Of a DNA stretch of 64,000 nucleotides, positions 1 to 64,000 are shown in pieces. Source of the stretch: Psychrobacillus sp. INOP01 (GTDB lineage Bacteria; Bacillota; Bacilli; Bacillales_A; Planococcaceae); assembly GCF_018140925.1 (NCBI RefSeq), contig NZ_CP073315.1, forward strand, positions 62,001 to 126,000. The letters are read 5' to 3'. The first letter of the stretch is position 1. Every line of letters starts with the position of its first letter. The translations under genes were made by a program, and so were the position numbers. The notes beneath the pieces are model-generated. The model was not told where the DNA came from and did no database searches. It saw only the letters and a list, made by a program, of their open reading frames with translations.

Positions 1-1
1 G

Positions 2-43
2 ACTAACGACGAAGAGGATACGAACGTAGATACCTTCTCTTGA
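2..43 (+). CDS. C-terminal tail of an upstream gene (partial)
   Basis: The window opens in a frame that reads TNDEEDTNVDTFS and stops at TGA 41-43; the other two forward frames stop earlier. A short acidic tail of a gene beginning before the window is the simplest reading, but thirteen codons cannot identify a family. A TTGACC/TATCAT pair at 40-45 and 64-69 could be a promoter for the next gene, which would leave it a very short leader. Confidence 0.3.
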   Translation, partial: TNDEEDTNVDTFS

Positions 44-89
44 CCTAGAGTTAAAAAATCATGTATCATTGAGAAAAGGAGTGATTAAT

Positions 90-281
90 ATGGTTAGTGT
101 AAAAACTCCAATCAATACCGAAAACGTTAAAGAACGTGCAGCAAGAAATTTAAGCCGATTTAGCTCAAGACAAAGAAATAAAAATGTTAAAACTATAACT
201 GGTGATATCGTTAAACCAATACATCTAAGTAAATCAGAACCGTTAGTAAGGAGAATGACAAGTTATCAAAAAAATAATTAA
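90..281 (+). CDS. Small basic protein of unknown function (63 aa)
   Basis: I chose the ATG at 90 because AAAGGAG lies at 75-81 with good spacing; an in-frame TTG at 69 has no ribosome site. The product is basic and hydrophilic, rich in Arg, Lys, Ser and Asn (for example RNLSRFSSRQRNKNVK), with no membrane segment or cysteine. I do not recognise the family. A clean intrinsic terminator follows at once, which supports a real transcription unit. Confidence 0.55.
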   Translation: MVSVKTPINTENVKERAARNLSRFSSRQRNKNVKTITGDIVKPIHLSKSEPLVRRMTSYQKNN

Positions 282-286
282 TGATT

Positions 287-318
287 ACCCGCTTTCTTCA
301 AAGCGGGTATTTTTTTTT
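287..318 (+). terminator. Rho-independent terminator
   Basis: The arms ACCCGCTTT (287-295) and AAAGCGGGT (300-308) close a CTTC loop and are followed by a run of T from 310. It ends the small gene at 90-281. The last codons of the opposing small ORF at 298-483 lie inside it. Confidence 0.85.
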
Positions 319-483
319 GTATTTTAAACTTTTTGAGTGTTTCTTAGCTATTTCTTGCATAATTGGCGAAGATCCAACTAAATCCGCCGCATGTTTTATA
401 GGCAAGCTTCGTAGGTTTAATTCACTAATGCTTTTAAATTTTTCCCCATTTAAATACCTTTTGTAAATTTCCGATATTTTCAA
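298..483 (-). CDS. Possible small protein (61 aa)
   Basis: Read leftward from a TTG at 483 preceded by AAAGGGGG about nine bases upstream. The ATG codons further up at 543 and 546 lack a ribosome site. The product begins MKISEIYKRYLNGEKFKSI and is basic and probably helical. The amino-acid composition is protein-like, but the 3' end overlaps the terminator of the opposing gene and I know no relative. It could be an unannotated small protein or a chance ORF. Confidence 0.35.
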   Translation of the reverse strand: MKISEIYKRYLNGEKFKSISELNLRSLPIKHAADLVGSSPIMQEIAKKHSKSLKYKKKYPL

Positions 484-665
484 GTTGTATTGCCCCCTTT
501 TACACCACCGATTCCGTTTGCGTATATTGTAGTATATTCCCATCATTCAAAAAGTTATTCAAATATATGTGAAAAGCCTTCATATAGAGCATCTTGTTTC
601 ATCATGCTTTACTACAAGTGAAATTGCTCATACAATTTTCATTTAGTTACCATAATAATATTATG

Positions 666-1622
666 TTAACCTAATTGATTGAAAGGATTATTTTCTATCA
701 CTCGTTCAATTTCTTTGTCTTCCACATGTGTATAGATTTGTGTAGTTGATACACTGGTGTGACCCAAAATGTGCTGTAAACTTCTAATATCAGCACCACT
801 TTTATACATAATAGTTGCAGATGTATGCCTTAGCTTGTGCGGTGTTAGTTTTTCTTTGTTTAAGCCAGAATCCTGGTTGATTTGTTTGATGATTTTTGCC
901 ACGGTTTGCCGTGTTAGTCTAGTTCCTTTTTGTGACAGGAATAGCGCTTGATTTGTAGATGCATCTTGTATGTATTGGCGTTCTTTTTCCATATATTTAT
1001 GTAGTGAAACGGTACAAGCTTTGTTTAGGAAAACGGTACGTTCTTTATCCCCTTTACCTATCACATGCAATACATTGTCTTGAATAGATGTAAGGTTTAA
1101 ACTGCATAGCTCCGAGACACGAAGACCTAAATTTAAAAAGAACATGATCATACTATAATTTCGATAGTAATGATTACTTTTTTTTATTCCTCTTATAAAT
1201 ATTTCTGCCTCTTGTTGATCCATATAAATCGGCTTTTTCTTACCGATTTTCGGTGTTTCCAATTCATCCGCTGGATTTTCGTCCAACATTCTTCTTTTCC
1301 CCTTCAAATATTTAAAAAAGGATTTAAGCGTCGCTGCCTTCCTTGCACGAGAAGCAGCACTATTACTGCGCTGTATTTCACAGTATTCCAAAAACAAATA
1401 CATATCTTCCAGTGAAATTTCTTTTATAAAATCAATCGTTACATCTTTAATAATGATTTCATCGATTTTAGTTATATCCATATCATTTTCCGCTGCTATT
1501 AGAAATCTTAAAAATAAAGTGATGTCATACTCATACTCTTTTCGTGTTCGTAAAGATTTCCCCTTAATAGTCGTTAAATAGACCAGAAAATCTTTTACTA
1601 TTTTTGGTAATTCTCTTCGCAT
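666..1622 (-). CDS. Tyrosine recombinase/integrase (XerC/XerD-like)
   Basis: A site-specific DNA recombinase of the tyrosine class, 318 aa from the ATG at 1622. That start has AGAGGTGG just upstream; the in-frame ATGs at 1646 and 1670 have none. The N-terminal SAM-like core-binding domain spans about residues 1-120 and the catalytic domain about 130-315. The full active-site set is visible: R168 (GLRVSEL), K190 (GKGDKER), H262 and R265 (HKLRHT), H288 (LGHTS) and nucleophile Y297 (TTQIYTH). Length and domain plan fit Xer-type enzymes. It stands alone with no phage or transposon genes, so it may act in chromosome dimer resolution or be a solitary integrase. No dif-like site was recognised. Confidence 0.85.
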   Translation of the reverse strand: MRRELPKIVKDFLVYLTTIKGKSLRTRKEYEYDITLFLRFLIAAENDMDITKIDEIIIKDVTIDFIKEISLEDMYLFLEYCEIQRSNSAASRARKAATLKSFFKYLKGKRRMLDENPADELETPKIGKKKPIYMDQQEAEIFIRGIKKSNHYYRNYSMIMFFLNLGLRVSELCSLNLTSIQDNVLHVIGKGDKERTVFLNKACTVSLHKYMEKERQYIQDASTNQALFLSQKGTRLTRQTVAKIIKQINQDSGLNKEKLTPHKLRHTSATIMYKSGADIRSLQHILGHTSVSTTQIYTHVEDKEIERVIENNPFNQLG

Positions 1623-1659
1623 TGCTTCCACCTCTTCTACTCCCATTTTATCACAAAAT

Positions 1660-1689
1660 AAGGTTCCCAAATATGTATTTGGGAACCTT
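1660..1689. repeat. Perfect 14-bp inverted repeat upstream of the recombinase
   Basis: AAGGTTCCCAAATA (1660-1673) and its exact complement TATTTGGGAACCTT (1676-1689) flank a 2-base centre. On the minus strand a T-rich stretch follows just before the recombinase ribosome site, so it could be an attenuator or terminator. It could equally be an operator or recombinase target site. Confidence 0.6.
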
Positions 1690-2125
1690 ATTAAAAATAT
1701 CGTAGTTTTCTTAAAGAAAAAGATAGTTTAATCAAATATTCACAAAAAATCACCATGCTTCAGATTGGCTCTGAGAGTATTTTAGATTTTGTTTTGTGTG
1801 TCATCGTGCGTAACTTCACTCTAAATGCAAATTCGCTTTTTGATGAACCACTTCACCAGTAAAGAGTTTTGAAAACATATTATAATACTATCTTTTCGAA
1901 CAACAAATGTTGTATGCTCCCTTTTAATTACTGTTGGAGTATATTTTCGTAAACTTGATTTCATCTAGCTCTAGTCTTGAAATAAATAGAAAATTGAGCA
2001 TTTCCTTAAATCTATCCTGTAAAATGTCGATTTGAATTTCACAGGTGGAGAATGCTCTATGCCTTATATAAACAAGATTAAAAATTATTCCGTAAATAGA
2101 TGGGGTAAAAAATTATTGTGCTTCG
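1690..2125. other. Gene-free stretch between recombinase and germination operon 1
   Basis: No convincing gene. It holds the large imperfect hairpin at 1996-2058, listed separately. A 26-codon forward ORF from the ATG at 2059, behind GGTGGAG, overlaps the end of the germination gene and is not called. Confidence 0.5.
1980..2058 (-). terminator. Large imperfect hairpin, probable terminator of germination operon 1
   Basis: Read leftward, GAGCATTCTCC and CCTGTGAAAT pair with ATTTTACAGG and GGAAATGCTC, giving a two-part stem followed by a T-rich stretch (AATTTTCTATTTATTT). It lies about 70 bases after the operon's last stop codon. The size and interrupted stem are unusual for a simple terminator, so an insertion-sequence end relic is also possible. 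Confidence 0.4.
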
Positions 2126-3280
2126 TTATTCCGAAATAGTTTCTCTGAATGATCTTCTTCCTGAATTAACCTTACTAATATTCACTGTTAGGTTTCTTAT
2201 GGAGTTTTCTGTCAATTCAACCTTACCTTCTTTTTGAACCTTTTTCCACACTTTAACATTGTCTCTATACAAGTATTCCGATAAACGATAAATATCAATG
2301 TCCTGTTTTAATGCTTCTGTATAAGTTTCTTCAATTTCTTTCTTAACTTCTTTTCCTACACCTTTACGAACTTCTGCTTCTGTTATTTTACTTATAAATC
2401 CACTTACTGTAGCCTCCATTTTTATATTAATATCAAACATCACTTCACCTTTATCAGTAACTGGTTTTACATTCACCTCGATTTTATCTAAAGCAACAGT
2501 AAGATAGTTATCATTATTCAAATTTAAATTGACTGTTATTTCTCCTCTTTTTGTTTCATTAGTCATCCACTGTAATCCTCTGACTTTGTCTAGCATTATA
2601 GTTTGCTTAAAGCCCTTCGGAGTGATCACACTAACTCCTGTCATGGCTGCAACTTTATCAGGACCTTTTTCCGTTTCCCAATTCTCTTTAATAGATACCA
2701 ACGGAATATTTACTTCATGGCTTGGCTCATTCAGTCTTATAATCATCTTTCGTAAATTGATTGGTTCAATAAAGGATTCTTGTTTATATGAATTCATTGG
2801 ATCAGCAATTTTAGATTGCGAAATTGCTTTATTTAAGATCGGAGTTAGTAACATAACTTCTTTCACAGAATCTTGTGTACTATACACCCAGGTTTGATAT
2901 CTAGTTTCTCTATATCGAACAAAAGTGTTTACAATCGGATTGGCATTACCATTTTTGAGCACTTCTTCTGATAAAACAAGATACGTCAAGTGCCCCCAAA
3001 AGAGCTTTTGATCCATTGAATGATATAGCTCAAATAACGCTTCATCTACAGTTTTACCAGAAGCATGACCCACTTCAGCTTGAGTAGCCTGAGGATTAGG
3101 TTGTTCCGTTTTTGCCAACATAGTAAAATCAATAATTTGAGCATATACTTCATACTTATCATCTTTATAATCTATTCCTAAACCATATATATAAAGCATT
3201 CTTTCAGGCTCGTTCTCATCCCAACACCCTGAAAGAAGGATTAGAAGCGAAATAAAAATGATTACTATTTTTTTCTTCAT
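2126..3280 (-). CDS. Spore germination lipoprotein, Ger(x)C family (operon 1)
   Basis: The C subunit of a gerA-type germinant receptor, 384 aa, anchored to the spore inner membrane by a lipid. A short signal peptide ends in the lipobox LSGC (Cys about residue 19), followed by WDENEPER, typical of Ger(x)C proteins; the rest is the soluble Ger(x)C domain. The start has AAAGAGGT seven bases upstream. It overlaps the A-subunit gene by four bases (ATGA), so the two are translationally coupled. In this family C subunits work with A and B subunits to sense germinants. Third and last gene of the leftward B-A-C operon. Confidence 0.9.
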   Translation of the reverse strand: MKKKIVIIFISLLILLSGCWDENEPERMLYIYGLGIDYKDDKYEVYAQIIDFTMLAKTEQPNPQATQAEVGHASGKTVDEALFELYHSMDQKLFWGHLTYLVLSEEVLKNGNANPIVNTFVRYRETRYQTWVYSTQDSVKEVMLLTPILNKAISQSKIADPMNSYKQESFIEPINLRKMIIRLNEPSHEVNIPLVSIKENWETEKGPDKVAAMTGVSVITPKGFKQTIMLDKVRGLQWMTNETKRGEITVNLNLNNDNYLTVALDKIEVNVKPVTDKGEVMFDINIKMEATVSGFISKITEAEVRKGVGKEVKKEIEETYTEALKQDIDIYRLSEYLYRDNVKVWKKVQKEGKVELTENSIRNLTVNISKVNSGRRSFRETISE

Positions 3281-4731
3281 TTTTGTACCTCTTTAGTTCG
3301 TGTATCGTCTTGAGGATCTAACACCTTCGGACGCTTATTATAATATTTCGAAGGCATTCGGAATAATGATTTGGATATAGTTGACCAACTTAAATCTGAT
3401 GCAATATTCATGTAGGGAACGCCAAATATTCGAATATTCGATAAATAAATAATTGTAAAGTAAAATCCAATAAAAAAGCCGAACAAACCAAAAAATGCAG
3501 TAATAAAAATTAAACAAATTCGTAATATGCTTACCGCTGTTACTAAAGATTGATTGACCAAAGTAAATGTTGATATGGTTGAAATAGCAATAATAACGAT
3601 CATTGCAGGACTCGTAAGACCTGCTCGAATTGCAGCGTCACCAATGATTAATCCTCCAACAACACTGATAGTACCACCAATGACAGACGGCAGTCGTAGT
3701 CCTGCTTCACGGAACAATTCAAACATAGCTAACATGAGGAGCATTTCAAGCACAGAAGGCAGAGGGAGACCTGTATTTGCTTGCACGACTGTTGCAAGTA
3801 ATTGGAGTGGCATTTGATTTTGGTGATATGATGTTAATGCTAGCCAAAAAGCAGGTAGAAACAAACCAATTAATATGCCTGCCACACGGAGTATTCGTTC
3901 AAGTGAACTGAAAATAACGGGATATTCGTTATCCTCACCTGACTTTAAAAGTAAAAATAAATTCACGGGAGTGATTATGGCATATGAAACCCCATCAACA
4001 AAAATGAGAAATCTACCTCTCACAAGAGCTTGGATAGCGTAATCTGGTCTCCCTGTATAATCATTTCGAGGAAATATTTTAGCGCTTTTGTTGACCTTTT
4101 CCATCAATATATCCCCACTGAAAATAATATCTGTGTCAACTTTTCTTAACTGTTCTTTTATTTCAGTTAAAATGTCTTTATTTGCGATATCGTCAAAATA
4201 TAGTATTGCAACCGACGTTTTTGAACGTTTTCCCAAAACGAATTTTTCCACGCATAGTGAATTTGTTGGCAATCTTTTTCGTATTAAGGCAATATTCACA
4301 GAAATATCCTCAATAAAATTGTCTCTCGGTCCTTTTATTAAAACTTCCATTCTCGTCTCTTCAGGATTCCGATTCGGTTTTTTCGCAATATTGCTCGAAA
4401 ATAATAGGTTTTCAGCATCAAAATAAAGTAACAAATGCCCTGTATATACAAGTGAAATAGCTTCAGCCTTGTCTTCCACTTTTATTAAATCTGGAATGTG
4501 TAATTGGGCAAACATAGCTTCTTCCATCGATTTATCCACCACATTTTCACACAATAGTTGAACACGTTTAACAATGACATCATTTAATAAATGCTGGTCA
4601 ATCATTGCGTCACATGTAATGAACATAACTTTATGCTGTTGGAATGTATACTCTTGGAATTGTACATCAGCGGAATTCTTAAATAACTGATGCAAGGTGT
4701 TAGATTCAATTGTCTCGACATCTGATTGCAT
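3277..4731 (-). CDS. Spore germination receptor A subunit, GerA/SpoVAF family (operon 1)
   Basis: The A subunit of a germinant receptor, 484 aa. An N-terminal hydrophilic half carries the family motifs KGPRDNFIEDISVNIALIRK and TGRPDYAIQALVRGRFLIFVD-like segments (about residues 130-265). A hydrophobic half from about residue 280 to 445 has several membrane spans, including the conserved LPSVLEMLLMLAMFELFREAG stretch of the family. GTG/AAGGGAAG lies upstream of the ATG. It follows the B-subunit gene by 33 bases and overlaps the C gene. Shorter than its paralogue in operon 2 (534 aa), with less N-terminal and C-terminal tail. Confidence 0.92.
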   Translation of the reverse strand: MQSDVETIESNTLHQLFKNSADVQFQEYTFQQHKVMFITCDAMIDQHLLNDVIVKRVQLLCENVVDKSMEEAMFAQLHIPDLIKVEDKAEAISLVYTGHLLLYFDAENLLFSSNIAKKPNRNPEETRMEVLIKGPRDNFIEDISVNIALIRKRLPTNSLCVEKFVLGKRSKTSVAILYFDDIANKDILTEIKEQLRKVDTDIIFSGDILMEKVNKSAKIFPRNDYTGRPDYAIQALVRGRFLIFVDGVSYAIITPVNLFLLLKSGEDNEYPVIFSSLERILRVAGILIGLFLPAFWLALTSYHQNQMPLQLLATVVQANTGLPLPSVLEMLLMLAMFELFREAGLRLPSVIGGTISVVGGLIIGDAAIRAGLTSPAMIVIIAISTISTFTLVNQSLVTAVSILRICLIFITAFFGLFGFFIGFYFTIIYLSNIRIFGVPYMNIASDLSWSTISKSLFRMPSKYYNKRPKVLDPQDDTRTKEVQK

Positions 4732-4764
4732 CCCTATACACCACTTCCCTTGTGAATTTCCTAT

Positions 4765-5853
4765 TTATATCTTTTTAGAAGACTTTCCTGAAATCCAAGC
4801 AACACTTGCAAAAAAGATTGACAATATGAAAAAGAAGAAGAACGTAGTTACTAAAAAATAATTCCTTTTAATCTCAAGAAAAAGACTTTCACTTAAAAGA
4901 AATAACAATAAACAAGTCAAGAAAAAAGCTGGTAAAAGTATGATCCAAATTTGCTTTTTTTTCCTATTCATTTTTAACACGTCTGCAACAATAAATAAGA
5001 TGAATCCTACTCTTATTAGTGCACCTGTAAGCCATTGATAAATAGAGAAAAAATCCATATGTTCAAGGTAACGGCCTATTGATACAAGTCCCCATTCTTC
5101 ATAAGCAGGATACCTTTGCTTAGCCGCTTCAACTGGACCAAACTCAGTAATTGCACCCATGAGAGGACCAATTGTCAAACCCATTAAAATAAATAGCATT
5201 AGCGCATAATGGAACCATTTAATGCGTTTTTTGAAATGATGCTGTAGGAATAGGAGCAGTAGCAATTCTACAAATCCAGATGCGGGATATACCATTCCGT
5301 CAAAAACTGGTTGAAAACCATTTTCAAAAAAAGGGCGCAATAAATTGTAATCTTTCACTTGAATATTCACAAACGCTACAAAAAAACCTAAAACAACTAC
5401 TCCAAAAAGAACAATTACGTTAACTATCGCAATTGTTTGTATGTTTGTTGAAGCTAATAGAATACAAAGTACTGTGTAGATGATTAATAACAAAAACGAG
5501 GGTGTTTTTGGTAAAAAGGTTGTAGTTACCCATTTCAATGTTTCAACCATCGTAAATGCTGCAAGTATAACAAGATAAACTGCAATAATATTTAGCACAA
5601 TGGTAGAACCAACCGTTCCAATTACCGACTTTAACCAATCTCCAATCGGCGCTTGTTTTGATTTGTGCTGGACATAAACTAAAAGAAATAACCAAGGTGC
5701 TATTGCCATCGCAGCGAATAGGACAGATACCCATCCATCTCTACCTCCGACAAGTAAAAGTGGTGGAAGGATAGTTACATGATTTTTTAAACCGATAACC
5801 GTCATCGATAAGAAGATGACATGTAATATACTAATTGGTCCAACGACTTTCAA
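4765..5853 (-). CDS. Spore germination receptor B subunit, GerB permease family (operon 1)
   Basis: The membrane subunit that carries the germinant site in this family, an amino-acid permease-like protein (Spore_permease, APC superfamily) with about ten membrane spans, 362 aa from the TTG at 5853. I prefer this TTG because GAGGG lies seven bases upstream; the ATG at 5871 has no ribosome site and its leader is poorly conserved-looking. The N-terminal ISILHVIFLSMTVIGL and the internal helices fit the family. First gene of the leftward operon, an unusual B-first order. A weak TTATA-N18-AATACTA pair upstream (about 5888-5917) could be a poor sigma-G promoter. Confidence 0.88.
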   Translation of the reverse strand: MKVVGPISILHVIFLSMTVIGLKNHVTILPPLLLVGGRDGWVSVLFAAMAIAPWLFLLVYVQHKSKQAPIGDWLKSVIGTVGSTIVLNIIAVYLVILAAFTMVETLKWVTTTFLPKTPSFLLLIIYTVLCILLASTNIQTIAIVNVIVLFGVVVLGFFVAFVNIQVKDYNLLRPFFENGFQPVFDGMVYPASGFVELLLLLFLQHHFKKRIKWFHYALMLFILMGLTIGPLMGAITEFGPVEAAKQRYPAYEEWGLVSIGRYLEHMDFFSIYQWLTGALIRVGFILFIVADVLKMNRKKKQIWIILLPAFFLTCLLLFLLSESLFLEIKRNYFLVTTFFFFFILSIFFASVAWISGKSSKKI

Positions 5854-6263
5854 ATTACAACCCTCTAACATTTATTGATATTGCATAGTATTGACAATGA
5901 AACCGAAGATTATAAGTGAACCATTTAGATAATTGATGTATTTTAACTTCCAGACAAGAAACTAATTTTGTTGGATATAAAATTCCTTGTGATAATATTT
6001 TCAAGTAATTATAACCCTACTTTATAGTCAAAAAAATACCAAGAGTCTATTAAACTCTCGGTACATTTTAATACTTATATTGTTAAAGAAATTGCTTCTT
6101 TTTGATATACCATCTTGCCATGGTGGTAAGTTTCTTATAAGTAAATTTGGTCAATTTCTTCACATACTACTTTTGTTACAGCAAATTTTATGCCGACGAA
6201 GGATGTACTCGTTCAGCCCATGCAGTTGCTGGTGCATCAGAAGAAATTTTTAAAATTCTTAAT
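5854..6263. other. Gene-free stretch between germination operon 1 and brnQ
   Basis: It contains the operon 1 promoter region near 5880-5920 and the brnQ terminator at 6028-6063. About 200 bases between that terminator and the brnQ stop codon carry no recognisable feature; the forward ORF at 6147-6368 has no ribosome site and runs into brnQ. Confidence 0.5.
6028..6063 (-). terminator. Rho-independent terminator after brnQ
   Basis: Read leftward, TACCGAGAGT and ACTCTTGGTA pair (one mismatch) around a short loop and are followed by seven T. It lies about 200 bases beyond the brnQ stop codon. Confidence 0.7.
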
Positions 6264-7586
6264 TCATTGAACCTCCACAGAATTGATAGAATGCGATGCG
6301 TTATTTTTTTTCACAAAAAACTTATGAATTATACTTCCTACAACAAATCCAACAATTGCAGGTACTAACCAACTGAAGCCATTTGAACTTAGAGGTAGAT
6401 TTGCAATAATATTTGTCACAAAAGGTATTGATAAACCAAGTGAACCAACAGTTTCAAAAAGACTAACAATGAACGTTAACAAAATAGCTCCTTGATAAGA
6501 TCCTGGATTTGGAACAAAATTACGGAAAGTACCTAGAATTACTAATACAATTGCCACCGGGTATAATGCCGTGAAGATTGGCATTGCATAAGTGACGATT
6601 GCTCCAACTCCAGCGGATCCTATTACACTACCAACAATACATACAATAGCAACCCATAGCCGATAGCTTAGTTTGTTTTTCGTTAAGTCATTCAAGAAGT
6701 CTGCAATTACTGCAATCACACCAATAGCTGAAGTTAAACACGCCAATGCAATCGCAACAGCTAGAGCTATAGAACCAAAATTACCGAGTGATATTTCTAT
6801 TAGGTTGGAAACTAAAGCAGTGTCTTCAATTCCAGTTTGAAAAAGACCACTTCCTGAAGCTCCGAGATATAATAATCCTCCATAAACAATTAGTAATCCT
6901 ATACCAGCAATTAGCGTTCCTGTTAATGCCATCGAACGAGCTTGCTTACCTTTATAACCAAAAGCCGTTATTGCAGCTATAAATATTGGTGCACAAAAGA
7001 TTCCAGTTACTACGTCCCCAGTTTGATAAGCACTTATGAAAGCATTTGAGAAAGAATTTTTTATCTCAGTTACAACAGGTACACCGATTGGATCAAAAAT
7101 ACCTTTTCCAACGATGAACAAAAGAATAATTACTAACACAGGTGTAAGAAATTTACCTATTTTATCTATAACATTTGATTTATCCATTGCAAAATAAAAA
7201 CAAATGGCAAAAAACACGACAATAGTGACTAAAGAGGGCACCTTTGGAAACAACTGGTGAACCCCTAGCTCATGTGTTGTTGCTGACATCCTTGGAATAG
7301 TTACTAGCATTCCAATGCCGACCATTAATAGTAAGTTAAAAGCTTTATAAAACCATGGGCTAATCGGTCTTGTTAAGTCTTCAAACCTACCTCCTGCATT
7401 TAAGATTGCAACCACTGCTAAAAGTGGCAAAACAATGCCTGTTACACAAAACCCAATTAATGCGGATACCCATTCAGATCCCGAAACATTTCCAATGGAA
7501 GGTGGGAATATTAAATTACCAGCACCAAAAAATATCGCAAATAATGCAAAACCTACTATCATACTATGTTGAATTGGTTTTTTCAT
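6264..7586 (-). CDS. brnQ: Branched-chain amino acid carrier BrnQ
   Basis: A cation-coupled symporter for leucine, isoleucine and valine in the cytoplasmic membrane, LIVCS family, 440 aa, about twelve membrane spans. The N terminus has the family hallmark FAIFFGAGNLIFPPSIG (about residues 16-32), and IPRMSATTHELG (about 97-108) is typical. Length matches BrnQ of other Firmicutes (about 440). The ATG has AGAGGGG upstream. It lies downstream of, and in the same direction as, a sigma-54-type activator gene, separated by a terminator, which suggests the activator controls it. A perfect 9-bp inverted repeat and a possible TTGATT/TAGAAT promoter lie in the intervening DNA. Confidence 0.93.
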   Translation of the reverse strand: MKKPIQHSMIVGFALFAIFFGAGNLIFPPSIGNVSGSEWVSALIGFCVTGIVLPLLAVVAILNAGGRFEDLTRPISPWFYKAFNLLLMVGIGMLVTIPRMSATTHELGVHQLFPKVPSLVTIVVFFAICFYFAMDKSNVIDKIGKFLTPVLVIILLFIVGKGIFDPIGVPVVTEIKNSFSNAFISAYQTGDVVTGIFCAPIFIAAITAFGYKGKQARSMALTGTLIAGIGLLIVYGGLLYLGASGSGLFQTGIEDTALVSNLIEISLGNFGSIALAVAIALACLTSAIGVIAVIADFLNDLTKNKLSYRLWVAIVCIVGSVIGSAGVGAIVTYAMPIFTALYPVAIVLVILGTFRNFVPNPGSYQGAILLTFIVSLFETVGSLGLSIPFVTNIIANLPLSSNGFSWLVPAIVGFVVGSIIHKFFVKKNNASHSINSVEVQ

Positions 7587-7642
7587 ACGTTTACCCCTCT
7601 TCTCGTTCTTTCCCTATTGAAAACCCTTACAAAACAAACGAC

Positions 7643-7695
7643 ATTCTAAGCATCTAAATGTATAAATCAATGTTTTAATTTTCTAATAGATGCTT
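7643..7695 (-). promoter_or_regulatory. Candidate brnQ promoter with a split 9-bp inverted repeat
   Basis: Leftward TTGATT (7665-7670) and TAGAAT (7643-7648) are separated by 16 bases. AAGCATCTA (7648-7656) and its complement TAGATGCTT (7687-7695) frame this promoter 39 bp apart centre to centre. They are plausible binding sites for the adjacent activator. I found no convincing GG-N10-GC (-24/-12) sigma-54 promoter here. Confidence 0.35.
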
Positions 7696-7717
7696 TTATC
7701 ATAATTAATAATGTCAA

Positions 7718-7752
7718 ATAAAAAAAGGAGGTAAATTTTTCACCCCCTTTCG
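7718..7752 (-). terminator. Rho-independent terminator after the sigma-54-type activator
   Basis: Leftward AAAGGGGGT (complement of 7742-7750) pairs with ACCTCCTTT (complement of 7724-7732), one mismatch, followed by a T run. It lies 14 bases after the activator stop codon. Confidence 0.65.
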
Positions 7753-7763
7753 TAAAAATATTT

Positions 7764-9128
7764 TTACCTTAATTCGTATTTTTCCATTTTATATTTTAAT
7801 AATTGCTTTGAAATACCTAACCTTCTAGAGGTTTCTGCAAGTTTTCCTCCAGTGATATTTAGTTCTATCACAATTAGATTTTTTTCATATTCCTCCACTT
7901 TATCTTTTAGATTAAAGTTATTTTCGGTAAAACTTTTTTTCTCTAATACACTTGAGTAGTTTCTTATTTTCGCTGGAATATCATTTAAGTTAATCTCTTT
8001 CGAGCTTGCATTATTATACGCTGTTTCTATTGCATTCTTAAGTTCTCTTACATTACCCGGCCAATTATATTGTTGGAAAGCTAGTTTTACTTGATCATCC
8101 AATTTTTCAATTTTAATCTGCATATGTCGATTATAAAATTCGATAAAGTAATCAATAAGTGGAGTAATATCTTCTTTCCGGTCAGATAATCGTGGTAAAT
8201 CTAATTGAAAGACACTTAATCGATAATACAAGTCTTCACGTAATAAATTTTCTTTCACTAATTTATCAGGATTATCATTAGTAGCGGCTATTACACGTAT
8301 ATTTAAGTGAATATCCTGTTTTCCACCAACTCGACGGATGAGCTTGTCTTCAATTACCCTCAATAGTTTAGCTTGAAGTTTAATATCGAAAGCACTAATT
8401 TCGTCCAAAAAGATAGTTCCACCATTTGCTTGCTCTAAAATTCCAAGGAAATCAGGTGTTCCAGTAAAAGTATCTTTTTCAGTTCCGAATAGTATATGTT
8501 CTAACAAAGAAGAAGGTATTTCAGCACATTTTATCGAAACAAATGGTTGAGTATACCGATTACTTAAATTATGAATGGACTGTGCAACAATTTCTTTTCC
8601 AGTTCCCGTTTCCCCGTTTATTAAAATTGTGGAATCCGTACTAGAAACTTTTTTAATTTTATTCTTTATTTCTTCCATAATATTACTTTGAGATACAAGA
8701 TTGTCGATTGTATAAATGGTATTATTTTTGCGATACATTTTATGGCTAGCAAACTGGTCCAGTAATTGTATATTTTCTTTTTGATAGTAGTGCTTTGAAA
8801 ATTCTATAGCTCCTACGATTGAAGTTCCATTATGAAGAGGAAAAGTAGAACTTTTCGAAATATATGTAAACCCATTATTGGATGTCAGTTGTTGTTTGAT
8901 ATTCCATAAAGGTTCACCGGTTTTTAAAACTGTCATTAACGTACTTTCTTCAATTGGTAAGTTTTTATAAAAGGATGTAACGCTTTTTCTTAAAAACTCT
9001 TCTGGTTTGAGCCCAATATGCTTCAAAATATGTAAATCAGCTAAATCGTAGAAAATTGTAATACCATTTTGATCTACAACTAACACATTATCATACTCAG
9101 GTAAATGTTTGAGTTCTTTGAAATTCAT
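7764..9128 (-). CDS. Sigma-54-dependent-type transcriptional activator (RocR/BkdR-like)
   Basis: A 454-aa regulator with a PAS-like sensor (about residues 12-115), an AAA+ ATPase (about 140-370) and a Fis-type helix-turn-helix at the end (LAETSRRLGISKQLLKYKME, about 430-449). Walker A is GETGTGKE (172-179) and Walker B GGTIFLDE (236-243). The sigma-54 contact loop, normally GAFTGA, reads DTFTGT (219-224): the central FTG is kept, but three of six residues differ. In this family the PAS domain binds a small ligand; next to brnQ, a branched-chain amino acid or derived acid is a reasonable guess. It may work with an altered GAFTGA loop or regulate in a different way. Confidence 0.85.
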   Translation of the reverse strand: MNFKELKHLPEYDNVLVVDQNGITIFYDLADLHILKHIGLKPEEFLRKSVTSFYKNLPIEESTLMTVLKTGEPLWNIKQQLTSNNGFTYISKSSTFPLHNGTSIVGAIEFSKHYYQKENIQLLDQFASHKMYRKNNTIYTIDNLVSQSNIMEEIKNKIKKVSSTDSTILINGETGTGKEIVAQSIHNLSNRYTQPFVSIKCAEIPSSLLEHILFGTEKDTFTGTPDFLGILEQANGGTIFLDEISAFDIKLQAKLLRVIEDKLIRRVGGKQDIHLNIRVIAATNDNPDKLVKENLLREDLYYRLSVFQLDLPRLSDRKEDITPLIDYFIEFYNRHMQIKIEKLDDQVKLAFQQYNWPGNVRELKNAIETAYNNASSKEINLNDIPAKIRNYSSVLEKKSFTENNFNLKDKVEEYEKNLIVIELNITGGKLAETSRRLGISKQLLKYKMEKYELR

Positions 9129-9551
9129 GTGTCTATCGATCCTTTCTTTCGCTTCAAGTAGTTCATTAAAGTGATGTACACATTAATAATTATCAACCTA
9201 GCTATTAGAATCATTATCTTATACATCCTAGCTTAGCATCACTTTCTCATAATATGAATGAACTAATTGGATAAAATCCTGAAAAATTCCAAGCTCTTCT
9301 TTAGGATTTTACTTCAAAAAAGGTACGAAAGCTATTAACCAATCCTGAAAAGTTCGACTACATCTACCTTTTGTATTAGAGAAATAATAAATGTATGGTT
9401 TTCCATTGTGTGAGTAGATATATTGAAAAAAAGATTATAGGCAATATTTACTTATAAAGCTGTTAACTTAGTCAATTACCCTGATAATCAACTAAGCACA
9501 AAATATACCCTACCAAATTAAAATCGCAGGGTATTTTAGTGTAATATTTAG
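9129..9551. other. Gene-free stretch between the activator and germination operon 2
   Basis: About 420 bases of AT-rich DNA. It must hold the activator promoter, but no strong -35/-10 pair stands out. The weak terminator of germination operon 2 is at 9500-9540. Nothing else was recognised. Confidence 0.5.
9500..9540 (-). terminator. Probable terminator of germination operon 2
   Basis: ATACCCT (9505-9511) and AGGGTAT (9528-9534) pair around a 16-base loop; leftward, a T-rich ATTTTGTG follows. It is weak, but lies 20-50 bases beyond the operon's last stop codon. Confidence 0.45.
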
Positions 9552-10664
9552 TTACGAAGGTTTAGCTTCCTTTTTTAATTGTTTTTTTCGTACAGAATAT
9601 ACAATTACCATCAAAAGAGGTAAAAGAAGTCCTATCAACAATGAAAAATAAATAGATGTAGTCGAATCAAAAGTATGTTGCTCCACAACATTAGAAAAAA
9701 CGACAAGCGATAGGACAACGACAATCATCCCTAACGGATAAGTTAAGGGACGATAATCTTTCAAATTTAAAATTTGCGCCAGCCCAAAGACAGATGCGAA
9801 AAAATATAGAACCATCTTAAAAAAGAGACAAATAATCCAAAGCGTAGCCATCAGTACCTCTATGCGATTTATAAAATTCCCAATGTTTATCTTTTTGGCT
9901 AATCCGTAGCTTGGATACATTTGTCTGTCAGTCAAATCAGAGCCTAATACCAAAACACATAAAAGTGTGATGATAATAATGACTATTTCACCTATTAAAT
10001 TTCCAATAAAGAAAGATTTCTTAGCAGATTCAGGTTTGTTGATAAAGGCAGGAAAAACCATTAATAAAGCCACTGCATTGATGGAAGAGATAACGGTCAA
10101 TGATAAGGTTCCATGAAAGAAACTTTTAATGTCTGCCTCAAATACAGGCTGAATGTTTTTAATTTCGATTTCAGGTGCAATAAAGACCACTAAAATAATA
10201 AATAGTAGGAAGAAAACACCTATTAAGATTTCTGCAGAACGAGCAATGGTCTCAATTCCAAGACGAACAGCCATTACCAATATAAACGCCATAAGAATAT
10301 TAGTGGCTGCCATTGGTGTATTTGGTAACACGTGTGTGGTAAGGAATGAACCAGAATAATACAAGAGAATAATAGTAAATAGAAGATTAATGAATATAAA
10401 TAAGAAAGAAAAGGCTTTACCTAACCATTTTCCAAAAAGTGTTTCATTCATTTGGATAATAGTTTGGTTAGGAAACCAAAGACCTATTTTTGTGAATAGC
10501 CATATTATCAAAAGTCCAATACTCGTACCAAATACTGCGGCAATCCAAGCGTCTTGCTTCACATCAGCAGCTAAAACTGATGGTACAACTAAGATTCCCG
10601 TACCTATCGTAAATAAGATAACTAAAACTAGAAATTGGTACGAATTTATTTTAACGTTTTGCAT
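9552..10664 (-). CDS. Spore germination receptor B subunit, GerB permease family (operon 2)
   Basis: A ten-span APC-superfamily permease-like germinant receptor subunit, 370 aa. The N terminus MQNVKINSYQFLVLVILFTI and the GTGILVVPSVLA motif (about residues 23-34), followed by QDAWIAA, are hallmarks of the GerB family. I start at the ATG 10664, with GAGGTGG 12 bases upstream; an in-frame GTG at 10685 would overlap its own ribosome site. Last gene of the A-C-D-B operon, about 30 bases after the small D-subunit gene. In this family the B subunit is the main determinant of which nutrient is sensed. Confidence 0.9.
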   Translation of the reverse strand: MQNVKINSYQFLVLVILFTIGTGILVVPSVLAADVKQDAWIAAVFGTSIGLLIIWLFTKIGLWFPNQTIIQMNETLFGKWLGKAFSFLFIFINLLFTIILLYYSGSFLTTHVLPNTPMAATNILMAFILVMAVRLGIETIARSAEILIGVFFLLFIILVVFIAPEIEIKNIQPVFEADIKSFFHGTLSLTVISSINAVALLMVFPAFINKPESAKKSFFIGNLIGEIVIIIITLLCVLVLGSDLTDRQMYPSYGLAKKINIGNFINRIEVLMATLWIICLFFKMVLYFFASVFGLAQILNLKDYRPLTYPLGMIVVVLSLVVFSNVVEQHTFDSTTSIYFSLLIGLLLPLLMVIVYSVRKKQLKKEAKPS

Positions 10665-10693
10665 CTTATAATATTTCCACCTCACTTTTTGTT

Positions 10694-10927
10694 CTAATTC
10701 ACCTGACGAGTCAGCGCATCATGTAATGGTTTAATAATGAAATTTAGAAGATCAATTGGATTCGGAATAGATTTTCCAAAACTATATGTAATACCTAGCC
10801 CAACTCCAAAAGCAAGAAGAATCAAAAATACAATCAACTCTTTTTTATACTTTTTTTCCAAAAGAGATGGAACTTCAATAAAAAGAATGACGGCAGCTAC
10901 TAGGAGTATTCCTACGCTTTTCAGCAT
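10694..10927 (-). CDS. Small two-span germinant receptor D-type subunit
   Basis: A 77-aa protein with two membrane helices (about residues 3-18 and 31-50) separated by a basic loop (EKKYKKEL), and a short C-terminal tail. It sits inside a germinant receptor operon between the C and B genes, six bases after the C stop codon, with AAAGGA upstream of its ATG. Small two-helix proteins of this size encoded in gerA-type operons are known as D subunits and modulate receptor strength in Bacillus. The match here rests on size, topology and position; operons 1 and 3 have no equivalent. Confidence 0.75.
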   Translation of the reverse strand: MLKSVGILLVAAVILFIEVPSLLEKKYKKELIVFLILLAFGVGLGITYSFGKSIPNPIDLLNFIIKPLHDALTRQVN

Positions 10928-10933
10928 AATTAG

Positions 10934-12121
10934 TTAGTCCTTTCTTTTTTCTACTACAGAATTATCCACTGTACCAGTTTTCACAATTCTTGCGTTAATT
11001 TTTACATTTACAGTTAATTCAGTAAAATATTGATCCCATTCCTTTTTCATCTTTTTCCATTCTTTCGGATTTGAGCGATGTATAGCATTTCCAAAACCAA
11101 ATATGTCTGTCTCGTATTTTTCTTGTACACTGTCAATAGAATTATTAATGGTTTTTTCCACTTGTTTTTCGAGAATTTTTTCTAGTGCATCAATTGATTC
11201 TAATTTAGTAATATCAATTGGACATTCTAGCGCCCCTACATTTGCCTCAATCTTAACATTGACATCCACTTCCGGTCTTCCATTTATAACATTGCCTTTA
11301 ACATCTGTTTTGAAACTAAGAAGTTCCATAGAAGCTTTTCCTTCTTCTGGACAAGATATGGAAGTCACTGTATTTTTCACATGATTTATTATGTCATTAT
11401 AGCCTCTACTTTCATCTTCTGTTAACCACCCTACAAGTTTATCGGCTTTAAATACAGCTAAATCATCATATCGAATTGTAACAGAGGGAGTGATTGTTTC
11501 CACATTCTGATTGCTTGATCCTGATTCCCGCTTTCCTGTTGCTAAAATCCCTGTTAATACCGCTTCTTTTCCTTCACTTCGTAAATCTACTATAAGCTGA
11601 TCTAATGTAACTCCTACCGTAGCTGCCCAGTTTTCTTCTGATATTTTAAGTGTGTTAAACATTTTATTGGCTGGTATGCTTTCTAATGGAGTTTGAATGT
11701 TCAATATTTCTTCAGCTGTAGATTCCTTAGCTACAACAACATAGAAATCAGATCGTAATTCCCAATCCCTTGATAACAAATCTAAGGAATCTCCAATTCC
11801 TTCTTTGGCTAATGATTCACTTATTACAAGCATTCGTAGATGTCCAGGATATATTTTTCTAGGCGTTTCTTTTGTCATTTTACGAATGGCTTCATATACA
11901 GTCTCTCCTCGGCCATTTACTAGAGTAACTGGTGATTTCCCCTCACCTCCGCTCATGGAGGCCTCTGAAGGTACAACGATTTGCGCTGTAACTAGGTATT
12001 CGTCATCTGATTTATCAATACCTAAGGCTAGAGTTATGGCTAGCTCATTTAATTCCCTTCGATTCCAACAACCTGTAAGTAAGATGCTAAGAATCAGTAA
12101 TATGAAGATGCCTCTTTTCAT
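10934..12121 (-). CDS. Spore germination lipoprotein, Ger(x)C family (operon 2)
   Basis: The lipid-anchored C subunit, 395 aa. The signal peptide ends in LTGC (Cys about residue 18) followed by WNRRELNELAITLALGIDK, the classic Ger(x)C N-terminal motif. The C-terminal part contains DIFGFGNAIHRSNPKEWK, a conserved family segment (about 340-357). AAGGGGATT precedes the ATG; the gap to the A gene is 22 bases and to the D gene six. It acts with the A, B and D products on the spore inner membrane. Confidence 0.92.
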   Translation of the reverse strand: MKRGIFILLILSILLTGCWNRRELNELAITLALGIDKSDDEYLVTAQIVVPSEASMSGGEGKSPVTLVNGRGETVYEAIRKMTKETPRKIYPGHLRMLVISESLAKEGIGDSLDLLSRDWELRSDFYVVVAKESTAEEILNIQTPLESIPANKMFNTLKISEENWAATVGVTLDQLIVDLRSEGKEAVLTGILATGKRESGSSNQNVETITPSVTIRYDDLAVFKADKLVGWLTEDESRGYNDIINHVKNTVTSISCPEEGKASMELLSFKTDVKGNVINGRPEVDVNVKIEANVGALECPIDITKLESIDALEKILEKQVEKTINNSIDSVQEKYETDIFGFGNAIHRSNPKEWKKMKKEWDQYFTELTVNVKINARIVKTGTVDNSVVEKRKD

Positions 12122-12143
12122 TGACTAATCCCCTTAACTTCTA

Positions 12144-13748
12144 TCATTGGTCTTTTTCTGGTCCCGGCTTTGCAGCAGTTGGATTTTGCTGTCTCTTTAT
12201 ATTTTGCTGACTGATAAGACGAGGACGAGTAAACATTTGCCATATTGGTACTGTAATAAATGTATCCTTTTGATCTGAAATATTAAACGGAGCAATTGGA
12301 TACATATATGGAATGCCAAAAGAGCGTAAACTGCATAAATGCAAAATAAGCGCAATTAAACCAACTATAACCCCAAACAAACCAAACGAAGCTGCAAGTC
12401 CCATAAATACAAATCGCAAGATTCTGACAGACATCGCTATGTCGTAAGTAGGAGAAACAAAACTAGCAATAGCTGTTATGGAGACGATAATAACCATCGC
12501 AGCAGAAATCATACCTGCTTCCACTGCAGCCGTTCCAATAACAAATGCCCCTACAATTGACATAGCTGAACCTATAGCTCTTGGCATTCTTAAACCTGCT
12601 TCACGTAAAACTTCAAAGGTGATTTCCATTATAACTGCCTCTATAAATGCAGGGAAAGGGACACCCTCTCGTTGGGCAGCCAAGTTAATGAGAAGTGCAG
12701 TCGGTATCATCTCATGATGAAAAGTAGTTGCCGCTATAAACAGAGCTGGAGCAAGTAATGCAATTACAAATGAAAAAAATCGAAGGACTCGAACTAAACT
12801 GGTAATATCAGAACGCTGATAATAGTCTTCTGAAGATTGGAAAAATTGAACAAATAATGCTGGAACGGTTAACACAAAAGGTGTACCATCAATTAATATG
12901 GCTATTCTGCCTTCTAAGATGGCCGCAGCTACTACATCAGGACGTTCCGAATGATATACTGTTGGAAAAGGCGATTTTTGTGAATCCTGAATCAATTCCT
13001 CAATATTGCCACTTTCTAGTATTCCATCAATATCAATGCGATTCAAACGCAACCGAACTTCTTCCACAATATCGTCCTTTGCAATGCCTTTGATATACAT
13101 GACTGCAACATTAGTTTTCGTGCGCTTTCCTATTATTCTGCTTTCAACCCACAGCTGAGGATCTTTAATTTTTCTGCGCACTAAGGCAGTATTAATACGT
13201 ATATTTTCTGAGAATGCTTCCCTTGGACCTCTTATTACTGTTTGGGTCGTACTTTCGGTAACTCCACGTTCAGCCCAACGTTTATTACCAATGATTAGTC
13301 CCTCCGAATAACCATCAATCAAAAGAATGACATCTCCTGATAAAAGGGAAAGAAATAACTCATCGATATCGGTAAAGTCTTTGATTTCGCCCACGGTCAT
13401 GGCAAAATCTTTTAACGTTTTCATAAGGTTCGGACTAAGACTAAGTTCGTTTTCTACATCAGTATCTTTGATATCAAGCATTAAAGACTCCATAATAAAG
13501 TTCTGTATAGCAGGTGCATCGCTTAGACCGTCTGTATACATTATTCCTGCCTTTAGGACTCCTTCTTTACCAATTTGAAACTCTCGAATTACAATATCAG
13601 TACTTTCACCGAGCGTATCTTTAACGATTTTTATATTATCTTGGAGGTTAGTTTGTAATGTTTGTTTTTCAAATGATTCCTTCGCTTGGCTAGTTGAAGG
13701 AGTAGTGGATTCTAACTGATTTTTATTTTTTTCATAAAAAAATCCCAT
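12144..13748 (-). CDS. Spore germination receptor A subunit, GerA/SpoVAF family (operon 2)
   Basis: The A subunit, 534 aa. It has a long polar N-terminal part with family motifs VIRGPREAFSENIRINTALV (about 170-189) and SERPDVVAAAILEGRIAILI-like segments (about 265-285). Membrane spans follow from about residue 315 to 480, and then a Gln/Pro-rich tail. AGAGGG lies six bases before the ATG. First gene of the operon. Upstream DNA holds a weak sigma-G-like promoter and, further up, a folded RNA with a terminator. Confidence 0.93.
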   Translation of the reverse strand: MGFFYEKNKNQLESTTPSTSQAKESFEKQTLQTNLQDNIKIVKDTLGESTDIVIREFQIGKEGVLKAGIMYTDGLSDAPAIQNFIMESLMLDIKDTDVENELSLSPNLMKTLKDFAMTVGEIKDFTDIDELFLSLLSGDVILLIDGYSEGLIIGNKRWAERGVTESTTQTVIRGPREAFSENIRINTALVRRKIKDPQLWVESRIIGKRTKTNVAVMYIKGIAKDDIVEEVRLRLNRIDIDGILESGNIEELIQDSQKSPFPTVYHSERPDVVAAAILEGRIAILIDGTPFVLTVPALFVQFFQSSEDYYQRSDITSLVRVLRFFSFVIALLAPALFIAATTFHHEMIPTALLINLAAQREGVPFPAFIEAVIMEITFEVLREAGLRMPRAIGSAMSIVGAFVIGTAAVEAGMISAAMVIIVSITAIASFVSPTYDIAMSVRILRFVFMGLAASFGLFGVIVGLIALILHLCSLRSFGIPYMYPIAPFNISDQKDTFITVPIWQMFTRPRLISQQNIKRQQNPTAAKPGPEKDQ

Positions 13749-13766
13749 AGTAACCCTCTTTTTCTG

Positions 13767-13797
13767 TAATATGATTTTATTTACTTGTTAAGTTTGC
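13767..13797 (-). promoter_or_regulatory. Possible sigma-G promoter of germination operon 2
   Basis: Leftward GCAAA, 19 bases, then CATATTA resembles the sigma-G pattern GMATR-N18-CATNMTA with one mismatch and one extra spacer base. Forespore sigma-G expression is the rule for gerA-type operons, which makes the weak match credible. Confidence 0.3.
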
Positions 13798-13835
13798 CCA
13801 AAAATCGGCAAAAATATCCCTTTCATCAAGAATAA

Positions 13836-13863
13836 GAAAAACCGGGCAAGAACAATGCCCGGT
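13836..13863 (-). terminator. Rho-independent terminator of the structured RNA
   Basis: Perfect arms ACCGGGCA (13841-13848) and TGCCCGGT (13856-13863) around a 7-base loop. Leftward it is followed by five T and more pyrimidines. It lies about 90 bases upstream of the germination gene start. Confidence 0.8.
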
Positions 13864-14003
13864 CCTTTAAGGTCATAACCTGTTTCTACCTATTTCAGTA
13901 GGCTTTGGGCAGACTTGTTGCAATATTATTACCGATTGATTTTTAAGAGGCTTGTCTTGACCGCAGTCACGACAAGCCTCTCTTTTCTCGGTAATCTTAT
14001 TGC
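13838..14003 (-). ncRNA. Unassigned structured RNA with intrinsic terminator, upstream of germination operon 2
   Basis: Leftward, three stacked helices form a rod: GCAATA/TATTGC (13998-14003 with 13920-13925), ATTACCGA/TCGGTAAT (13988-13995 with 13928-13935) and AGAGGCTTGTC/GACAAGCCTCT (13971-13981 with 13946-13956), with an A-rich internal loop. A 55-base linker follows with a small CCTA/TAGG hairpin. A perfect 8-bp GC-rich terminator comes next (13841-13848 with 13856-13863), then TTTTTCTTATT. It could be a riboswitch or attenuator of the germination operon, or an independent small RNA. I could not match it to tmRNA, 6S, SRP, RNase P, T-box, SAM, TPP, c-di-GMP or c-di-AMP RNAs from memory. 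Confidence 0.55.
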
Positions 14004-14280
14004 GTTTTTCTGTCCCTCGCACTCCAACAACTTTTGGAAACTGGTTAGTTCGTTATTGGATAATTAAGCAGTAATTTTACCTACTCAAATTGTAAACACT
14101 CGAAGAAAATTTCGGTCCCTTCTCTCCTTTATTGTTTAGACACTTACTATTTCTTTAAAATTCCACTAGTATAAATTTAAATCTACATTTTATAAATCGC
14201 TACGGAACGTTAGTTAATGACACTAACCCGCTATCATCTTACATCTTAGATTAAATCTCCTTATAAGATAAGTACTCTTC

Positions 14281-14425
14281 ACTTGATTGCAGTGTAAAGC
14301 GGTAACTCCGGGCGGGATGCGGGAGATTAGATGAACCACCAGAACCGACGATTGAACGACTGATGGTTCATCGTTCATCACGCAGAACGCGTCCGCATGA
14401 TACGGAAATTTGCAGGAGTATTCAT
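14281..14425 (-). repeat. Bacillaceae-type interspersed repeat, diverged copy
   Basis: Its reverse complement contains GCGGACGCGTTCTGCG, GATGAACCATCA, GGTTCATCT, CCCGC and GGAGT in the same order as the better-preserved copy at 44830-44970. The inner inverted repeat around the GATGAACC/GGTTCATC arms is still visible. Non-coding; function unknown. Confidence 0.65.
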
Positions 14426-14475
14426 TTGATAAAGTAGCGTTAGATCAGGTGATCATGCTACTTTCTTATATTTTT

Positions 14476-14515
14476 AAAAGCCGATATTCCTAAATATAGG
14501 AATATCGGCTTTTTT
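14476..14515. terminator. Bidirectional terminator
   Basis: GCCGATATTCCTA and its complement TAGGAATATCGGC flank a short AAA centre, with A runs on the left and T runs on the right. Leftward it ends the YitT-family gene at 14534; rightward it would stop read-through. Confidence 0.85.
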
Positions 14516-14533
14516 GTGAAACTATCATAACAT

Positions 14534-15343
14534 TTAATTTTTAGCGAATTCACCAACGACTTCAACCGTCTCATATATATTGATAAATGCTTTCTCATCA
14601 TGCTTATGAATAATTTGCTTTATTTGCAACATCTCATATCGAGTAACGACCATCATTAATATATGTTTTTTTTCAAGCGTGTATCCACCATATCCTTCTG
14701 TAACAGTCACCCCACGATAAATGCTTGCTAATAATTCCTGGCGGATTGGTTCAGCTGCCGTCGTTATTATTTGCATCGTTAATTTTTCATGATTGGTATA
14801 AACTGTATCAATAGCTTTTCCAGTTAAATATATTGATAATAAGGTATATAGTGCTATTTCCCAGTTAAATACAGTTCCAGAAATTAGCACGATCACACTA
14901 TTCATCCCTGTAAGTAATAGACCTACACTAAAATTACTCGAGCGAGAAATAATAATAGCTATTATATCCATCCCACCAGACGTACCAGAGTATTTCATAA
15001 TAAGTCCTATTCCAAGACCTCCAATAGCTCCGCCAAATATAGCTGAGAGCAATATATTATCTGAAATAGACTCCGCTGGAATTACATATAGAAATATGGA
15101 TAACGATAAAACACATACAAGCGTATTAAGCGTAATTTCTTTCCCCAGCTTGTAATACCCTAATATTAAAAGAGGTACATTCATAACAAAGTTAAGTATA
15201 CCTGTATCAAAAGGAGTAATAAGTCCTAACAAAATAGCTATACCACTAATTCCACTGCTTAAAATTTCATGAGGTACTAAAAATGCATTAAACGCAAAAG
15301 CAATTACAAAGGAGCCAACAATTACAATTAGATTTTTTACCAA
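14534..15343 (-). CDS. YitT-family membrane protein (DUF161 plus DUF2179)
   Basis: A five- to six-span integral membrane protein of the YitT/YpjC/YvjA family, 269 aa, with a C-terminal soluble DUF2179 domain (about residues 205-265, containing RGVTVTEGYGGY). The family is widespread in Firmicutes; some members are linked to amino-acid or envelope functions, but the activity is unsettled. I start at the TTG 15343 because AAAGGAG sits seven bases upstream; the ATG at 15364 has no ribosome site and lies next to the terminator of the preceding gene. The motif KYSGTSGGMDIIA is typical. Confidence 0.88.
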   Translation of the reverse strand: MVKNLIVIVGSFVIAFAFNAFLVPHEILSSGISGIAILLGLITPFDTGILNFVMNVPLLILGYYKLGKEITLNTLVCVLSLSIFLYVIPAESISDNILLSAIFGGAIGGLGIGLIMKYSGTSGGMDIIAIIISRSSNFSVGLLLTGMNSVIVLISGTVFNWEIALYTLLSIYLTGKAIDTVYTNHEKLTMQIITTAAEPIRQELLASIYRGVTVTEGYGGYTLEKKHILMMVVTRYEMLQIKQIIHKHDEKAFINIYETVEVVGEFAKN

Positions 15344-15364
15344 ATGACTGCTCCTTTCTTCCAT

Positions 15365-15395
15365 AAAAAAACTCGCCCATTAAGGACGAGTTTTT
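15365..15395 (-). terminator. Terminator after the DUF4097 gene
   Basis: Leftward AAACTCG pairs with CGAGTTT around an 11-base loop, followed by a run of T. It lies 90 bases beyond the DUF4097 stop codon and directly before the YitT-family gene. Confidence 0.7.
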
Positions 15396-15485
15396 CTTCT
15401 ACTAGAATTTTCTCTTCACAAATGATATAAGAAACAATTTAACAAAGATTAAGGTACTAGTCAATATATTGCTTGTATTTCTTTT

Positions 15486-16280
15486 TTAATTTCCCTTTTT
15501 CACCGAAATTACCCCATTATCCGTTTTTATACTAATCATATTCTTACCATTTCCAAAAATTGTTTCTTCGTTAGAAGAACCAAAAATATCAATTCTACCG
15601 TTATCTACATCGGCATGAATTGTTGCGTTCTTTGGTTCATTGGTCGAACGAATACTAATAAGTCCATTATCTGTTTCTAAGGATATGGATCGGTCTAGGT
15701 TATCCGTCACCATCGAAATTTGACCATTATCAGATTTGGCTTCTATATCACCAGTTACATTGTGAAAATCCATTTTCCCATTATTTGTTTTTACATTGAC
15801 CTTCTTACTTTCCAGATCCTCTAATACGATTTTCCCATTATCTGACTTAATATTGACTGATTCAAATTGGAGATCGCTTGCGATAATTTGACCATTGTCT
15901 GTTTGCGTTGTTAACTCCTCGTATTTTTCATCCGGAACAGTTACGACAATTTTGTTACCTGAAGCATTGAATCCAATGTTGAATCCGTTAAAAAGCTTCT
16001 TTTTCATATCCACATATAAAGTATCGCCTTTAACATATGCTTGCATTTTACTACGTGAGCTTTTTTTGCTTATAAATTCAACTTTCCCATTAGAACTAGA
16101 TGTTCGAACAACTTCAATAGCTGTGTTATCCCCTGTAATATCTACACTCGTAAACTCTTCCACTATCTCAATTACTTCTGTATTTTTGACAAATCCACCA
16201 GCTATACTCATCCCAACATTTAAAGCTGCTCCTAAAATTATTACAATAATCGCGATGATACCAACCTTTTTTATACTCAC
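15486..16280 (-). CDS. Membrane-anchored DUF4097 beta-solenoid protein
   Basis: A 264-aa protein with one N-terminal membrane helix (about residues 5-25) and an extracellular right-handed beta-helix-like domain of the DUF4097 (putative adhesin) type. The core is a series of roughly 20-residue repeats marked by [DN]NG[KQRLV]I: TDNGQI, SDNGKI, TNNGKM, SDNGQI, TDNGLI, VDNGRI and TDNGVI. The GTG start at 16280 has GGGAGG eight bases upstream; the ATG further up has none. Family members often sit with cell-envelope stress sensors, but no kinase or PspC-like partner lies here. Function unknown. Confidence 0.82.
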   Translation of the reverse strand: MSIKKVGIIAIIVIILGAALNVGMSIAGGFVKNTEVIEIVEEFTSVDITGDNTAIEVVRTSSSNGKVEFISKKSSRSKMQAYVKGDTLYVDMKKKLFNGFNIGFNASGNKIVVTVPDEKYEELTTQTDNGQIIASDLQFESVNIKSDNGKIVLEDLESKKVNVKTNNGKMDFHNVTGDIEAKSDNGQISMVTDNLDRSISLETDNGLISIRSTNEPKNATIHADVDNGRIDIFGSSNEETIFGNGKNMISIKTDNGVISVKKGN

Positions 16281-16471
16281 TGCTGTAACCTCCCATTTAT
16301 TTACCTTATACACTTCATTATAAAGAAATGAATACCAATTCCTATGGCCCTGAGATGGGAAGTTCTCTAAGTCTTAAGATGTATAATCATTTAGGATAAA
16401 ACTGATTAACTTGTACATTAAAGTATGTAATTCAAAGGCACTGATTTCTATCAGTACCTTTAAAATGAAAA

Positions 16472-16840
16472 TTATGCTCTCACATTTTGTAATACGTTAA
16501 TAGCGAACATGATTACACTAAACACTACTAAAACCCCGCCTATCGCAACAAATATCGTAGCTTGCTCGGCTTCTGCTAATATTAAAACAGTTAGCCCAAT
16601 CATCATTAATGGAATACCTATATTTCCACTCCAAAAATGCAGTTTTGCATACATATTTTTAGAAATTGCAGGAAATAGATGATATACAACCCCAGCAAGT
16701 GCAAACGAAACCCAGCCTAATAAATTTATGTGTACATGAACACCTGTTAATGCATAATCATGAGCCATAGACATGTACATTCCTAAACTAACCCCAATTG
16801 CAAAATAAACAACCGAAATTTGAATCAACCTTACTGCCAT
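16472..16840 (-). CDS. Small cytochrome oxidase subunit I-like membrane protein
   Basis: A 122-aa protein with four membrane helices. The segment GVHVHINLLGW (about residues 33-43) has two closely spaced histidines, and VVYHLFPA (about 51-58) a third, resembling haem-liganding helices of haem-copper oxidase subunit I, but the protein is about a quarter of the usual length. Such stand-alone mini-subunits are common in Bacillaceae and may bind haem or sense gas; the role is not established. GAAGGGAG precedes the ATG. Confidence 0.6.
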   Translation of the reverse strand: MAVRLIQISVVYFAIGVSLGMYMSMAHDYALTGVHVHINLLGWVSFALAGVVYHLFPAISKNMYAKLHFWSGNIGIPLMMIGLTVLILAEAEQATIFVAIGGVLVVFSVIMFAINVLQNVRA

Positions 16841-16984
16841 TTTCTTCTCCCTTCGAATAATAGAATTATTAATGCTCTATATTCTATGCAAAGAAGAAAT
16901 TTATTACACCCTACAATATATGAGGTTGTTAGATTAGGAGAAAGTATATGGAATGCGTATGAATATTACCTTTAATCCTCTACC

Positions 16985-17470
16985 TTATTTCCAAACCTCA
17001 TCAAGATGGTTAGAGTAAAATCTTAATGCTTTTTCGTAAGCAAGAATCTGTTTATCATCAGTCGTTTCCAATATTACATCCAACAATAACTCGGTAGCCT
17101 TTGAATGTTCGCTAAGATTATACAAAGTGATGGCGTAGAATACTTGAATAGCTTTATTATTCGGAAATAGTTCCATCCCTTGCATAAATACTTGCTTCGA
17201 TTTCTTATAATCACCTAGTGCTCTATATGTGCTACCCAATCCAATTAGGGCCCCTTCCATTTCATCCTTTGGAAGGCCGAGTTCAATCGCTTTTTTGTAG
17301 TATGGTACAGCTTTTGTTTCTTCTCCTAAAACATCAAAGCTCCAACCACATTGGTAGAGGATATTTGCGTTATTTGGGTATTTTTCTACTAACTGTAGCA
17401 GTAGTTCGTTTGATTGTTTTTTCATTCCATTATTCCTCAAAATAATCGCTTGCTCTATTTCCTTTTGCAT
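16985..17470 (-). CDS. Tetratricopeptide-repeat protein
   Basis: A 161-aa soluble protein made of about four TPR units, for example residues 35-68 (ANILYQCGWSFDVLGEETKA) and 72-105 (EGALIGLGSTYRALGDYKKS). TPRs scaffold protein-protein contacts. It has no signal peptide and no partner gene nearby. GGGAGG lies ten bases before the ATG. A short membrane-protein gene diverges from it. Confidence 0.85.
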   Translation of the reverse strand: MQKEIEQAIILRNNGMKKQSNELLLQLVEKYPNNANILYQCGWSFDVLGEETKAVPYYKKAIELGLPKDEMEGALIGLGSTYRALGDYKKSKQVFMQGMELFPNNKAIQVFYAITLYNLSEHSKATELLLDVILETTDDKQILAYEKALRFYSNHLDEVWK

Positions 17471-17541
17471 AAATGAATATACCTCCCTATAAAGGTATTT
17501 GTTGTTAGATGTAGAATTCTATAATGAAAGGAGTGTTTTTG

Positions 17542-17760
17542 ATGGATATAGCTAGTATTCTATTTGGACTTTTTTTTATTGTCTTGATTGCTCGTGTAAC
17601 TTATCAACTGATCAAGAAGAAACGTTTTCCTACTGTGAATTATCAACCTTTCGATGATGCAATGTCTGGCATCGACCCTGAGGAAAAGCATAACAACCAA
17701 GTATTGAGAGATACCAAGCATGAAAAGAACTATGAAGAACGAACTTCTCGATCAGACTAA
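17542..17760 (+). CDS. Small membrane protein, DUF3951-like
   Basis: A 72-aa protein from the ATG at 17542, chosen for AAAGGAG about 11 bases upstream (an upstream ATG at 17524 overlaps that site). One N-terminal membrane helix (about residues 5-22) is followed by the basic stretch KKKRFP, then TVNYQPFDDAMSG, which resembles DUF3951 proteins, and a charged tail. Function unknown. It converges with the GNAT gene, with an 7-base gap. Confidence 0.65.
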   Translation: MDIASILFGLFFIVLIARVTYQLIKKKRFPTVNYQPFDDAMSGIDPEEKHNNQVLRDTKHEKNYEERTSRSD

Positions 17761-17767
17761 TTTTTTT

Positions 17768-18640
17768 CTATCTTTTATATGCAATCAGAGTATGTTTTAC
17801 TTGAAATCCAGATGCCATATATAGAGCAATTGCAGCTTTGTTGTTAGCCCCTACACTTAATGTAATTTCATCGATTGTTTCAAATGAAAATAAATGATGA
17901 AGAGCAGCTTGCATTAACTTTGTTGCTATTCCTTGACCCCGATAATCTGGCGAAACAGCAATAAATTCAATTGCTCCTTCTCCGTGAAGTGGAATAGCCT
18001 CCACATAAACGTATCCTTTTACCACATTGTTGTCTTGGATGACGAATAATTGATTGTTTTCACTAATTCGCGAAAGAATCTGCTCACTACTATAATACGT
18101 ATTTGGAAAAGCAAGATTATGAAGGTCGCTAAAAGATTTGTGAAAGGAAGATTCATAAGTTTTAATATGTATATCTTGTCCATTCGTTAGACTATTTCTT
18201 TCTGCCTTTAAGATAAGATGATGTCCATTTTCTACTCCATTTTTATTTTCAATAAATTGCCTAACTGAAGTATTTTTTTCATTTACAAAAAACTGGTACT
18301 CGTTTAGTTCAAATGGAATAGTATCCTCTAATGCTTCCCATAGATCATTTGCTATTTGAGGAAATATTTCACCATTTTTAATAAACGGACCCCAAACCTC
18401 AGCACTTTTACTTTCTTCATCTATGTCAAATCCAAGTGCACCTATTATATTGTCATCAACACAGGCAACTACAAGGGATTTCATCAAGTCAATATCTGAG
18501 AAATCGTTTGTTAGAGTTTCATAAATTTCCTTTTTATTTTCCCCGCAATATCCAATATGGGAGTAGTCATCTTTGTTTATAACCTCTAAGAAAAAAGCTA
18601 ACTCCTCTAAATTCGTAGGGGGGCTGATATAGATTTTCAT
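17768..18640 (-). CDS. GNAT-family N-acetyltransferase (tandem domain)
   Basis: A 290-aa acetyltransferase. The C-terminal GNAT domain (about residues 160-290) has the acetyl-CoA loop SPDYRGQGIATKLM (about 232-245) and the later NNKAAIALYMASGF segment. The N-terminal 140 residues look like a second, degenerate GNAT fold (IGALGFDIDEESKSAEVWGPF). The ATG at 18640 has CAGGAG seven bases upstream, whereas the 23-codon extension upstream has none. The substrate cannot be told from sequence. Confidence 0.85.
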   Translation of the reverse strand: MKIYISPPTNLEELAFFLEVINKDDYSHIGYCGENKKEIYETLTNDFSDIDLMKSLVVACVDDNIIGALGFDIDEESKSAEVWGPFIKNGEIFPQIANDLWEALEDTIPFELNEYQFFVNEKNTSVRQFIENKNGVENGHHLILKAERNSLTNGQDIHIKTYESSFHKSFSDLHNLAFPNTYYSSEQILSRISENNQLFVIQDNNVVKGYVYVEAIPLHGEGAIEFIAVSPDYRGQGIATKLMQAALHHLFSFETIDEITLSVGANNKAAIALYMASGFQVKHTLIAYKR

Positions 18641-18914
18641 ATAATTCTCCTGTTCAAAAATACAATTATCTAAATATTTTAATATTAACAATTGTAATAA
18701 TAAACACAAATGGTAAAAAAATCAACTCATTTCTTTAATAATTTGGCTATAGATACTACGGCTGGGAGAGGAAGCTTGATAAACTATCATGCCATAGAGT
18801 ACATCTGTTAGTCTGCATCAAGAAGATTTTGAACAGAAATTCCCTACATTGCTCCTATCTTGTAAATAAAAAGTGAACTTCAATAATTATTCTATAATTA
18901 ACTAAACTGCTATG

Positions 18915-18995
18915 TTAATTCAATAAGAAATATCTACCCATATATGCAGCCACTTGTTCAACTAGAGGAACCAATAGTTTAGGTACATATTTCAC
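18915..18995 (-). CDS. Candidate 26-residue micro-protein
   Basis: A GTG start at 18995 sits six bases behind a strong GGAAAGGAG and opens 26 codons. They encode an amphipathic peptide that begins MKYVPKLLVPLVEQVAAY and ends YFLLN, with a stop at 18915-18917. It begins 22 bases after the stop of the ClbS/DfsB-type gene in the same direction, so it could be cotranslated. No family recognised. It may be a real micro-protein (membrane-active or toxin-like) or the surviving start of a decayed gene. Confidence 0.4.
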   Translation of the reverse strand: MKYVPKLLVPLVEQVAAYMGRYFLLN

Positions 18996-19017
18996 AAACT
19001 TCTCCTTTCCGCTTCTT

Positions 19018-19521
19018 TTATATAGACTTTGCAATAACTTCACATTTTTTTATAGCCCAAATGTAATGATTGGTAGTGTTTGCTGCAAAATAGCTATATA
19101 AATTACTTGTTTTTGTCCACTTATAGTATTTTTTTGTCATGATTTCTTCATTGGTATGTGATTTAATTAAATCCATTATCCTTTCATGGCTTAACATCAA
19201 TTTTTTTATAGCTTGGTTTAATGTTACATTTTGATAGTTTTCCCAAATTTGCATATTTAGTAACTTGATAGAACTCCATTTATAACCTGGTGCTGGCATA
19301 AAAGGAATATCTCCACTCATACCTTCCCTATACCATCTCTCAAGCATTACATGCCATTCATACAGATGCATTAATACATCTCGAAAATTCTTATCTCTTT
19401 CTTGAGTTTCAATAGAAGTGCCCCTTTTTCTGCTGGGTACAGATTCAATTATTTCAAGTAATGATTTAAAATTTTTGCCGCTATTCAGTAATAGAATTTC
19501 TTTTTCACTTACTGCTATCAT
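19018..19521 (-). CDS. ClbS/DfsB family four-helix-bundle protein
   Basis: A 167-aa soluble protein of the ClbS/DfsB (DUF1706) family, DinB-like four-helix bundles. ClbS itself protects E. coli from colibactin, but most relatives are uncharacterised. Typical segments are VPSRKRGTSIETQERDKNFRDVLMHLYEWH (about residues 33-62) and FMPAPGYKWSSIKLLN (about 80-95). The ATG at 19521 has GGAGG nine bases upstream. A micro-ORF follows it in the same direction. Confidence 0.8.
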   Translation of the reverse strand: MIAVSEKEILLLNSGKNFKSLLEIIESVPSRKRGTSIETQERDKNFRDVLMHLYEWHVMLERWYREGMSGDIPFMPAPGYKWSSIKLLNMQIWENYQNVTLNQAIKKLMLSHERIMDLIKSHTNEEIMTKKYYKWTKTSNLYSYFAANTTNHYIWAIKKCEVIAKSI

Positions 19522-19714
19522 GATTATTTCCTCCATTTTTCTATGTATCAACATAAGAATATAAGTTCTTTATTAAATTACAGAATAATTAGAAGTACAG
19601 TTAACATATTGTTGATCTGAGTCAATTTCATATTTTGTTTTTAATCTGCACATTCAATTTAAGTGTAACTTTTCACACTGGATCGCCGAGATCTACTTGT
19701 TGTTTTGGACGTAA

Positions 19715-19742
19715 AAATAGACCATCGAAAATGATGGTCTTG
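19715..19742 (-). terminator. Terminator after the cupin gene
   Basis: Leftward AGACCATC pairs with GATGGTCT (19719-19726 with 19733-19740) and is followed by ATTTTTA. It lies 35 bases beyond the cupin stop codon. Confidence 0.75.
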
Positions 19743-19774
19743 TTTAACTAGTGCACCCATGAGTTAAACAAAAT

Positions 19775-20131
19775 CTATTTCTTTATTGGCATAAATAAAG
19801 AAGGATTTAACTCAACACTTTCAATTACAATAGCATTTAACCCATTCTCTGATTTAGTTTCATGCCATTCATCTTTTTCCCAAAATACAGCATCTCCAGG
19901 CTGAACTTTTATATAATTTTCCTTATCATTGCAAACAAGCCCTTCTCCATTTATAACAACCAAAAGTTGAGGTACTACTGCTTGGTGGTACCCTACAATC
20001 CCATTTGCGTCTAAGTGCATATATCCTATATTAGTTGCTTGATCTGTTTGAATAACACGAGACATAATAAAATTTGAATTGAACTTTGAAATCTTCTTAC
20101 CACTATCTTTACTAAAATTATAAAACTCCAT
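19775..20131 (-). CDS. Cupin-domain protein
   Basis: A 118-aa single-domain cupin, a small beta-barrel that often binds a metal. The segments GIVGYHQAVVPQLLVVINGEG (about residues 45-65) and VQPGDAVFWEKDEWHETKS (about 77-95) are the two cupin motifs, with candidate ligands H50, Q55 and H91. Ribosome site GGAGG is seven bases before the ATG at 20131. It stands alone with its own terminator; substrate unknown. Confidence 0.8.
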   Translation of the reverse strand: MEFYNFSKDSGKKISKFNSNFIMSRVIQTDQATNIGYMHLDANGIVGYHQAVVPQLLVVINGEGLVCNDKENYIKVQPGDAVFWEKDEWHETKSENGLNAIVIESVELNPSLFMPIKK

Positions 20132-20234
20132 TATATACCTCCAAAATATTCGTATATACAACACTTATTCAACCACGTAGAACAAAAACCCTTTAATTTT
20201 TACTCGGGCGGCTCCTCCACTAACTAACTGTCTA

Positions 20235-20459
20235 CTACAATGTAGGCTTATTAGCTTCTTTCTTCTGTTTCCTTCGGTTAAAAAAGCGCCATATATAAAA
20301 GATAGTCCATGCTATTACTAAGACTAACAATCGAACATACTGATGCTCTTGTTCACCATAAAATATAATGATGCATCCTATAACAAACGTTGGGACTGCA
20401 AAATATATCCCGATTCTTACTTCCTTGTTTTTTAAACTTAATTCAAACCGTTCACTCAT
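20235..20459 (-). CDS. Small two-span membrane protein
   Basis: A 74-aa protein from the ATG at 20459, where GGTGGAG is well placed; the longer upstream ORF has no ribosome site. Two membrane helices (about residues 14-32 and 39-56) are followed by a strongly basic tail (RRKQKKEANK). No family recognised. Confidence 0.6.
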   Translation of the reverse strand: MSERFELSLKNKEVRIGIYFAVPTFVIGCIIIFYGEQEHQYVRLLVLVIAWTIFYIWRFFNRRKQKKEANKPTL

Positions 20460-20793
20460 ATACTCCACCCTATTTATCGTTGTGCAACTAACCTGCCAAA
20501 ACTCTAATACGTTTGAAACGAATATGTATATTTTCCATTTGAAATTAAGACATACATTTTCCACTATTAAGCTAAAATGTTATGTTAGTAAGAACATACC
20601 CTTTGTTTATAATTCTATTAAGTTGGCAATAATTCCTTTAATAAAAATACTATTTTAGGTGGAATGGAATTGTTGCTGTCAAAAGCTTGTACCTCGTCTG
20701 AAGCTGAATAAAAAAGGCTTAAGTCCGATTATGTATGGACTTAAGCCTTTTATTTATTCATATTGAACTTTCACTATTATTATTGAAGTAACT
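20460..20793. other. Short gene-free stretch with the exporter terminator
   Basis: About 330 bases. Only the terminator at 20711-20752 is recognisable; the forward ORF at 20368-20658 is a shadow without a ribosome site. Confidence 0.5.
20711..20752. terminator. Bidirectional terminator after the MFS exporter
   Basis: AAAGGCTTAAGTCC (20713-20726) and its perfect complement (20737-20750) flank a 10-base loop, with A and T runs on both sides. It lies about 45 bases beyond the exporter stop codon. Confidence 0.85.
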
Positions 20794-22179
20794 TTAACTT
20801 GTCTTTTTAGGGGTAAACCATGTGATAACGAACGCTATCATAGAGATAACAAACATATAGAAGTACGTTTTACTCGCAGCACTAATATAACCTGTCATAG
20901 ATTCTAAAGAAACATTCAATAATTGAATAGTATAAATCGTCATAATAACTGCTGTACCAATTGCTCCAGCTAGCTGGCGCACTGTATTATTAATCGCCGA
21001 TCCATGAGAGGCTAATTCTCTAGGTAATGCATTTAAAGCAGCTGTGTTTAACGGCATCGTAATAAACGCTAAACCAATACGCAATAAAATTGTACGAACT
21101 AAAATATATGCTGTTGTTGTTTCTGTTGATAAATCAATAACTGCAAGCATCGATATCGCGATTAAACCTGTACCTAGTATGAATAATGGTTTTGCCCCAA
21201 ATTTATCGAATAGCTTACCGGTTACCGGGGAAAGCATAGCATTGATAATGGCACCCGGTAATAATAACAATCCAGCTTCAAGTGCTGTAAATCCTCGTCC
21301 ATCCTGCAAATAAATCGGCAGTAATATTAAATCAGCATACATTAAAATTGTAATTACAATATTAATTACCGTCGTCATCGTAAATATTTTAAATTTGAAA
21401 ACATTTAAATTCAATAAAGGCTCAGTAGACTTTATTTGTCGGTGACAGAACAAAATCGTTACGAGCAAACCTCCAACAATTGATGTAACGACGATAAAAT
21501 CATCCCATCCTCGGCTGCCTGCACTACTAAAGCCAAAAAGAACAAACCCAAAGCCAATAGTTGAATAAATCACACTTACTATGTCTAGCTTTACTTTTGA
21601 CGTTTCAGTTACATTAACTAAATATTTTTTAGCTAGAATGATAATTACTGCTACGAATGGAATCATGATGATAAATAACCATCGCCAAGATAAATACTCT
21701 AGAATAAATCCCGCTAATGTTGGTGCAATTGCTGGTGCAAAAATAATTGCGAAGCCAATCTTTCCCATAATCTCTCCACGTTTTTCAGCCGGGTATAGAT
21801 AAACTATTACAGTCATCATTAGTGGGATAATAATTCCAGCACCTACTGCTTGAATCATTCTACCTGTTAATAATATGCCGAAATTATTCGCACATGCTGC
21901 AACAATAGAGCCTATTAGTAAAAATAACAATGAACTTATAAATAATTGACGTGTCGAAAAACGTTTCATTAAGAACGCTGTAATAGGTACTAACACACCG
22001 TTTACAAGCATAAAGCCTGTTGCTAACCATTGAATCGTTGCGGTATTTACATCAAAAACCACCATTAAATCACTAAATGCAACATTTAACAATGTTTGAT
22101 TTAACGTAGAAAAAAAAGTCCCCGTTATCATTATGATAAGAAGCAATTTTTGGGTACTACTCGATATTTCATTTTGCAT
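20794..22179 (-). CDS. MFS multidrug exporter, DHA2 family (LmrB/EmrB-like)
   Basis: A drug/proton antiporter of the DHA2 family with about 14 membrane spans, 461 aa. Motif C is seen as the GFILEYLSWRWLFII region (about residues 157-171), and ATIQWLATGFMLVNGVLVPITAFLMKR (about 46-72) is the family N-terminal signature. It is closest in feel to Bacillus LmrB/MdrP. The gene is divergent from a TetR-family repressor, the usual arrangement for a self-regulated pump. Inverted GACA/TGTC elements lie between them. Confidence 0.92.
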   Translation of the reverse strand: MQNEISSSTQKLLLIIMITGTFFSTLNQTLLNVAFSDLMVVFDVNTATIQWLATGFMLVNGVLVPITAFLMKRFSTRQLFISSLLFLLIGSIVAACANNFGILLTGRMIQAVGAGIIIPLMMTVIVYLYPAEKRGEIMGKIGFAIIFAPAIAPTLAGFILEYLSWRWLFIIMIPFVAVIIILAKKYLVNVTETSKVKLDIVSVIYSTIGFGFVLFGFSSAGSRGWDDFIVVTSIVGGLLVTILFCHRQIKSTEPLLNLNVFKFKIFTMTTVINIVITILMYADLILLPIYLQDGRGFTALEAGLLLLPGAIINAMLSPVTGKLFDKFGAKPLFILGTGLIAISMLAVIDLSTETTTAYILVRTILLRIGLAFITMPLNTAALNALPRELASHGSAINNTVRQLAGAIGTAVIMTIYTIQLLNVSLESMTGYISAASKTYFYMFVISMIAFVITWFTPKKTS

Positions 22180-22208
22180 AAAAAATTCCTTCCCTTATAA
22201 TATATATT

Positions 22209-22283
22209 ATCGACAAAGTGTCTAAAAAATATAATAGCAGAAGAATTTAAACGACCATATACAATCAGGACGTTTCTGTCGAT
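22209..22283. promoter_or_regulatory. Candidate TetR operators in the divergent promoter region
   Basis: GACA-AAG-TGTC (22212-22222) is an 11-base palindrome. ATCGACA (22209-22215) recurs inverted at 22277-22283, within GACGTTTCTGTCGAT. The sites face each other about 65 bp apart between the exporter and its TetR-type repressor. Confidence 0.45.
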
Positions 22284-22319
22284 TAATGAACAATTTAATA
22301 TTAAAAAGGAATGATTTAC

Positions 22320-22859
22320 ATGACTTTGAAAGAAGATCCTCGTACCATTCGTACACAGGAAATGCTTAAAGATGCCTTACTAACACTATTACAAGAAGGT
22401 TACTCGCTACACCAAATTTCTATTCATAAATTAACGCAGAGAGCAAAATTGAATCGAACCACCTTTTATTTACACTATCAAAATATTAATGAGTTAAAGG
22501 AACATTTAACAAATGATATTTTACAAGTGCTAACTGATAAAATAGAAAATTTGACTTCCATTTTTGATAGAAATCGAAAAGAGCACTTAATACAGCTTTT
22601 GGATTATCTTCTTGACCAAAGGAATCATATACTTGCTTTAGTACAGTTTGAACAAATTGAGAAACATTTACTTTTTTTGATGAAAGATTTAATAGTAACC
22701 CGCAGAAATCAATCTAAGAATATAGGAAGAAAAATCATTGTTGATCCAGATATTAAAACTGCCTCTATTATCGGCGTCATTATGTGGTGGTTAAAAGATG
22801 GCTTACACCTGGATTCATCATATATTGCAGAGCAGATTAATCTTATGTATCGATCATAA
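22320..22859 (+). CDS. TetR/AcrR-family transcriptional regulator
   Basis: A 179-aa repressor. The N-terminal helix-turn-helix is clear: IRTQEMLKDALLTLL, then ISIHKLTQRAKLNRTTFYLH (about residues 35-54), where the FYLHY box is typical. The C-terminal ligand domain includes IGVIMWWLKDGLHLDSSYIA, seen in TetR_C_33-type members. The ATG at 22320 has AAAGGA nine bases upstream. It probably represses the divergent exporter gene. Confidence 0.88.
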   Translation: MTLKEDPRTIRTQEMLKDALLTLLQEGYSLHQISIHKLTQRAKLNRTTFYLHYQNINELKEHLTNDILQVLTDKIENLTSIFDRNRKEHLIQLLDYLLDQRNHILALVQFEQIEKHLLFLMKDLIVTRRNQSKNIGRKIIVDPDIKTASIIGVIMWWLKDGLHLDSSYIAEQINLMYRS

Positions 22860-22952
22860 TTATAATTTCAAAATTGAAATTTAAATTGCCAAAACATTGT
22901 TTGCACAACGTTTTTACACACTATACGAATTTATATTAATATCATACAAATG

Positions 22953-23471
<519 letters not shown>

Positions 23472-23496
23472 TTAAATATGTCGCTCCTTAATATAA

Positions 23497-23949
23497 TTAA
23501 TAATTTCTTTTGTTTCCTTTTTTTACAAATTCCCAGTCTTTTTCTATATTTCTTCTTACTCTATATAGAAGATTGAAAATGTTCTCTACTTCTATCTCGG
23601 AAAATCCCTCTAATGCAACGATATTGGAATAATCATTTTCTCTTTTTATCAGAGGGTAAACATTTTTCCCTTTCTCAGTTGGAAATAGTTTTTTAATTTT
23701 TTTGTTATGCTTATCTTCTTTCTTTTCAATAAAACCATTAATTTCAAGCTTCTTTATAGCGCGAGCTGCTGTTGTCCGATCGACTTTTATCATCTCAGCT
23801 AACTTTTCTTGAATGATTCCTGGACATTCACATATTCGCACAAGGTACAAGTATTGCCCTTTTGTAAGGTCGAATTCTTTAAATTCTATATTACTTACAG
23901 AATCTAATGCCCGTGCTATCATTCCAATTTCTCGAAGAATTTCCTTCAT
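23497..23949 (-). CDS. MarR-family transcriptional regulator
   Basis: A 150-aa winged-helix dimer. The recognition region PGIIQEKLAEMIKVDRTTAARAIKKLEINGFIEKK (about residues 43-77) is typical of MarR, followed by a wing rich in Lys (KEDKHNKKIKK). AAGGAG precedes the ATG. It is transcribed ahead of paiA, probably as one unit. Two palindromes of the form TGTTGCA-N2-TGCAACA, 47 bp apart centre to centre, overlap its promoter and probably give autorepression. Confidence 0.88.
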   Translation of the reverse strand: MKEILREIGMIARALDSVSNIEFKEFDLTKGQYLYLVRICECPGIIQEKLAEMIKVDRTTAARAIKKLEINGFIEKKEDKHNKKIKKLFPTEKGKNVYPLIKRENDYSNIVALEGFSEIEVENIFNLLYRVRRNIEKDWEFVKKGNKRNY

Positions 23950-23973
23950 AATATACTCCTTAGTTCATATTTT

Positions 23974-24036
23974 TGTTGCAAATGCAATAAAATTGAGGTG
24001 CATTAAATTTAACATGAACATGTTGCATTTGCAACA
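23974..24036 (-). promoter_or_regulatory. marR-paiA promoter with two TTGCA-N2-TGCAA operators
   Basis: Site 1, TTGCAAATGCAA, is at 23976-23987; site 2, TGTTGCATTTGCAACA, with 7-bp arms, is at 24021-24036. Leftward TTGCAA in site 2 is followed 17 bases later by TAAATT, a possible -35/-10 pair, so site 2 would cover the -35 and site 1 would lie downstream of the start point. Confidence 0.55.
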
Positions 24037-24391
24037 AAAAACCAATAAGGAAGGTCCTGCTTACAAACACATATATTTTGGTATTCTAATATTGACTAAG
24101 AGATAAAAACATGTACTATGTTCCGTAATTTACAGACTGTTACGCTTAGCAAAACACGGGAGATGAATCCTACTCTGGGTCTTGCACTAGCCTTGCTTTT
24201 TTCTAGTAGGTATGAAGTTGCTTCCTATTTTACCTATCAAATCAATATAAGTATTCTGAAGACTAAGCCTTTGTTGTACAATTTTATATATTTTGAAATA
24301 GAAAAAACTCATTTGCAATGTTTATTGCAAATGAGTTTTTCTTCACTGACCGACAGCTAGCTCTTCACTTAATTATCACTTTTTTATTAAT
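24037..24391. other. Gene-free stretch upstream of marR
   Basis: No credible gene: the forward 80-codon ORF at 24118-24360 lacks a ribosome site and runs through the terminator at 24303-24340. Confidence 0.5.
24303..24340. terminator. Bidirectional terminator after the UvrA-like gene
   Basis: Sixteen-base perfect arms (24303-24318 and 24325-24340) around a TGTTTA loop, with A and T tracts at the ends. Its stem contains ATTTGCAA/TTGCAAAT, the same half-site as the marR operators 300 bases away. Confidence 0.85.
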
Positions 24392-27300
24392 TTAATTATT
24401 TTGCTCCAGGCACTCATAAACCGCCATTAAATCTCGTTTATTTAACTCACGTATGCGATTGAAGATTGGTATATCAGCAACTTCCTCTGTATATAAGCTT
24501 TCATCAACAATATCACTGACTTTACCATTTAGCCATGTCTCTACTGAAATGCCTTCAACAACTTCCTGAAGTCCCTCATCATTGATTCCACCTGCATTAC
24601 AACTCACACAAGGTATCGTTAATTTATGCACGCCGTCATGTAGATTATCTTCAGTTATGACTTTCTTTCCTTTACAGAATGGGCATGGATCACTTTTCTT
24701 TATTTTATTAATTTGAGTAACAAGTTTTTTGTAACCAAATGCTTCATAAACATATGTTAGTTTTTTGTATTTTCCATTTGTGAAATACTTATCAATAATG
24801 TTTTCTCTTGTCTCATTGATATTGTCAAAATCACAGATGCTTACCAGGTTATTAGTACAGATAGATTCAATATTGCCTTTGATGCTATCCCAGAATGGTA
24901 ATACGTTTTGCAGAACCATTTCATAGCCAGCAAAGCTTGCTAGTTCTAATTCAAGCATTTTCAGGGCGACTTGTGTTTCCCTTTGCAACAGTGAGACATC
25001 TTCCGTTAAAGCCATATCGCCGCCTACAATAGCCTTCAATTTTACCAGTTCGGGTAACGCTCCTACTGTTTTCAAAACTTGGTCAATCGGCTGCTTTATA
25101 ATCTCACGAATATCCGTATCTCCAAATCTGAGCTGTTTATGATGGTTTAACATAGAACCTTCGCAAATCGGACATGTAATCATCTCTTTAGATGCTTTCA
25201 TTTGCTCTTTAATAATCGATTTTGAAATGAACATATACATCCCAATTATGTTATTAAAGCCTGCCCATGTCCTCTGTGTCTTACCAGCTTTATCATAAAA
25301 TGACTTGTCCCAATACCCGTATAAAAACGTATGCTTTTCTTGTTCTGTCATGTCATTATAGGCCTTACTAATATCTTGACCAAGTTCATTTTTTATCTCT
25401 TCAAATAGGAACTCTAATTTTGGATATTGGTAATATTTTAATACCTCCATCACGTCACGATGCAAAAGGCCTTCCCAGAATGGTACGGTCTTGTCCTGAA
25501 TAACAACATCAATATCAAATTTTTCTATCACACCGCGGCCAGAACAACTTGGACAATGATTCCCTTGATAATAGAAATCGAAGCTCCTCGTATCTTTATT
25601 GGTCGGATGCGCTGCCACAATATGGTTGATAAGACCGCCGATTTCATAGAGAAAACTATATTGACTATACAAGTGACGTTCCAGATCAATGGCGATGACA
25701 GGTGCAATTGTTTCAGATTCATATTCACCATATATCAACCGAGCCATTGATGATAAGCTTTTTAATATTCCGCCCTTATAGACGTTTTCTGCATTTTTAA
25801 AATATGCAATATGATTTTCTTTTAGGTAGTTAATTCCATTTTGTTGATTGATAGTTGAAGAAATTTGCACTGTAGCAACGCTATCCTTGTTGTTATGTTG
25901 ACGATAATAATCTTCATGACTAATTACGTCAAGATGCTCCACAGGTGCAAGCTGTCTTTTACCAAAATCAACGATAAAATCAGCGTTTTCTAGCATATAT
26001 GGATTATGTTCAATCATTATTATTGATACAGATTCATCCTGCAGAATTACCCTGACACTATCAATGAATTGATTTAAAATGTTTTGTGATAAACCTTTTG
26101 AAGGCTCATCAAATATAAAAAGCGTATGTGGGTTTCTAGAGTTGGCAAACAGCTCAGAAACTAAATGAACACATTGAAATTCACCATTCGATAAGGACTG
26201 TGTTTTTCTTTCCAACGTCAAATAACCAAGTCCTAGTTTGATCAATAAGCTCAAGCGTTTATGAACGATGTCTTCATTTGGCAGTTCATCAATAATATCT
26301 TCAATCGAGCGCAGAAAAATATCATCAATATCATCACTATATTTTGTGAGTTTCCTTTTAATATCAAGAAAAGTTGCAACTGTTGACCGACTGGTAATCG
26401 ATTGGTTTCGATTTTGCCCCACCATTACAAGTTTATCTTTTGGATATCTCTTCAGAAAATCTTTGGCTATACACTCATTGACAAGTGTAGATTTACCACA
26501 TCCAGACTCTCCCGTAAAAGTGACAATTCTATTTTTGGGAATTTGAATTTCAGCCATTTGAATATTACGACTGTAAAGATCATGAAAATGATAGTATTCT
26601 ATTGGCATTGCCTTATTTCGTTCCAAAGTGATTGGTTTTGGACGTGGGGATTCTTCCACAATTTTCCCACCGTATTTACCACTACCTGGCCCAAAGAACA
26701 ATTGCTCATCTGTTGTGTCGAGGACTATGTCTGAATGATCAATGAGCCAAATTTGATTTTTATAGCCTAATCGTTTAATCTGTTCTAAAATTTTCAATAG
26801 TGTTTGGTGATCAAGACCCACTGAGATTTCATCGATTATAATAACTGTATTTTCACTTGCTGCCATGAATTCAGCCAAGTAAAGTCTTGTTAATTCTCCA
26901 CCTGATAATGTACCCATAATGCGATTTAATGTTAAGTAACCAATATTCATATTGATAATATTTTTAAGGATATGTTGTTTCGCTTCGCTAATATGTAAAA
27001 CTTCTGCTAATGAAAGAATTGACTCAATACTTAAGTTGTTAATATCAGAAATACTATGTGGTTGATCCAATAATTCTATTCTTTTTTGCAGAACTTCTGG
27101 ATTATAGCGCTTCCCCTCACACTTTTTACATTCGACATTTTTGGTAGTACCTCGTCCTTTACACGCAGCACACCAACCTAATTCATTATTAAATGAAAAA
27201 ACTTCTGGAGAAAGATTGAATTTTTCAGCAAGCGTATCACGAATATCTTTAAATACTCCAGTATGCGTGCCAATTGTTGAACGTGGATTGGAAGAAATGG

Positions 27301-27562
27301 ATGATTTTCCAAGAAAAAGGACTAAAGGCATTTCCTCCATCTTGATAGCACTAAAATTAGTTTCCATAATATTAGGAAATAAGTACTGATATTCTGCCTT
27401 TGGCAATAATGAAACGAGACGCTTCTTGGATTCTTCACCAATAGTTTGACAAAAAGTTGTCTTGCCAGATCCAGACAAACCAGCTATTCCTATCGATTTA
27501 TCTACTGGTAGTACTGAATCTAATTTGTTAATATTGTTAGCAATTAATTGATTTATTTTCAT
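24392..27562 (-). CDS. UvrA-like ABC ATPase with extra zinc-finger region
   Basis: A 1056-aa ABC-class protein related to UvrA, from the ATG at 27562 (GGAGAGG upstream). Module 1: Walker A GLSGSGKTT (about residues 27-35), a zinc insert CAACKGRG/CKKCEG (about 141-161), signature LSGGELTRLYLA and Walker B VIIIDEISVGL. Module 2: Walker A GESGCGKST, signature SLSNGEFQCVHL (variant LSNGE), Walker B LFIFDEPSKGL. After these come about 430 residues with three further Cys pairs: CPSCSGRG, CPICEG and CPFCKGKK/CVSCNAGG. True UvrA is about 940 aa and lacks this extension. Relatives are linked to antibiotic self-protection or DNA-lesion handling. It is not the housekeeping uvrA, as uvrB is absent. Confidence 0.85.
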   Translation of the reverse strand: MKINQLIANNINKLDSVLPVDKSIGIAGLSGSGKTTFCQTIGEESKKRLVSLLPKAEYQYLFPNIMETNFSAIKMEEMPLVLFLGKSSISSNPRSTIGTHTGVFKDIRDTLAEKFNLSPEVFSFNNELGWCAACKGRGTTKNVECKKCEGKRYNPEVLQKRIELLDQPHSISDINNLSIESILSLAEVLHISEAKQHILKNIINMNIGYLTLNRIMGTLSGGELTRLYLAEFMAASENTVIIIDEISVGLDHQTLLKILEQIKRLGYKNQIWLIDHSDIVLDTTDEQLFFGPGSGKYGGKIVEESPRPKPITLERNKAMPIEYYHFHDLYSRNIQMAEIQIPKNRIVTFTGESGCGKSTLVNECIAKDFLKRYPKDKLVMVGQNRNQSITSRSTVATFLDIKRKLTKYSDDIDDIFLRSIEDIIDELPNEDIVHKRLSLLIKLGLGYLTLERKTQSLSNGEFQCVHLVSELFANSRNPHTLFIFDEPSKGLSQNILNQFIDSVRVILQDESVSIIMIEHNPYMLENADFIVDFGKRQLAPVEHLDVISHEDYYRQHNNKDSVATVQISSTINQQNGINYLKENHIAYFKNAENVYKGGILKSLSSMARLIYGEYESETIAPVIAIDLERHLYSQYSFLYEIGGLINHIVAAHPTNKDTRSFDFYYQGNHCPSCSGRGVIEKFDIDVVIQDKTVPFWEGLLHRDVMEVLKYYQYPKLEFLFEEIKNELGQDISKAYNDMTEQEKHTFLYGYWDKSFYDKAGKTQRTWAGFNNIIGMYMFISKSIIKEQMKASKEMITCPICEGSMLNHHKQLRFGDTDIREIIKQPIDQVLKTVGALPELVKLKAIVGGDMALTEDVSLLQRETQVALKMLELELASFAGYEMVLQNVLPFWDSIKGNIESICTNNLVSICDFDNINETRENIIDKYFTNGKYKKLTYVYEAFGYKKLVTQINKIKKSDPCPFCKGKKVITEDNLHDGVHKLTIPCVSCNAGGINDEGLQEVVEGISVETWLNGKVSDIVDESLYTEEVADIPIFNRIRELNKRDLMAVYECLEQNN

Positions 27563-27767
27563 AGTGATATCCTCTCCATTCTCTAAATGTAGCATTGTCA
27601 TATTTATAAAACTTAAATGTTTCTTTAGAAAAGCACCCTTATCATAATGAAAGAGCACAATTCTTGCTATGGAATTGCACCCCTTTGAAGAATGTATTAA
27701 TATTCATGTACCAACTGAAAAGATTTATCTTGAAAAAGTAGACAACTTAGAGGATGAAGAAAACATT

Positions 27768-28184
27768 TTACAGTTCTGCTAACACTTTTTCGAGCTTGTC
27801 AGCCATGTTGGTCCAGCCATATTTAGCTCCTTCTATTGCTCCTTCGCGAGCTTTTGTTTCTTCACTGAAACCAGTTTGATCAAGATGTAGATTAATAGTT
27901 CCATCTGGACCTTTACTCAAAGTCCATGTCACAGTAGTGATTTCACCGGCACTTATCCATGTGTAAGATAATTTATGTGGCTCGTCCACTTCAAGTACTT
28001 CACCATCTACAATGCCATCCCACCATTCACTTGGCTCTGCTCTGAATTGAAACTTCTGTCCAACAACTGGCTTAAAATCATTTTTCCATATCCATTTTGT
28101 AAGTGTATCCGAATCTGTTAAAGCGCTCCACACCTGCTCGATTGAACTTGTATATTGAAAGTCTAGTGATACATCTGGTTTCAT
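27768..28184 (-). CDS. SRPBCC/AHSA1-domain protein
   Basis: A 138-aa protein of the START/Bet v 1-like AHSA1 family, with a hydrophobic ligand cavity: the N-terminal SLDFQYTSSIEQVWSALTDSDTLTKWIW and central VDGEVLEVDEPHKLSYTW are standard. It overlaps the upstream arsR-type gene by four bases (ATGA), so the pair is translationally coupled. This arsR-SRPBCC pairing is common in Bacillus; the regulator presumably responds to a ligand or stress. GGAGG precedes the ATG. Confidence 0.88.
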   Translation of the reverse strand: MKPDVSLDFQYTSSIEQVWSALTDSDTLTKWIWKNDFKPVVGQKFQFRAEPSEWWDGIVDGEVLEVDEPHKLSYTWISAGEITTVTWTLSKGPDGTINLHLDQTGFSEETKAREGAIEGAKYGWTNMADKLEKVLAEL

Positions 28185-28507
28185 TTTTTTTCCTCCAATA
28201 AAAGATTTAATTTAATCATTCTTTCTTTCCAGAATCCTTCGTAAAAAGATACCCAGTCTTGTATTTCTCGAAGCGGAGTGGCATTCAACCGATAACGCGT
28301 TTCTCTGCCGACCTTTCGGTGTGTTACGAGACCTGCATCTTTCAGGATTGCCAAATGCTTAGAGACAGCTGTACGACCCATTTGAAAATGGAACGTTATC
28401 TCATGTAGGGGTAATTCTTCAACATCTGCCAACATCCGAAGTAATTTTCGCCTTGTTGGATCGGCAACAGCCTCATAAACATCTCTGATTGGTCCTGTCC
28501 CGTTCAA
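28181..28507 (-). CDS. ArsR-family transcriptional regulator
   Basis: A 108-aa winged-helix repressor starting MNGTGPIRDVYEAVADPTRR, a typical ArsR N terminus. The TTG at 28507 has AGGAGG nine bases upstream and is preferred over the ATG at 28546, which lacks one. Recognition helix region HFQMGRTAVSKHLAILKDAGLV (about residues 40-61). It lacks a metal-binding CxC motif, so it belongs to the non-metal group often paired with AHSA1 proteins. Its promoter has palindromes in the spacer and downstream. Confidence 0.9.
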   Translation of the reverse strand: MNGTGPIRDVYEAVADPTRRKLLRMLADVEELPLHEITFHFQMGRTAVSKHLAILKDAGLVTHRKVGRETRYRLNATPLREIQDWVSFYEGFWKERMIKLNLLLEEKK

Positions 28508-28541
28508 AATCACTCTCCTCCTGATCTTCACTTCTACAAAC

Positions 28542-28601
28542 GACACTTGTTGGTGTCCTATTTCTTTATTTAGAATATAACACCACTTGGTGTCTTGTCA
28601 A
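28542..28601 (-). promoter_or_regulatory. arsR promoter with operator between -35 and -10
   Basis: Leftward TTGACA (28596-28601), 16 bases, TATATT (28574-28579) is a near-consensus sigma-A promoter. ACACCA-N2-TGGTGT fills the spacer (28580-28593), and GACAC-N6-GTGTC lies downstream (28542-28557). Binding at either would block transcription, implying autorepression. Confidence 0.65.
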
Positions 28602-28946
28602 ATATTATTTTCGTCATGAGTTAACCATTCTATTCATTTGTCATCATATCATTTTTTAAAAATTCCCTTGGTCAAAAGGCCCCTTCTATTTAAGAAAGGC
28701 ATCCGTTAATCCAACTCAAAAGAAAGATTTTTTTGATTGGGCTAAATATATCATGTACACAAAAGTCCAATCCCGAAAAAATCAAGTATGTTAATTGTTT
28801 CTCATATCATCTATCTTCTATTATTTAATATATCGCTATTCCATAAGTAAATATAAAAAGTCCAACTTCTCAGCATGAAAATGAGAAATTGGACCATTAT
28901 CGTTCCTTAGTAAAGGCCCCCGAATACTGAAAGGCGTAATTTATTA
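28602..28946. other. Gene-free stretch between arsR promoter and papain-like gene
   Basis: No gene seen. It contains the terminator at 28850-28894 and a weak ATTGGGCT/AGTCCAAT inverted repeat near 28735-28772. Confidence 0.5.
28850..28894 (-). terminator. Terminator after the papain-like gene
   Basis: Leftward, 13-base arms (28882-28894 with 28860-28872, one mismatch) flank a short loop and are followed by TTTTTATATTT. It lies about 50 bases beyond the stop codon at 28947. Confidence 0.75.
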
Positions 28947-29555
28947 TTATTTAATATCATCAGAAATACAGAATTCCATTTCAATTGGAACTATTTGATA
29001 AGGAACAATGACTCTTGTGTTCACTACTCTATTGTTATATTCACTTAATCTACCTTCAAAAATCAATTGAAAATTTGCTGAATGTGGCAAGTCACTTGGT
29101 TCAACCAGTGAAAGATCTCTTTCGAAGCCAATGACCTGACTTTCCTTTAGTACAGATGCCACAAACTGAGAACAGAAGAAAGCATTCTTTCTTTTTATCG
29201 GTTTTTTAAACAATACCCCAAATAATCCTATAAAATTATAGCGATAATGCTCCTCTTTATCAGATATTTCTTGTATATATTGATCCATCTTTTGAAATTC
29301 TTCATTTGTTATGGTTAATGAATAGATGGCACAATATGCTTGTTTAAATAAGACAGAATTAATATCTTCTCTAACAAATCCCCCAATGAAAGGATTTTTT
29401 GCTGTTTTTCTCCCAAAACTATATATCTCAATCAATTCATCATCAAAAGAGATGGAGGCATGATTATAGGGTTTTTTAGTATAGGTCTTAATCATCCTTG
29501 TTAAAACAGTTCCTGTATCAGTTAAAAGGATATAAATCGTTTTTTCTCTGATCAT
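28947..29555 (-). CDS. Permuted papain-fold hydrolase (YiiX/YycO-like)
   Basis: A 202-aa protein from the ATG at 29555 (GGAGAG upstream). The N terminus has a probable catalytic His in YNHASISFD (about residues 30-38) and the centre a probable nucleophile in FFCSQFVASVL (about 124-134). That His-before-Cys order is the circularly permuted NlpC/P60-like papain fold of the YiiX/YycO/lipase-transacylase group. No signal peptide. Substrate unknown; bacterial relatives are thought to act on peptides or acyl esters. Confidence 0.72.
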   Translation of the reverse strand: MIREKTIYILLTDTGTVLTRMIKTYTKKPYNHASISFDDELIEIYSFGRKTAKNPFIGGFVREDINSVLFKQAYCAIYSLTITNEEFQKMDQYIQEISDKEEHYRYNFIGLFGVLFKKPIKRKNAFFCSQFVASVLKESQVIGFERDLSLVEPSDLPHSANFQLIFEGRLSEYNNRVVNTRVIVPYQIVPIEMEFCISDDIK

Positions 29556-29632
29556 ATTACTCTCCTTAAATCTAATTAAATACAATTTATGGAAAGTGGG
29601 ATTCAGGTCGTATTTAAACACCTGTTTAGTAA

Positions 29633-29854
29633 TTATCCTTGAGTGTCTTCTTCTCCGTTGTATTCTAATAGATCTCCTGGCTGACATTCTAGGGCTTTGC
29701 AAATTGCCTCTAATGTGGATAATCGAACAGCTTTTGCTTTTCCATTTTTCAAGATAGAAAGGTTAGCCATCGTTATCCCAACTCTTTCTGAAAGCTCCGT
29801 CACACTCATTTTCCGTTTAGCGAGCATCACGTCAATATTGATAATAATTGCCAT
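29633..29854 (-). CDS. Cro/C1-type small transcriptional regulator (YozG-like)
   Basis: A 73-aa single helix-turn-helix protein. The N terminus MAIIINIDVMLAKRKMSVTE and the helices LSERVGITMANLSILKNGKAKAVRLSTLEAICKALECQPGDLL are the XRE pattern of the small Bacillus regulators paired with DUF2975 proteins. GAGGTG lies six bases before the ATG at 29854. It follows the DUF2975 gene by 15 bases, forming the standard two-gene unit. Confidence 0.9.
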   Translation of the reverse strand: MAIIINIDVMLAKRKMSVTELSERVGITMANLSILKNGKAKAVRLSTLEAICKALECQPGDLLEYNGEEDTQG

Positions 29855-29869
29855 ATTATTCACCTCAGC

Positions 29870-30361
29870 TCAGACTATTAAATCATTTTCCTCTTTTATA
29901 TCTATGGCATCTTTCAAAAGCCTTTGAAGAACAGCAGCAAAGACGGAAACCACCATGGAAGCAAAAATAGGTATCATTCCGACGATTATTAGACCTGGGG
30001 CGTCATCCACCTCTGCCATGATATAGACGAATGGGAGGGCTACCACATACAAGCCACTTATTATGATGGCACAGTTTTTTATTTTCCATAGAGCTCTTAC
30101 AGATAATTCCGAGAAAGCATGGTTCTTGTCAATAAAGCTTAAAAGGTTAAAAGATTGATACAGAGCAAAGTAAAATGGGACAGCCGAAACATACATAACC
30201 ATTAAAATACCATATACTACAAAAGCCAAATCTGAACCTCTCTCAGCTGCTTCATTTGCTTCGTTAGCTATCTGAGGCAACAGAAAAAGACACATAGCAA
30301 GAACGGGGATTCCAATAAGAATAACAGCTACCTTTAAAAAAAGTGTTGATCCTCGTTTCAT
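29870..30361 (-). CDS. DUF2975 membrane protein
   Basis: A 163-aa protein with four membrane helices, from the ATG at 30361 behind GGAGGT. The pattern (helix, loop, helix, FDKNHAFSELSVRALWKIK-like cytoplasmic loop, two helices) and the companion XRE regulator identify DUF2975. Such pairs are widespread in Firmicutes; the membrane protein may control the regulator, but the role is unknown. Confidence 0.85.
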   Translation of the reverse strand: MKRGSTLFLKVAVILIGIPVLAMCLFLLPQIANEANEAAERGSDLAFVVYGILMVMYVSAVPFYFALYQSFNLLSFIDKNHAFSELSVRALWKIKNCAIIISGLYVVALPFVYIMAEVDDAPGLIIVGMIPIFASMVVSVFAAVLQRLLKDAIDIKEENDLIV

Positions 30362-30694
30362 AAAAAGTACCTCCAACATTTATTATATATTTTATGTTAA
30401 CAGATTGTTTATCGATTATCAATATATTATTATTGGTTGTCGTTATTTTTTTATTGCGATTATTGTCTGAATAAAAAATTTTGAACAGTCATAAAAATAT
30501 AATTAATACCCAAAACGCTTGAGGTTTTTAGGGACCTTGAGCGTTTTGACTTTAGATTGTTGGACTCGTCAACTAGCCTATCCCACGTTAGTTGAAGATT
30601 GGCAACAATCTTGACTGACTTCCTCATTGTGATCATGTCGGTATACCGACGGAATACTATTTTGTACAAATTTCTATTTAAAAGGTAATGAAAA
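30362..30694. other. Gene-free stretch upstream of germination operon 3
   Basis: No credible gene; the leftward 86-codon ORF at 30460-30720 has no ribosome site and crosses the palindromes. Four inverted repeats lie at 30509-30650, listed separately. Confidence 0.5.
30509..30650. repeat. Row of four inverted repeats
   Basis: From left to right: a long hairpin AAAACGCT...AGCGTTTT with inner GAGGT/ACCTT (30509-30548); CAACTA/TAGTTG (30570-30575 and 30589-30594); AAGATTG/CAATCTT (30595-30601 and 30606-30612); and the perfect 14-bp palindrome GTCGGTATACCGAC (30637-30650). They end about 45 bases upstream of the sigma-G promoter candidate. They could be operators, a folded RNA or a decayed mobile element. 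Confidence 0.5.
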
Positions 30695-30724
30695 GTATAG
30701 ATTCTCCTTCTAAAGCGCATTCTA
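30695..30724 (+). promoter_or_regulatory. Sigma-G-type promoter of germination operon 3
   Basis: GTATA (30695-30699), 18 bases, CATTCTA (30718-30724) fits the forespore sigma-G pattern GMATR-N18-CATNMTA with one mismatch and exact spacing. It lies 39 bases before the A-subunit ATG. Confidence 0.55.
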
Positions 30725-30762
30725 TAAAGTAAGTTATAAATGAGAGGAGCCTACTATTCAAG

Positions 30763-32283
30763 ATGAAGTTTAAACTACCTTTCAATAAGAAACAGACAAC
30801 TATAGCAATAGATTCAATTAAAGAAGATATAGGTACGATTACTCCTTTGAAAATTGATTTTATTAAGTCCATAAAAGATGCCACCCATAATCCATCTGAT
30901 TTAATCGTTAAATCTATCCCCCCGAATATTACCCTTATTTATATAAATAATTTAGTGAATGATCAGATTATGAATGATCATATTATATCCGGTTTACAGA
31001 ATAAACCAAACGAAACTCCTGAAACTATCAAGACTGCTCTTTCCATATCGGAAGTAAATATATCTACACAATTAAAGAAAACTGTAGAATCGATAGTAAA
31101 TGGATTTGTTCTTATCCATGTGGAAGGATACTCACAGGTAATATTAGCCAATATTGCTAAAGGTGAATCCCGGAGTTTGTCGGCACCTGAAAACGAATCA
31201 CAAGTAATCGGAGCACAAGTAGGTTTTAATGAAAGCCTTTCAACAAATATTTCCTTAATTCGTCGCTATATAGTGAGTCCCGATCTTTGTAACGAAGAAT
31301 TAAAAGTTGGAAAGCACACAAATACTTCAGTCAACCTGTTATATATGAGCGGTATTGCCTCTGATCAAATGATTAATACACTGCGCGAAAGAATCACCAA
31401 TCTAAATTTAGATGCGCTAATCGATAGTGCTATTCTTTCGGAAATAATTGACGATAACTCATTATCTCCGTTTCCACAAATGCTTCTGACCGAAAGACCA
31501 GACAGATTTTGCGCTAGTCTATTAAATGGGAAATTAGGGGTTATTGTAGACGGTAGTTCCATGGCTATCATTTGCCCTCAATCGTTTATTGAATTTTTAC
31601 AAAGTCAAGAAGATCAAAATCTAAGATGGCTAATTGCTACATTTGCTCGATTATTAAGATTTACTGCTATTCTTTTATCCGTTTTTTTGACACCAATATA
31701 TGTAGGAGCGTTGACATTTCATTATGAAGTAATTCCTCAAGCCTTCTTGGTTCCGCTTAGTGAATCGAGGGCTTTAGTTCCTTTTCCACCTGTATTTGAA
31801 GCATTGCTTCTTGAATTTATTATTGAATTACTAAGAGAGGCTGGGGCAAGATTACCAACAAAAATTGGACAAACTATTGGAATCGTTGGTGGTATCGTAA
31901 TTGGAACAGCAGCCGTACAAGCTGGAATTACAAGTAATATATTACTAATATTCGTTGCATTGAGCGCCCTCGCATCTTTCACAACACCAAGTTATCTGAT
32001 GGGGAATGTTATTCGACTCATTCGTTTCCCAATTATAATACTTGCAGGTTTTTGGGGTTTTTATGGAATTATGCTTGCTTTTTGTTTTATACTCATTCAT
32101 CTATTGCGACAATCTAGCTTGGGAGCTCCATATTTGTCTCCTTTTTATCCCCCTAGGTTGAAAGATATGCGAGATAGTATTATTAGAATGCCCTTTCCAT
32201 ATACAGCGAAAAGACCTGTCCTTACAAGACCGGCAGATCAAGATAAATTCAATCCTGAACCTGTAAAACCTGATAAAAGTTGA
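30763..32283 (+). CDS. Spore germination receptor A subunit, GerA/SpoVAF family (operon 3)
   Basis: The A subunit, 506 aa. It shares with the paralogues a segment VIGAQVGFNESLSTNISLIR (about residues 146-165), TERPDRFCASLLNGKLGVIVDG (about 245-266) and membrane spans from about residue 290 to 455, including IIELLREAGARLPTKIGQTI. GAGAGGAG lies 13 bases before the ATG, a little far. First gene of the rightward A-B-C operon, the classical gerA order. Confidence 0.93.
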   Translation: MKFKLPFNKKQTTIAIDSIKEDIGTITPLKIDFIKSIKDATHNPSDLIVKSIPPNITLIYINNLVNDQIMNDHIISGLQNKPNETPETIKTALSISEVNISTQLKKTVESIVNGFVLIHVEGYSQVILANIAKGESRSLSAPENESQVIGAQVGFNESLSTNISLIRRYIVSPDLCNEELKVGKHTNTSVNLLYMSGIASDQMINTLRERITNLNLDALIDSAILSEIIDDNSLSPFPQMLLTERPDRFCASLLNGKLGVIVDGSSMAIICPQSFIEFLQSQEDQNLRWLIATFARLLRFTAILLSVFLTPIYVGALTFHYEVIPQAFLVPLSESRALVPFPPVFEALLLEFIIELLREAGARLPTKIGQTIGIVGGIVIGTAAVQAGITSNILLIFVALSALASFTTPSYLMGNVIRLIRFPIIILAGFWGFYGIMLAFCFILIHLLRQSSLGAPYLSPFYPPRLKDMRDSIIRMPFPYTAKRPVLTRPADQDKFNPEPVKPDKS

Positions 32284-32299
32284 ACTGAAGGTGAAATGA

Positions 32300-33421
32300 A
32301 TGAAAAATTCTATACAACTTAGCCCCAAAGATATGATTAATGCTTATTTGCTTTTTTTTGTAATTCATAGCACTCAAATTGGGGTTGGAATACAGGGGTT
32401 TCAACGGATTGTGTACCAAGATGCAAAACAGGATGCATGGATTTCAGTTTTACTTGCAGGTCTTGCCACACATATCGTCGCTATTTGTATGATTAAAACG
32501 TTAGAGGTTTACGGTTCCAATGACCTTTATGGGATCCAACAAGATATTTACGGAAAATGGATTGGCAATTTTTTAAATGCCCTTTATATATTGTATTGCT
32601 TCGTAGGATTCTTTTCTGTTCTACGGAACTATATTGAAGTTATACAAGCATGGATTTTCCCTGATATAAGTACTTGGTTTCTTTCGGCTACTTTACTAAT
32701 AATCGTCATATATGCGTTTACAGGTGGACTTCGAGTGATGGTTGGTGTTTCTTTTTTTAGTGTCGTACTCGCTCTTTGGATTTTGCCTATGTTAATATTT
32801 CCAATGAAGTTTTCAACCGTAGACAGCCTACTTCCTATTTTGGAGGCAAATATTAGCTCCATACTAAAAGGTACCCAATCCATGACTTTTACAATTATCG
32901 GCTTTGAAATACTTAATGTGATCTATCCCTTTATAAAAGACAAGAAAAATGTAAGGAAACATACGCATTTAGCTTTGTTGGCTACGACTTTTGTATATCT
33001 GGCTTTCATGATGGTTTCAATCACCTACTACAGTGAAGGAAAGTTACTTAAGACGATATGGGCGACATTAACATTATTTAGTTTCATCAGTTTCCCTTTT
33101 ATGGAGAGATTTGAATTTGTCGCTATTTGTTTTTGGATGTTGATCATTTTGCCAAATCTTTGTCTTTATTTATGGGCTGCTTATCGTGGAACTATTCGAT
33201 TAGTAAAAATAAGCGGAACGACATTCGTTTGGATATTCTCTCTTTTCGCTCTCATTGGTACACTAATCTTTCAAACGCGTACCCAGATAGATACGATTAA
33301 CACTCAATTTGGAAAAGTGGCTTTTTATATCGTGTTTGTTTACCCTATTTTCTTATTTATAATTACCATGCTGAAAAGAAAATTCACATCTCAGAAGGAG
33401 CAAAAAAATGAGGAAGTTTAA
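32300..33421 (+). CDS. Spore germination receptor B subunit, GerB permease family (operon 3)
   Basis: A ten-span permease-like subunit, 373 aa. HSTQIGVGIQGFQRIVYQDAKQDAWISVLLA (about residues 18-48) is the family N-terminal region, with G-I-Q in place of the usual G-x-x-PS. GAAGGTG lies before the ATG. It starts 17 bases after the A gene and overlaps the C gene by 14 bases. Likely the germinant-sensing subunit of this receptor. Confidence 0.9.
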   Translation: MKNSIQLSPKDMINAYLLFFVIHSTQIGVGIQGFQRIVYQDAKQDAWISVLLAGLATHIVAICMIKTLEVYGSNDLYGIQQDIYGKWIGNFLNALYILYCFVGFFSVLRNYIEVIQAWIFPDISTWFLSATLLIIVIYAFTGGLRVMVGVSFFSVVLALWILPMLIFPMKFSTVDSLLPILEANISSILKGTQSMTFTIIGFEILNVIYPFIKDKKNVRKHTHLALLATTFVYLAFMMVSITYYSEGKLLKTIWATLTLFSFISFPFMERFEFVAICFWMLIILPNLCLYLWAAYRGTIRLVKISGTTFVWIFSLFALIGTLIFQTRTQIDTINTQFGKVAFYIVFVYPIFLFIITMLKRKFTSQKEQKNEEV

Positions 33422-34532
33422 TATCTATTTCATTCTTCTTTTTTTAGTTGGTATATTAACCGGATGTGCAGAAACAAATATTCTTGATCGAGTAGGGTTA
33501 ACCACTTTAGTAGGCTATGATGTGGGAACCGAAGAAAAAATAGCCACTACCGCGGTTATTCGCGAAGTAAACCCTGAATTTCAAAGTAATGTGGAAATTG
33601 TCTCAACTGAGAATAACACTAGTAAAGGGAGTCGGATGAAGTCTAATCGTAAATTATCGAAAAAAATCACCGTCGGCCAAATGAGGGTTGTTTTGTTTGG
33701 CGAAGAGTTGGCTAAAGATAATCTTCATTATTACATTGATACACATTTAGAAAACGCTAGTGTAAGTAATAGTCTTTACATGGCAGTTGTAGAAGGCAAA
33801 ACAACTCCATTACTTGAATACGAATATAAAAATATTGATGATATTGGGCAACATATATTTAGGCTACTCGAACAAAACATAAAACAGGAATATATGATTT
33901 CGGCAACTCTTCATGAAATTGCACACGATTATTATTCGGTAGGAAAAGATTTCGCTATGCCAATTATAAAAAGAGATGAAGAATTCGTTGAAATAAGTGG
34001 AATAGCTATATTTAAAGGTGGCAAAATGGTAAGCACACTCCCAGTTAAGGATAGTTTTTACATCAAGCTTGTGAGAGATAGTTTTAAGTCAGGATTATTC
34101 GAAACTATCCTAAAAGATCAGGATATTCCCACCGACATACTAAAAAATCCACCTGAACAAATTCCAGTAGCTTTTGATGCCATTAACTCAAAAAGAGAAT
34201 TGAAATTAGTTGATGCTTCTACTCCAGAATTTGACCTAAATCTGAAAATAAAAGCAAGATTATTAGAAGTATATCCAGATGTTAATCTAGGGGATCCTAA
34301 AGTTGTTGCAAAACTTGAAAAAGCGGTTAGTAAAAATTTATCAAGAGAAATATCCAGGATAATTGCCCAATGCCAGGATGTAGATTCGGATATTTTTGGC
34401 TTCGGGGAGAAATATAGAAGCTCTGTGAGAAACTCTAAGCTGACGAAGGAAAAATGGCATAAGTTGTATAAAGATATGAAAGTAAATGTGAATGTAGATT
34501 TTGTTATATTAAGAAATGGTGTTTTTGAATAA
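33408..34532 (+). CDS. Spore germination lipoprotein, Ger(x)C family (operon 3)
   Basis: The C subunit, 374 aa. The lipobox is LTGC (Cys about residue 20), followed by AETNILDRVGLTTLVGYDVG in place of the common WNRREL sequence, a diverged but recognisable start. The C-terminal SDIFGFGEKYR (about 325-335) is a family hallmark. GAAGGAG precedes the ATG inside the end of the B gene. No clear terminator follows; the nucleoside hydrolase gene converges from the other side, with a 61-base gap. Confidence 0.88.
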   Translation: MRKFNIYFILLFLVGILTGCAETNILDRVGLTTLVGYDVGTEEKIATTAVIREVNPEFQSNVEIVSTENNTSKGSRMKSNRKLSKKITVGQMRVVLFGEELAKDNLHYYIDTHLENASVSNSLYMAVVEGKTTPLLEYEYKNIDDIGQHIFRLLEQNIKQEYMISATLHEIAHDYYSVGKDFAMPIIKRDEEFVEISGIAIFKGGKMVSTLPVKDSFYIKLVRDSFKSGLFETILKDQDIPTDILKNPPEQIPVAFDAINSKRELKLVDASTPEFDLNLKIKARLLEVYPDVNLGDPKVVAKLEKAVSKNLSREISRIIAQCQDVDSDIFGFGEKYRSSVRNSKLTKEKWHKLYKDMKVNVNVDFVILRNGVFE

Positions 34533-34593
34533 TATCTATCGCAAAGAAAATCGTGTTCAAATGTTTATTTTCTCAGTAAACAAATTCCGTACT

Positions 34594-35550
34594 TTAATCA
34601 TTATTTAGTTGTTGACCGGTCATAACAGACAAAAAGTTATGAAAAAACGTATCATAGTTAATATCAAACGCAATACGATGTATTTTTTCCCCATTATTTT
34701 GTTTTTCATATGGACGGGTTTCAGCAATACTTTGTCCTCTTGCTGGCCCATCTAGGTCATCGACAACTCTAACAGGATAAGACTCAAAAATGAACATTTC
34801 AGGGTGAATCGTCGCCATAAGGGTCAGGGCATCATGGATGGGACTTCCATGAAGGGATGGATCACGTTCTTTATAAAAACGTGTATAGTATTCCATCAAT
34901 GGTTTAAAAATTTTAGTTTTCCCAAATTGTTCAATATAGTCAACCATGCCAGGTGTGACTATTGCTTTTTGCGTTGCATTCAATGGAAGAATAGTAACAT
35001 TATTTCCGTATGTTAACACAATATTCACCGCAATAGGATCCCCGTGGAAGTTCGCTTCTGACACTGTAGTGACATTTCCTGGAATCCAAAAGGCTCCACC
35101 CATTATATAAAATTCTTTCACATTACTCATAAGGTCTCTGTATAGTATGAACATTGTAGCAAGAGAAGTAAGGCGGCCAATATTTACAATTATTAGTTCA
35201 TCCTTATAATTTTCAATTATCTTCACTATTTCCAAAAAGTTTTCGATTTTTAAAGTGTGATTATCGTCCGGTATGATTGGTCCAAGCCCATGTTCTCCAT
35301 GTATTTCTGGATAGAAAGTAGGTTGTTCACCTGTTAAAGGCACTTCTGCCCCCCGGATAACAGGAATTCCTTGTGGAAAGTCAAATAATGTCATCAAATA
35401 ATAGATATTGGACACGGCATCTTCTCTAGATACATTACCGTAATCTGCAACTATACCAACGATTTCAACTTCCTCACTTAAACTAGCGTAGATTAATGCA
35501 ACTGTATCATCAATACCAATATCCCCGAATAAAAGCAGTTTTTTTACCAG
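34594..35550 (-). CDS. Nucleoside hydrolase with apparent CTG start
   Basis: An inosine/uridine-preferring nucleoside hydrolase-type N-glycosidase, 318 aa. Reading upstream of the first GTG (35415) in frame gives 45 more residues that complete the fold, including LLLFGDIGIDDTVALIYA, the calcium-site motif normally DTDPGIDD (D10, D14, D15 kept). The C-terminal SPIHDALTLMA supplies the conserved HD. The only starts compatible with the strong GGAGGG site are CTG at 35550 or ATT six bases before it; a TAA lies in frame just upstream. The likely start is therefore a rare CTG. Substrate and cellular role (nucleoside salvage) are inferred. Confidence 0.8.
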   Translation of the reverse strand: MVKKLLLFGDIGIDDTVALIYASLSEEVEIVGIVADYGNVSREDAVSNIYYLMTLFDFPQGIPVIRGAEVPLTGEQPTFYPEIHGEHGLGPIIPDDNHTLKIENFLEIVKIIENYKDELIIVNIGRLTSLATMFILYRDLMSNVKEFYIMGGAFWIPGNVTTVSEANFHGDPIAVNIVLTYGNNVTILPLNATQKAIVTPGMVDYIEQFGKTKIFKPLMEYYTRFYKERDPSLHGSPIHDALTLMATIHPEMFIFESYPVRVVDDLDGPARGQSIAETRPYEKQNNGEKIHRIAFDINYDTFFHNFLSVMTGQQLNND

Positions 35551-35765
35551 GGAAATCCCTCCTTTTTAAATCCCGATTTAAGTACCCTTATATTATGGAT
35601 TAAAGTACTAATACGACACTTTCATCTACTATTGGAGAATAGAATAGTTCTCCTTTAAGCATCGATATTTGTAGTTTATTTAATAATGTTCTTAAATGCA
35701 CTTTTCAATATTAATTATTACTTACCAGATGCATAATTGGTATCGTAGGAACAGTGAAAATATAT

Positions 35766-35797
35766 AAAAAAACGCTTAGATGTGGTTGCATCTAAGC
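35766..35797 (-). terminator. Terminator 1 of the hairpin row (leftward)
   Basis: GCTTAGATG (35774-35782) pairs with CATCTAAGC (35789-35797). Leftward it is followed by seven T. It is the most leftward of three hairpins after the GNAT gene. Confidence 0.7.
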
Positions 35798-35808
35798 CGT
35801 AAAATATA

Positions 35809-35832
35809 CCAGTTCCCTTCAAAGGGAACTGG
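35809..35832. repeat. Perfect 11-bp inverted repeat
   Basis: CCAGTTCCCTT (35809-35819) and AAGGGAACTGG (35822-35832) with a 2-base centre. It has no T run, so it is a hairpin or operator rather than a terminator. Confidence 0.6.
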
Positions 35833-35841
35833 CAAGTTTGA

Positions 35842-35880
35842 AAAAGTAATCCATGAGCACTAACTCATGGATTACTTTTT
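35842..35880. terminator. Bidirectional terminator after the GNAT gene
   Basis: Sixteen-base perfect arms (35842-35857 and 35864-35879) around CACTAA, with A and T tracts at the ends. It lies about 60 bases beyond the GNAT stop codon at 35938. Confidence 0.85.
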
Positions 35881-35937
35881 CATGTCATTAAATATTTAAT
35901 ACACATACTTTCTTACTATTAAGTAAATATCAAGTTT

Positions 35938-36441
35938 TTATTCAACTCCAACTACAGTGCTTCTGCGCTCAAGTAATACTACATCACGCCAAACTCCATT
36001 TAACTTCCCTAATTGTTTTCTTGTTCCTACTTCTTCAAAACCAAATTTTCGGTGTAGATATATGCTCGCAGCATTTTCAGGGAAAATCATTGATTGGATT
36101 GTCCAGATTTTGTTTTGCTCGCTGGAGTCAATTACTTGTTGGAGCAATCGACTACCAACTCCCTTTCCAGCTACACTAGAAGCAATATAAATACTAACCT
36201 CTACAACTCCTGAAAATGCATGCATACTAGAAATTGGGGTTAGTGCCACCCACCCCACTACTTTTTCATCCTGTTTAGCAACAAATCTGCAAATATTTAA
36301 ATGATCTTTATCCCATTCATCCCAGTTTGGAGCCTCTGTTCTAAATGTGGCATTCGCAGTTCGAATACCCTCTATAAATATCTCTCTGACTCGTTCCCAA
36401 TCAGAAGATATCATTTCATTAATAATTATGTCTTGGTTCAT
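35938..36441 (-). CDS. GNAT N-acetyltransferase, phosphinothricin/methionine-sulfoximine type
   Basis: A 167-aa acetyltransferase. The pattern REIFIEGIRTANATFRTEAPNWDEWD (about residues 19-44), VGWVALTPISSMHAFSGVVEVSIYI and VAGKGVGSRLLQQVI (about 89-103, acetyl-CoA loop) is that of the Pat/YwnH group, which acetylates phosphinothricin and methionine sulfoximine or related amino acids. GAGGAATT precedes the ATG. Substrate is inferred by family only. Confidence 0.85.
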   Translation of the reverse strand: MNQDIIINEMISSDWERVREIFIEGIRTANATFRTEAPNWDEWDKDHLNICRFVAKQDEKVVGWVALTPISSMHAFSGVVEVSIYIASSVAGKGVGSRLLQQVIDSSEQNKIWTIQSMIFPENAASIYLHRKFGFEEVGTRKQLGKLNGVWRDVVLLERRSTVVGVE

Positions 36442-36523
36442 CTGAATTCCTCATTTTCCTATAATTAAAAACAGCACTTCCAAGATGGATTATACACCGC
36501 CCGCAATGCTTTTAAAAGGGCTC

Positions 36524-37630
36524 TTATACAATTTGAATACTAAATAATAGTCCTAAATATGCCGCTATAACGACGAATAGACTCATGATAAAGGAAAAGA
36601 TGGCCGGCATTCTTTTAACGAACGAGAATAGACACATCACAAGAAAAACGGCAGATATACATAACAAGAGTAGTCCATCAAGATTAACTACTAGTTGAAC
36701 AGCTATGCCAGAAAAACCAATCCCATCATGAAACAGCAAAAATAAAGAAGAAAAACCTTCACTATTTATTGTTTCAAACAGATTATGTGGTGGTGATTGT
36801 TGACTCATAGCACCAGTAGCCCCGAAAATTAGTAGAAGTATGAAAAACTCTACTTTTGCCCATGGACGAGCATCGAAATAATCTTTTTTTAGTAACCGTT
36901 TTTTCATGAGAATTCCATTTATAAATGCATATGCAATTAGTGGAATAATAAGCAGATGTTTGATGAGTAGGCTTTGACCGTATGAAACCATCCAAGTATC
37001 AGGATATGCATCCAAAGGTGTTGAAAAACTCATCAAAGAAAATCCTGTTATCATAATGATCCCAAAACAGTATAGTGCAGTTATATGAAACCACTTTAAA
37101 AAGGATAGCCAGTTATTCGTATTTTGGGAAAACCAAGCTATTACTAACAATATACCTACCCAAATAACTACTGATGTAAAGTGAGTGAAATGAGTGATTA
37201 ACCCTTTAAAGCTTTGAATAGAACTTGCATGGCTTGACCAGCTTACACACATGATAAGTACTAAAACTAGTAAAATTCCGATAACCGAATAATAGATTGA
37301 TTGCTTATGTTCAAAGAATAGAATATACAATCCTAAAAATACTGTTACGATAAACATAAATAACCATGATTTACCTACCTCGAAGGTCAATAAAATGGAT
37401 TGTAATGAATCGACTAAACCATAGTCTTCATACAAATACATGATTAAACTAATAAGTGGCACAAAAGAAAAAATTGCAATGCCAATTACTGCAACTAATT
37501 TCACTTTTCTCGGTACAATAATAGTAGGGATTAAATCGTTTGGGAATAAAGATAGAATATAGCTTCCCATCAACAAAGCGAAGCACACATAAAGAAGTGC
37601 CTCGCTAATAGTTGTCAAAATAAACATCAT
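36524..37630 (-). CDS. copD: Copper resistance membrane protein CopD
   Basis: An integral membrane protein, 368 aa with about eight or nine spans, of the CopD/YcnJ C-terminal family that moves or shuttles copper across the membrane. The region GLITHFTHFTSVVIWVGILLVIAWF (about residues 145-170) carries a conserved His-rich helix. It overlaps copC by four bases (ATGA). In Bacillus subtilis YcnJ the CopC and CopD parts are one protein; here they are split. It likely supports copper uptake or handling. Confidence 0.85.
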   Translation of the reverse strand: MMFILTTISEALLYVCFALLMGSYILSLFPNDLIPTIIVPRKVKLVAVIGIAIFSFVPLISLIMYLYEDYGLVDSLQSILLTFEVGKSWLFMFIVTVFLGLYILFFEHKQSIYYSVIGILLVLVLIMCVSWSSHASSIQSFKGLITHFTHFTSVVIWVGILLVIAWFSQNTNNWLSFLKWFHITALYCFGIIMITGFSLMSFSTPLDAYPDTWMVSYGQSLLIKHLLIIPLIAYAFINGILMKKRLLKKDYFDARPWAKVEFFILLLIFGATGAMSQQSPPHNLFETINSEGFSSLFLLFHDGIGFSGIAVQLVVNLDGLLLLCISAVFLVMCLFSFVKRMPAIFSFIMSLFVVIAAYLGLLFSIQIV

Positions 37631-38181
37631 TTTTTATTTCTCCGAGCCATCCACCAAGCAGCTAGTGCCACGATAATAACTAGAACTATAATAATTCCTA
37701 CTGTAGAATTGGTGCTCTCTTCTTCTTCATCATCAGCTTCTACTGTTGTTTCCAGTTCTTCGGTGTTGGATTCATTTGGTTCTACTTCATCACTCGGTTC
37801 AGTAATTGGTTCTTCCGCTTCAACCTCTTCTGGCGCATCTAGTACGAAATCAATTACACCTTCCATTGGATGACCATCAGCCCCGATTATTTTCCAATTG
37901 ATTTGATATGCACCGTTTTCCAAGCTTTCAATCACATTCCCAGTCATTATATGATCATTTACTGTAATACCTTCTACATCTATCGAATCATTCGATGAAT
38001 TCGTTAGTGTGAATGAGCTTGTTTCTTCTATCTTTGTTAAAAATGTAAGTGTAATCTCATTTACCTTTTCTGTTACCGTACTCCCTTGAGCTGGAGTTGA
38101 GCTTTCCAAGCCAGTATGTGCTAGTGCGCTGTTACTAAACAATAGTACACATGCAATTGTCATCCATAATATTCTTTTCAT
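37627..38181 (-). CDS. copC: Copper-binding protein CopC with C-terminal membrane anchor
   Basis: A 184-aa exported protein. The signal peptide is cleaved after SALA, leaving mature N-terminal His (HTGLESSTPAQG), the first Cu(II) ligand of CopC. The second His lies in GADGHPMEG (about residues 97-105). No methionine-rich loop is seen, so it is a Cu(II)-only type. An acidic linker (residues 120-158) leads to a single C-terminal helix with a basic end, like a cell-wall or membrane tether. GGAGG lies five bases before the ATG at 38181; the ATGs further up have no site. Confidence 0.88.
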   Translation of the reverse strand: MKRILWMTIACVLLFSNSALAHTGLESSTPAQGSTVTEKVNEITLTFLTKIEETSSFTLTNSSNDSIDVEGITVNDHIMTGNVIESLENGAYQINWKIIGADGHPMEGVIDFVLDAPEEVEAEEPITEPSDEVEPNESNTEELETTVEADDEEEESTNSTVGIIIVLVIIVALAAWWMARRNKK

Positions 38182-38323
38182 AATTACCTCCAAAAATTTG
38201 TACATACTTTTTACTGTCACTATACTTATACCATAAAGCTATGAAGAAAGTGTGAAGTTTGTAATTTTCGTTAGCATAGTATACCCTTAAAGGGTAAAAA
38301 CAGATCAAATAGGAGTGATTTTA

Positions 38324-38599
38324 ATGGCAAAATCCGCTGCAAAACGTAAACGGGAACACCTATTACGTAATCTAGGCAAAGATGTTACATTAGCAAGAAA
38401 TGAGGTTGACTTTAGTACACATGTCCGAGTGACTAAATCGAAAAAAGCGAAACAACAACAACAATATACAAAATACGAAAAGCATTTCACAAAAGGTATG
38501 ATGCCTGATGGAAATGCTTTTTATTATGATTTTGCTCTATACACCATACCCATACCGCTCATTTCTGTTTCAGGTGGGTGGACGCTTTCCGCATGGTGA
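38324..38599 (+). CDS. Small basic protein with a repeat-derived C terminus (91 aa)
   Basis: TAGGAG precedes the ATG at 38324. The first 65 or so residues (MAKSAAKRKREHLLRNLGKD, then SKKAKQQQQY) resemble a small, very basic Bacillaceae protein of unknown function. The last part of the frame, from about 38571, runs into a copy of the interspersed repeat (GGTGGACGCTTTCCGC), ending GGWTLSAW. The native stop was probably lost or displaced by insertion of the repeat. The exact native end is uncertain. Confidence 0.6.
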   Translation: MAKSAAKRKREHLLRNLGKDVTLARNEVDFSTHVRVTKSKKAKQQQQYTKYEKHFTKGMMPDGNAFYYDFALYTIPIPLISVSGGWTLSAW

Positions 38600-38640
38600 G
38601 TAAGAAGACATCACTGCCACATAATTGTAGGAAGGCGACG
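38571..38640 (+). repeat. Interspersed repeat, truncated copy
   Basis: CAGGTGGGTGGACGCTTTCCGC (38571-38592) matches the left end of the repeat at 44838-44855 with one or two changes, then degrades; GGCGACGAACAG near 38633 recalls the right end. It supplies the last codons of the small gene at 38324. Confidence 0.55.
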
Positions 38641-38764
38641 AACAGTTAAATGCCATAAGATTAACGAAACTAACCGGAAATAATATAACAAATTCTGTCC
38701 AAAGACTTCGAAAACGATAGAAACTGGTTTTGACTCTAAAGTGCACTTGCGCATTTCTTATTTA

Positions 38765-41191
38765 TTATTTCTCTTCTTTTGGTTGCTTCCACACTCGAAC
38801 TAAAGGACCATCTTTTTCTGTGTCAATGACAAATGAACCATTAGAATACCTATCCGATGGACGGAATGATTTTACTTCTATCGATTCCTGACCTTTCTCC
38901 GCTTCAATAATAAGTTCGTCATTTTTTTCCACTAATAATACATCAAACACGCGATGAGGATTCGATTTAAGCTCTCTTAAAGTAAGAACTCCACGCTTAG
39001 CTCTACCCCCAGCTTCGATTTCGTTTAATGCCATCTTTTTAACGGCACCCCTATGTGTGATAAGCATAATATCTTCGTTGCTCTGTAGGGCAATCGGATT
39101 CACACTTACTACAAAATCTTCGTCTTTTAGATTAATTGCTTTAACTCCACCAGTCTTCACACCAGTGATTGGCACTTCATCTAAAGAGAAGCGTACTGAG
39201 TAGCTAGCATGGGTCGTGATTAATACATCGTCAGATGGTGCAACGAGTTCTGCCATTATTAACTCATCGGTTTTCTTCAGGTTGATCGTTTTAATCGGTC
39301 TTGCGTATCTTTGTACAACATAATCAGAAAGTAATGAACGTTTAATTTGACCATCTTTCGTTGCTGTTAATACGCTTAAATCTTTGTCGAATGAATCTAT
39401 TCCCATAACTTTAATAATTCTTTCTTGAGAATCTAGAGGCACAATACTCGAAATGTGCTGTCCAAGATCTTTCCAACGTATATCTGGTAATTCATGTACA
39501 GGTTGGTAAATATAATTACCTTTAGAAGTAAATAATAATAAATGATTCTGCATATTAATAGGTTCTTTATAGAGTAAATAATCCGAATCCTTAATGGCGA
39601 AATCTTGTCCATTAGATGCTGTATAAGAACGTGTACTTGTCCGTTTAATATAGCCGTCCTTCGTTACAGTAACATATACTTCCTCGCTTGGGATAAGGAC
39701 ATCCAATGTCACTTTAATCTCTTCAATTTCATCTTCAATTTTTGATTTTCTTGGCTCTGCAAATTGTTTTCGGACTGTTAAAAGCTCTTTTTTAATAACT
39801 TTTAAAAGAATGGATTCTTTTGCAAGAATGCTCTCTAAATCTTTAACTAATTTATTCAGGGTTTCTTCCTCATTTTGAAGCTCTGTAATATCTGTATTAG
39901 TTAAACGATATAATTGCAAGGAAACAATTGCCTCAGCTTGAGCTTCTGAGAAATTAAATAATGATATTATGTTATTCTTTGCATCCCTTTTATCTTTGGA
40001 AGCTCTGATTGCTTTAATAACTTCATCTAATATAGAAAGAGCCTTCATGAGACCTGCTACAATATGTAGTCGATCTTTGGCTTTTTTCAAATCAAAAACT
40101 GTTCGTCGAGTCACTACCTCTTTCTGATGTTCAATGTATGAATCTAACAGAAGAGGTAAAGTCATCATTGTAGGTCTGCGATTATGAATAGCAATCATAT
40201 TGAAATTATAGGTCACTTGTAAATCAGTATTTTTTAATAAATATTGAAGAATACCATGTGCATCTACTTCTTTTTTCATTTCAATGACAATGCGTAAACC
40301 TGTACGGTCTGATTCGTCACGGACATCTGCAATTCCTTCCAGACGTTTGTCATGTCTTTGTTCATCAATTTTCTTCACTAGGTTTGCTTTGTTGACTTCA
40401 AAAGGAATTTCGGTAATAACAATTTGTTGCTTACCACCTTTTATAGTTTCAATCTCCGTTTTGGAACGAACTACAATTTTACCTTTTCCTGTTTCATATG
40501 CCTTTTTAATACCTTCAACACCTTGAATTATCCCACCTGTCGGAAAATCTGGGCCGTTGATGACGGTCATTAACTCATCTACTGTTGCAGCAGGATTTTC
40601 AATTCTCATCAGTACTGCATCAAGAGCTTCATGTAGTGCATGAGGGGGAATATCTGTTGCGTAACCAGCTGATATACCTGTAGATCCATTTACGATTAAA
40701 TTTGGGAATCTAGCTGGTAATACTACTGGTTCTGAATCAGAATCATCGAAGTTTGGAATATAGTCAACTGTATTTTTATTAATATCGCGAAGTAGTTCAT
40801 GAGAAATAGCAGAAAGTCTAGCTTCCGTATAACGCATCGCAGCAGGTGGATCTCCATCTACAGAACCATTATTACCATGCATTTCTACGGTCATATGGCG
40901 TAGCTTCCAATCTTGACTCATACGAACCATTGCTTCATAAACTGAACTATCACCATGTGGATGATAGTTACCAATTACATTCCCAACTGTTTTAGCCGAT
41001 TTTCGGAATGGTTTATCATTTGTATTACCTTCTTGGAACATGGCAAATAGAATACGACGTTGAACTGGTTTAAGACCATCTCTAGCATCGGGTAGTGCAC
41101 GATCTTGAATGATGTACTTGCTATAACGTCCAAACCGATCACCGATCACCTCTTCTAATGGCAAATTTTGATAACGTTCGGTTTGTGTCAT
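38765..41191 (-). CDS. parC: DNA topoisomerase IV subunit A
   Basis: The DNA-breaking subunit of topoisomerase IV, 808 aa, which decatenates replicated chromosomes. The catalytic Tyr sits in [11 protein letters not shown] (about residue 120). The quinolone-resistance region [17 protein letters not shown] reads as susceptible type (Ser-Ser-x-x-Glu). [17 protein letters not shown] and C-terminal beta-pinwheel repeats are as expected. ACGGAGGAT precedes the ATG, which overlaps the parE stop by four bases. Confidence 0.97.
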
Positions 41192-43158
41192 GCTAGTTCA
41201 TCCTCCGTGTGTAATCTGTCATTTTCTAAAATATTCGAATCGTCTTCTAAGCTGAAGTTGACATTGGCTTCTATCCATTTTCGACGAGGTTCTACTTTGT
41301 CTCCCATAAGAGTTGTCACATGTCTTTCTGCACGTGCACCATCTTCAATTGTCACTCGAATAAGCGTTCTAGTATCGGGATTCATCGTAGTGTCCCATAA
41401 TTGGTCAGCATTCATCTCCCCGAGACCTTTGTATCGCTGAAGTATGTATCCTTTACCAATTCTCTCAGAAGCAGCTTCTAATTCTTTTTCCGTCCATGCA
41501 TATTCGAAAACTTCTTTTTTACCTACCCCTTTATAAATTTTGTAAAGTGGAGGTAAAGCAATATATATATTCCCATTTTCAATTAGTGGTTTCATATAGC
41601 GGTAGAAAAATGTTAATAAAAGCACTTGAATATGTGCACCATCAGTATCGGCATCTGTCATGATGACGATTTTGTCGTATGCAATATCATCAATTTGGAA
41701 TTCGGCCCCTACACCGCCACCAATAGCATGAATAATAGTAGCAATTTCTACATTTTTCATAATATCTGCCAGATTTGCTTTTTCTGTATTAATAACTTTA
41801 CCACGTAGAGGTAGAATGGCTTGGAATGTACGATCTCGACCTTGTTTTGCAGATCCTCCAGCAGAGTCTCCTTCGACTAAATAAAGTTCATTCTTCGCAG
41901 CGTTTCTAGATTGGGCCGGAGTTAACTTACCGGATAATAGTTCAGAAGGTTTCCGTTTTTTGCCGTTACGCGCATCTTCTCTAGCCTTTCTCGCAGCTTC
42001 CCGGGCTTGCTGTGCACGAAGTGCTTTTCGTATTAGCGAAGAGGCTAGCTCTGAATTTTCTTCTAAAATATATTGTAATTTCTCGGAAATGACCGAATCT
42101 ACAGCGCTTCTAGCTTCACTTGTACCAAGTTTTCCTTTCGTCTGTCCTTCGAATTGTAGTATATTCTCTGGAATACGAATAGATATAATAGCAGATATAC
42201 CTTCTCGAATATCTGAGCCTTCTAGGTTTTTCGCTTTTTCTTTTAACAAATTAGTTTTACGAGCGTATTCGTTAAAAACTCTAGTTAAAGCAGCTTTAGC
42301 TCCTGTTTCGTGTGTTCCACCATCACGTGTACGTACATTATTCACAAATGATAAGATGGTTTCTGAATATCCATCATTAAACTGGAATGCAAATTCTACT
42401 TCAATCTCATCTTGTATGCCTTCCATGTAGAATACAGGGTGCAAGACATCTTTTTCTTCGTTCAAATAAGAAACGAATGCTTCTATACCCGTTTCATAAA
42501 AGAATATGTCATGTGCGTCGGTGCGTTCATCTATTAATTCGATTTTTAATCCTTTTAATAGAAAAGCAGATTCTCTTAACCTTTCACATAATGTTTCGTA
42601 ATTGTATTTGGACACAGAAAATATAGTGTCATCTGGCAAGAAACGAACGGATGTTCCAGTTTCTTTCGTTGTTCCAACTTGTTTTAGTGACTGAACAACT
42701 TTACCGCCATTTTCAAATCGCTGATGGAATTTTTTACCCTCTCGATGAATTTCTACATCTACATAGGTAGAAAGTGCATTTACAACAGAAGCTCCTACAC
42801 CATGGAGTCCGCCGCTTGTTTTATATCCACCTTGTCCAAATTTACCACCGGCATGTAAAACGGTAAAAATTACTTCCGCAGTTGGTATTCCTGTTTTATG
42901 TGTACCAGTAGGCATTCCACGGCCAAAATCACGCACTGTAATACTTTGATCTTCATGAATTGTTACGATGATATGATCACCAAATCCGGCAAGGCTTTCA
43001 TCTACTGCATTATCTACGATCTCATACACTAAATGATGCAATCCTCTTGCATCTGTTGAACCAATATACATACCCGGTCTTTTACGAACGGCTTCTAAGC
43101 CTTCTAAGACCTGAATATCATCATCACTATAGCTATTTACTGTTCCAACTTTACTCAA
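41188..43158 (-). CDS. parE: DNA topoisomerase IV subunit B
   Basis: The ATPase subunit, 656 aa from the TTG at 43158, which has GGAGG eight bases upstream; the longer reading from 43224 has no site and a non-homologous leader. The order is GHKL ATPase ([13 protein letters not shown], about residues 41-53; [14 protein letters not shown]), transducer domain, and TOPRIM ([19 protein letters not shown]). It pairs with parC and forms an operon with it, as in Bacillus. Confidence 0.97.
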
Positions 43159-43824
43159 ATACTTTCCCTCCAAAACAAAACATCTGTTCTTTAGTCTTTC
43201 TTTAGCGTACAAATGGATCCTCATTATGTCAATTTTTTCAGTAGTTAATATCAGAATTTAATTGTAAGGAAAGATTTATTATAATGCAAACTCCCTTTTC
43301 AAGCATTCTATATTTCGTTACACTATTCCTTCTTGACTATTAGAGATTAAAGAATAAAAAACTGGAGTTAGCGCATTGGCTACTCCACTTACTCTACTTT
43401 TGATAAAGTGAAGCTTCCTTAAATGGTGGTTCTTCATCCCCCATTTATGGAGAAATTAACCTCTGGCCTAATGCCGCGTCGTGCGGCAATGCCTGAGTGA
43501 CCAATATCCCGTTGGACTAACCAATCGAGGATTTACAGGCTGTTTGTCCTCCACCTATTATTCTCGATTTTCTCTCACCAAAAGTTGAGGTGGGCTATTA
43601 CAGCTTGTTAATCCGGGATATGTTCGACTACAAATGATTATAACCTAATAATAATAATTTATTTGGTTTTATGTATGTTTCGTTCTTCTATCTCTCCAAT
43701 TGTATCATGTCTTAATAAAAGATTTGAAAAACCTTTCTAGCTAGGGCATTGAATACTTACAAATGTACATGGTACACTTAAAATTGTTAAAGATAATATT
43801 AGATTTATATTAAAGGAGTATTCT
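43159..43824. other. Gene-free stretch between parE and plsY
   Basis: Both flanking genes diverge from here, so it holds both promoters, not resolved by eye. Its striking content is the folded RNA candidate at about 43380-43625. The rest is AT-rich without features. Confidence 0.6.
43380..43625. ncRNA. Unassigned structured RNA candidate (strand unresolved)
   Basis: Plus-strand helices: P1 TATCCC+GGACTAAC (43505-43510, 43514-43521) with GTTAATCC+GGGATA (43607-43620); P2 AGGCTGT (43537-43543) with ACAGCTT (43600-43606); P3 CCACCT (43551-43556) with AGGTGG (43588-43593). A pseudoknot AATCGAG (43523-43529) pairs with CTCGATT (43563-43569) in the P3 loop. Two more hairpins lie to the left: TGCCGC/GCGGCA (43472-43477, 43483-43488) and TAAATGG/CCATTTA (43420-43426, 43441-43447). 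Such nested helices with a pseudoknot are unlikely by chance. Options: a leader or small RNA, or a relic of an IS200/IS605 right end with its guide-like RNA, since read leftward it ends in GAAGCTTCAC. No tnpB is present. Confidence 0.5.
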
Positions 43825-44430
43825 ATGATCATAATTCTTTTACTCTTACTCGCTTATCTTATTGGTTCCCTTCCATCTGGACTATGGATTGGCAAACTAT
43901 TTTATAATATAGATATACGAGAGCATGGTAGTGGTAATTTAGGTGGTACAAACACATTTAGAACACTCGGAAAAAAAGCCGGATTAGTTGTCACAATAAT
44001 GGATATTCTTAAAGGGACAGCTGCAACACTTCTAGGTTCTTTGGCCATATTCGAATCAACAAATATACATCCACTAATTTTGGGTATTATAGCAGTGGTC
44101 GGTCATATGTTCCCGATTTTTGCTGGATTTAAGGGTGGAAAGGCTGTAGCAACCTCAGGTGGTCTTTTACTAGGATATAATTGGCCTATTTTTGTTATCT
44201 TAATTATTGGTTTTTTTATCATCTTGAAATTGACGCGGATGGTGTCCCTTACATCTATGATTTTAGCGATTGTTGCTGTCATTTATAGTGTCATCTACTA
44301 CTTTACTGTAGATAAAGATTGGCCACTTATAATTATTGTTCTGTTACTGGCAGTATTTATATTTTATCGTCACCGTGCAAATATTAAACGCATTAAAGAT
44401 GGTACCGAACCAAAAGTAACTTGGATCTAA
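43825..44430 (+). CDS. plsY: Acyl-phosphate:glycerol-3-phosphate acyltransferase PlsY
   Basis: The membrane enzyme that makes lysophosphatidic acid from acyl phosphate and glycerol-3-phosphate, first step of phospholipid synthesis. It is 201 aa with five spans. The signatures [11 protein letters not shown] (about residues 14-24), [20 protein letters not shown] (about 34-53) and [12 protein letters not shown] (about 98-109) are all present. AAAGGAG precedes the ATG. Adjacent to parE-parC as yneS is in Bacillus subtilis. Confidence 0.96.
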
Positions 44431-44454
44431 TCTAATGAAAGTATGGTGGTACGT

Positions 44455-44748
44455 ATGAAAATACTTATTTCTTCCGATGCAATGAATTGGTTTCATGAGG
44501 AAATGGAAGCGGTAAAAGGCGATACAATTCGTTTTTTTGCCCGTTATGGAGGATCAAGCCCTATTCATGAAGGTTTTTCTTTAGGTGTCACAAAGGACAC
44601 CCCATTCGAGCCTACAGTTACTTATAAAGAAGAGGATATCCTTTTTTTCATAGAAGAGCGGGATGAATGGTATTTTGACGGACATGACCTCTATGTAGAT
44701 TTTGATTCTACACGAGACGAATTATCCTATGCATACAAAAAAGCGTAA
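44455..44748 (+). CDS. yneR: HesB/YneR-family protein
   Basis: A 97-aa protein from the ATG at 44455, with GGTGG five bases upstream. The reading MKILISSDAMNWFHEEMEAV followed by GDTIRFFARYGGSSPIHEGFSLG and DELSYAYKK fits the YneR branch of the HesB-like domain, which lacks the Cys triad of true Fe-S scaffolds. It follows plsY by 25 bases, as in B. subtilis (yneS-yneR). Function unknown. Confidence 0.88.
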   Translation: MKILISSDAMNWFHEEMEAVKGDTIRFFARYGGSSPIHEGFSLGVTKDTPFEPTVTYKEEDILFFIEERDEWYFDGHDLYVDFDSTRDELSYAYKKA

Positions 44749-44768
44749 CCCAGTGGGTACGCTTTTTT
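44735..44768 (+). terminator. Rho-independent terminator after yneR
   Basis: AAAAAGCGTA pairs with TACGCTTTTT around ACCCAGTGGG; the last codons of yneR form the left arm. T tract on the right; it could also work leftward. Confidence 0.85.
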
Positions 44769-45231
44769 GTTTACTAAAGGAATCAATTTCATAATAAAGT
44801 ATTCAGTACTAAATCCGAACAAAGTTGATTTACACTTCAGGCGGACGCTTTCCGCGGGGTGAGCGATGAACCATCACCGCCCCTACGGGTACGATGTGAT
44901 GGTTCATCTGTCTCACTGCTCCCGCTAGAGTCGCCGCCTTGCGCTCCAATCAACGAAATCCACTGTAAATAAACGGATAATTTAATATAACTCCACATCA
45001 ATATTCGTGTTTTAAATTAAAATAAGTAATTATGATATTGACTCAAGAAAAAGTATAAAATCACAATAATAACATTTTATATTTTTTTATAAAAGAGATC
45101 CCATACATATGACTTAGCAAAACAACAACACGAATTTAAAAGAGTGCTCAAGATAAAAAGTAGGATTTGCATGTTTAGAATAAAGAATTACAAAAGTAGA
45201 ATATAAAACGAGCCTGTGATTTTATGAATAT
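44769..45231. other. Gene-free stretch with interspersed repeat
   Basis: The repeat copy at 44830-44970 fills the left part. The remaining 260 bases up to the yneQ stop codon are AT-rich without recognised features. Confidence 0.6.
44830..44970 (+). repeat. Bacillaceae-type interspersed repeat, best-preserved copy
   Basis: GCGGACGCTTTCCGCGGGG (44841-44859) at the left, perfect 13-bp arms GATGAACCATCAC (44865-44877) and GTGATGGTTCATC (44896-44908) in the middle, and CGCCGCCTTGCGCTCCAATC at the right (44933-44952). The GGCGGACGCTTTCCGC...TTGCGCTCCAATCAAC frame is a known non-coding repeat of many Bacillaceae genomes. Related copies lie at 14281-14425 (inverted) and 38571-38640. Confidence 0.8.
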
Positions 45232-45543
45232 TTACCGATTAAAGGGTTTTTTAAATCTGTCTAGCTGCTCCTTCAATCCTTCTTTTTCCATAATATCTAA
45301 TTCATATTTGCCAAACAAATCAAAATGGGGATATGCTTCCTTATAGTCAATCCATTCTGCTTGTAAGCCATGTTGCTTGCCCCAATCGATTAACTTTTGC
45401 ACGTCATTGCAGCCAACTTTAGTCACCGTGTTACAGCCAGGAAAACGTTCATCGATCCAATAATGAGTTAAAAATGCTATTTCCCCATTCTGGACATCCT
45501 GCTTCCATTCATTCAACTCGTGACGTTTAATACCAAATGCCAT
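45232..45543 (-). CDS. yneQ: YneQ-like conserved protein
   Basis: A 103-aa soluble protein (MAFGIKRHELNEWKQDVQNG, then THYWIDERFPGCNTVTKVGC). Position and size match YneQ of Bacillus subtilis, next to yneP. Its ATG overlaps the yneP stop by one base (TAATG), so it is coupled. Function unknown. Confidence 0.82.
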   Translation of the reverse strand: MAFGIKRHELNEWKQDVQNGEIAFLTHYWIDERFPGCNTVTKVGCNDVQKLIDWGKQHGLQAEWIDYKEAYPHFDLFGKYELDIMEKEGLKEQLDRFKKPFNR

Positions 45544-45968
45544 TAAACATTCACCTTGGCTATTTCTACATATTTTGCATCCCAGGCCTCATGAACTCGC
45601 TTAAGAGATACAGGACGGAAGTTATCTTTCTTTACTATTACATGTTCAGATGTAGCGGTAGAGGCAACTGTGCCATCTTCATGAACAATTTCGTACCCGT
45701 ATGTTGTTCGTAGCTTACTGTGTTTTTCAATCCATGTTCTAATCATTACAGTTTCTCCGTATTTTACAGGAGTTCTATAATTCACGTTTACATTCGTTAC
45801 TGGCGATATGTATCCGTCCTGCTCTAGTCCAGCATAGGAGAATCCTAAGTCTTTAATAAGCTGGGTTCTACCTATTTCTAACCAAATGACATAGTTTGCG
45901 TGGTATACCACACCCATTTGATCCGTTTCGGCATAACGTACTTCAATTTCTTTTTCACTTAAAAACAT
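45543..45968 (-). CDS. yneP: YneP-like acyl-CoA thioesterase (4HBT hotdog fold)
   Basis: A 141-aa hotdog-fold thioesterase. RYAETDQMGVVYHANYVIWLEIGR (about residues 11-34) is the 4HBT active-site motif with Asp at about residue 16. It hydrolyses short acyl-CoAs in this family, but the true substrate is unknown. GAGGTGACC precedes the ATG. In B. subtilis yneP sits between citB and plsY; here a large island now lies between yneP and the aconitase gene. Confidence 0.88.
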   Translation of the reverse strand: MFLSEKEIEVRYAETDQMGVVYHANYVIWLEIGRTQLIKDLGFSYAGLEQDGYISPVTNVNVNYRTPVKYGETVMIRTWIEKHSKLRTTYGYEIVHEDGTVASTATSEHVIVKKDNFRPVSLKRVHEAWDAKYVEIAKVNV

Positions 45969-46035
45969 TTATGGTCACCTCAGTGACTATTATACTAAAT
46001 AGAATATAAAAATACTGTTTAGGAATACTTTACAG

Positions 46036-46665
46036 TTAAAATTCATCCCTTTTCAATATGATCCCTTTCTTAATATCTTCTAGTATTTTAGGCAAATCAT
46101 TGATTGGTAATAAATCAACTTCATTAATAAATTTTTTAAATTCGATTTCAGCTATTTCAGTACCGAGTGTATATTCTCCAATGACTATCTCAAGCAGATC
46201 AAGAACTACTGCATAATAATTATCATTTTTTTCCTCAAAGCCTTTAATATATAAAGAAAGAAAAAATGCCTCACGTTCCTTTTCATACATATAGTCGAAG
46301 AAGACATCATCTCGAGTAATTTCAATATCATCGCTTGTCGTTCCATGTTCATCATCATTGCGTTGGTTGAACGCGATGATTGTAAATCTCTCCATTTTAG
46401 GAGCAGCCTCTACTAAACGAATTACATCTGGAAAGTTTTTTCCGATGCCCGAACCACTAATTGTAAATTCTCGTTTATCATCGAGCAATTGTTTTGGCAT
46501 TGAAAACACAAGTTGGTTGTTTACTTTCTTTATCAATCTATGTAACTCACCAAATAATTTATCTATGTCCTCATCTCGGAAACTATACAGTTCTTTTTCG
46601 TGTTCTTGAAAGTATTGCCAAAATGCCTCAATAGGATCTTTCTTTTTAAAGAAATTTAAAAACAT
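46036..46665 (-). CDS. Hypothetical soluble protein (209 aa)
   Basis: AAAAGGAGG precedes the ATG. The sequence is acidic and mixed alpha/beta: it starts MFLNFFKKKDPIEAFWQYFQ, has a central beta-rich stretch REFTISGSGIGKNFPDVIRL and a C-terminal helical part. No signal peptide or membrane helix. I do not recognise the family. Same direction as yneP and 67 bases upstream of it. Confidence 0.7.
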   Translation of the reverse strand: MFLNFFKKKDPIEAFWQYFQEHEKELYSFRDEDIDKLFGELHRLIKKVNNQLVFSMPKQLLDDKREFTISGSGIGKNFPDVIRLVEAAPKMERFTIIAFNQRNDDEHGTTSDDIEITRDDVFFDYMYEKEREAFFLSLYIKGFEEKNDNYYAVVLDLLEIVIGEYTLGTEIAEIEFKKFINEVDLLPINDLPKILEDIKKGIILKRDEF

Positions 46666-46823
46666 GAAAACGCCTCCTTTTGTTCCTTTAAGTATAAACT
46701 AAAATTCCATCTTTGTTTATAATAAACAAAAGCAATAGAGTCTAGACGAAAAATGACTTGTAGAAAATTTTCCACGTGACTAAATTTTATTATTTCCTTA
46801 CAATCTTAAAAGGGCCGGCAATA

Positions 46824-48335
46824 TTACTCCGAACCCCTCTTTGTTAAAATTATATTTGAGCTTTCTCCAGCCAGCTCGTATAACTTCTTTTTATCAATTT
46901 TCCCTACATCTGTTCGGGGCAATTCATCTACAAAGATAATCTTTTTAGGAACTTTAAATCCACCTAAATAATCTTTGCAGTGTGAAATTAGTTCTTCCAC
47001 AGAAGAAAGTGTATGTGCATTATTACAGATAAAAGCTGTGACACATTCTCCCCATTTTGTATCTGGAATGCCGATAACGGCTGCTTCTCGAACACTCGAA
47101 TGCAAAATTAGACACTGCTCCACTTCTTGTGGATAGACATTCTCTCCACCTGTAATAATCATTTCCTTCTTTCTACCTACAATATAATAGTCACCATCTT
47201 TATCGAATCTTGCTAAGTCTCCGGATTTTAACCAACCGTCTTGAAGGGTAAGCTCCGTCTCTTCCTCATTGTTCCAATAATGGCTGAATAGGTGTTTTCC
47301 TGAAATATAAAGCTCTCCTACTTCATCTACACTGCATTCTCGACCTTCCTTGTTCATTATCTTTACTTCATTAAACTGCATACTCTTCCCAACCGAGCCT
47401 TTTTTGCTATATGCAATTAATGGATCAACATAAAAATTATTTGGACCTGCTTCAGTTAATCCATAGCCTTCTTTAAATAAGATACCTTTTTCATTGAACT
47501 TATCATAAATAGAATGAGGACATGGCGCTCCTCCAGCTAGAAATACTTTTACAGTTGGAAAAGAAGCAGTTTTTATATACTCCGTTTCAAGCATCGCCTG
47601 ATACATAGTTGGAACGAAAAGTGAAATTGTAGTCTTGTATGTATTTATTGCTTTCAAGGCCTCTTCGGCTCGAAAACGACTACCTATGACGACCGTTCCA
47701 CCTGCCATCAATATAGGAATACAAAGTGCATTAATGCCCCCTGTGTGAAACATAGGCATATAATTTAAAGTACAATCTCTGTCACTAAGTCCCCAGCTGA
47801 TAATAGTATTCATCGCATTCCAATTAACTGCATTAAATGATAAAACCACGCCTTTTGGTTTTCCTGTAGTTCCTCCTGTGTAAATAATCATCCAAGGATC
47901 CGCCGAACTCCATTTATAATTAATAAAATGATTGGTTGATATTCCTATCGTCTTTGTGACTAATACTAACTCTACATCCGAAAAAGCTTCACCAGCTTGT
48001 TGATGCTCCTCATCACAAATAATTAGTACTGGCTTACAATCATCCAATATATACCGTAACTCGTTGCTGCTTAAGCGGAAATTCAAGGGTACATAAATGA
48101 GTCCTGTCATACCACAAGCGAATAGAATAGCAAATAATTCAATCCTGTTTTCGGACAAAACTACGATACGATCGCCTTTTTCATAATCTTGTTGTTGAAA
48201 ATAATGAGTCCACTGAGAAACCTGACTGATCAACCTTTCATAGCTCCAATGTCTTCCTGTGCAACTATCGATAAGAGCAGTCTTAGTTGGCGTCAGCGCT
48301 GCACGTTTATATATCCATGCTTGTTCTGTATACAT
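46824..48335 (-). CDS. Acyl-CoA ligase (AMP-binding, adenylate-forming)
   Basis: An ATP-dependent acid-CoA ligase of the acyl-CoA synthetase family, 503 aa, in the usual range. Motifs: P-loop YTGGTTGKPKG (about residues 152-162), A5 YGLTEAGP (about 293-300), A7 GWLKSGDLARFDKDGDYYI (about 366-384), hinge GRKKEMIITGGENVYPQEVE (about 386-405), and the catalytic Lys near the end in DVGKIDKKKL. It activates the substrate as acyl-AMP then acyl-CoA. First step after import is the simplest role in this island. GGAGGGGG lies upstream of the ATG; it follows the SDR gene closely. Confidence 0.9.
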   Translation of the reverse strand: MYTEQAWIYKRAALTPTKTALIDSCTGRHWSYERLISQVSQWTHYFQQQDYEKGDRIVVLSENRIELFAILFACGMTGLIYVPLNFRLSSNELRYILDDCKPVLIICDEEHQQAGEAFSDVELVLVTKTIGISTNHFINYKWSSADPWMIIYTGGTTGKPKGVVLSFNAVNWNAMNTIISWGLSDRDCTLNYMPMFHTGGINALCIPILMAGGTVVIGSRFRAEEALKAINTYKTTISLFVPTMYQAMLETEYIKTASFPTVKVFLAGGAPCPHSIYDKFNEKGILFKEGYGLTEAGPNNFYVDPLIAYSKKGSVGKSMQFNEVKIMNKEGRECSVDEVGELYISGKHLFSHYWNNEEETELTLQDGWLKSGDLARFDKDGDYYIVGRKKEMIITGGENVYPQEVEQCLILHSSVREAAVIGIPDTKWGECVTAFICNNAHTLSSVEELISHCKDYLGGFKVPKKIIFVDELPRTDVGKIDKKKLYELAGESSNIILTKRGSE

Positions 48336-48353
48336 ATGGTACAGCCCCCTCCA

Positions 48354-49094
48354 TCACATCATAATACCGCCATCTACTTGTAATACATGACCATGTACAT
48401 AACTAGATTCTTCCGATGCTAAAAACAGATAAGCGTTTGCTATATCCCTTGGATCACCTAAACGCTGCAAAGAAACGACGGATTTCATTTGGTTGATGAT
48501 CGTTTCAGGCATTTTCGCTACCATTGCAGTGCTCGTAAAACCTGGTGCAACTGCATTGACATTTATACCTTTTCTCCCTAACTCTTTTGCCCATGTTTTG
48601 GTCATCCCAATTACAGCAGCCTTGGATGCTGCATAATTTGTTTGCCCCACATTTCCATACACACCACTTACAGAGGAGGTATTAATAATTTTACCGTGAC
48701 CTTGCTTCACTAGATGTGGTACAACAGCCTGAGTGCAGTTAAATACTCCGGTTATATTTACATGAAGAACGCTTGAAAAGTCATCCTCAGTCATTTTTGT
48801 TAGCATGGCATCCCGAGTAATACCAGCATTATTAATAAGAATATTAATCTGCCCAAAATAATCCATTGTTTGTTCTATAAGAGCATCCACACTATCTCTT
48901 TTTGCAACATCCACTTGAATAAACTTAACATCATAGCCTAGTTTGTTTAGTTCTACTTCTTGTGTTGCTCCTGCCTCAGCATCATAGTCCGCTAATACAA
49001 CCTTTGCCCCTTCTTCCGCAAAACGTTGTGCAGCAGCCAAGCCTATTCCATTCGCTGCTCCTGTTATAATGGCTACTTTATCCTTTAATCTCAT
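48354..49094 (-). CDS. SDR-family oxidoreductase, 3-oxoacyl-ACP reductase-like (FabG-like)
   Basis: An NAD(P)-dependent short-chain dehydrogenase, 246 aa, from the ATG at 49094 (AAGGGG nine bases upstream). The cofactor motif TGAANGIG (about residues 12-19), NNAG (about 87-90), catalytic Ser (NTSSVSG) and Tyr-Lys (YAASK, about 152-156) are complete. The end VHGHVLQVDGGIM is FabG-like. In this cluster it may reduce or oxidise a beta-oxo or hydroxy acyl-CoA. Confidence 0.92.
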   Translation of the reverse strand: MRLKDKVAIITGAANGIGLAAAQRFAEEGAKVVLADYDAEAGATQEVELNKLGYDVKFIQVDVAKRDSVDALIEQTMDYFGQINILINNAGITRDAMLTKMTEDDFSSVLHVNITGVFNCTQAVVPHLVKQGHGKIINTSSVSGVYGNVGQTNYAASKAAVIGMTKTWAKELGRKGINVNAVAPGFTSTAMVAKMPETIINQMKSVVSLQRLGDPRDIANAYLFLASEESSYVHGHVLQVDGGIMM

Positions 49095-49195
49095 AGTTTC
49101 ATTCCCCTTTATACCGGTTTTACGGCTGTTTATCCCTGATTGGTTCAACTAACAATCAGAGGGGATGAAGATCCCCCTAAGATAGAAGTTTCACT

Positions 49196-50077
49196 TTATA
49201 AAAACGCTTCAATTTTATCCGTTAGCTGCTCTAAGTCATCTATTAGTGGTGAGTGTCCACTATCTATTAAAGGAATATACGTGGCATTTTCTCCTAAATC
49301 TGCTACGATTTCTTGAGTCATTTCTTCTGAAACGACATAGTCCCTATCTCCTCTTAAGATAAGAACTGGTATTGTAATTTGCTTTGCTTGGTCTGTACCT
49401 TCAGAAAGTCCGTTATTGGTTCCGCTAATATTGAAAGTATTTAACGCGTGATAGACATCAGCCAAATTTCGCTGTGTTAGCATATCGTTCACATATTCCT
49501 CATAAGCGGTTTCATCAGGCTTTTTATGGGTATAGATTGCTGCATTCCAGACTGCTTTTAATCCTTCTTTATTACCAGTATCATATAAACCTTGAATGGC
49601 AAGAGTCTTTGTTGGATTTTCTTCTATTTCCTCGATTGTTTTTAGTCTTCTGTTTAAGTCCGGTGTCCCGTCTTCTTTTACCCCATAAAACGGATAGCCT
49701 CTAGTCGATGCAGATGCAAGCAATACTAGCTTTTCACAGCGACCAGGATGGTCCACTACATATTGCATACTAATGGCGCCTCCAGTAGACCAGCCAATTA
49801 AATAGAAATTCTGTAAGTCTAATGCATTCACTATCTCACTTAAATCATTCGCAAAATCTTTAATTCCTTGAATTCTATTATGATAAGTCGATTCCCCGAA
49901 GCCTCTTAAATCAATAGCATATATCGAAAATCTTTTATCTAGTCTTTCTAGCAAAACATCCCAATGCTTAGATGATGTCATATTCCCATGGACGAGCACG
50001 ATTGTTTCCTCTCCACCAGAACGAACACGGTAAGCAATACTATCGCCACTTGAAAGCTGAATCTTAGGTAAACTCAT
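49196..50077 (-). CDS. Alpha/beta-hydrolase
   Basis: A 293-aa serine hydrolase with the alpha/beta fold. The nucleophile elbow is GWSTGG (Ser97), the acid probably D in RGDRDYV (about residue 246) and the base H in SGHSP (about residue 277). VLVHGNMTSSKHWD (about 27-40) gives the oxyanion loop. The ATG at 50077 has GAGGAGGG seven bases upstream. Position between the SDR and KASIII-like genes suggests an ester, lactone, thioester or diketone substrate in the same pathway. Confidence 0.88.
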   Translation of the reverse strand: MSLPKIQLSSGDSIAYRVRSGGEETIVLVHGNMTSSKHWDVLLERLDKRFSIYAIDLRGFGESTYHNRIQGIKDFANDLSEIVNALDLQNFYLIGWSTGGAISMQYVVDHPGRCEKLVLLASASTRGYPFYGVKEDGTPDLNRRLKTIEEIEENPTKTLAIQGLYDTGNKEGLKAVWNAAIYTHKKPDETAYEEYVNDMLTQRNLADVYHALNTFNISGTNNGLSEGTDQAKQITIPVLILRGDRDYVVSEEMTQEIVADLGENATYIPLIDSGHSPLIDDLEQLTDKIEAFL

Positions 50078-50090
50078 ATACACCCTCCTC

Positions 50091-51098
50091 TTAATTTCCC
50101 CATTTAATTGCAACTGCTCCCCACGCATAGCCAATACCTGCACTTACTAGAACAACTAAATCTCCATTTTTTAGTTTCTTTGCTTCTTGGGCTAGTTCTA
50201 AAGAAATAATTTGATCCATCTGTCCAATATGTCCGTAATCACTCAAATAAATAGACTGATCACTCGTTAAACCCAATTCATTTAACACAAAGTCATGTGC
50301 AGATTTTTTCATATGAAGAATGCCTAAATAGTTGATATCCTTCTCGGAATATCCACTTTTCATTAAAGCATTTCTAATAACTAGTAAAAAGTTTTGCATG
50401 GATTTTTGTTCTAGTCTTGCTTTCATTCCTACAGGATCCATTACGTCCAAACGATAAAGTCCCTGCTCTAAATGGATAGATGTCAAAGGCTCTTTTGTTC
50501 CTCCAACAGGTACTAGTACATCTTCAGAGAAGGATCCATCTGTGATTAAATCTGATTCTAAAAGAGTATTTTCATAGTAATTTTTCTTTAAAATCATTGC
50601 TGCTCCACCAGCCCCTAGATTAAACATGAATCTAGTTCGTTCATTTGTATAATCTATCAAATCACTGTTTCGATATCCTCCTGCTAAAAGTACTGTATTT
50701 ATAGTCGGATCTGATTCCATTAAACTTTTTGCGACCTTCATGGCCATGATAGTGGTTCCACAGCGTAATGCAACATCAAACCCCCATGCATGATAAGCGC
50801 CGAGCTCTTCTTGAATTTTAATAGCAGCTGTCCACAGAGGATATTCCTTATGTTCTTCGCCGATGTAAATTATCAAATCAATTAATTTAGGATCTATACT
50901 TCCTTTTTGCAATGCTTTTTCAGCAGCTTTTATGGCCATGGCTACAGTATGATCTTCTGGACCAGGGATTGGTTTTTGTGTTATTCCCATTTTGTTTTTA
51001 ACTACTGACAGCGGAAGTCCGGATTTCTTGACAATATCTTCTGCTGTCATTACATTTTCGGGAATATACACACCTGTACTTGCAATTCCAATGGTCAT
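50091..51098 (-). CDS. KASIII-like 3-oxoacyl synthase/thiolase-fold enzyme (C-H-H variant)
   Basis: A 335-aa thiolase-fold protein of the FabH type. The nucleophile is C113 (FDVALRCGTT) and the first base H262 (GILHMKK). The third position, Asn in FabH (GNTS), is replaced: SDYGHIGQMD puts H290 there. C-H-H triads are usual in KAS I/II, not KASIII. Gly-rich GAGGAAMIL and the C-terminal VSAGIGYAWGAVAI fit the family. Being in a catabolic cluster it may act on acyl-CoA in either direction. It overlaps the livM gene by four bases. Confidence 0.85.
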   Translation of the reverse strand: MTIGIASTGVYIPENVMTAEDIVKKSGLPLSVVKNKMGITQKPIPGPEDHTVAMAIKAAEKALQKGSIDPKLIDLIIYIGEEHKEYPLWTAAIKIQEELGAYHAWGFDVALRCGTTIMAMKVAKSLMESDPTINTVLLAGGYRNSDLIDYTNERTRFMFNLGAGGAAMILKKNYYENTLLESDLITDGSFSEDVLVPVGGTKEPLTSIHLEQGLYRLDVMDPVGMKARLEQKSMQNFLLVIRNALMKSGYSEKDINYLGILHMKKSAHDFVLNELGLTSDQSIYLSDYGHIGQMDQIISLELAQEAKKLKNGDLVVLVSAGIGYAWGAVAIKWGN

Positions 51099-52099
51099 TT
51101 AGCTAACCCCTTTCTTTTCGGGGAAATAGAAATTTTTATAGGATTCTTTTTCTTCCAAAATAAATGTTTAACGGTACCAACAATACCTCTAGGAAAGAAA
51201 ATAACGGCTAATATATACACTATTCCAAAGAAAATAATCCACCGCTCAAATATAGGATGCTCTTTTGCAAGGCCAGATAAGTAATGTTGAGCTAGTTCTA
51301 TTACACCGGCACCTATAATCGGCCCTATTAAAGTACCAACTCCTCCGATGATTGTCATGAGGAGAGCATCTAAGGTTATATCCATCGTCAGGACACTCGT
51401 ATTTACGAATCTCAGCGAAACTGCGTAAAGTGATCCTGCTAAACTTGCTATTACACCAGCCACCACTGACGCAATTACTTTATAGTGCAACGTTTGAAAG
51501 CCCAATGATTTGGTACGCTGTTCATTTTCCCTAACTGCTATTAAAACTCTACCTAATGGTGAATCTACAAATCTACGTAGACAGAGGTACACTAATACCA
51601 AACAGCCAAGAACGAGTAAATAATACATCATGCGATCTTTAAAAAACTCTGGTGCTCGAAATGTAAATCCATCGTTGCCAAACGTTAAGGTTCTCCATTT
51701 CTCTGCTAATACTAAAAACAACCCCGAGACTGCCATTGTCAGCATAGCGAAGAAATGACTTTTTAATCGCAACGTTAGCAGTCCGACTAAAAAGCTAATG
51801 ATTCCTGCAATACACATTCCAACAGCTATCGATAAAACAAACATTCCAACTGTTGGTTCAAAACGATCGAGCATAATAGCAGTAGCGTAAGCGCCCATCC
51901 CGAAAAACATCGCATGACCAAACGATACAATGCCGGTATATCCTAGTAATATGTCATAGCTCATTGCTAGGATGGAAAAGATAAATATTTGAGTCAGTAA
52001 TATTGTCCATGTACGTGAATCGGATACAAAAGGAAAAATGGCTAAAGCGACGACAATAACAAATAATATAATCTTATTAACTTGGAATGTTGACTTCAT
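51095..52099 (-). CDS. livM: Branched-chain amino acid-type ABC permease LivM
   Basis: A 334-aa inner-membrane permease of the LivM family, about nine or ten spans, with the conserved GYTGIVSFGHAMFFGMGAYATAI-type region (about residues 52-75), where FGHA is typical. It partners LivH to form the channel of an importer. The ATG overlaps its neighbour KAS gene end. Importers of this type carry branched-chain amino acids, but also short-chain amides, urea or aromatic acids. Confidence 0.93.
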   Translation of the reverse strand: MKSTFQVNKIILFVIVVALAIFPFVSDSRTWTILLTQIFIFSILAMSYDILLGYTGIVSFGHAMFFGMGAYATAIMLDRFEPTVGMFVLSIAVGMCIAGIISFLVGLLTLRLKSHFFAMLTMAVSGLFLVLAEKWRTLTFGNDGFTFRAPEFFKDRMMYYLLVLGCLVLVYLCLRRFVDSPLGRVLIAVRENEQRTKSLGFQTLHYKVIASVVAGVIASLAGSLYAVSLRFVNTSVLTMDITLDALLMTIIGGVGTLIGPIIGAGVIELAQHYLSGLAKEHPIFERWIIFFGIVYILAVIFFPRGIVGTVKHLFWKKKNPIKISISPKRKGLAK

Positions 52100-52105
52100 T
52101 TTGTA

Positions 52106-52966
52106 TCATCCTTTCGCCGTGAACAAGCCTTGCGGACGGAATATTAATACGATTGCCATAAGCATCATATTGACCGCAAGCGATAAAGCTGGGACATAGT
52201 AAGCCATGAAGCTACCAGCAAGCCCTACTAATATTGCAGCAAGAAGTGAGCCTGGAAAACTACCCATTCCACCAATAACTACAACGATGAAAGCGAGAAT
52301 TGCAAATTCCATTCCCATCTCTGCGTAAATTACTCCGGAATACGGTGCCATAAGCACCCCACTTAACGCAGCTAGTGCAGCGCCAACCATAAATACATAT
52401 AAAAATACTTGCTTAATATTAATACCGAGTGCCTGCACCATCTCTTTGTTCATTACCCCTGCACGAACGATTAATCCAATTTTTGTACGCTTCAAGATGA
52501 ACTGAAAGATTCCAAACACGATAAATCCAATGATAATAATAAATAACCGATACTTGATAATGATTACATCACCAATTTCCCAGCTCCCCGATAAAAGGGG
52601 TGGAGTTTTAGCAGCAAGTTGATTTGGTCCAAAAACGACCTTTAGCATTTCGGATAATACGATCATAAAGCCAAGTGTGATGAGTATTTGCTGTACGTGA
52701 TTTCCATAAACTGGCGTTATAATTAGTTTTTCAGTTATAAATCCAAGAACAACTCCTGTTAATATCGCGCCAAGTATTGCTAGGGTAAAACTATCTGTTA
52801 CACCGTAAAACCAAACGCCTGAAAACGCACCCCAAGCAAATAGACCACCATGGGCGAAATTCAATACATCCATCAAACCGAATATTAACGTTAGTCCAGC
52901 AGCTAAGAGAAATATTAACATCCCCGTTGCCAAACCATTAATTAATAAGTTGATTAGTAACTCCAT
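52106..52966 (-). CDS. livH: Branched-chain amino acid-type ABC permease LivH
   Basis: A 286-aa permease of the LivH family. GLTLIFGLMDVLNFAHGGLFAWGAF (about residues 24-48) is the family hallmark, and FAILAFIVVVIGGMGSFPGSLL (about 223-245) another. Seven bases separate it from livM and 12 from livF. Substrate set by the binding protein. Confidence 0.94.
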   Translation of the reverse strand: MELLINLLINGLATGMLIFLLAAGLTLIFGLMDVLNFAHGGLFAWGAFSGVWFYGVTDSFTLAILGAILTGVVLGFITEKLIITPVYGNHVQQILITLGFMIVLSEMLKVVFGPNQLAAKTPPLLSGSWEIGDVIIIKYRLFIIIIGFIVFGIFQFILKRTKIGLIVRAGVMNKEMVQALGINIKQVFLYVFMVGAALAALSGVLMAPYSGVIYAEMGMEFAILAFIVVVIGGMGSFPGSLLAAILVGLAGSFMAYYVPALSLAVNMMLMAIVLIFRPQGLFTAKG

Positions 52967-52978
52967 TTAATAACCTCC

Positions 52979-53686
52979 TTAGCCAATTCCTAGGTACTTA
53001 CGCTTGAGCTCTTCATTTTCAATCAGTTCCTGCATAAGCCCGGACTGCACAGTTTCTCCATCATCGATTAGTGTGTATGTATCACCAATTTTGCTAGCCA
53101 TCATAAAATTTTGTTCCACTAGAATAATTGTTGTTTGTTTTTTCATTTCAATGATTGCTTCCATTACTTTTTCTATTACGACAGGTGCTAGACCTTTGGA
53201 AGGCTCATCGATTAATAGCAGTTTACTTTCATTTACGAAAGCTCTTGCCATCGAAAGCATTTGCTTTTGACCTCCGGATAAATGTCCACCATCTTTTTTC
53301 CAATACTTTTTTAAATCTGGAAATAGCTCTAGTACATATTCCTGTCTCGCTAAAGCGGCATCATCTTCTTTTCTGATTGCCACTTTAATATTCTCTTCAA
53401 CCGTTAATGCACCGAAAATCCCTTGATCTTCTGGTACATATCCAATACCCTTTGAGGCGATATGGTGGGTCTGTGTTTTTGCAATAGATTTATTGTCAAA
53501 TGTGATTTGACCTGAAGTGGCAGGGGTTAAACCCATAATTGTTTTTAATGTAGTTGTTTTCCCCGCACCATTTCGACCAAGTAATACACTGACTTCACCA
53601 GCTTTTGCCTCGAAGGAAACGCCTTGTAAAATGTGATATTGACCTATATGCGTATGCACATTCTCTACTTTAAGCAAGATGCTCAT
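52979..53686 (-). CDS. livF: ABC transporter ATPase LivF
   Basis: The 235-aa ATPase. Walker A LGRNGAGKTT (about residues 36-45), signature LSGGQKQ (about 135-141), Walker B LLLIDEPSKGLAP (about 154-166), as in LivF. It overlaps the livG gene by 17 bases, indicating tight coupling. Confidence 0.94.
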   Translation of the reverse strand: MSILLKVENVHTHIGQYHILQGVSFEAKAGEVSVLLGRNGAGKTTTLKTIMGLTPATSGQITFDNKSIAKTQTHHIASKGIGYVPEDQGIFGALTVEENIKVAIRKEDDAALARQEYVLELFPDLKKYWKKDGGHLSGGQKQMLSMARAFVNESKLLLIDEPSKGLAPVVIEKVMEAIIEMKKQTTIILVEQNFMMASKIGDTYTLIDDGETVQSGLMQELIENEELKRKYLGIG

Positions 53687-54437
53687 CGTATAATCCCCCT
53701 AAATAAGCATGTTGAACGGTTTCATTATTCATAATTTCCATAGGTGTACCGTCCGCTAGTAATCTACCATTGAACAAAACCATGATGGAATCAGATAAAT
53801 CCATAATCATATCCATTTTGTGTTCGATCAATAATATCGTTCTTTCGCCCGTTTGCTTAATCTGTTTAATAACATCCAAAATAGCTGGTACCTCTTCTAA
53901 TGACATCCCTGCTGTAGGTTCATCTAGCAGTAAAACCTCTGTGTCTAGAGCTAGCAACATTGCAATCTCTAACTTTCTCTTTTCACCATGCGAGAGTTGT
54001 GTGGCAAATGCATTTGCTTTGTTAGAAAGTAGAACGATTTCTAATAACCTTTCTGCTTGTATTTCTAAATCTTTGTATGAGGTAAAATGTCGGAAAATTT
54101 GATATCTAATTTTCTCTTTAGACTGAACTGCTAGGCGAACGTTTTCAATGACGGTTAAATTAGGAAAAACATTGGTTATTTGAAATGACCGTCCAAGTCC
54201 TTTCCGAGTACGAGCAACTGAGGATTTTCCAGCCAGTGATTCCCCACGAAAAAACACATCTCCACTAGTCGGTTTTAGTTCCCCACTTATAAGATTAAAA
54301 AAGGTTGTCTTGCCTGCCCCATTTGGTCCGATAATAGATTTAAAATGTTTTTCTGGCATCTCAAAATTGACATTATCTACTGCGGTTTGCCCACCAAATT
54401 TTATCGTTAAGTTTTCTGTACGCAATATTGGTTCCAT
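53670..54437 (-). CDS. livG: ABC transporter ATPase LivG
   Basis: The 255-aa ATPase. Walker A GPNGAGKTTFF (about residues 37-47), signature LSHGEKR (about 144-150, a common LivG variant), Walker B LLLDEPTAGMS. LivG-type insertion after the signature is normal. It follows livK by 100 bases with a strong hairpin between them. Confidence 0.94.
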   Translation of the reverse strand: MEPILRTENLTIKFGGQTAVDNVNFEMPEKHFKSIIGPNGAGKTTFFNLISGELKPTSGDVFFRGESLAGKSSVARTRKGLGRSFQITNVFPNLTVIENVRLAVQSKEKIRYQIFRHFTSYKDLEIQAERLLEIVLLSNKANAFATQLSHGEKRKLEIAMLLALDTEVLLLDEPTAGMSLEEVPAILDVIKQIKQTGERTILLIEHKMDMIMDLSDSIMVLFNGRLLADGTPMEIMNNETVQHAYLGGLYDEHLA

Positions 54438-54460
54438 CCTTTATACCCCTTTCCAAAATC

Positions 54461-54501
54461 ACTCTCCATAGGATAGAGAATTGTTCTATCCTATGGAGAG
54501 T
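54461..54501 (-). repeat. Perfect 17-bp intercistronic hairpin between livK and livG
   Basis: Arms of 17 bp (54461-54477 and 54485-54501) around GAATTGT. There is no T run on either strand, so it is not an efficient terminator. In binding-protein operons such hairpins protect the upstream message, giving more binding protein than membrane parts; that is the likely role here. Confidence 0.75.
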
Positions 54502-54536
54502 GAGCGACCCAAGATAAATAGGTCGTCACTTTACCA

Positions 54537-55784
54537 TTATTTATTATTTAATATTGGTGGCTCCGTTTCTTCTGGGGAAAGCTCTCTTATTAGAACAGGA
54601 ACTGGATAATCCACACCATCTTGTTTTTCTAACTTGATCGAATATAGCGTTTGCAATGCTTGGTGATCCTCTGGACGGAAAGTCATTGTTCCTTTAGGTG
54701 TTTCAAATGACATTCCTTCCATGATCTTAATCATTTCATTGCCGTCTGCATTTCCTCCTGATTTTTCTAGTGCCTCCACAATGGCAATTGCTGCTGTCAT
54801 ACCGCCAGGAGTAAATAAATCAGGCACTTCTCCGTTAAAACGTTTTTTATGTTCTTCGACTAACCAATCATTAATATCATTATCAGGTAGAGTGTGATAA
54901 TAAACAGAGAATCCTTCCATTCCTACAAGTGGCTCCATAATAGACAGTGCTGGAATATCAGGAGCTCCAGTCGAAATTTTGATGCCATTTTCCTGTAGCT
55001 TCAAATCTGCTATTTGGTTCCAAGGTGAGTTAGCTCCTGCCCACACGACAAATAAGTAATCGGGTTTTGCTTGAATGATTTTTTGTAGATTAGACGTAAA
55101 ATCTGTAGCTGCAGGATCTGCAAATTCTTCTAACACTATTTCTGCACCTAGTTCTTCAGCTGCGTTTTTAAATGCAGCAACTCCATCCCAACCAAACGAG
55201 TAATCTGGAGCAAATGTTGCTATCTTCACACCAGGCTTGGCGATAGCTGCAGCACCTGCAACAGCATCTTGAGAAGAGTTTCGACCAGTTCTAAAAAGAT
55301 AAGGATTAAATTCAGAACCAGTAATGCTATCAGCAACAGCAGGTTCGACAATCATAATTTTTTCGTATTCTTCTGCTAATGGGAGTACCGCTAACGTGTC
55401 ACCGGAGCTAGAAGATCCAACTAAGAAATCAACCTCATCCTCTTCTAATAGTTTCGTAGCTTTTTGTACCGCTACTTCTGGCTTCGTTTCTGTATCTTCA
55501 AAAACAACTTCTATTTTCTTTCCTGCTACCTCCATTGTCCCGTCAGTAGCATATTCTAAACCTAGTTCAAATCCATTTCTTGTTTGCTTCCCGTAAGATT
55601 CCAAAGCCCCGGTTAATGAAGCAAGTACCCCAATTTTGATCGTTCCACCTTCTTCTGTAACTTCTCCAGAGGTGGTAGTTGTTTCACCCTCAGCTTCTTC
55701 AGTCGTACTTGCTTTATCACTACAAGCCGCACTAATGATAAGTAAAAATAAGAGAGTTAATAATAATTTCCACTTTTTAACCAT
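54537..55784 (-). CDS. livK: Branched-chain amino acid-type ABC substrate-binding lipoprotein LivK
   Basis: A 415-aa lipoprotein that captures the substrate outside the membrane. Signal peptide of about 19 residues with lipobox SAAC (LLIISAAC), then a Thr/Glu-rich linker and a Peripla_BP_6 type I domain (IKIGVLASLTGALESYGKQT at about residues 52-71; ATKLLEEDEVDFLVGSSSSG). The domain leans to amide, organic-acid or aromatic binders as well as leucine, so substrate cannot be read. GAGGGGG lies six bases before the ATG at 55784. First gene of the leftward liv operon. Confidence 0.92.
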   Translation of the reverse strand: MVKKWKLLLTLLFLLIISAACSDKASTTEEAEGETTTTSGEVTEEGGTIKIGVLASLTGALESYGKQTRNGFELGLEYATDGTMEVAGKKIEVVFEDTETKPEVAVQKATKLLEEDEVDFLVGSSSSGDTLAVLPLAEEYEKIMIVEPAVADSITGSEFNPYLFRTGRNSSQDAVAGAAAIAKPGVKIATFAPDYSFGWDGVAAFKNAAEELGAEIVLEEFADPAATDFTSNLQKIIQAKPDYLFVVWAGANSPWNQIADLKLQENGIKISTGAPDIPALSIMEPLVGMEGFSVYYHTLPDNDINDWLVEEHKKRFNGEVPDLFTPGGMTAAIAIVEALEKSGGNADGNEMIKIMEGMSFETPKGTMTFRPEDHQALQTLYSIKLEKQDGVDYPVPVLIRELSPEETEPPILNNK

Positions 55785-55805
55785 GTTCATCCCCCTCAAC
55801 ATTTT

Positions 55806-55819
55806 TGAAAGCGCTATCA
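55806..55819. promoter_or_regulatory. Perfect CcpA cre site in the livK leader
   Basis: TGAAAGCGCTATCA agrees at every position with TGWAANCGNTNWCA. It lies about +6 to +19 relative to the predicted livK start point, where CcpA represses by blocking the polymerase. It implies carbon catabolite repression of the island. Confidence 0.7.
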
Positions 55820-55831
55820 TATTTCTGTTTC

Positions 55832-55865
55832 ATCATACAAAATAGGAGTTACAAAAGAGTTACAA
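55832..55865 (-). promoter_or_regulatory. livK promoter with 11-bp-spaced direct repeats (SARP-type site)
   Basis: Leftward the sequence TTGTAACTC occurs twice, 11 bp apart, and the second copy ends 8 bp before TATGAT (complement of 55832-55837). There is no good -35 hexamer at the normal spacing. Direct repeats 11 bp apart ending 8 bp from the -10 are the hallmark of SARP-activated promoters; the adjacent regulator has a SARP-type C terminus. Confidence 0.6.
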
Positions 55866-55899
55866 AGAAGACATTGCTCTAAAGAGCAATGTCTTCTTT
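55864..55899. repeat. Perfect 17-bp hairpin abutting the livK promoter
   Basis: Arms 55864-55880 and 55883-55899 around AA. It touches the first SARP-type repeat. It may insulate the promoter from read-through from the regulator gene, or regulate it. Confidence 0.6.
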
Positions 55900-56086
55900 G
55901 CGACGAGCTGTGCACAGGAGCAAAGTAATTTGAATTTTATTCTAGTTGGAATGGGATATTTTCCTAACCAAATAATTCAGCATTCTTTATACATAAGTAG
56001 AGTTAAAATTCAATTTCTCCTCACGTTGGAGAAAGAAAAAATAGACCTAACGGAAATCTTGAATTCTTATTTTATTGTCTAAATAT
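55900..56086. other. Short stretch between the livK promoter region and regulator terminator
   Basis: AT-rich, no gene or motif recognised. Confidence 0.4.
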
Positions 56087-56118
56087 AAAAAAGCAGAAAG
56101 AGTACTCTCCGCTTTTAT
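56087..56118 (-). terminator. Terminator of the MalT/SARP-type regulator
   Basis: Leftward AAAAGC and AGAGT pair with ACTCT and GCTTTT, with a small internal loop, followed by six T. The last codons of the regulator form part of the stem. Confidence 0.7.
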
Positions 56119-59100
56119 TCGTAACCAGTAATCATTTCAAACATTTGAATGGTTGTAGACATTGGTTCTATATTAAGCTCCTTCTCTAGTACTTGCACGC
56201 AGCGATCATACCATTTAACAGATTGGCTTCTGTTTTGAAGCTGATAATAAGCAAACATTAATAAGCGGTAAGCTTCCTCCCAAGTTGAATCATATATTAA
56301 TAGTTTTTCTGCCCAATAAATCGTTTTCTCGAATTCTTTTAATCTAGTATAGGTTTGGGAAAGTCGTTCTAATACCTGGATGAATAATTGCTGTACTTTA
56401 TCTCGTTCCGAGTGAATCCATTCAATCATAATCCTATTTTCAAATAGTTCACCTTTATATAAATGGACAGCTTTTAGTAAAAGTTCTTTTGAAAGATGAG
56501 GAGACATTTCCTCCATTCCACTCTTAGCAAAATGATTAAAATCCCGAACATCACTTCCTACATAAGCATTCGGGTTTAACTGATACATCGACTGCTTGCG
56601 CAATATAAAGTAGGATTCTTCACGTGCTTGCCTATTCGGTTCAAGTACCTTTAATAAAGAATTCAACGTAACCTTGAAATCTCGGTCTAATTTTTTTGTA
56701 TCGCTTTCCCCCCAAAGCTTTTGTATCAATTCTTCCTTTGGAACAAAACGGTGGTTCTGTAAGTAAAGGTATGCAAACAATTCCTTAGATTTATCTCGTT
56801 GCCATTTGCGATCATTTACTTCATCAGTTCCCATATATAACGTGAAAGGTCCTAAAAGACGAAGATAAAGTGTATAACCGGGATAATTGGTTTGAGTTCG
56901 GATATTTAACTTATTTACGATTTGTTGAACATGCTTATTGTCGTTATGAATCGTATAAACCTTTTGCAGAATAGGATAGTTTGTTTGTAGATCTGTCGGA
57001 CCAAAAACAGTTCGGTTTTGTAAAAAGAAGTAATAATTATGCATAGTGCACAATTCCATAAAACACTTAGCGTGCTCACTGAACGAAGCTTCCTCATTTA
57101 TCACATTGTAAATACGCATTAACCAATAATGCGAGATCATTTCTCCATAAACATCCTCACAATTAGTGAATAATTCATTTGCTTGTCTCAAATGCTCTAA
57201 AGCTTCTATAAACTCAGTTTTTTCCAAATAGACGATACCAAGACCCAATAATATATAGGCAGACAGCCAGTAGTCATTTACTTTTTTTGTCTCACGTAAA
57301 CCTTTTTCTCCATAGTCAATTGCTTCTCGGAAAAACCCTTGACGGGATTTTAAAATAGAAAGTCCCATATATGGCTCAGCTTTCGCTCTAGAAACGTTCA
57401 ATTCATCCATTTTTTGAATTGCTTGCAAATAACATACTTCCGGTGTTTCAAGATCAAAGGGATCAGTTAATACTTCAGAATGTCCCAGCCGGATCAAACC
57501 AACTGCTTCCACAAATCCAGACTTTTCCCGAATACCTGTTTCTATTCCTTTATTGGCCGATATTTTCGCTCGCTCAACCTGCCCCGTAAGCGAATAAATA
57601 AAGGATAATAACACATCCGTTTCACGATGAGAATCTGGCAAGCTATCCTCATCCGGTGTCCTGCTTTCTAGTAATAGTTGAGATTCGATCAGCTTACCGG
57701 TCCTTAATAAAATCCTCGCATCTAAATTTCCTTCGGTTAAGATAGCAGGATCTAGTTTCTCTTTTTCTATCCAAGTTTTTGCATCGTTCGCCTTTCCTAC
57801 ATTGACTAAATTCTCCGCCATCAAACGCTGTAAAAATACTTTTTCTAAAGCAGATATGTCTCTTCCCTTTTCAGCCCACTCGATAGCTTCTTTTAAATAA
57901 GGTTGTGCCAATACTGGTTGAATTGTATCAAGGTATATATGTGCGAGTCCTGCATTTGCTCTACTAATATACAAAATATTTTCTTTTTGGAATGCTTTCT
58001 CTAAAGCGGCTTCATAGGAAAGTCTTGCCTTTTCATAAAATGCTCTGTACCGATGACACTCGCCCTCATAATAATACAGTTCATAAAAGTGATTCCGAAT
58101 AGCATTCGATAAATGGTTATCTAAGAGATCCAGCAACCAATCGAACTGCCCACCCTTGATCATTTTTGGTGCAAAGATTGTTAATAGCTTGGCTAAAAAG
58201 CGTTCATCATTTGCTTTTACCGCATGGTGAATTGCCTGAACGATGTTTTCCTTTTCCTGAAAATAACTAGCAGCCCTCCGATGAGTGTCATAAAAAGCAT
58301 GAATATCCTTTTGTTTTGATTTGGTTTCTAAAAACTGTTGGAATAGTGCATGAAATCTAAACGTATTAGAATCGCCTAATGGTTGTATAAATGCATGACT
58401 ATTAGCTAGTCGTTCCATATTTTTTGCTTCTTCATTATTAAAAAAATCCTGAATATCATTAGCAGTAAATAATGGGAAAACACTAAAATTTATAAGAGAT
58501 TGCTGATCTTCTGCTGATAAAAGTAAAAACACCTCTTCTAGTAAATAGGAAAATAAATCGTTCAAAGCTGGGTTTACTAGCTGACTAATTTGCCTATTAG
58601 TCTCTGCCACTTGCATGGCTATCAATTGTATAGCGATAGCCCAACCTTCTGTAAGTCTCATGATTTCGGAAGCATCATGAACGGTAATATGTTTATCAAA
58701 ATAGTCTTCAAAAAAGACGAGTATTTCTTCCTCTGTGAACATTAAATTTTTCTCTGTTATTTCAACCAACTGCCCACTTAGTTTTAATTTTAATAAGATG
58801 GACCATTTAGGTCTCAGCCTAGTGGAAACTACAATATGGATATTGGGAGGAAGAAATTCTATTATCTTTTCCATTATATAATTGATATGAAATACATGGT
58901 CAACAAGATGAAAATCATCTAGCACAATAGATAAAGGCTCATCAATATTAGATAGTTCATTACTAAATAGCGAATACAATTGTTGAAGCTCAGATTCTTT
59001 AGGATAAGTTGAAATTAGGTCTTTATCTTTAAAACCCCTACCGAATGTGGGGACAGTTTTTTGTATACTGCTAATGAGATGACGAAGAAAAGGAAGTATA

Positions 59101-59324
59101 CCATCATCTTCCTCCGTAATAGAGTACCAAGAATAAAGGCTTCTAGAATCTACAAAATATTGAGCAAGGGCAGAGCTTTTTCCATAACCGGCTCCGCTAT
59201 GTAATAAAGTTAGCTTCTTATGTGTGTTCATTTTTAGTTTCTTCATCAATGCAGATTTTCTCATATAAGTAGAAGACGGTATTGGCGCACTTAATTTGGA
59301 CAAAATTATGGTAGGCTGATCCAT
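56115..59324 (-). CDS. MalT/STAND-type activator with SARP (BTAD) C terminus
   Basis: A 1069-aa signal-integrating transcription factor. N-terminal STAND NTPase (about residues 1-330): Walker A GAGYGKS (about 44-50), Walker B LSIVLDDFH (about 130-138). Then a long TPR-like helical region (about 350-800) that typically binds ligand, and finally an OmpR-type DNA-binding domain plus bacterial transcriptional activator domain (about 830-1065; LRLLGPFTLYMG and KWQRDKSKELFAYLYLQNHRFVPKEELIQ). This domain order, MalT-like front with SARP rear, is known in some Bacillota. TAGGAGG precedes the ATG. The SARP-type site at the livK promoter is its probable target. Confidence 0.88.
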   Translation of the reverse strand: MDQPTIILSKLSAPIPSSTYMRKSALMKKLKMNTHKKLTLLHSGAGYGKSSALAQYFVDSRSLYSWYSITEEDDGILPFLRHLISSIQKTVPTFGRGFKDKDLISTYPKESELQQLYSLFSNELSNIDEPLSIVLDDFHLVDHVFHINYIMEKIIEFLPPNIHIVVSTRLRPKWSILLKLKLSGQLVEITEKNLMFTEEEILVFFEDYFDKHITVHDASEIMRLTEGWAIAIQLIAMQVAETNRQISQLVNPALNDLFSYLLEEVFLLLSAEDQQSLINFSVFPLFTANDIQDFFNNEEAKNMERLANSHAFIQPLGDSNTFRFHALFQQFLETKSKQKDIHAFYDTHRRAASYFQEKENIVQAIHHAVKANDERFLAKLLTIFAPKMIKGGQFDWLLDLLDNHLSNAIRNHFYELYYYEGECHRYRAFYEKARLSYEAALEKAFQKENILYISRANAGLAHIYLDTIQPVLAQPYLKEAIEWAEKGRDISALEKVFLQRLMAENLVNVGKANDAKTWIEKEKLDPAILTEGNLDARILLRTGKLIESQLLLESRTPDEDSLPDSHRETDVLLSFIYSLTGQVERAKISANKGIETGIREKSGFVEAVGLIRLGHSEVLTDPFDLETPEVCYLQAIQKMDELNVSRAKAEPYMGLSILKSRQGFFREAIDYGEKGLRETKKVNDYWLSAYILLGLGIVYLEKTEFIEALEHLRQANELFTNCEDVYGEMISHYWLMRIYNVINEEASFSEHAKCFMELCTMHNYYFFLQNRTVFGPTDLQTNYPILQKVYTIHNDNKHVQQIVNKLNIRTQTNYPGYTLYLRLLGPFTLYMGTDEVNDRKWQRDKSKELFAYLYLQNHRFVPKEELIQKLWGESDTKKLDRDFKVTLNSLLKVLEPNRQAREESYFILRKQSMYQLNPNAYVGSDVRDFNHFAKSGMEEMSPHLSKELLLKAVHLYKGELFENRIMIEWIHSERDKVQQLFIQVLERLSQTYTRLKEFEKTIYWAEKLLIYDSTWEEAYRLLMFAYYQLQNRSQSVKWYDRCVQVLEKELNIEPMSTTIQMFEMITGYE

Positions 59325-59423
59325 CTTTTACCTCCTATCGAATGACTATTATACGTTAGCCTAATCCTAACATAATAATATTTTGAATTAAATAACAATT
59401 CTTTCATTTCGATATATTACACA

Positions 59424-59466
59424 GAAAAAAAAGAGACTAATTCCTAAAAAGGAATAGTCTCTTTAA
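59424..59466 (-). terminator. Terminator after the aconitase gene
   Basis: Leftward AAGAGACTATTCC pairs with GGAATTAGTCTCTT (one bulged base) around TTTTTA, followed by eight T. It lies nine bases beyond the stop codon. Confidence 0.85.
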
Positions 59467-59474
59467 AGTATTTC

Positions 59475-62183
59475 TTATGCTTCTAACATTTTGTTACGTA
59501 ATACCATTTGAAGGATACCACCATGACGGTAGTAATCTACTTCAACTTCTGAATCGAAACGAGCAAGTACGTTAAATACTTTTTCAGAACCATCTTCAGC
59601 TTTAGCTGTTACTTGTAAAATATCACGAGGTTTTACACCTTCTGCGATATTTATACTAATTTCTTCTTTACCAGTTAAGCCTAGCGTTTCAACGCTTTCA
59701 CCTGGTAAGAAATTAAGTGGTAATACACCCATCATTACTAGATTTGAACGATGTATACGCTCAAAGCTTTCCGTAATAACAGCTTTGATACCTAATAGGT
59801 TAGTTCCTTTAGCCGCCCAGTCACGAGAAGATCCCATACCATAATCTTTTCCACCAAGTACAACTAAACCAGTATTCGATTCTTGATACTTCATAGCTGC
59901 ATCATAGATAGGCATAATTTCGCCTGTTGGCCAGTAAGTTGTATATCCGCCTTCTGTACCCGGAGCTACTTGGTTACGGATACGGATGTTAGCGAATGTA
60001 CCGCGCATCATAACTTCATGGTTACCACGACGTGAACCGTATGAGTTAAAGTCGCGGATTTCAACGCCATTTTCACGCAAGTATTTACCTGCAGGAGTAT
60101 CTTTACCAATTGCACCAGCTGGTGAAATATGGTCTGTTGTAATCGAATCACCGAATTTAGCTACTACGCGCATTTTATCTAGTGATTGGATAGCACCAGG
60201 CTCTTTTGATAATCCTTGGAAGAACGGTGGGTTTTGAATGTAAGTTGACTTGTCATTAAATGAATATAAAGATTCAGTTGATGTCTCAATTGCATTCCAT
60301 GCTTCGTTCTCATCAAATACACGTGCATATTCTTTTTGGAATAATTCACGAGTAACAACAGTTGAAAGCACTTCGTTTACTTCTTCCGTTGATGGCCAAA
60401 TATCAGCAAAGTATACTTCGTTACCATCTTTGTCTTTACCGAATGAATCTTTTTCTAAATCAATATCTACAGTTCCAGCAAGTGCATAAGCTACTACCAA
60501 TGGTGGTGAAGCTAAGTAGTTTGCTTTAACAAGTGGATGTACACGACCTTCAAAGTTTCGGTTACCAGAAAGAACAGACGTTACGAATAGATCTTCGTCA
60601 ACAATTGCTTTTTCAATTTCAGGTAATAATGGACCTGAGTTACCGATACAAGTTGTACAACCGTAACCAACTGTATTGAATCCGATTTGATCTAGGTAAG
60701 TGTTTAGACCAGAATCCTCTAAATAACCAGTTACTACTTTAGATCCTGGAGCTAGAGAAGTTTTAACGTAAGCAGGAACTGTAAGTCCTTTTTCTACCGC
60801 TTTTTTAGCAACTAAACCAGCAGCTAACATTACATATGGGTTAGATGTATTTGTACAAGAAGTGATTGCAGCAATTGCTACAGCACCTGTTGGAATTGCT
60901 ACATCACCTTCTGCAAATTGAGCAGTAGCTGTTTTGTCAAATTCTTTTTCAGATAAGCCGAAACCTTGTGTACCTTGTGGAGCTACAACTGATTCACGGT
61001 AACGAGCTTTCATATCTGTAAGTGGAATTAAATCTTGTGGACGTTTCGGTCCAGAAAGGTTTGCTACGATATCTCCAAGATTAATCTCTACAACGTCTGT
61101 ATAAACAGGTTCTAGAGTTGGGTCAAAGAACATATCATTTGCTTTTAAGTAAGCTTCAACGACAGCAATATGCTCTTCGTCACGTCCAGTTAGACGTAAA
61201 TAGTTGATAGATTCTTCATCAATTGCAAAATAACCACATGTTGCACCATATTCAGGAGCCATGTTAGCAATTGTCGCACGGTCAGCTAATGGTAATTTAG
61301 ATACACCAGGTCCGAAGAACTCAACAAATTTACCAACAACACCTTGTTGACGTAATACTTGAGTAACTTTAAGTGCTAAGTCAGTAGCAGTAGTTCCGTT
61401 TGGAAGGTCTCCAACTAATTTAACTCCGATTACTTCAGGAATTGGGAAGTATGAAGGTTGACCAAGCATTCCTGCTTCTGCTTCAATACCACCTACACCC
61501 CATCCAAGTACTCCAAGTCCATTGATCATTGTTGTATGTGAGTCAGTACCTACAACTGAATCTGGGAAAGTTTCTAATGTACCATCAGCTTTTTCGTTCA
61601 CATGTACGATTGGAGCTAAGTACTCTAAGTTAACTTGGTGAACGATACCAGTTGCTGGAGGAACAGCACGGAAATTATCGTAAGAAGTTTGAGCCCATTT
61701 TAAGAAGTTGTAACGCTCTGCATTACGCTCAAATTCAAGGTCCATATTAGCTTGTAAAGCTGATGCTGTACCATATTTGTCCACTTGTACCGAGTGGTCA
61801 ATTACAAGATCAACTGGAATAGCAGGATTGATTTTGTCTGGGTTTCCACCCATTTCATTCATCGCAGAACGTAGTGATGCTAAATCTACAACTACTGGTA
61901 CTCCTGTGAAATCTTGAAGCACAACGCGAGAAGGTTTAAATGGCACTTCTGCTTCAGTATTAGCATCCTTACCCCATTTTGCTAATTGGTTTACATGATC
62001 TTCTTTGATAACATAGCCATCGTATTGACGTAAAACAGATTCTAATAATACTTTAATTGAATAAGGAAGGCGTGAAACTTTTGCGATGCCGGCTTCTTCT
62101 AATGCTGCTAAACGATAGTAGTTATACTCTTTACCATTTAGAGAAAACGAAGTACGGCTATTGTGTAAATTACTTTTTGCCAT
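59475..62183 (-). CDS. acnA: Aconitate hydratase A (citrate/isocitrate isomerase)
   Basis: The TCA-cycle [4Fe-4S] hydro-lyase, 902 aa, cytoplasmic; the Bacillus counterpart is citB, also an RNA-binding regulator when the cluster is lost. Cluster ligands are C in [11 protein letters not shown] (about residue 437) and the two in [14 protein letters not shown] (about 503 and 506). [18 protein letters not shown] near the end is the IRP-like active-site segment. AGGAGG lies seven bases before the ATG. Upstream sequence matches CcpC control of B. subtilis citB. Confidence 0.97.
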
Positions 62184-62242
62184 TTGTATTCCTCCTAAGA
62201 TCTATTGAAAAGTGTCTATCTAGTGACTTTTCTCCACTACTA

Positions 62243-62302
62243 ATCATACTTTAATATACTTGATAAGTAAATTAGATTAAAATTATTATAAGTCATAATT
62301 AT
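62243..62302 (-). promoter_or_regulatory. acnA promoter with CcpC-type dyad
   Basis: Leftward TTACTT (62265-62270), 16 bases, TATGAT (62243-62248). The dyad ATAA-N7-TTAT (62288-62302) centres near -59, and a TTAT half-site lies near -27 (about 62262-62265). This reproduces the B. subtilis citB layout, where CcpC binds a dyad at -66 and a half-site at -27 and responds to citrate. AT-rich DNA makes chance matches possible. Confidence 0.5.
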
Positions 62303-62304
62303 TA

Positions 62305-62802
62305 TTAATGACCTTTTATCTTCTCGATTGTATTTTCTAATTGCTTCGCATGTCTCTTTTCGTGTAACCCCGTAAATGCAAACCATTGTATTAAAGGAAC
62401 CTGTCCAAAAATAGGATGTTTCAATGATTTTTCTTTTAATATAGAAGGACTGTTGGATTTGTAAAGAGATAGGAGTTCCATTCTTGCTTGGTGCAATTGT
62501 GCTTTCATTTCTTCCGTTCTTTTATATTCACTAGACGGTACAGTATGAGTAGGAGCTTTTACTTTAACTATTCGCAATGTAGATAGTTGTATAGGTTTTT
62601 TCTTTGCTCTCGGACTCGTTGGATTCGCAAGCTCCTTTTTTATGCCTTTAATAATGGTAAGTTCCATCTTCACTAAATGATCTATAATTTCCTTAGGGGA
62701 CCAAGACCCTTCATCTGGTTTTTCATTAAATTGTTCATTCGTTAGTGAATCGATTAGTTGAAACAAGTTCTTTCTTATTTCATTATTTTTTTCTATAAAC
62801 AT
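62305..62802 (-). CDS. DinB/YfiT-family protein
   Basis: A 165-aa four-helix-bundle protein, from the ATG at 62802 behind GGAGGAATT. The three metal-binding histidines expected of the family are in IDHLVKME (about residue 41) and LHEKRHAKQ (about 146 and 150). DinB-like proteins bind a metal and some transfer bacillithiol; substrate unknown here. It is convergent with nothing and lies upstream of acnA in the same direction. Confidence 0.85.
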   Translation of the reverse strand: MFIEKNNEIRKNLFQLIDSLTNEQFNEKPDEGSWSPKEIIDHLVKMELTIIKGIKKELANPTSPRAKKKPIQLSTLRIVKVKAPTHTVPSSEYKRTEEMKAQLHQARMELLSLYKSNSPSILKEKSLKHPIFGQVPLIQWFAFTGLHEKRHAKQLENTIEKIKGH

Positions 62803-62932
62803 ATAATTCCTCCACTCTTTAAGTTGTACTTTTTTTATACCCATTATGAACTACATACAAGCTATTATGTTCTGTTATTTTCTTTTCTCTCCAAATATGC
62901 GACAATATATTACTGGAAAGGAAGTTTAAATA

Positions 62933-64000
62933 ATGATAGAAATGAAAACGATGAATCCAATAAACGATCCGTGGGAAGCATATCGAGACATGGAGCAGTT
63001 TGGAAAACTAACCTTAAGCAATATCGAATTTACGACAACTACTTTATGTAATATGCGCTGTGCGCATTGTGCAGTAGGGTATACATTACAAACGAAAGAC
63101 CCTGATGCAATTCCAATAGAACTAATCCTCCAACGTTTAGAAGAGATTCCTCACTTAAAAACTATTAGTATTACGGGTGGAGAACCTATGCTATCCAAAA
63201 AATCCATTACTAATTACGTTCTCCCCTTGTTAAAGTATGCCCATAATAGAGGCGTTCGTACACAGATGAATTCCAACTTAACCTTAGAGCCTGAACGTTA
63301 CTTACTGATTGCTCCATATTTAGATGTTTTACATATTTCCCATAACTGGGGAACAGTAGATGAATTTGTCGAAACTGGGTTTGCCATGATGGAAAGAAAA
63401 CCAACCTATGAACAGCGAGCAAGCCTATTCCAGCGCATGATAGACAATAGTCGTATGCTTTCTGAGGCTGGTGTAATGGTTTCAGCAGAAACAATGTTGA
63501 ACAAAAAAACACTACCCCATTTAGAGCATATTCATAGGCAAATAGTGGATGAGATGAAATGTGCTCGCCATGAAATTCACCCTATGTACCCTTCCGATTT
63601 CGCTAGCGCATTAACGACACTAACATTAGAAGAAACGCATAAAGCAATTGAACAAATACTAGATTTTCGTGATGAAAATGTGTGGATGTTATTTGGAACA
63701 TTACCTTTTTATCCTTGCAGTCAAGATGAAAAAAGTATTCAATTATTAGAACGACTACGCCAAACAAAAAACGTTTCTACAAGAAATGACCCAGATGGTC
63801 GATCGCGACTTAATGTTAACATATTTACTGGCGAGGTTATTGTCACTGATTTCGGAGATGCACCAGCTCTAGGCAATATACAATCAGATTCTCTTCCAGC
63901 AATTTTCGATAAGTGGTTAGATACTCCTCTTTCGAAATCACTTAATTGTCATTGTCCTGCTGTTAAATGCTTAGGACCAAATATTTTAGTGAAAAATATG
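62933..64000 (+). CDS. yfkAB: Radical SAM/CxCxxxxC protein YfkAB (partial, runs off the window)
   Basis: Starts at the ATG 62933 with GGAAAGGAAG upstream and is open for 356 codons to the window end. The radical SAM cluster motif is CNMRCAHCAVG (about residues 43-53), followed by SITGGEPM, the SAM-binding GGEP motif. Near the C terminus CHCPAVKC gives the CxCxxxxC signature that names the YfkAB family, for an additional Fe-S cluster. The B. subtilis protein is about 373 aa, so only a few codons are missing. Substrate unknown. Confidence 0.9.
   Translation, partial: MIEMKTMNPINDPWEAYRDMEQFGKLTLSNIEFTTTTLCNMRCAHCAVGYTLQTKDPDAIPIELILQRLEEIPHLKTISITGGEPMLSKKSITNYVLPLLKYAHNRGVRTQMNSNLTLEPERYLLIAPYLDVLHISHNWGTVDEFVETGFAMMERKPTYEQRASLFQRMIDNSRMLSEAGVMVSAETMLNKKTLPHLEHIHRQIVDEMKCARHEIHPMYPSDFASALTTLTLEETHKAIEQILDFRDENVWMLFGTLPFYPCSQDEKSIQLLERLRQTKNVSTRNDPDGRSRLNVNIFTGEVIVTDFGDAPALGNIQSDSLPAIFDKWLDTPLSKSLNCHCPAVKCLGPNILVKNM

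Follow-up and report, generated by a model that had tools for sequence, protein, structure and literature searches.

A Liv-type importer operon of Bacillales with a probable role in the uptake and catabolism of extracellular PHB breakdown products

What does a Liv-type importer bring into the cell when its genes are joined to a KASIII-like enzyme, a hydrolase, an SDR and an acyl-CoA ligase? An earlier note on the 64-kb window analyzed here (the whole stretch of DNA, from Psychrobacillus sp. INOP01) had placed nine leftward genes and an upstream activator between positions 46824 and 59324 and proposed an island of unknown substrate. An ORF check recovered all ten on the minus strand at these coordinates, and Pfam backed the broad label of each. 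In transcriptional order, they encode a STAND-type activator of 1069 aa (56115–59324; MalT-like NTPase N-terminus, TPR middle, BTAD/SARP C-terminus), the substrate-binding protein LivK (54537–55784; Peripla_BP_6), the ABC ATPases LivG (53670–54437, with a BCA_ABC_TP_C tail) and LivF (52979–53686), the permeases LivH (52106–52966) and LivM (51095–52099), a KASIII-like enzyme of family NF005308 (PRK06840; 50091–51098), an alpha/beta-hydrolase of the intracellular scl-PHA (PHB) depolymerase type (49196–50077), a FabG-type SDR proposed to be a 3-hydroxybutyryl-CoA dehydrogenase (48354–49094) and an AMP-forming acyl-CoA ligase, the proposed 3-hydroxybutyrate-CoA ligase (46824–48335).

Three of these starts are likely assignments within longer ORFs. 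For livK, position 55784, with a ribosome-binding site directly 5', gives 415 aa and what by eye is a lipoprotein-type signal (full ORF 54537–55820); for the hydrolase and the SDR, homology begins at 50077 and 49094, respectively (full ORFs 49196–50143 and 48354–49148). The island is flanked by citB (named by eye) on one side and a YbgC/YneP-like thioesterase on the other, and in two genomes of the same genus (G004 and G023) these two genes have a small ORF, and not the island, between them.

The claim that overlapping genes make this one operon stood in part. The overlaps are real (17 bases for livG–livF, 53670–53686; 4 bases for livM–kas, 51095–51098), and the gaps between the end of kas and the likely hydrolase start and between the SDR and ligase genes are 13 and 18 bases. 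Because a terminator-like hairpin from a terminator scan (56089–56116, minus strand, 3' of the activator gene) and an 18-pair stem-loop (55862–55901, minus strand) lie between activator and livK, the activator is probably a transcription unit of its own. The scan, weak as evidence (14 hairpins found vs 6.7 expected), also places a short hairpin in the hydrolase/SDR gap (49160–49177), so we regard the nine genes from livK to the ligase as a likely single operon.

The earlier note had suggested looking for the ten-gene order across Bacillota, and the set recurs far beyond chance. A contig profile search with a 17-sequence KASIII alignment gave 235 loci, of which the best 80, all named Bacillales, were kept; having been found through the KASIII-like gene, they contain kas by construction. 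All ten genes share order and strand in 59 of these 80 loci, and the nine without the regulator in 71; the activator lies on the same strand in 62. Individually, livH, livM and kas occur in all 80, the SDR and ligase genes each in 79, livG, livF and the hydrolase gene each in 78 and livK in 76, the misses including loci cut by contig ends, and the 4-base livM–kas overlap is kept in 29. Carriers include Psychrobacillus, Sporosarcina, Paenisporosarcina, Lysinibacillus, Ureibacillus, Bhargavaea, Rossellomorea, Cytobacillus, Mesobacillus and Alkalihalobacterium.

The hydrolase points to a substrate. It passes the NCBIfam model for intracellular scl-PHA depolymerases, NF050089 (444.8 bits, cut-off 300), and its two best PDB relatives are the PHB depolymerases 8ynv (E 1.6e-77; 44% identity over residues 4–285 of the 8ynv stretch) and 8ynw. 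Its GWSTGG motif aligns with GWSMGG of 8ynv, with the motif Ser kept (Ala in 8ynw), and the enzyme would be predicted to split ester bonds of PHB or 3HB oligomers. A search of 398 Bacilli genomes with 8ynv as query matched 36 genomes at E 1e-60, with a best identity of 56%, and found no B. cereus/thuringiensis copy of the cluster. For B. thuringiensis itself, passages of one report describe that deletion of phaZ delayed PHB loss and did not stop it (PMC4908106).

We then asked how the cluster relates to PHB synthesis, searching four protein families in the same 151 genomes, akin to one another, of the bacterial family to which the window's genome belongs. The KASIII-like gene was over cut-off in 62 genomes and the depolymerase in 68, comprising all 62 carriers and 6 of the 89 others (Fisher p 7e-36). 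PHA synthase (TIGR01836) was over cut-off in 23 genomes, split into 8/62 KASIII-like carriers, 5/6 genomes with only the depolymerase and 10/83 with neither. Cluster carriage is thus unrelated to PHA synthase presence (8/62 carriers vs 15/89 others; p 0.65), whereas a depolymerase without the KASIII-like gene goes with PHA synthase (5/6 vs 8/62; p 0.0007, from only six genomes). The window's own genome (4.30 Mb, one contig) gave no PHA synthase match at E 0.001. The synthase model also matches Caulobacter, which we take to have a class I enzyme. The “intracellular” depolymerase therefore has an importer next to it, and most of the cells concerned seem to lack the ability to produce PHB. The secreted type-1 depolymerase was over cut-off in 4 of the 151 genomes, all among the 62 carriers (p 0.027), and the window's own genome is not one of them, so most carriers would depend on oligomers released by others, a point that weighs against the 3HB reading.

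Natural deletions divide the cluster in two, an argument that rests on two draft genomes. G057, of the same genus, reads citB-regulator-hydrolase-SDR-ligase-thioesterase; the G064 locus, regulator-hydrolase-SDR-ligase, lies on a contig of 9.3 kb. Both genomes lack livKGFHM together with kas at this place, and both are PHA-synthase-positive. Neither genome has a KASIII-like gene over cut-off elsewhere, and LivK has no match in G057 at E 1e-20 and a best match of 30% identity in G064. Four further genomes (G034, G080, G044 and G045) have a lone hydrolase, 43–52% identical, with no module; in G080, a 60%-identical SDR lies 4.3 kb away, and G044 is the only one of the six depolymerase-positive, KASIII-negative genomes without PHA synthase. 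The simplest reading is that a hydrolase-SDR-ligase module would handle 3HB units from any source, while a module of importer and KASIII-like enzyme would deal with outside material; in our best explanation, the KASIII-like enzyme belongs functionally to this import half.

The remaining catabolic enzymes were compared with curated models. The SDR passes FabG model NF004198 (311.7 bits, cut-off 296) and, as broad subfamily models, NF005559 and NF009466, and scores below the cut-offs of TIGR01830 (290.0 vs 297.75), acetoacetyl-CoA reductase (245.3 vs 302.1) and 3-hydroxybutyrate dehydrogenase NF009093 (202.7 vs 258). The ligase reached no cut-off among the 25 best NCBIfam models listed. These SDR and ligase scores weigh against a 3HB-oligomer substrate.

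Genes inserted in or lying beside the operon carry further signals. A thiolase gene stands between SDR and ligase in 7 of the best 80 loci (L060, L061, L069, L070, L072, L086 and L094; 475 bits for TIGR01930 in L060). In two Alkalihalobacterium species, the same position holds a secreted type-1 PHA depolymerase (324.9 bits in L089, also Esterase_PHB by Pfam, and 324.1 in L115; cut-off 150). Two loci have, 3' of the ligase gene, a 3-hydroxybutyrate dehydrogenase gene that exceeds the TIGR01963 cut-off: it begins 81 bases away in L059 and lies 2.7 kb downstream in L075, where its neighbors are a sigma-54 activator on one side and a GntP-like permease (25.9 bits, cut-off 22.5) on the other. The gene order of L075 recurs in L062, with the dehydrogenase named by similarity (41%) and the permease just below cut-off (21.4 bits). 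Other inserts are uninformative about PHB, namely the aldehyde dehydrogenase ExaC (L100), similar ORFs (L103 and L111) and a lipoprotein. Loci with adjoining 3-hydroxybutyrate genes are few and some represent sister species, which weighs against the 3HB reading. To call the substrate unknown was nonetheless too cautious, given the NF050089 match of the hydrolase and the 3HB/PHB genes in or beside the operon in several lineages.

The importer has the complete Liv/HAAT composition, with a binding protein, two ATPases and two permeases encoded side by side; among the NCBIfam models listed, neither the transporter parts nor the activator reached a cut-off. LivK is 24% identical to E. coli LivJ and 23% to E. 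coli LivK, and the alignment puts Val and Asp at their Thr and Glu, presumably the residues that hold the amino group in LivJ. The amino-acid analogue that the earlier note had offered as a substrate is disfavored by these residues.

Plasmid contexts were viewed for the seven top-ranked of 1173 records with a LivK match. In the highest-identity relative, from Mariluticola (54%), livK has a 3-hydroxybutyrate dehydrogenase gene on one side (369.8 bits, cut-off 307), itself preceded by a sigma-54 activator, and importer genes downstream. Among the next six, four accompany an alpha/beta-hydrolase, MaoC, AMP-ligase, enoyl-CoA hydratase and TetR, and one accompanies beta-oxidation genes. A Chloroflexota plasmid combines a FabG-type reductase, KASIII, CoA-transferase, thiolase, zinc-ribbon/OB protein and alpha/beta-hydrolase with a 25%-identical SARP-type regulator fragment; its KASIII is 27% identical to the island's, stays under the NF005308 cut-off (178 of 315) and keeps the Cys and neither His. 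These contexts fit short acyl-CoA catabolism, and not all point to 3-hydroxybutyrate. The Haematobacter and four other alphaproteobacterial contexts, which are beta-oxidation-like or of the MaoC/ligase kind, fit other acids too.

The KASIII-like protein passes NF005308 (520.3 bits, cut-off 315) and reaches 126 of the 292.1 bits required by FabH model TIGR00747; its fold is that of KASIII, FabH-type enzymes heading the matches that the fold search listed. FabH uses a Cys-His-Asn triad. In our alignment Cys113 is present, the Asn is replaced by His290, and His262 aligns with the FabH His after a one-residue shift of the alignment. Glu82, at what we take to be the position of the catalytic Glu of HMG-CoA synthase, is conserved in the aligned sequences of both the main and the haloarchaeal members. 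The closest named relatives are from Psychrobacillus (identity up to 95%), and a distinct FabH-like gene is present in the window's genome (31% identity over residues 1–189). A plain 3-hydroxybutyrate pathway offers no obvious job for such an enzyme, which weighs against the 3HB reading.

The association of this enzyme with the importer extends to Archaea. KASIII matches turned up in 167 plasmid records, and the ten best of these come from haloarchaea (35.9–38.2% identical, the closest at 38.2%); contexts were examined for five of the ten (L035, L036, L037, L248 and L249). In all five, the KASIII-like gene lies directly 3' of the second permease gene, overlapping it by 4 or 8 bases, behind the set binding protein-ATPase-ATPase-permease-permease (one ATPase unannotated in L249). 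An AMP-ligase gene is found upstream in L036, L037 and L248, accompanied by an alpha/beta-hydrolase in L036 and L248, and neither was seen in the L035 and L249 records. Identity between the Salarchaeum and island ligases is 35%; the Salarchaeum hydrolase is far below the depolymerase cut-off (58.8 of 300). The one haloarchaeal KASIII-like protein scored, from L035, passes NF005308 with 409.7 bits.

Sequence signals suggest that the operon is regulated, including by catabolite repression. The activator matches the MalT model in its N-terminal part only (215.1 bits, NCBIfam cut-off 537 not reached), has BTAD domain PF03704 above cut-off, and would sense the substrate. A 14-base stretch at 55806–55819, directly 5' of the livK ribosome-binding site, is the only match in the window to TGWNANCGNTNWCA, which we take to be the consensus of cre, the CcpA site; this candidate site would silence the operon whenever a better carbon source is available. 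Among the 74 related loci whose upstream sequence was long enough, 24 had a match, up to one mismatch being allowed, between -150 and +50 relative to the first livK start codon, vs 44 of 1550 background windows (p 4e-17, a generous value as the loci are akin to one another). Eighteen of the 24 belong to L038–L058 (Psychrobacillus, Sporosarcina, Paenisporosarcina and near kin), and the match is absent at Rossellomorea loci L061, L070, L072 and L094.

Taken together, the island is probably an uptake and catabolism operon for extracellular PHB breakdown products, that is, (R)-3-hydroxybutyrate and its short oligomers, although we deduce the substrate, every enzyme activity, the direction and the regulation from genes and their neighbors. 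LivK would capture a hydroxyacid oligomer and LivGFHM would import it, the PhaZ-type hydrolase would split its ester bonds, the ligase would make 3-hydroxybutyryl-CoA, the SDR would oxidize this to acetoacetyl-CoA, and a thiolase, which some relatives encode within the operon and the window's genome presumably encodes at another place, would yield two acetyl-CoA. PHB fragments made by other microbes are most likely what is imported, split and burned, and for the substrate class the genomic context gives good support, if no proof. Import, CoA activation and breakdown by a regulated operon, the core of the earlier reading, fit this evidence.

Other readings of the substrate compete with this one. 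Branched-chain amino acid or analogue import, with the CoA genes unrelated, would explain why all five transporter proteins are Liv-type; we judge it very improbable, as the low LivK identities, the exchange of Thr and Glu for Val and Asp, and the gene content speak against it, the downstream genes staying with the importer in 71 of the best 80 loci. Hardly any weight falls on a purely intracellular PHB mobilization operon with an incidental importer: the PhaZ family name and the two PHA-synthase-positive relatives that keep just regulator, hydrolase, SDR and ligase would suit it, whereas PHA synthase is absent from the window's genome and below cut-off in 54 of the 62 carriers of both KASIII-like gene and depolymerase. 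A less remote possibility, still an unlikely one, is another short hydroxy- or oxo-acid or ester (e.g. C5–C6 hydroxyacids), the PhaZ-type enzyme being a general esterase. Liv-type importers cover many carboxylates and several LivK relatives keep company with MaoC, enoyl-CoA hydratase and acyl-CoA dehydrogenase genes; against this stand the curated depolymerase match, the secreted PHB depolymerase inserts and the 3-hydroxybutyrate dehydrogenase neighbors in several lineages.

Within the preferred reading of PHB-fragment uptake, the role of the KASIII-like enzyme can be seen in two ways. Our guess is that it would most likely transfer, or thiolytically release, hydroxyacyl groups of the imported oligomer on CoA, a catabolic job that we do not know for the KASIII fold. 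The fuller proposal, that it is a CoA-dependent acyltransferase opening imported hydroxybutyrate oligomers (or their CoA esters) by thiolysis and forms with LivKGFHM a portable polyester-oligomer uptake module of Bacillales and haloarchaea, is speculative and rather doubtful. With the same substrate, and compatible with our best explanation, it could instead be the operon's thiolase, turning acetoacetyl-CoA and CoA into two acetyl-CoA and completing the pathway. The KASIII fold, the kept Glu82 and the lack of a thiolase gene at most loci lend this idea some appeal, and we rate it as unlikely all the same: thiolase and KASIII-like genes occur together at seven loci, the Chloroflexota cluster has a thiolase besides its KASIII, and G057 and G064 lose the KASIII-like gene with the importer and not with hydrolase, SDR and ligase. 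The suggestion in the earlier note that the island shortens the substrate, read here as thiolysis by this enzyme, is possible, with the same gene losses and the true thiolases of some relatives telling against it.

In the literature searched, which left most subscription journals outside, we found no description of the cluster or of a Liv-type 3HB-oligomer importer. As far as that literature goes, the operon is widespread and undescribed, its parts being of known kinds and their combination and the KASIII-like step new. If our reading is true, an ABC importer can be assigned to PHB breakdown products, whose uptake is a part of bioplastic turnover with no described system in our searches, and many Bacillales proteins annotated as intracellular PHB depolymerases would seem to work on imported material. 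A KASIII-like family whose annotation does not go beyond “3-oxoacyl-ACP synthase” would also become a catabolic enzyme open to testing, accompanied by a natural series of gains and losses.

Compared with known systems, the island shares two ATPases, two permeases and Peripla_BP_6 with the Liv/HAAT importers of branched-chain amino acids and differs from them in the pocket residues of the binding protein and in the downstream enzymes. FabH has Asn where the island enzyme has His290, and its score cut-offs lie above what that enzyme attains. With the NF050089 depolymerases the hydrolase has the curated score and GWSxGG motif in common, but it sits within an importer operon, mostly in genomes without a detected PHA synthase. 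Sets for 3-hydroxybutyrate utilization, which in Pseudomonas consist of a sigma-54 activator, a permease and BdhA, would act on the same substrate, and one such set is located downstream of the operon in L075, with a similar one in L062; the island differs in its ABC importer, its depolymerase, the proposed CoA ligation before oxidation and its MalT/SARP activator.

The gap between the regulator gene and livK holds a stem-loop of 18 pairs without a clear T-run (window 55862-55901), which may act as a terminator or regulatory element. Elsewhere in the window, inspection by eye picked out three putative spore-germinant-receptor-like gene sets of the GerA/B/C type inside 35 kb (2126-5871, 9552-13748, and 30763-34532) and a putative UvrA-like ABC ATPase of 1088 aa and atypical form (24392-27658).

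Among relatives carrying the KASIII-like gene or operon, loci L074 (1103-4653), L085 (1765-5288), and L100 (1758-5284) have an additional unit immediately 5' of livK, composed of genes for a TetR regulator, an acyl-CoA ligase, a MaoC-type hydratase, and a second KASIII-like protein. The latter shares 41–44% identity with the main KASIII-like protein downstream of livM, and its catalytic Cys is out of place.

Between the SDR and ligase genes, L100 carries inserted small ORFs and the aldehyde dehydrogenase ExaC (13986-15506; 996 bits), with similar ORFs in L103 and L111. In Rossellomorea-type loci, a 393-aa secreted lipoprotein-like ORF is flanked by thiolase and ligase genes (L060 14070-15251, L070 14063-15244, and L072 14051-15232). 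Pseudogracilibacillus auburnensis (L059) has tandem livK-like genes preceding livG (3276-4508 and 5220-6455), 76% and 83% identical to the window livK.
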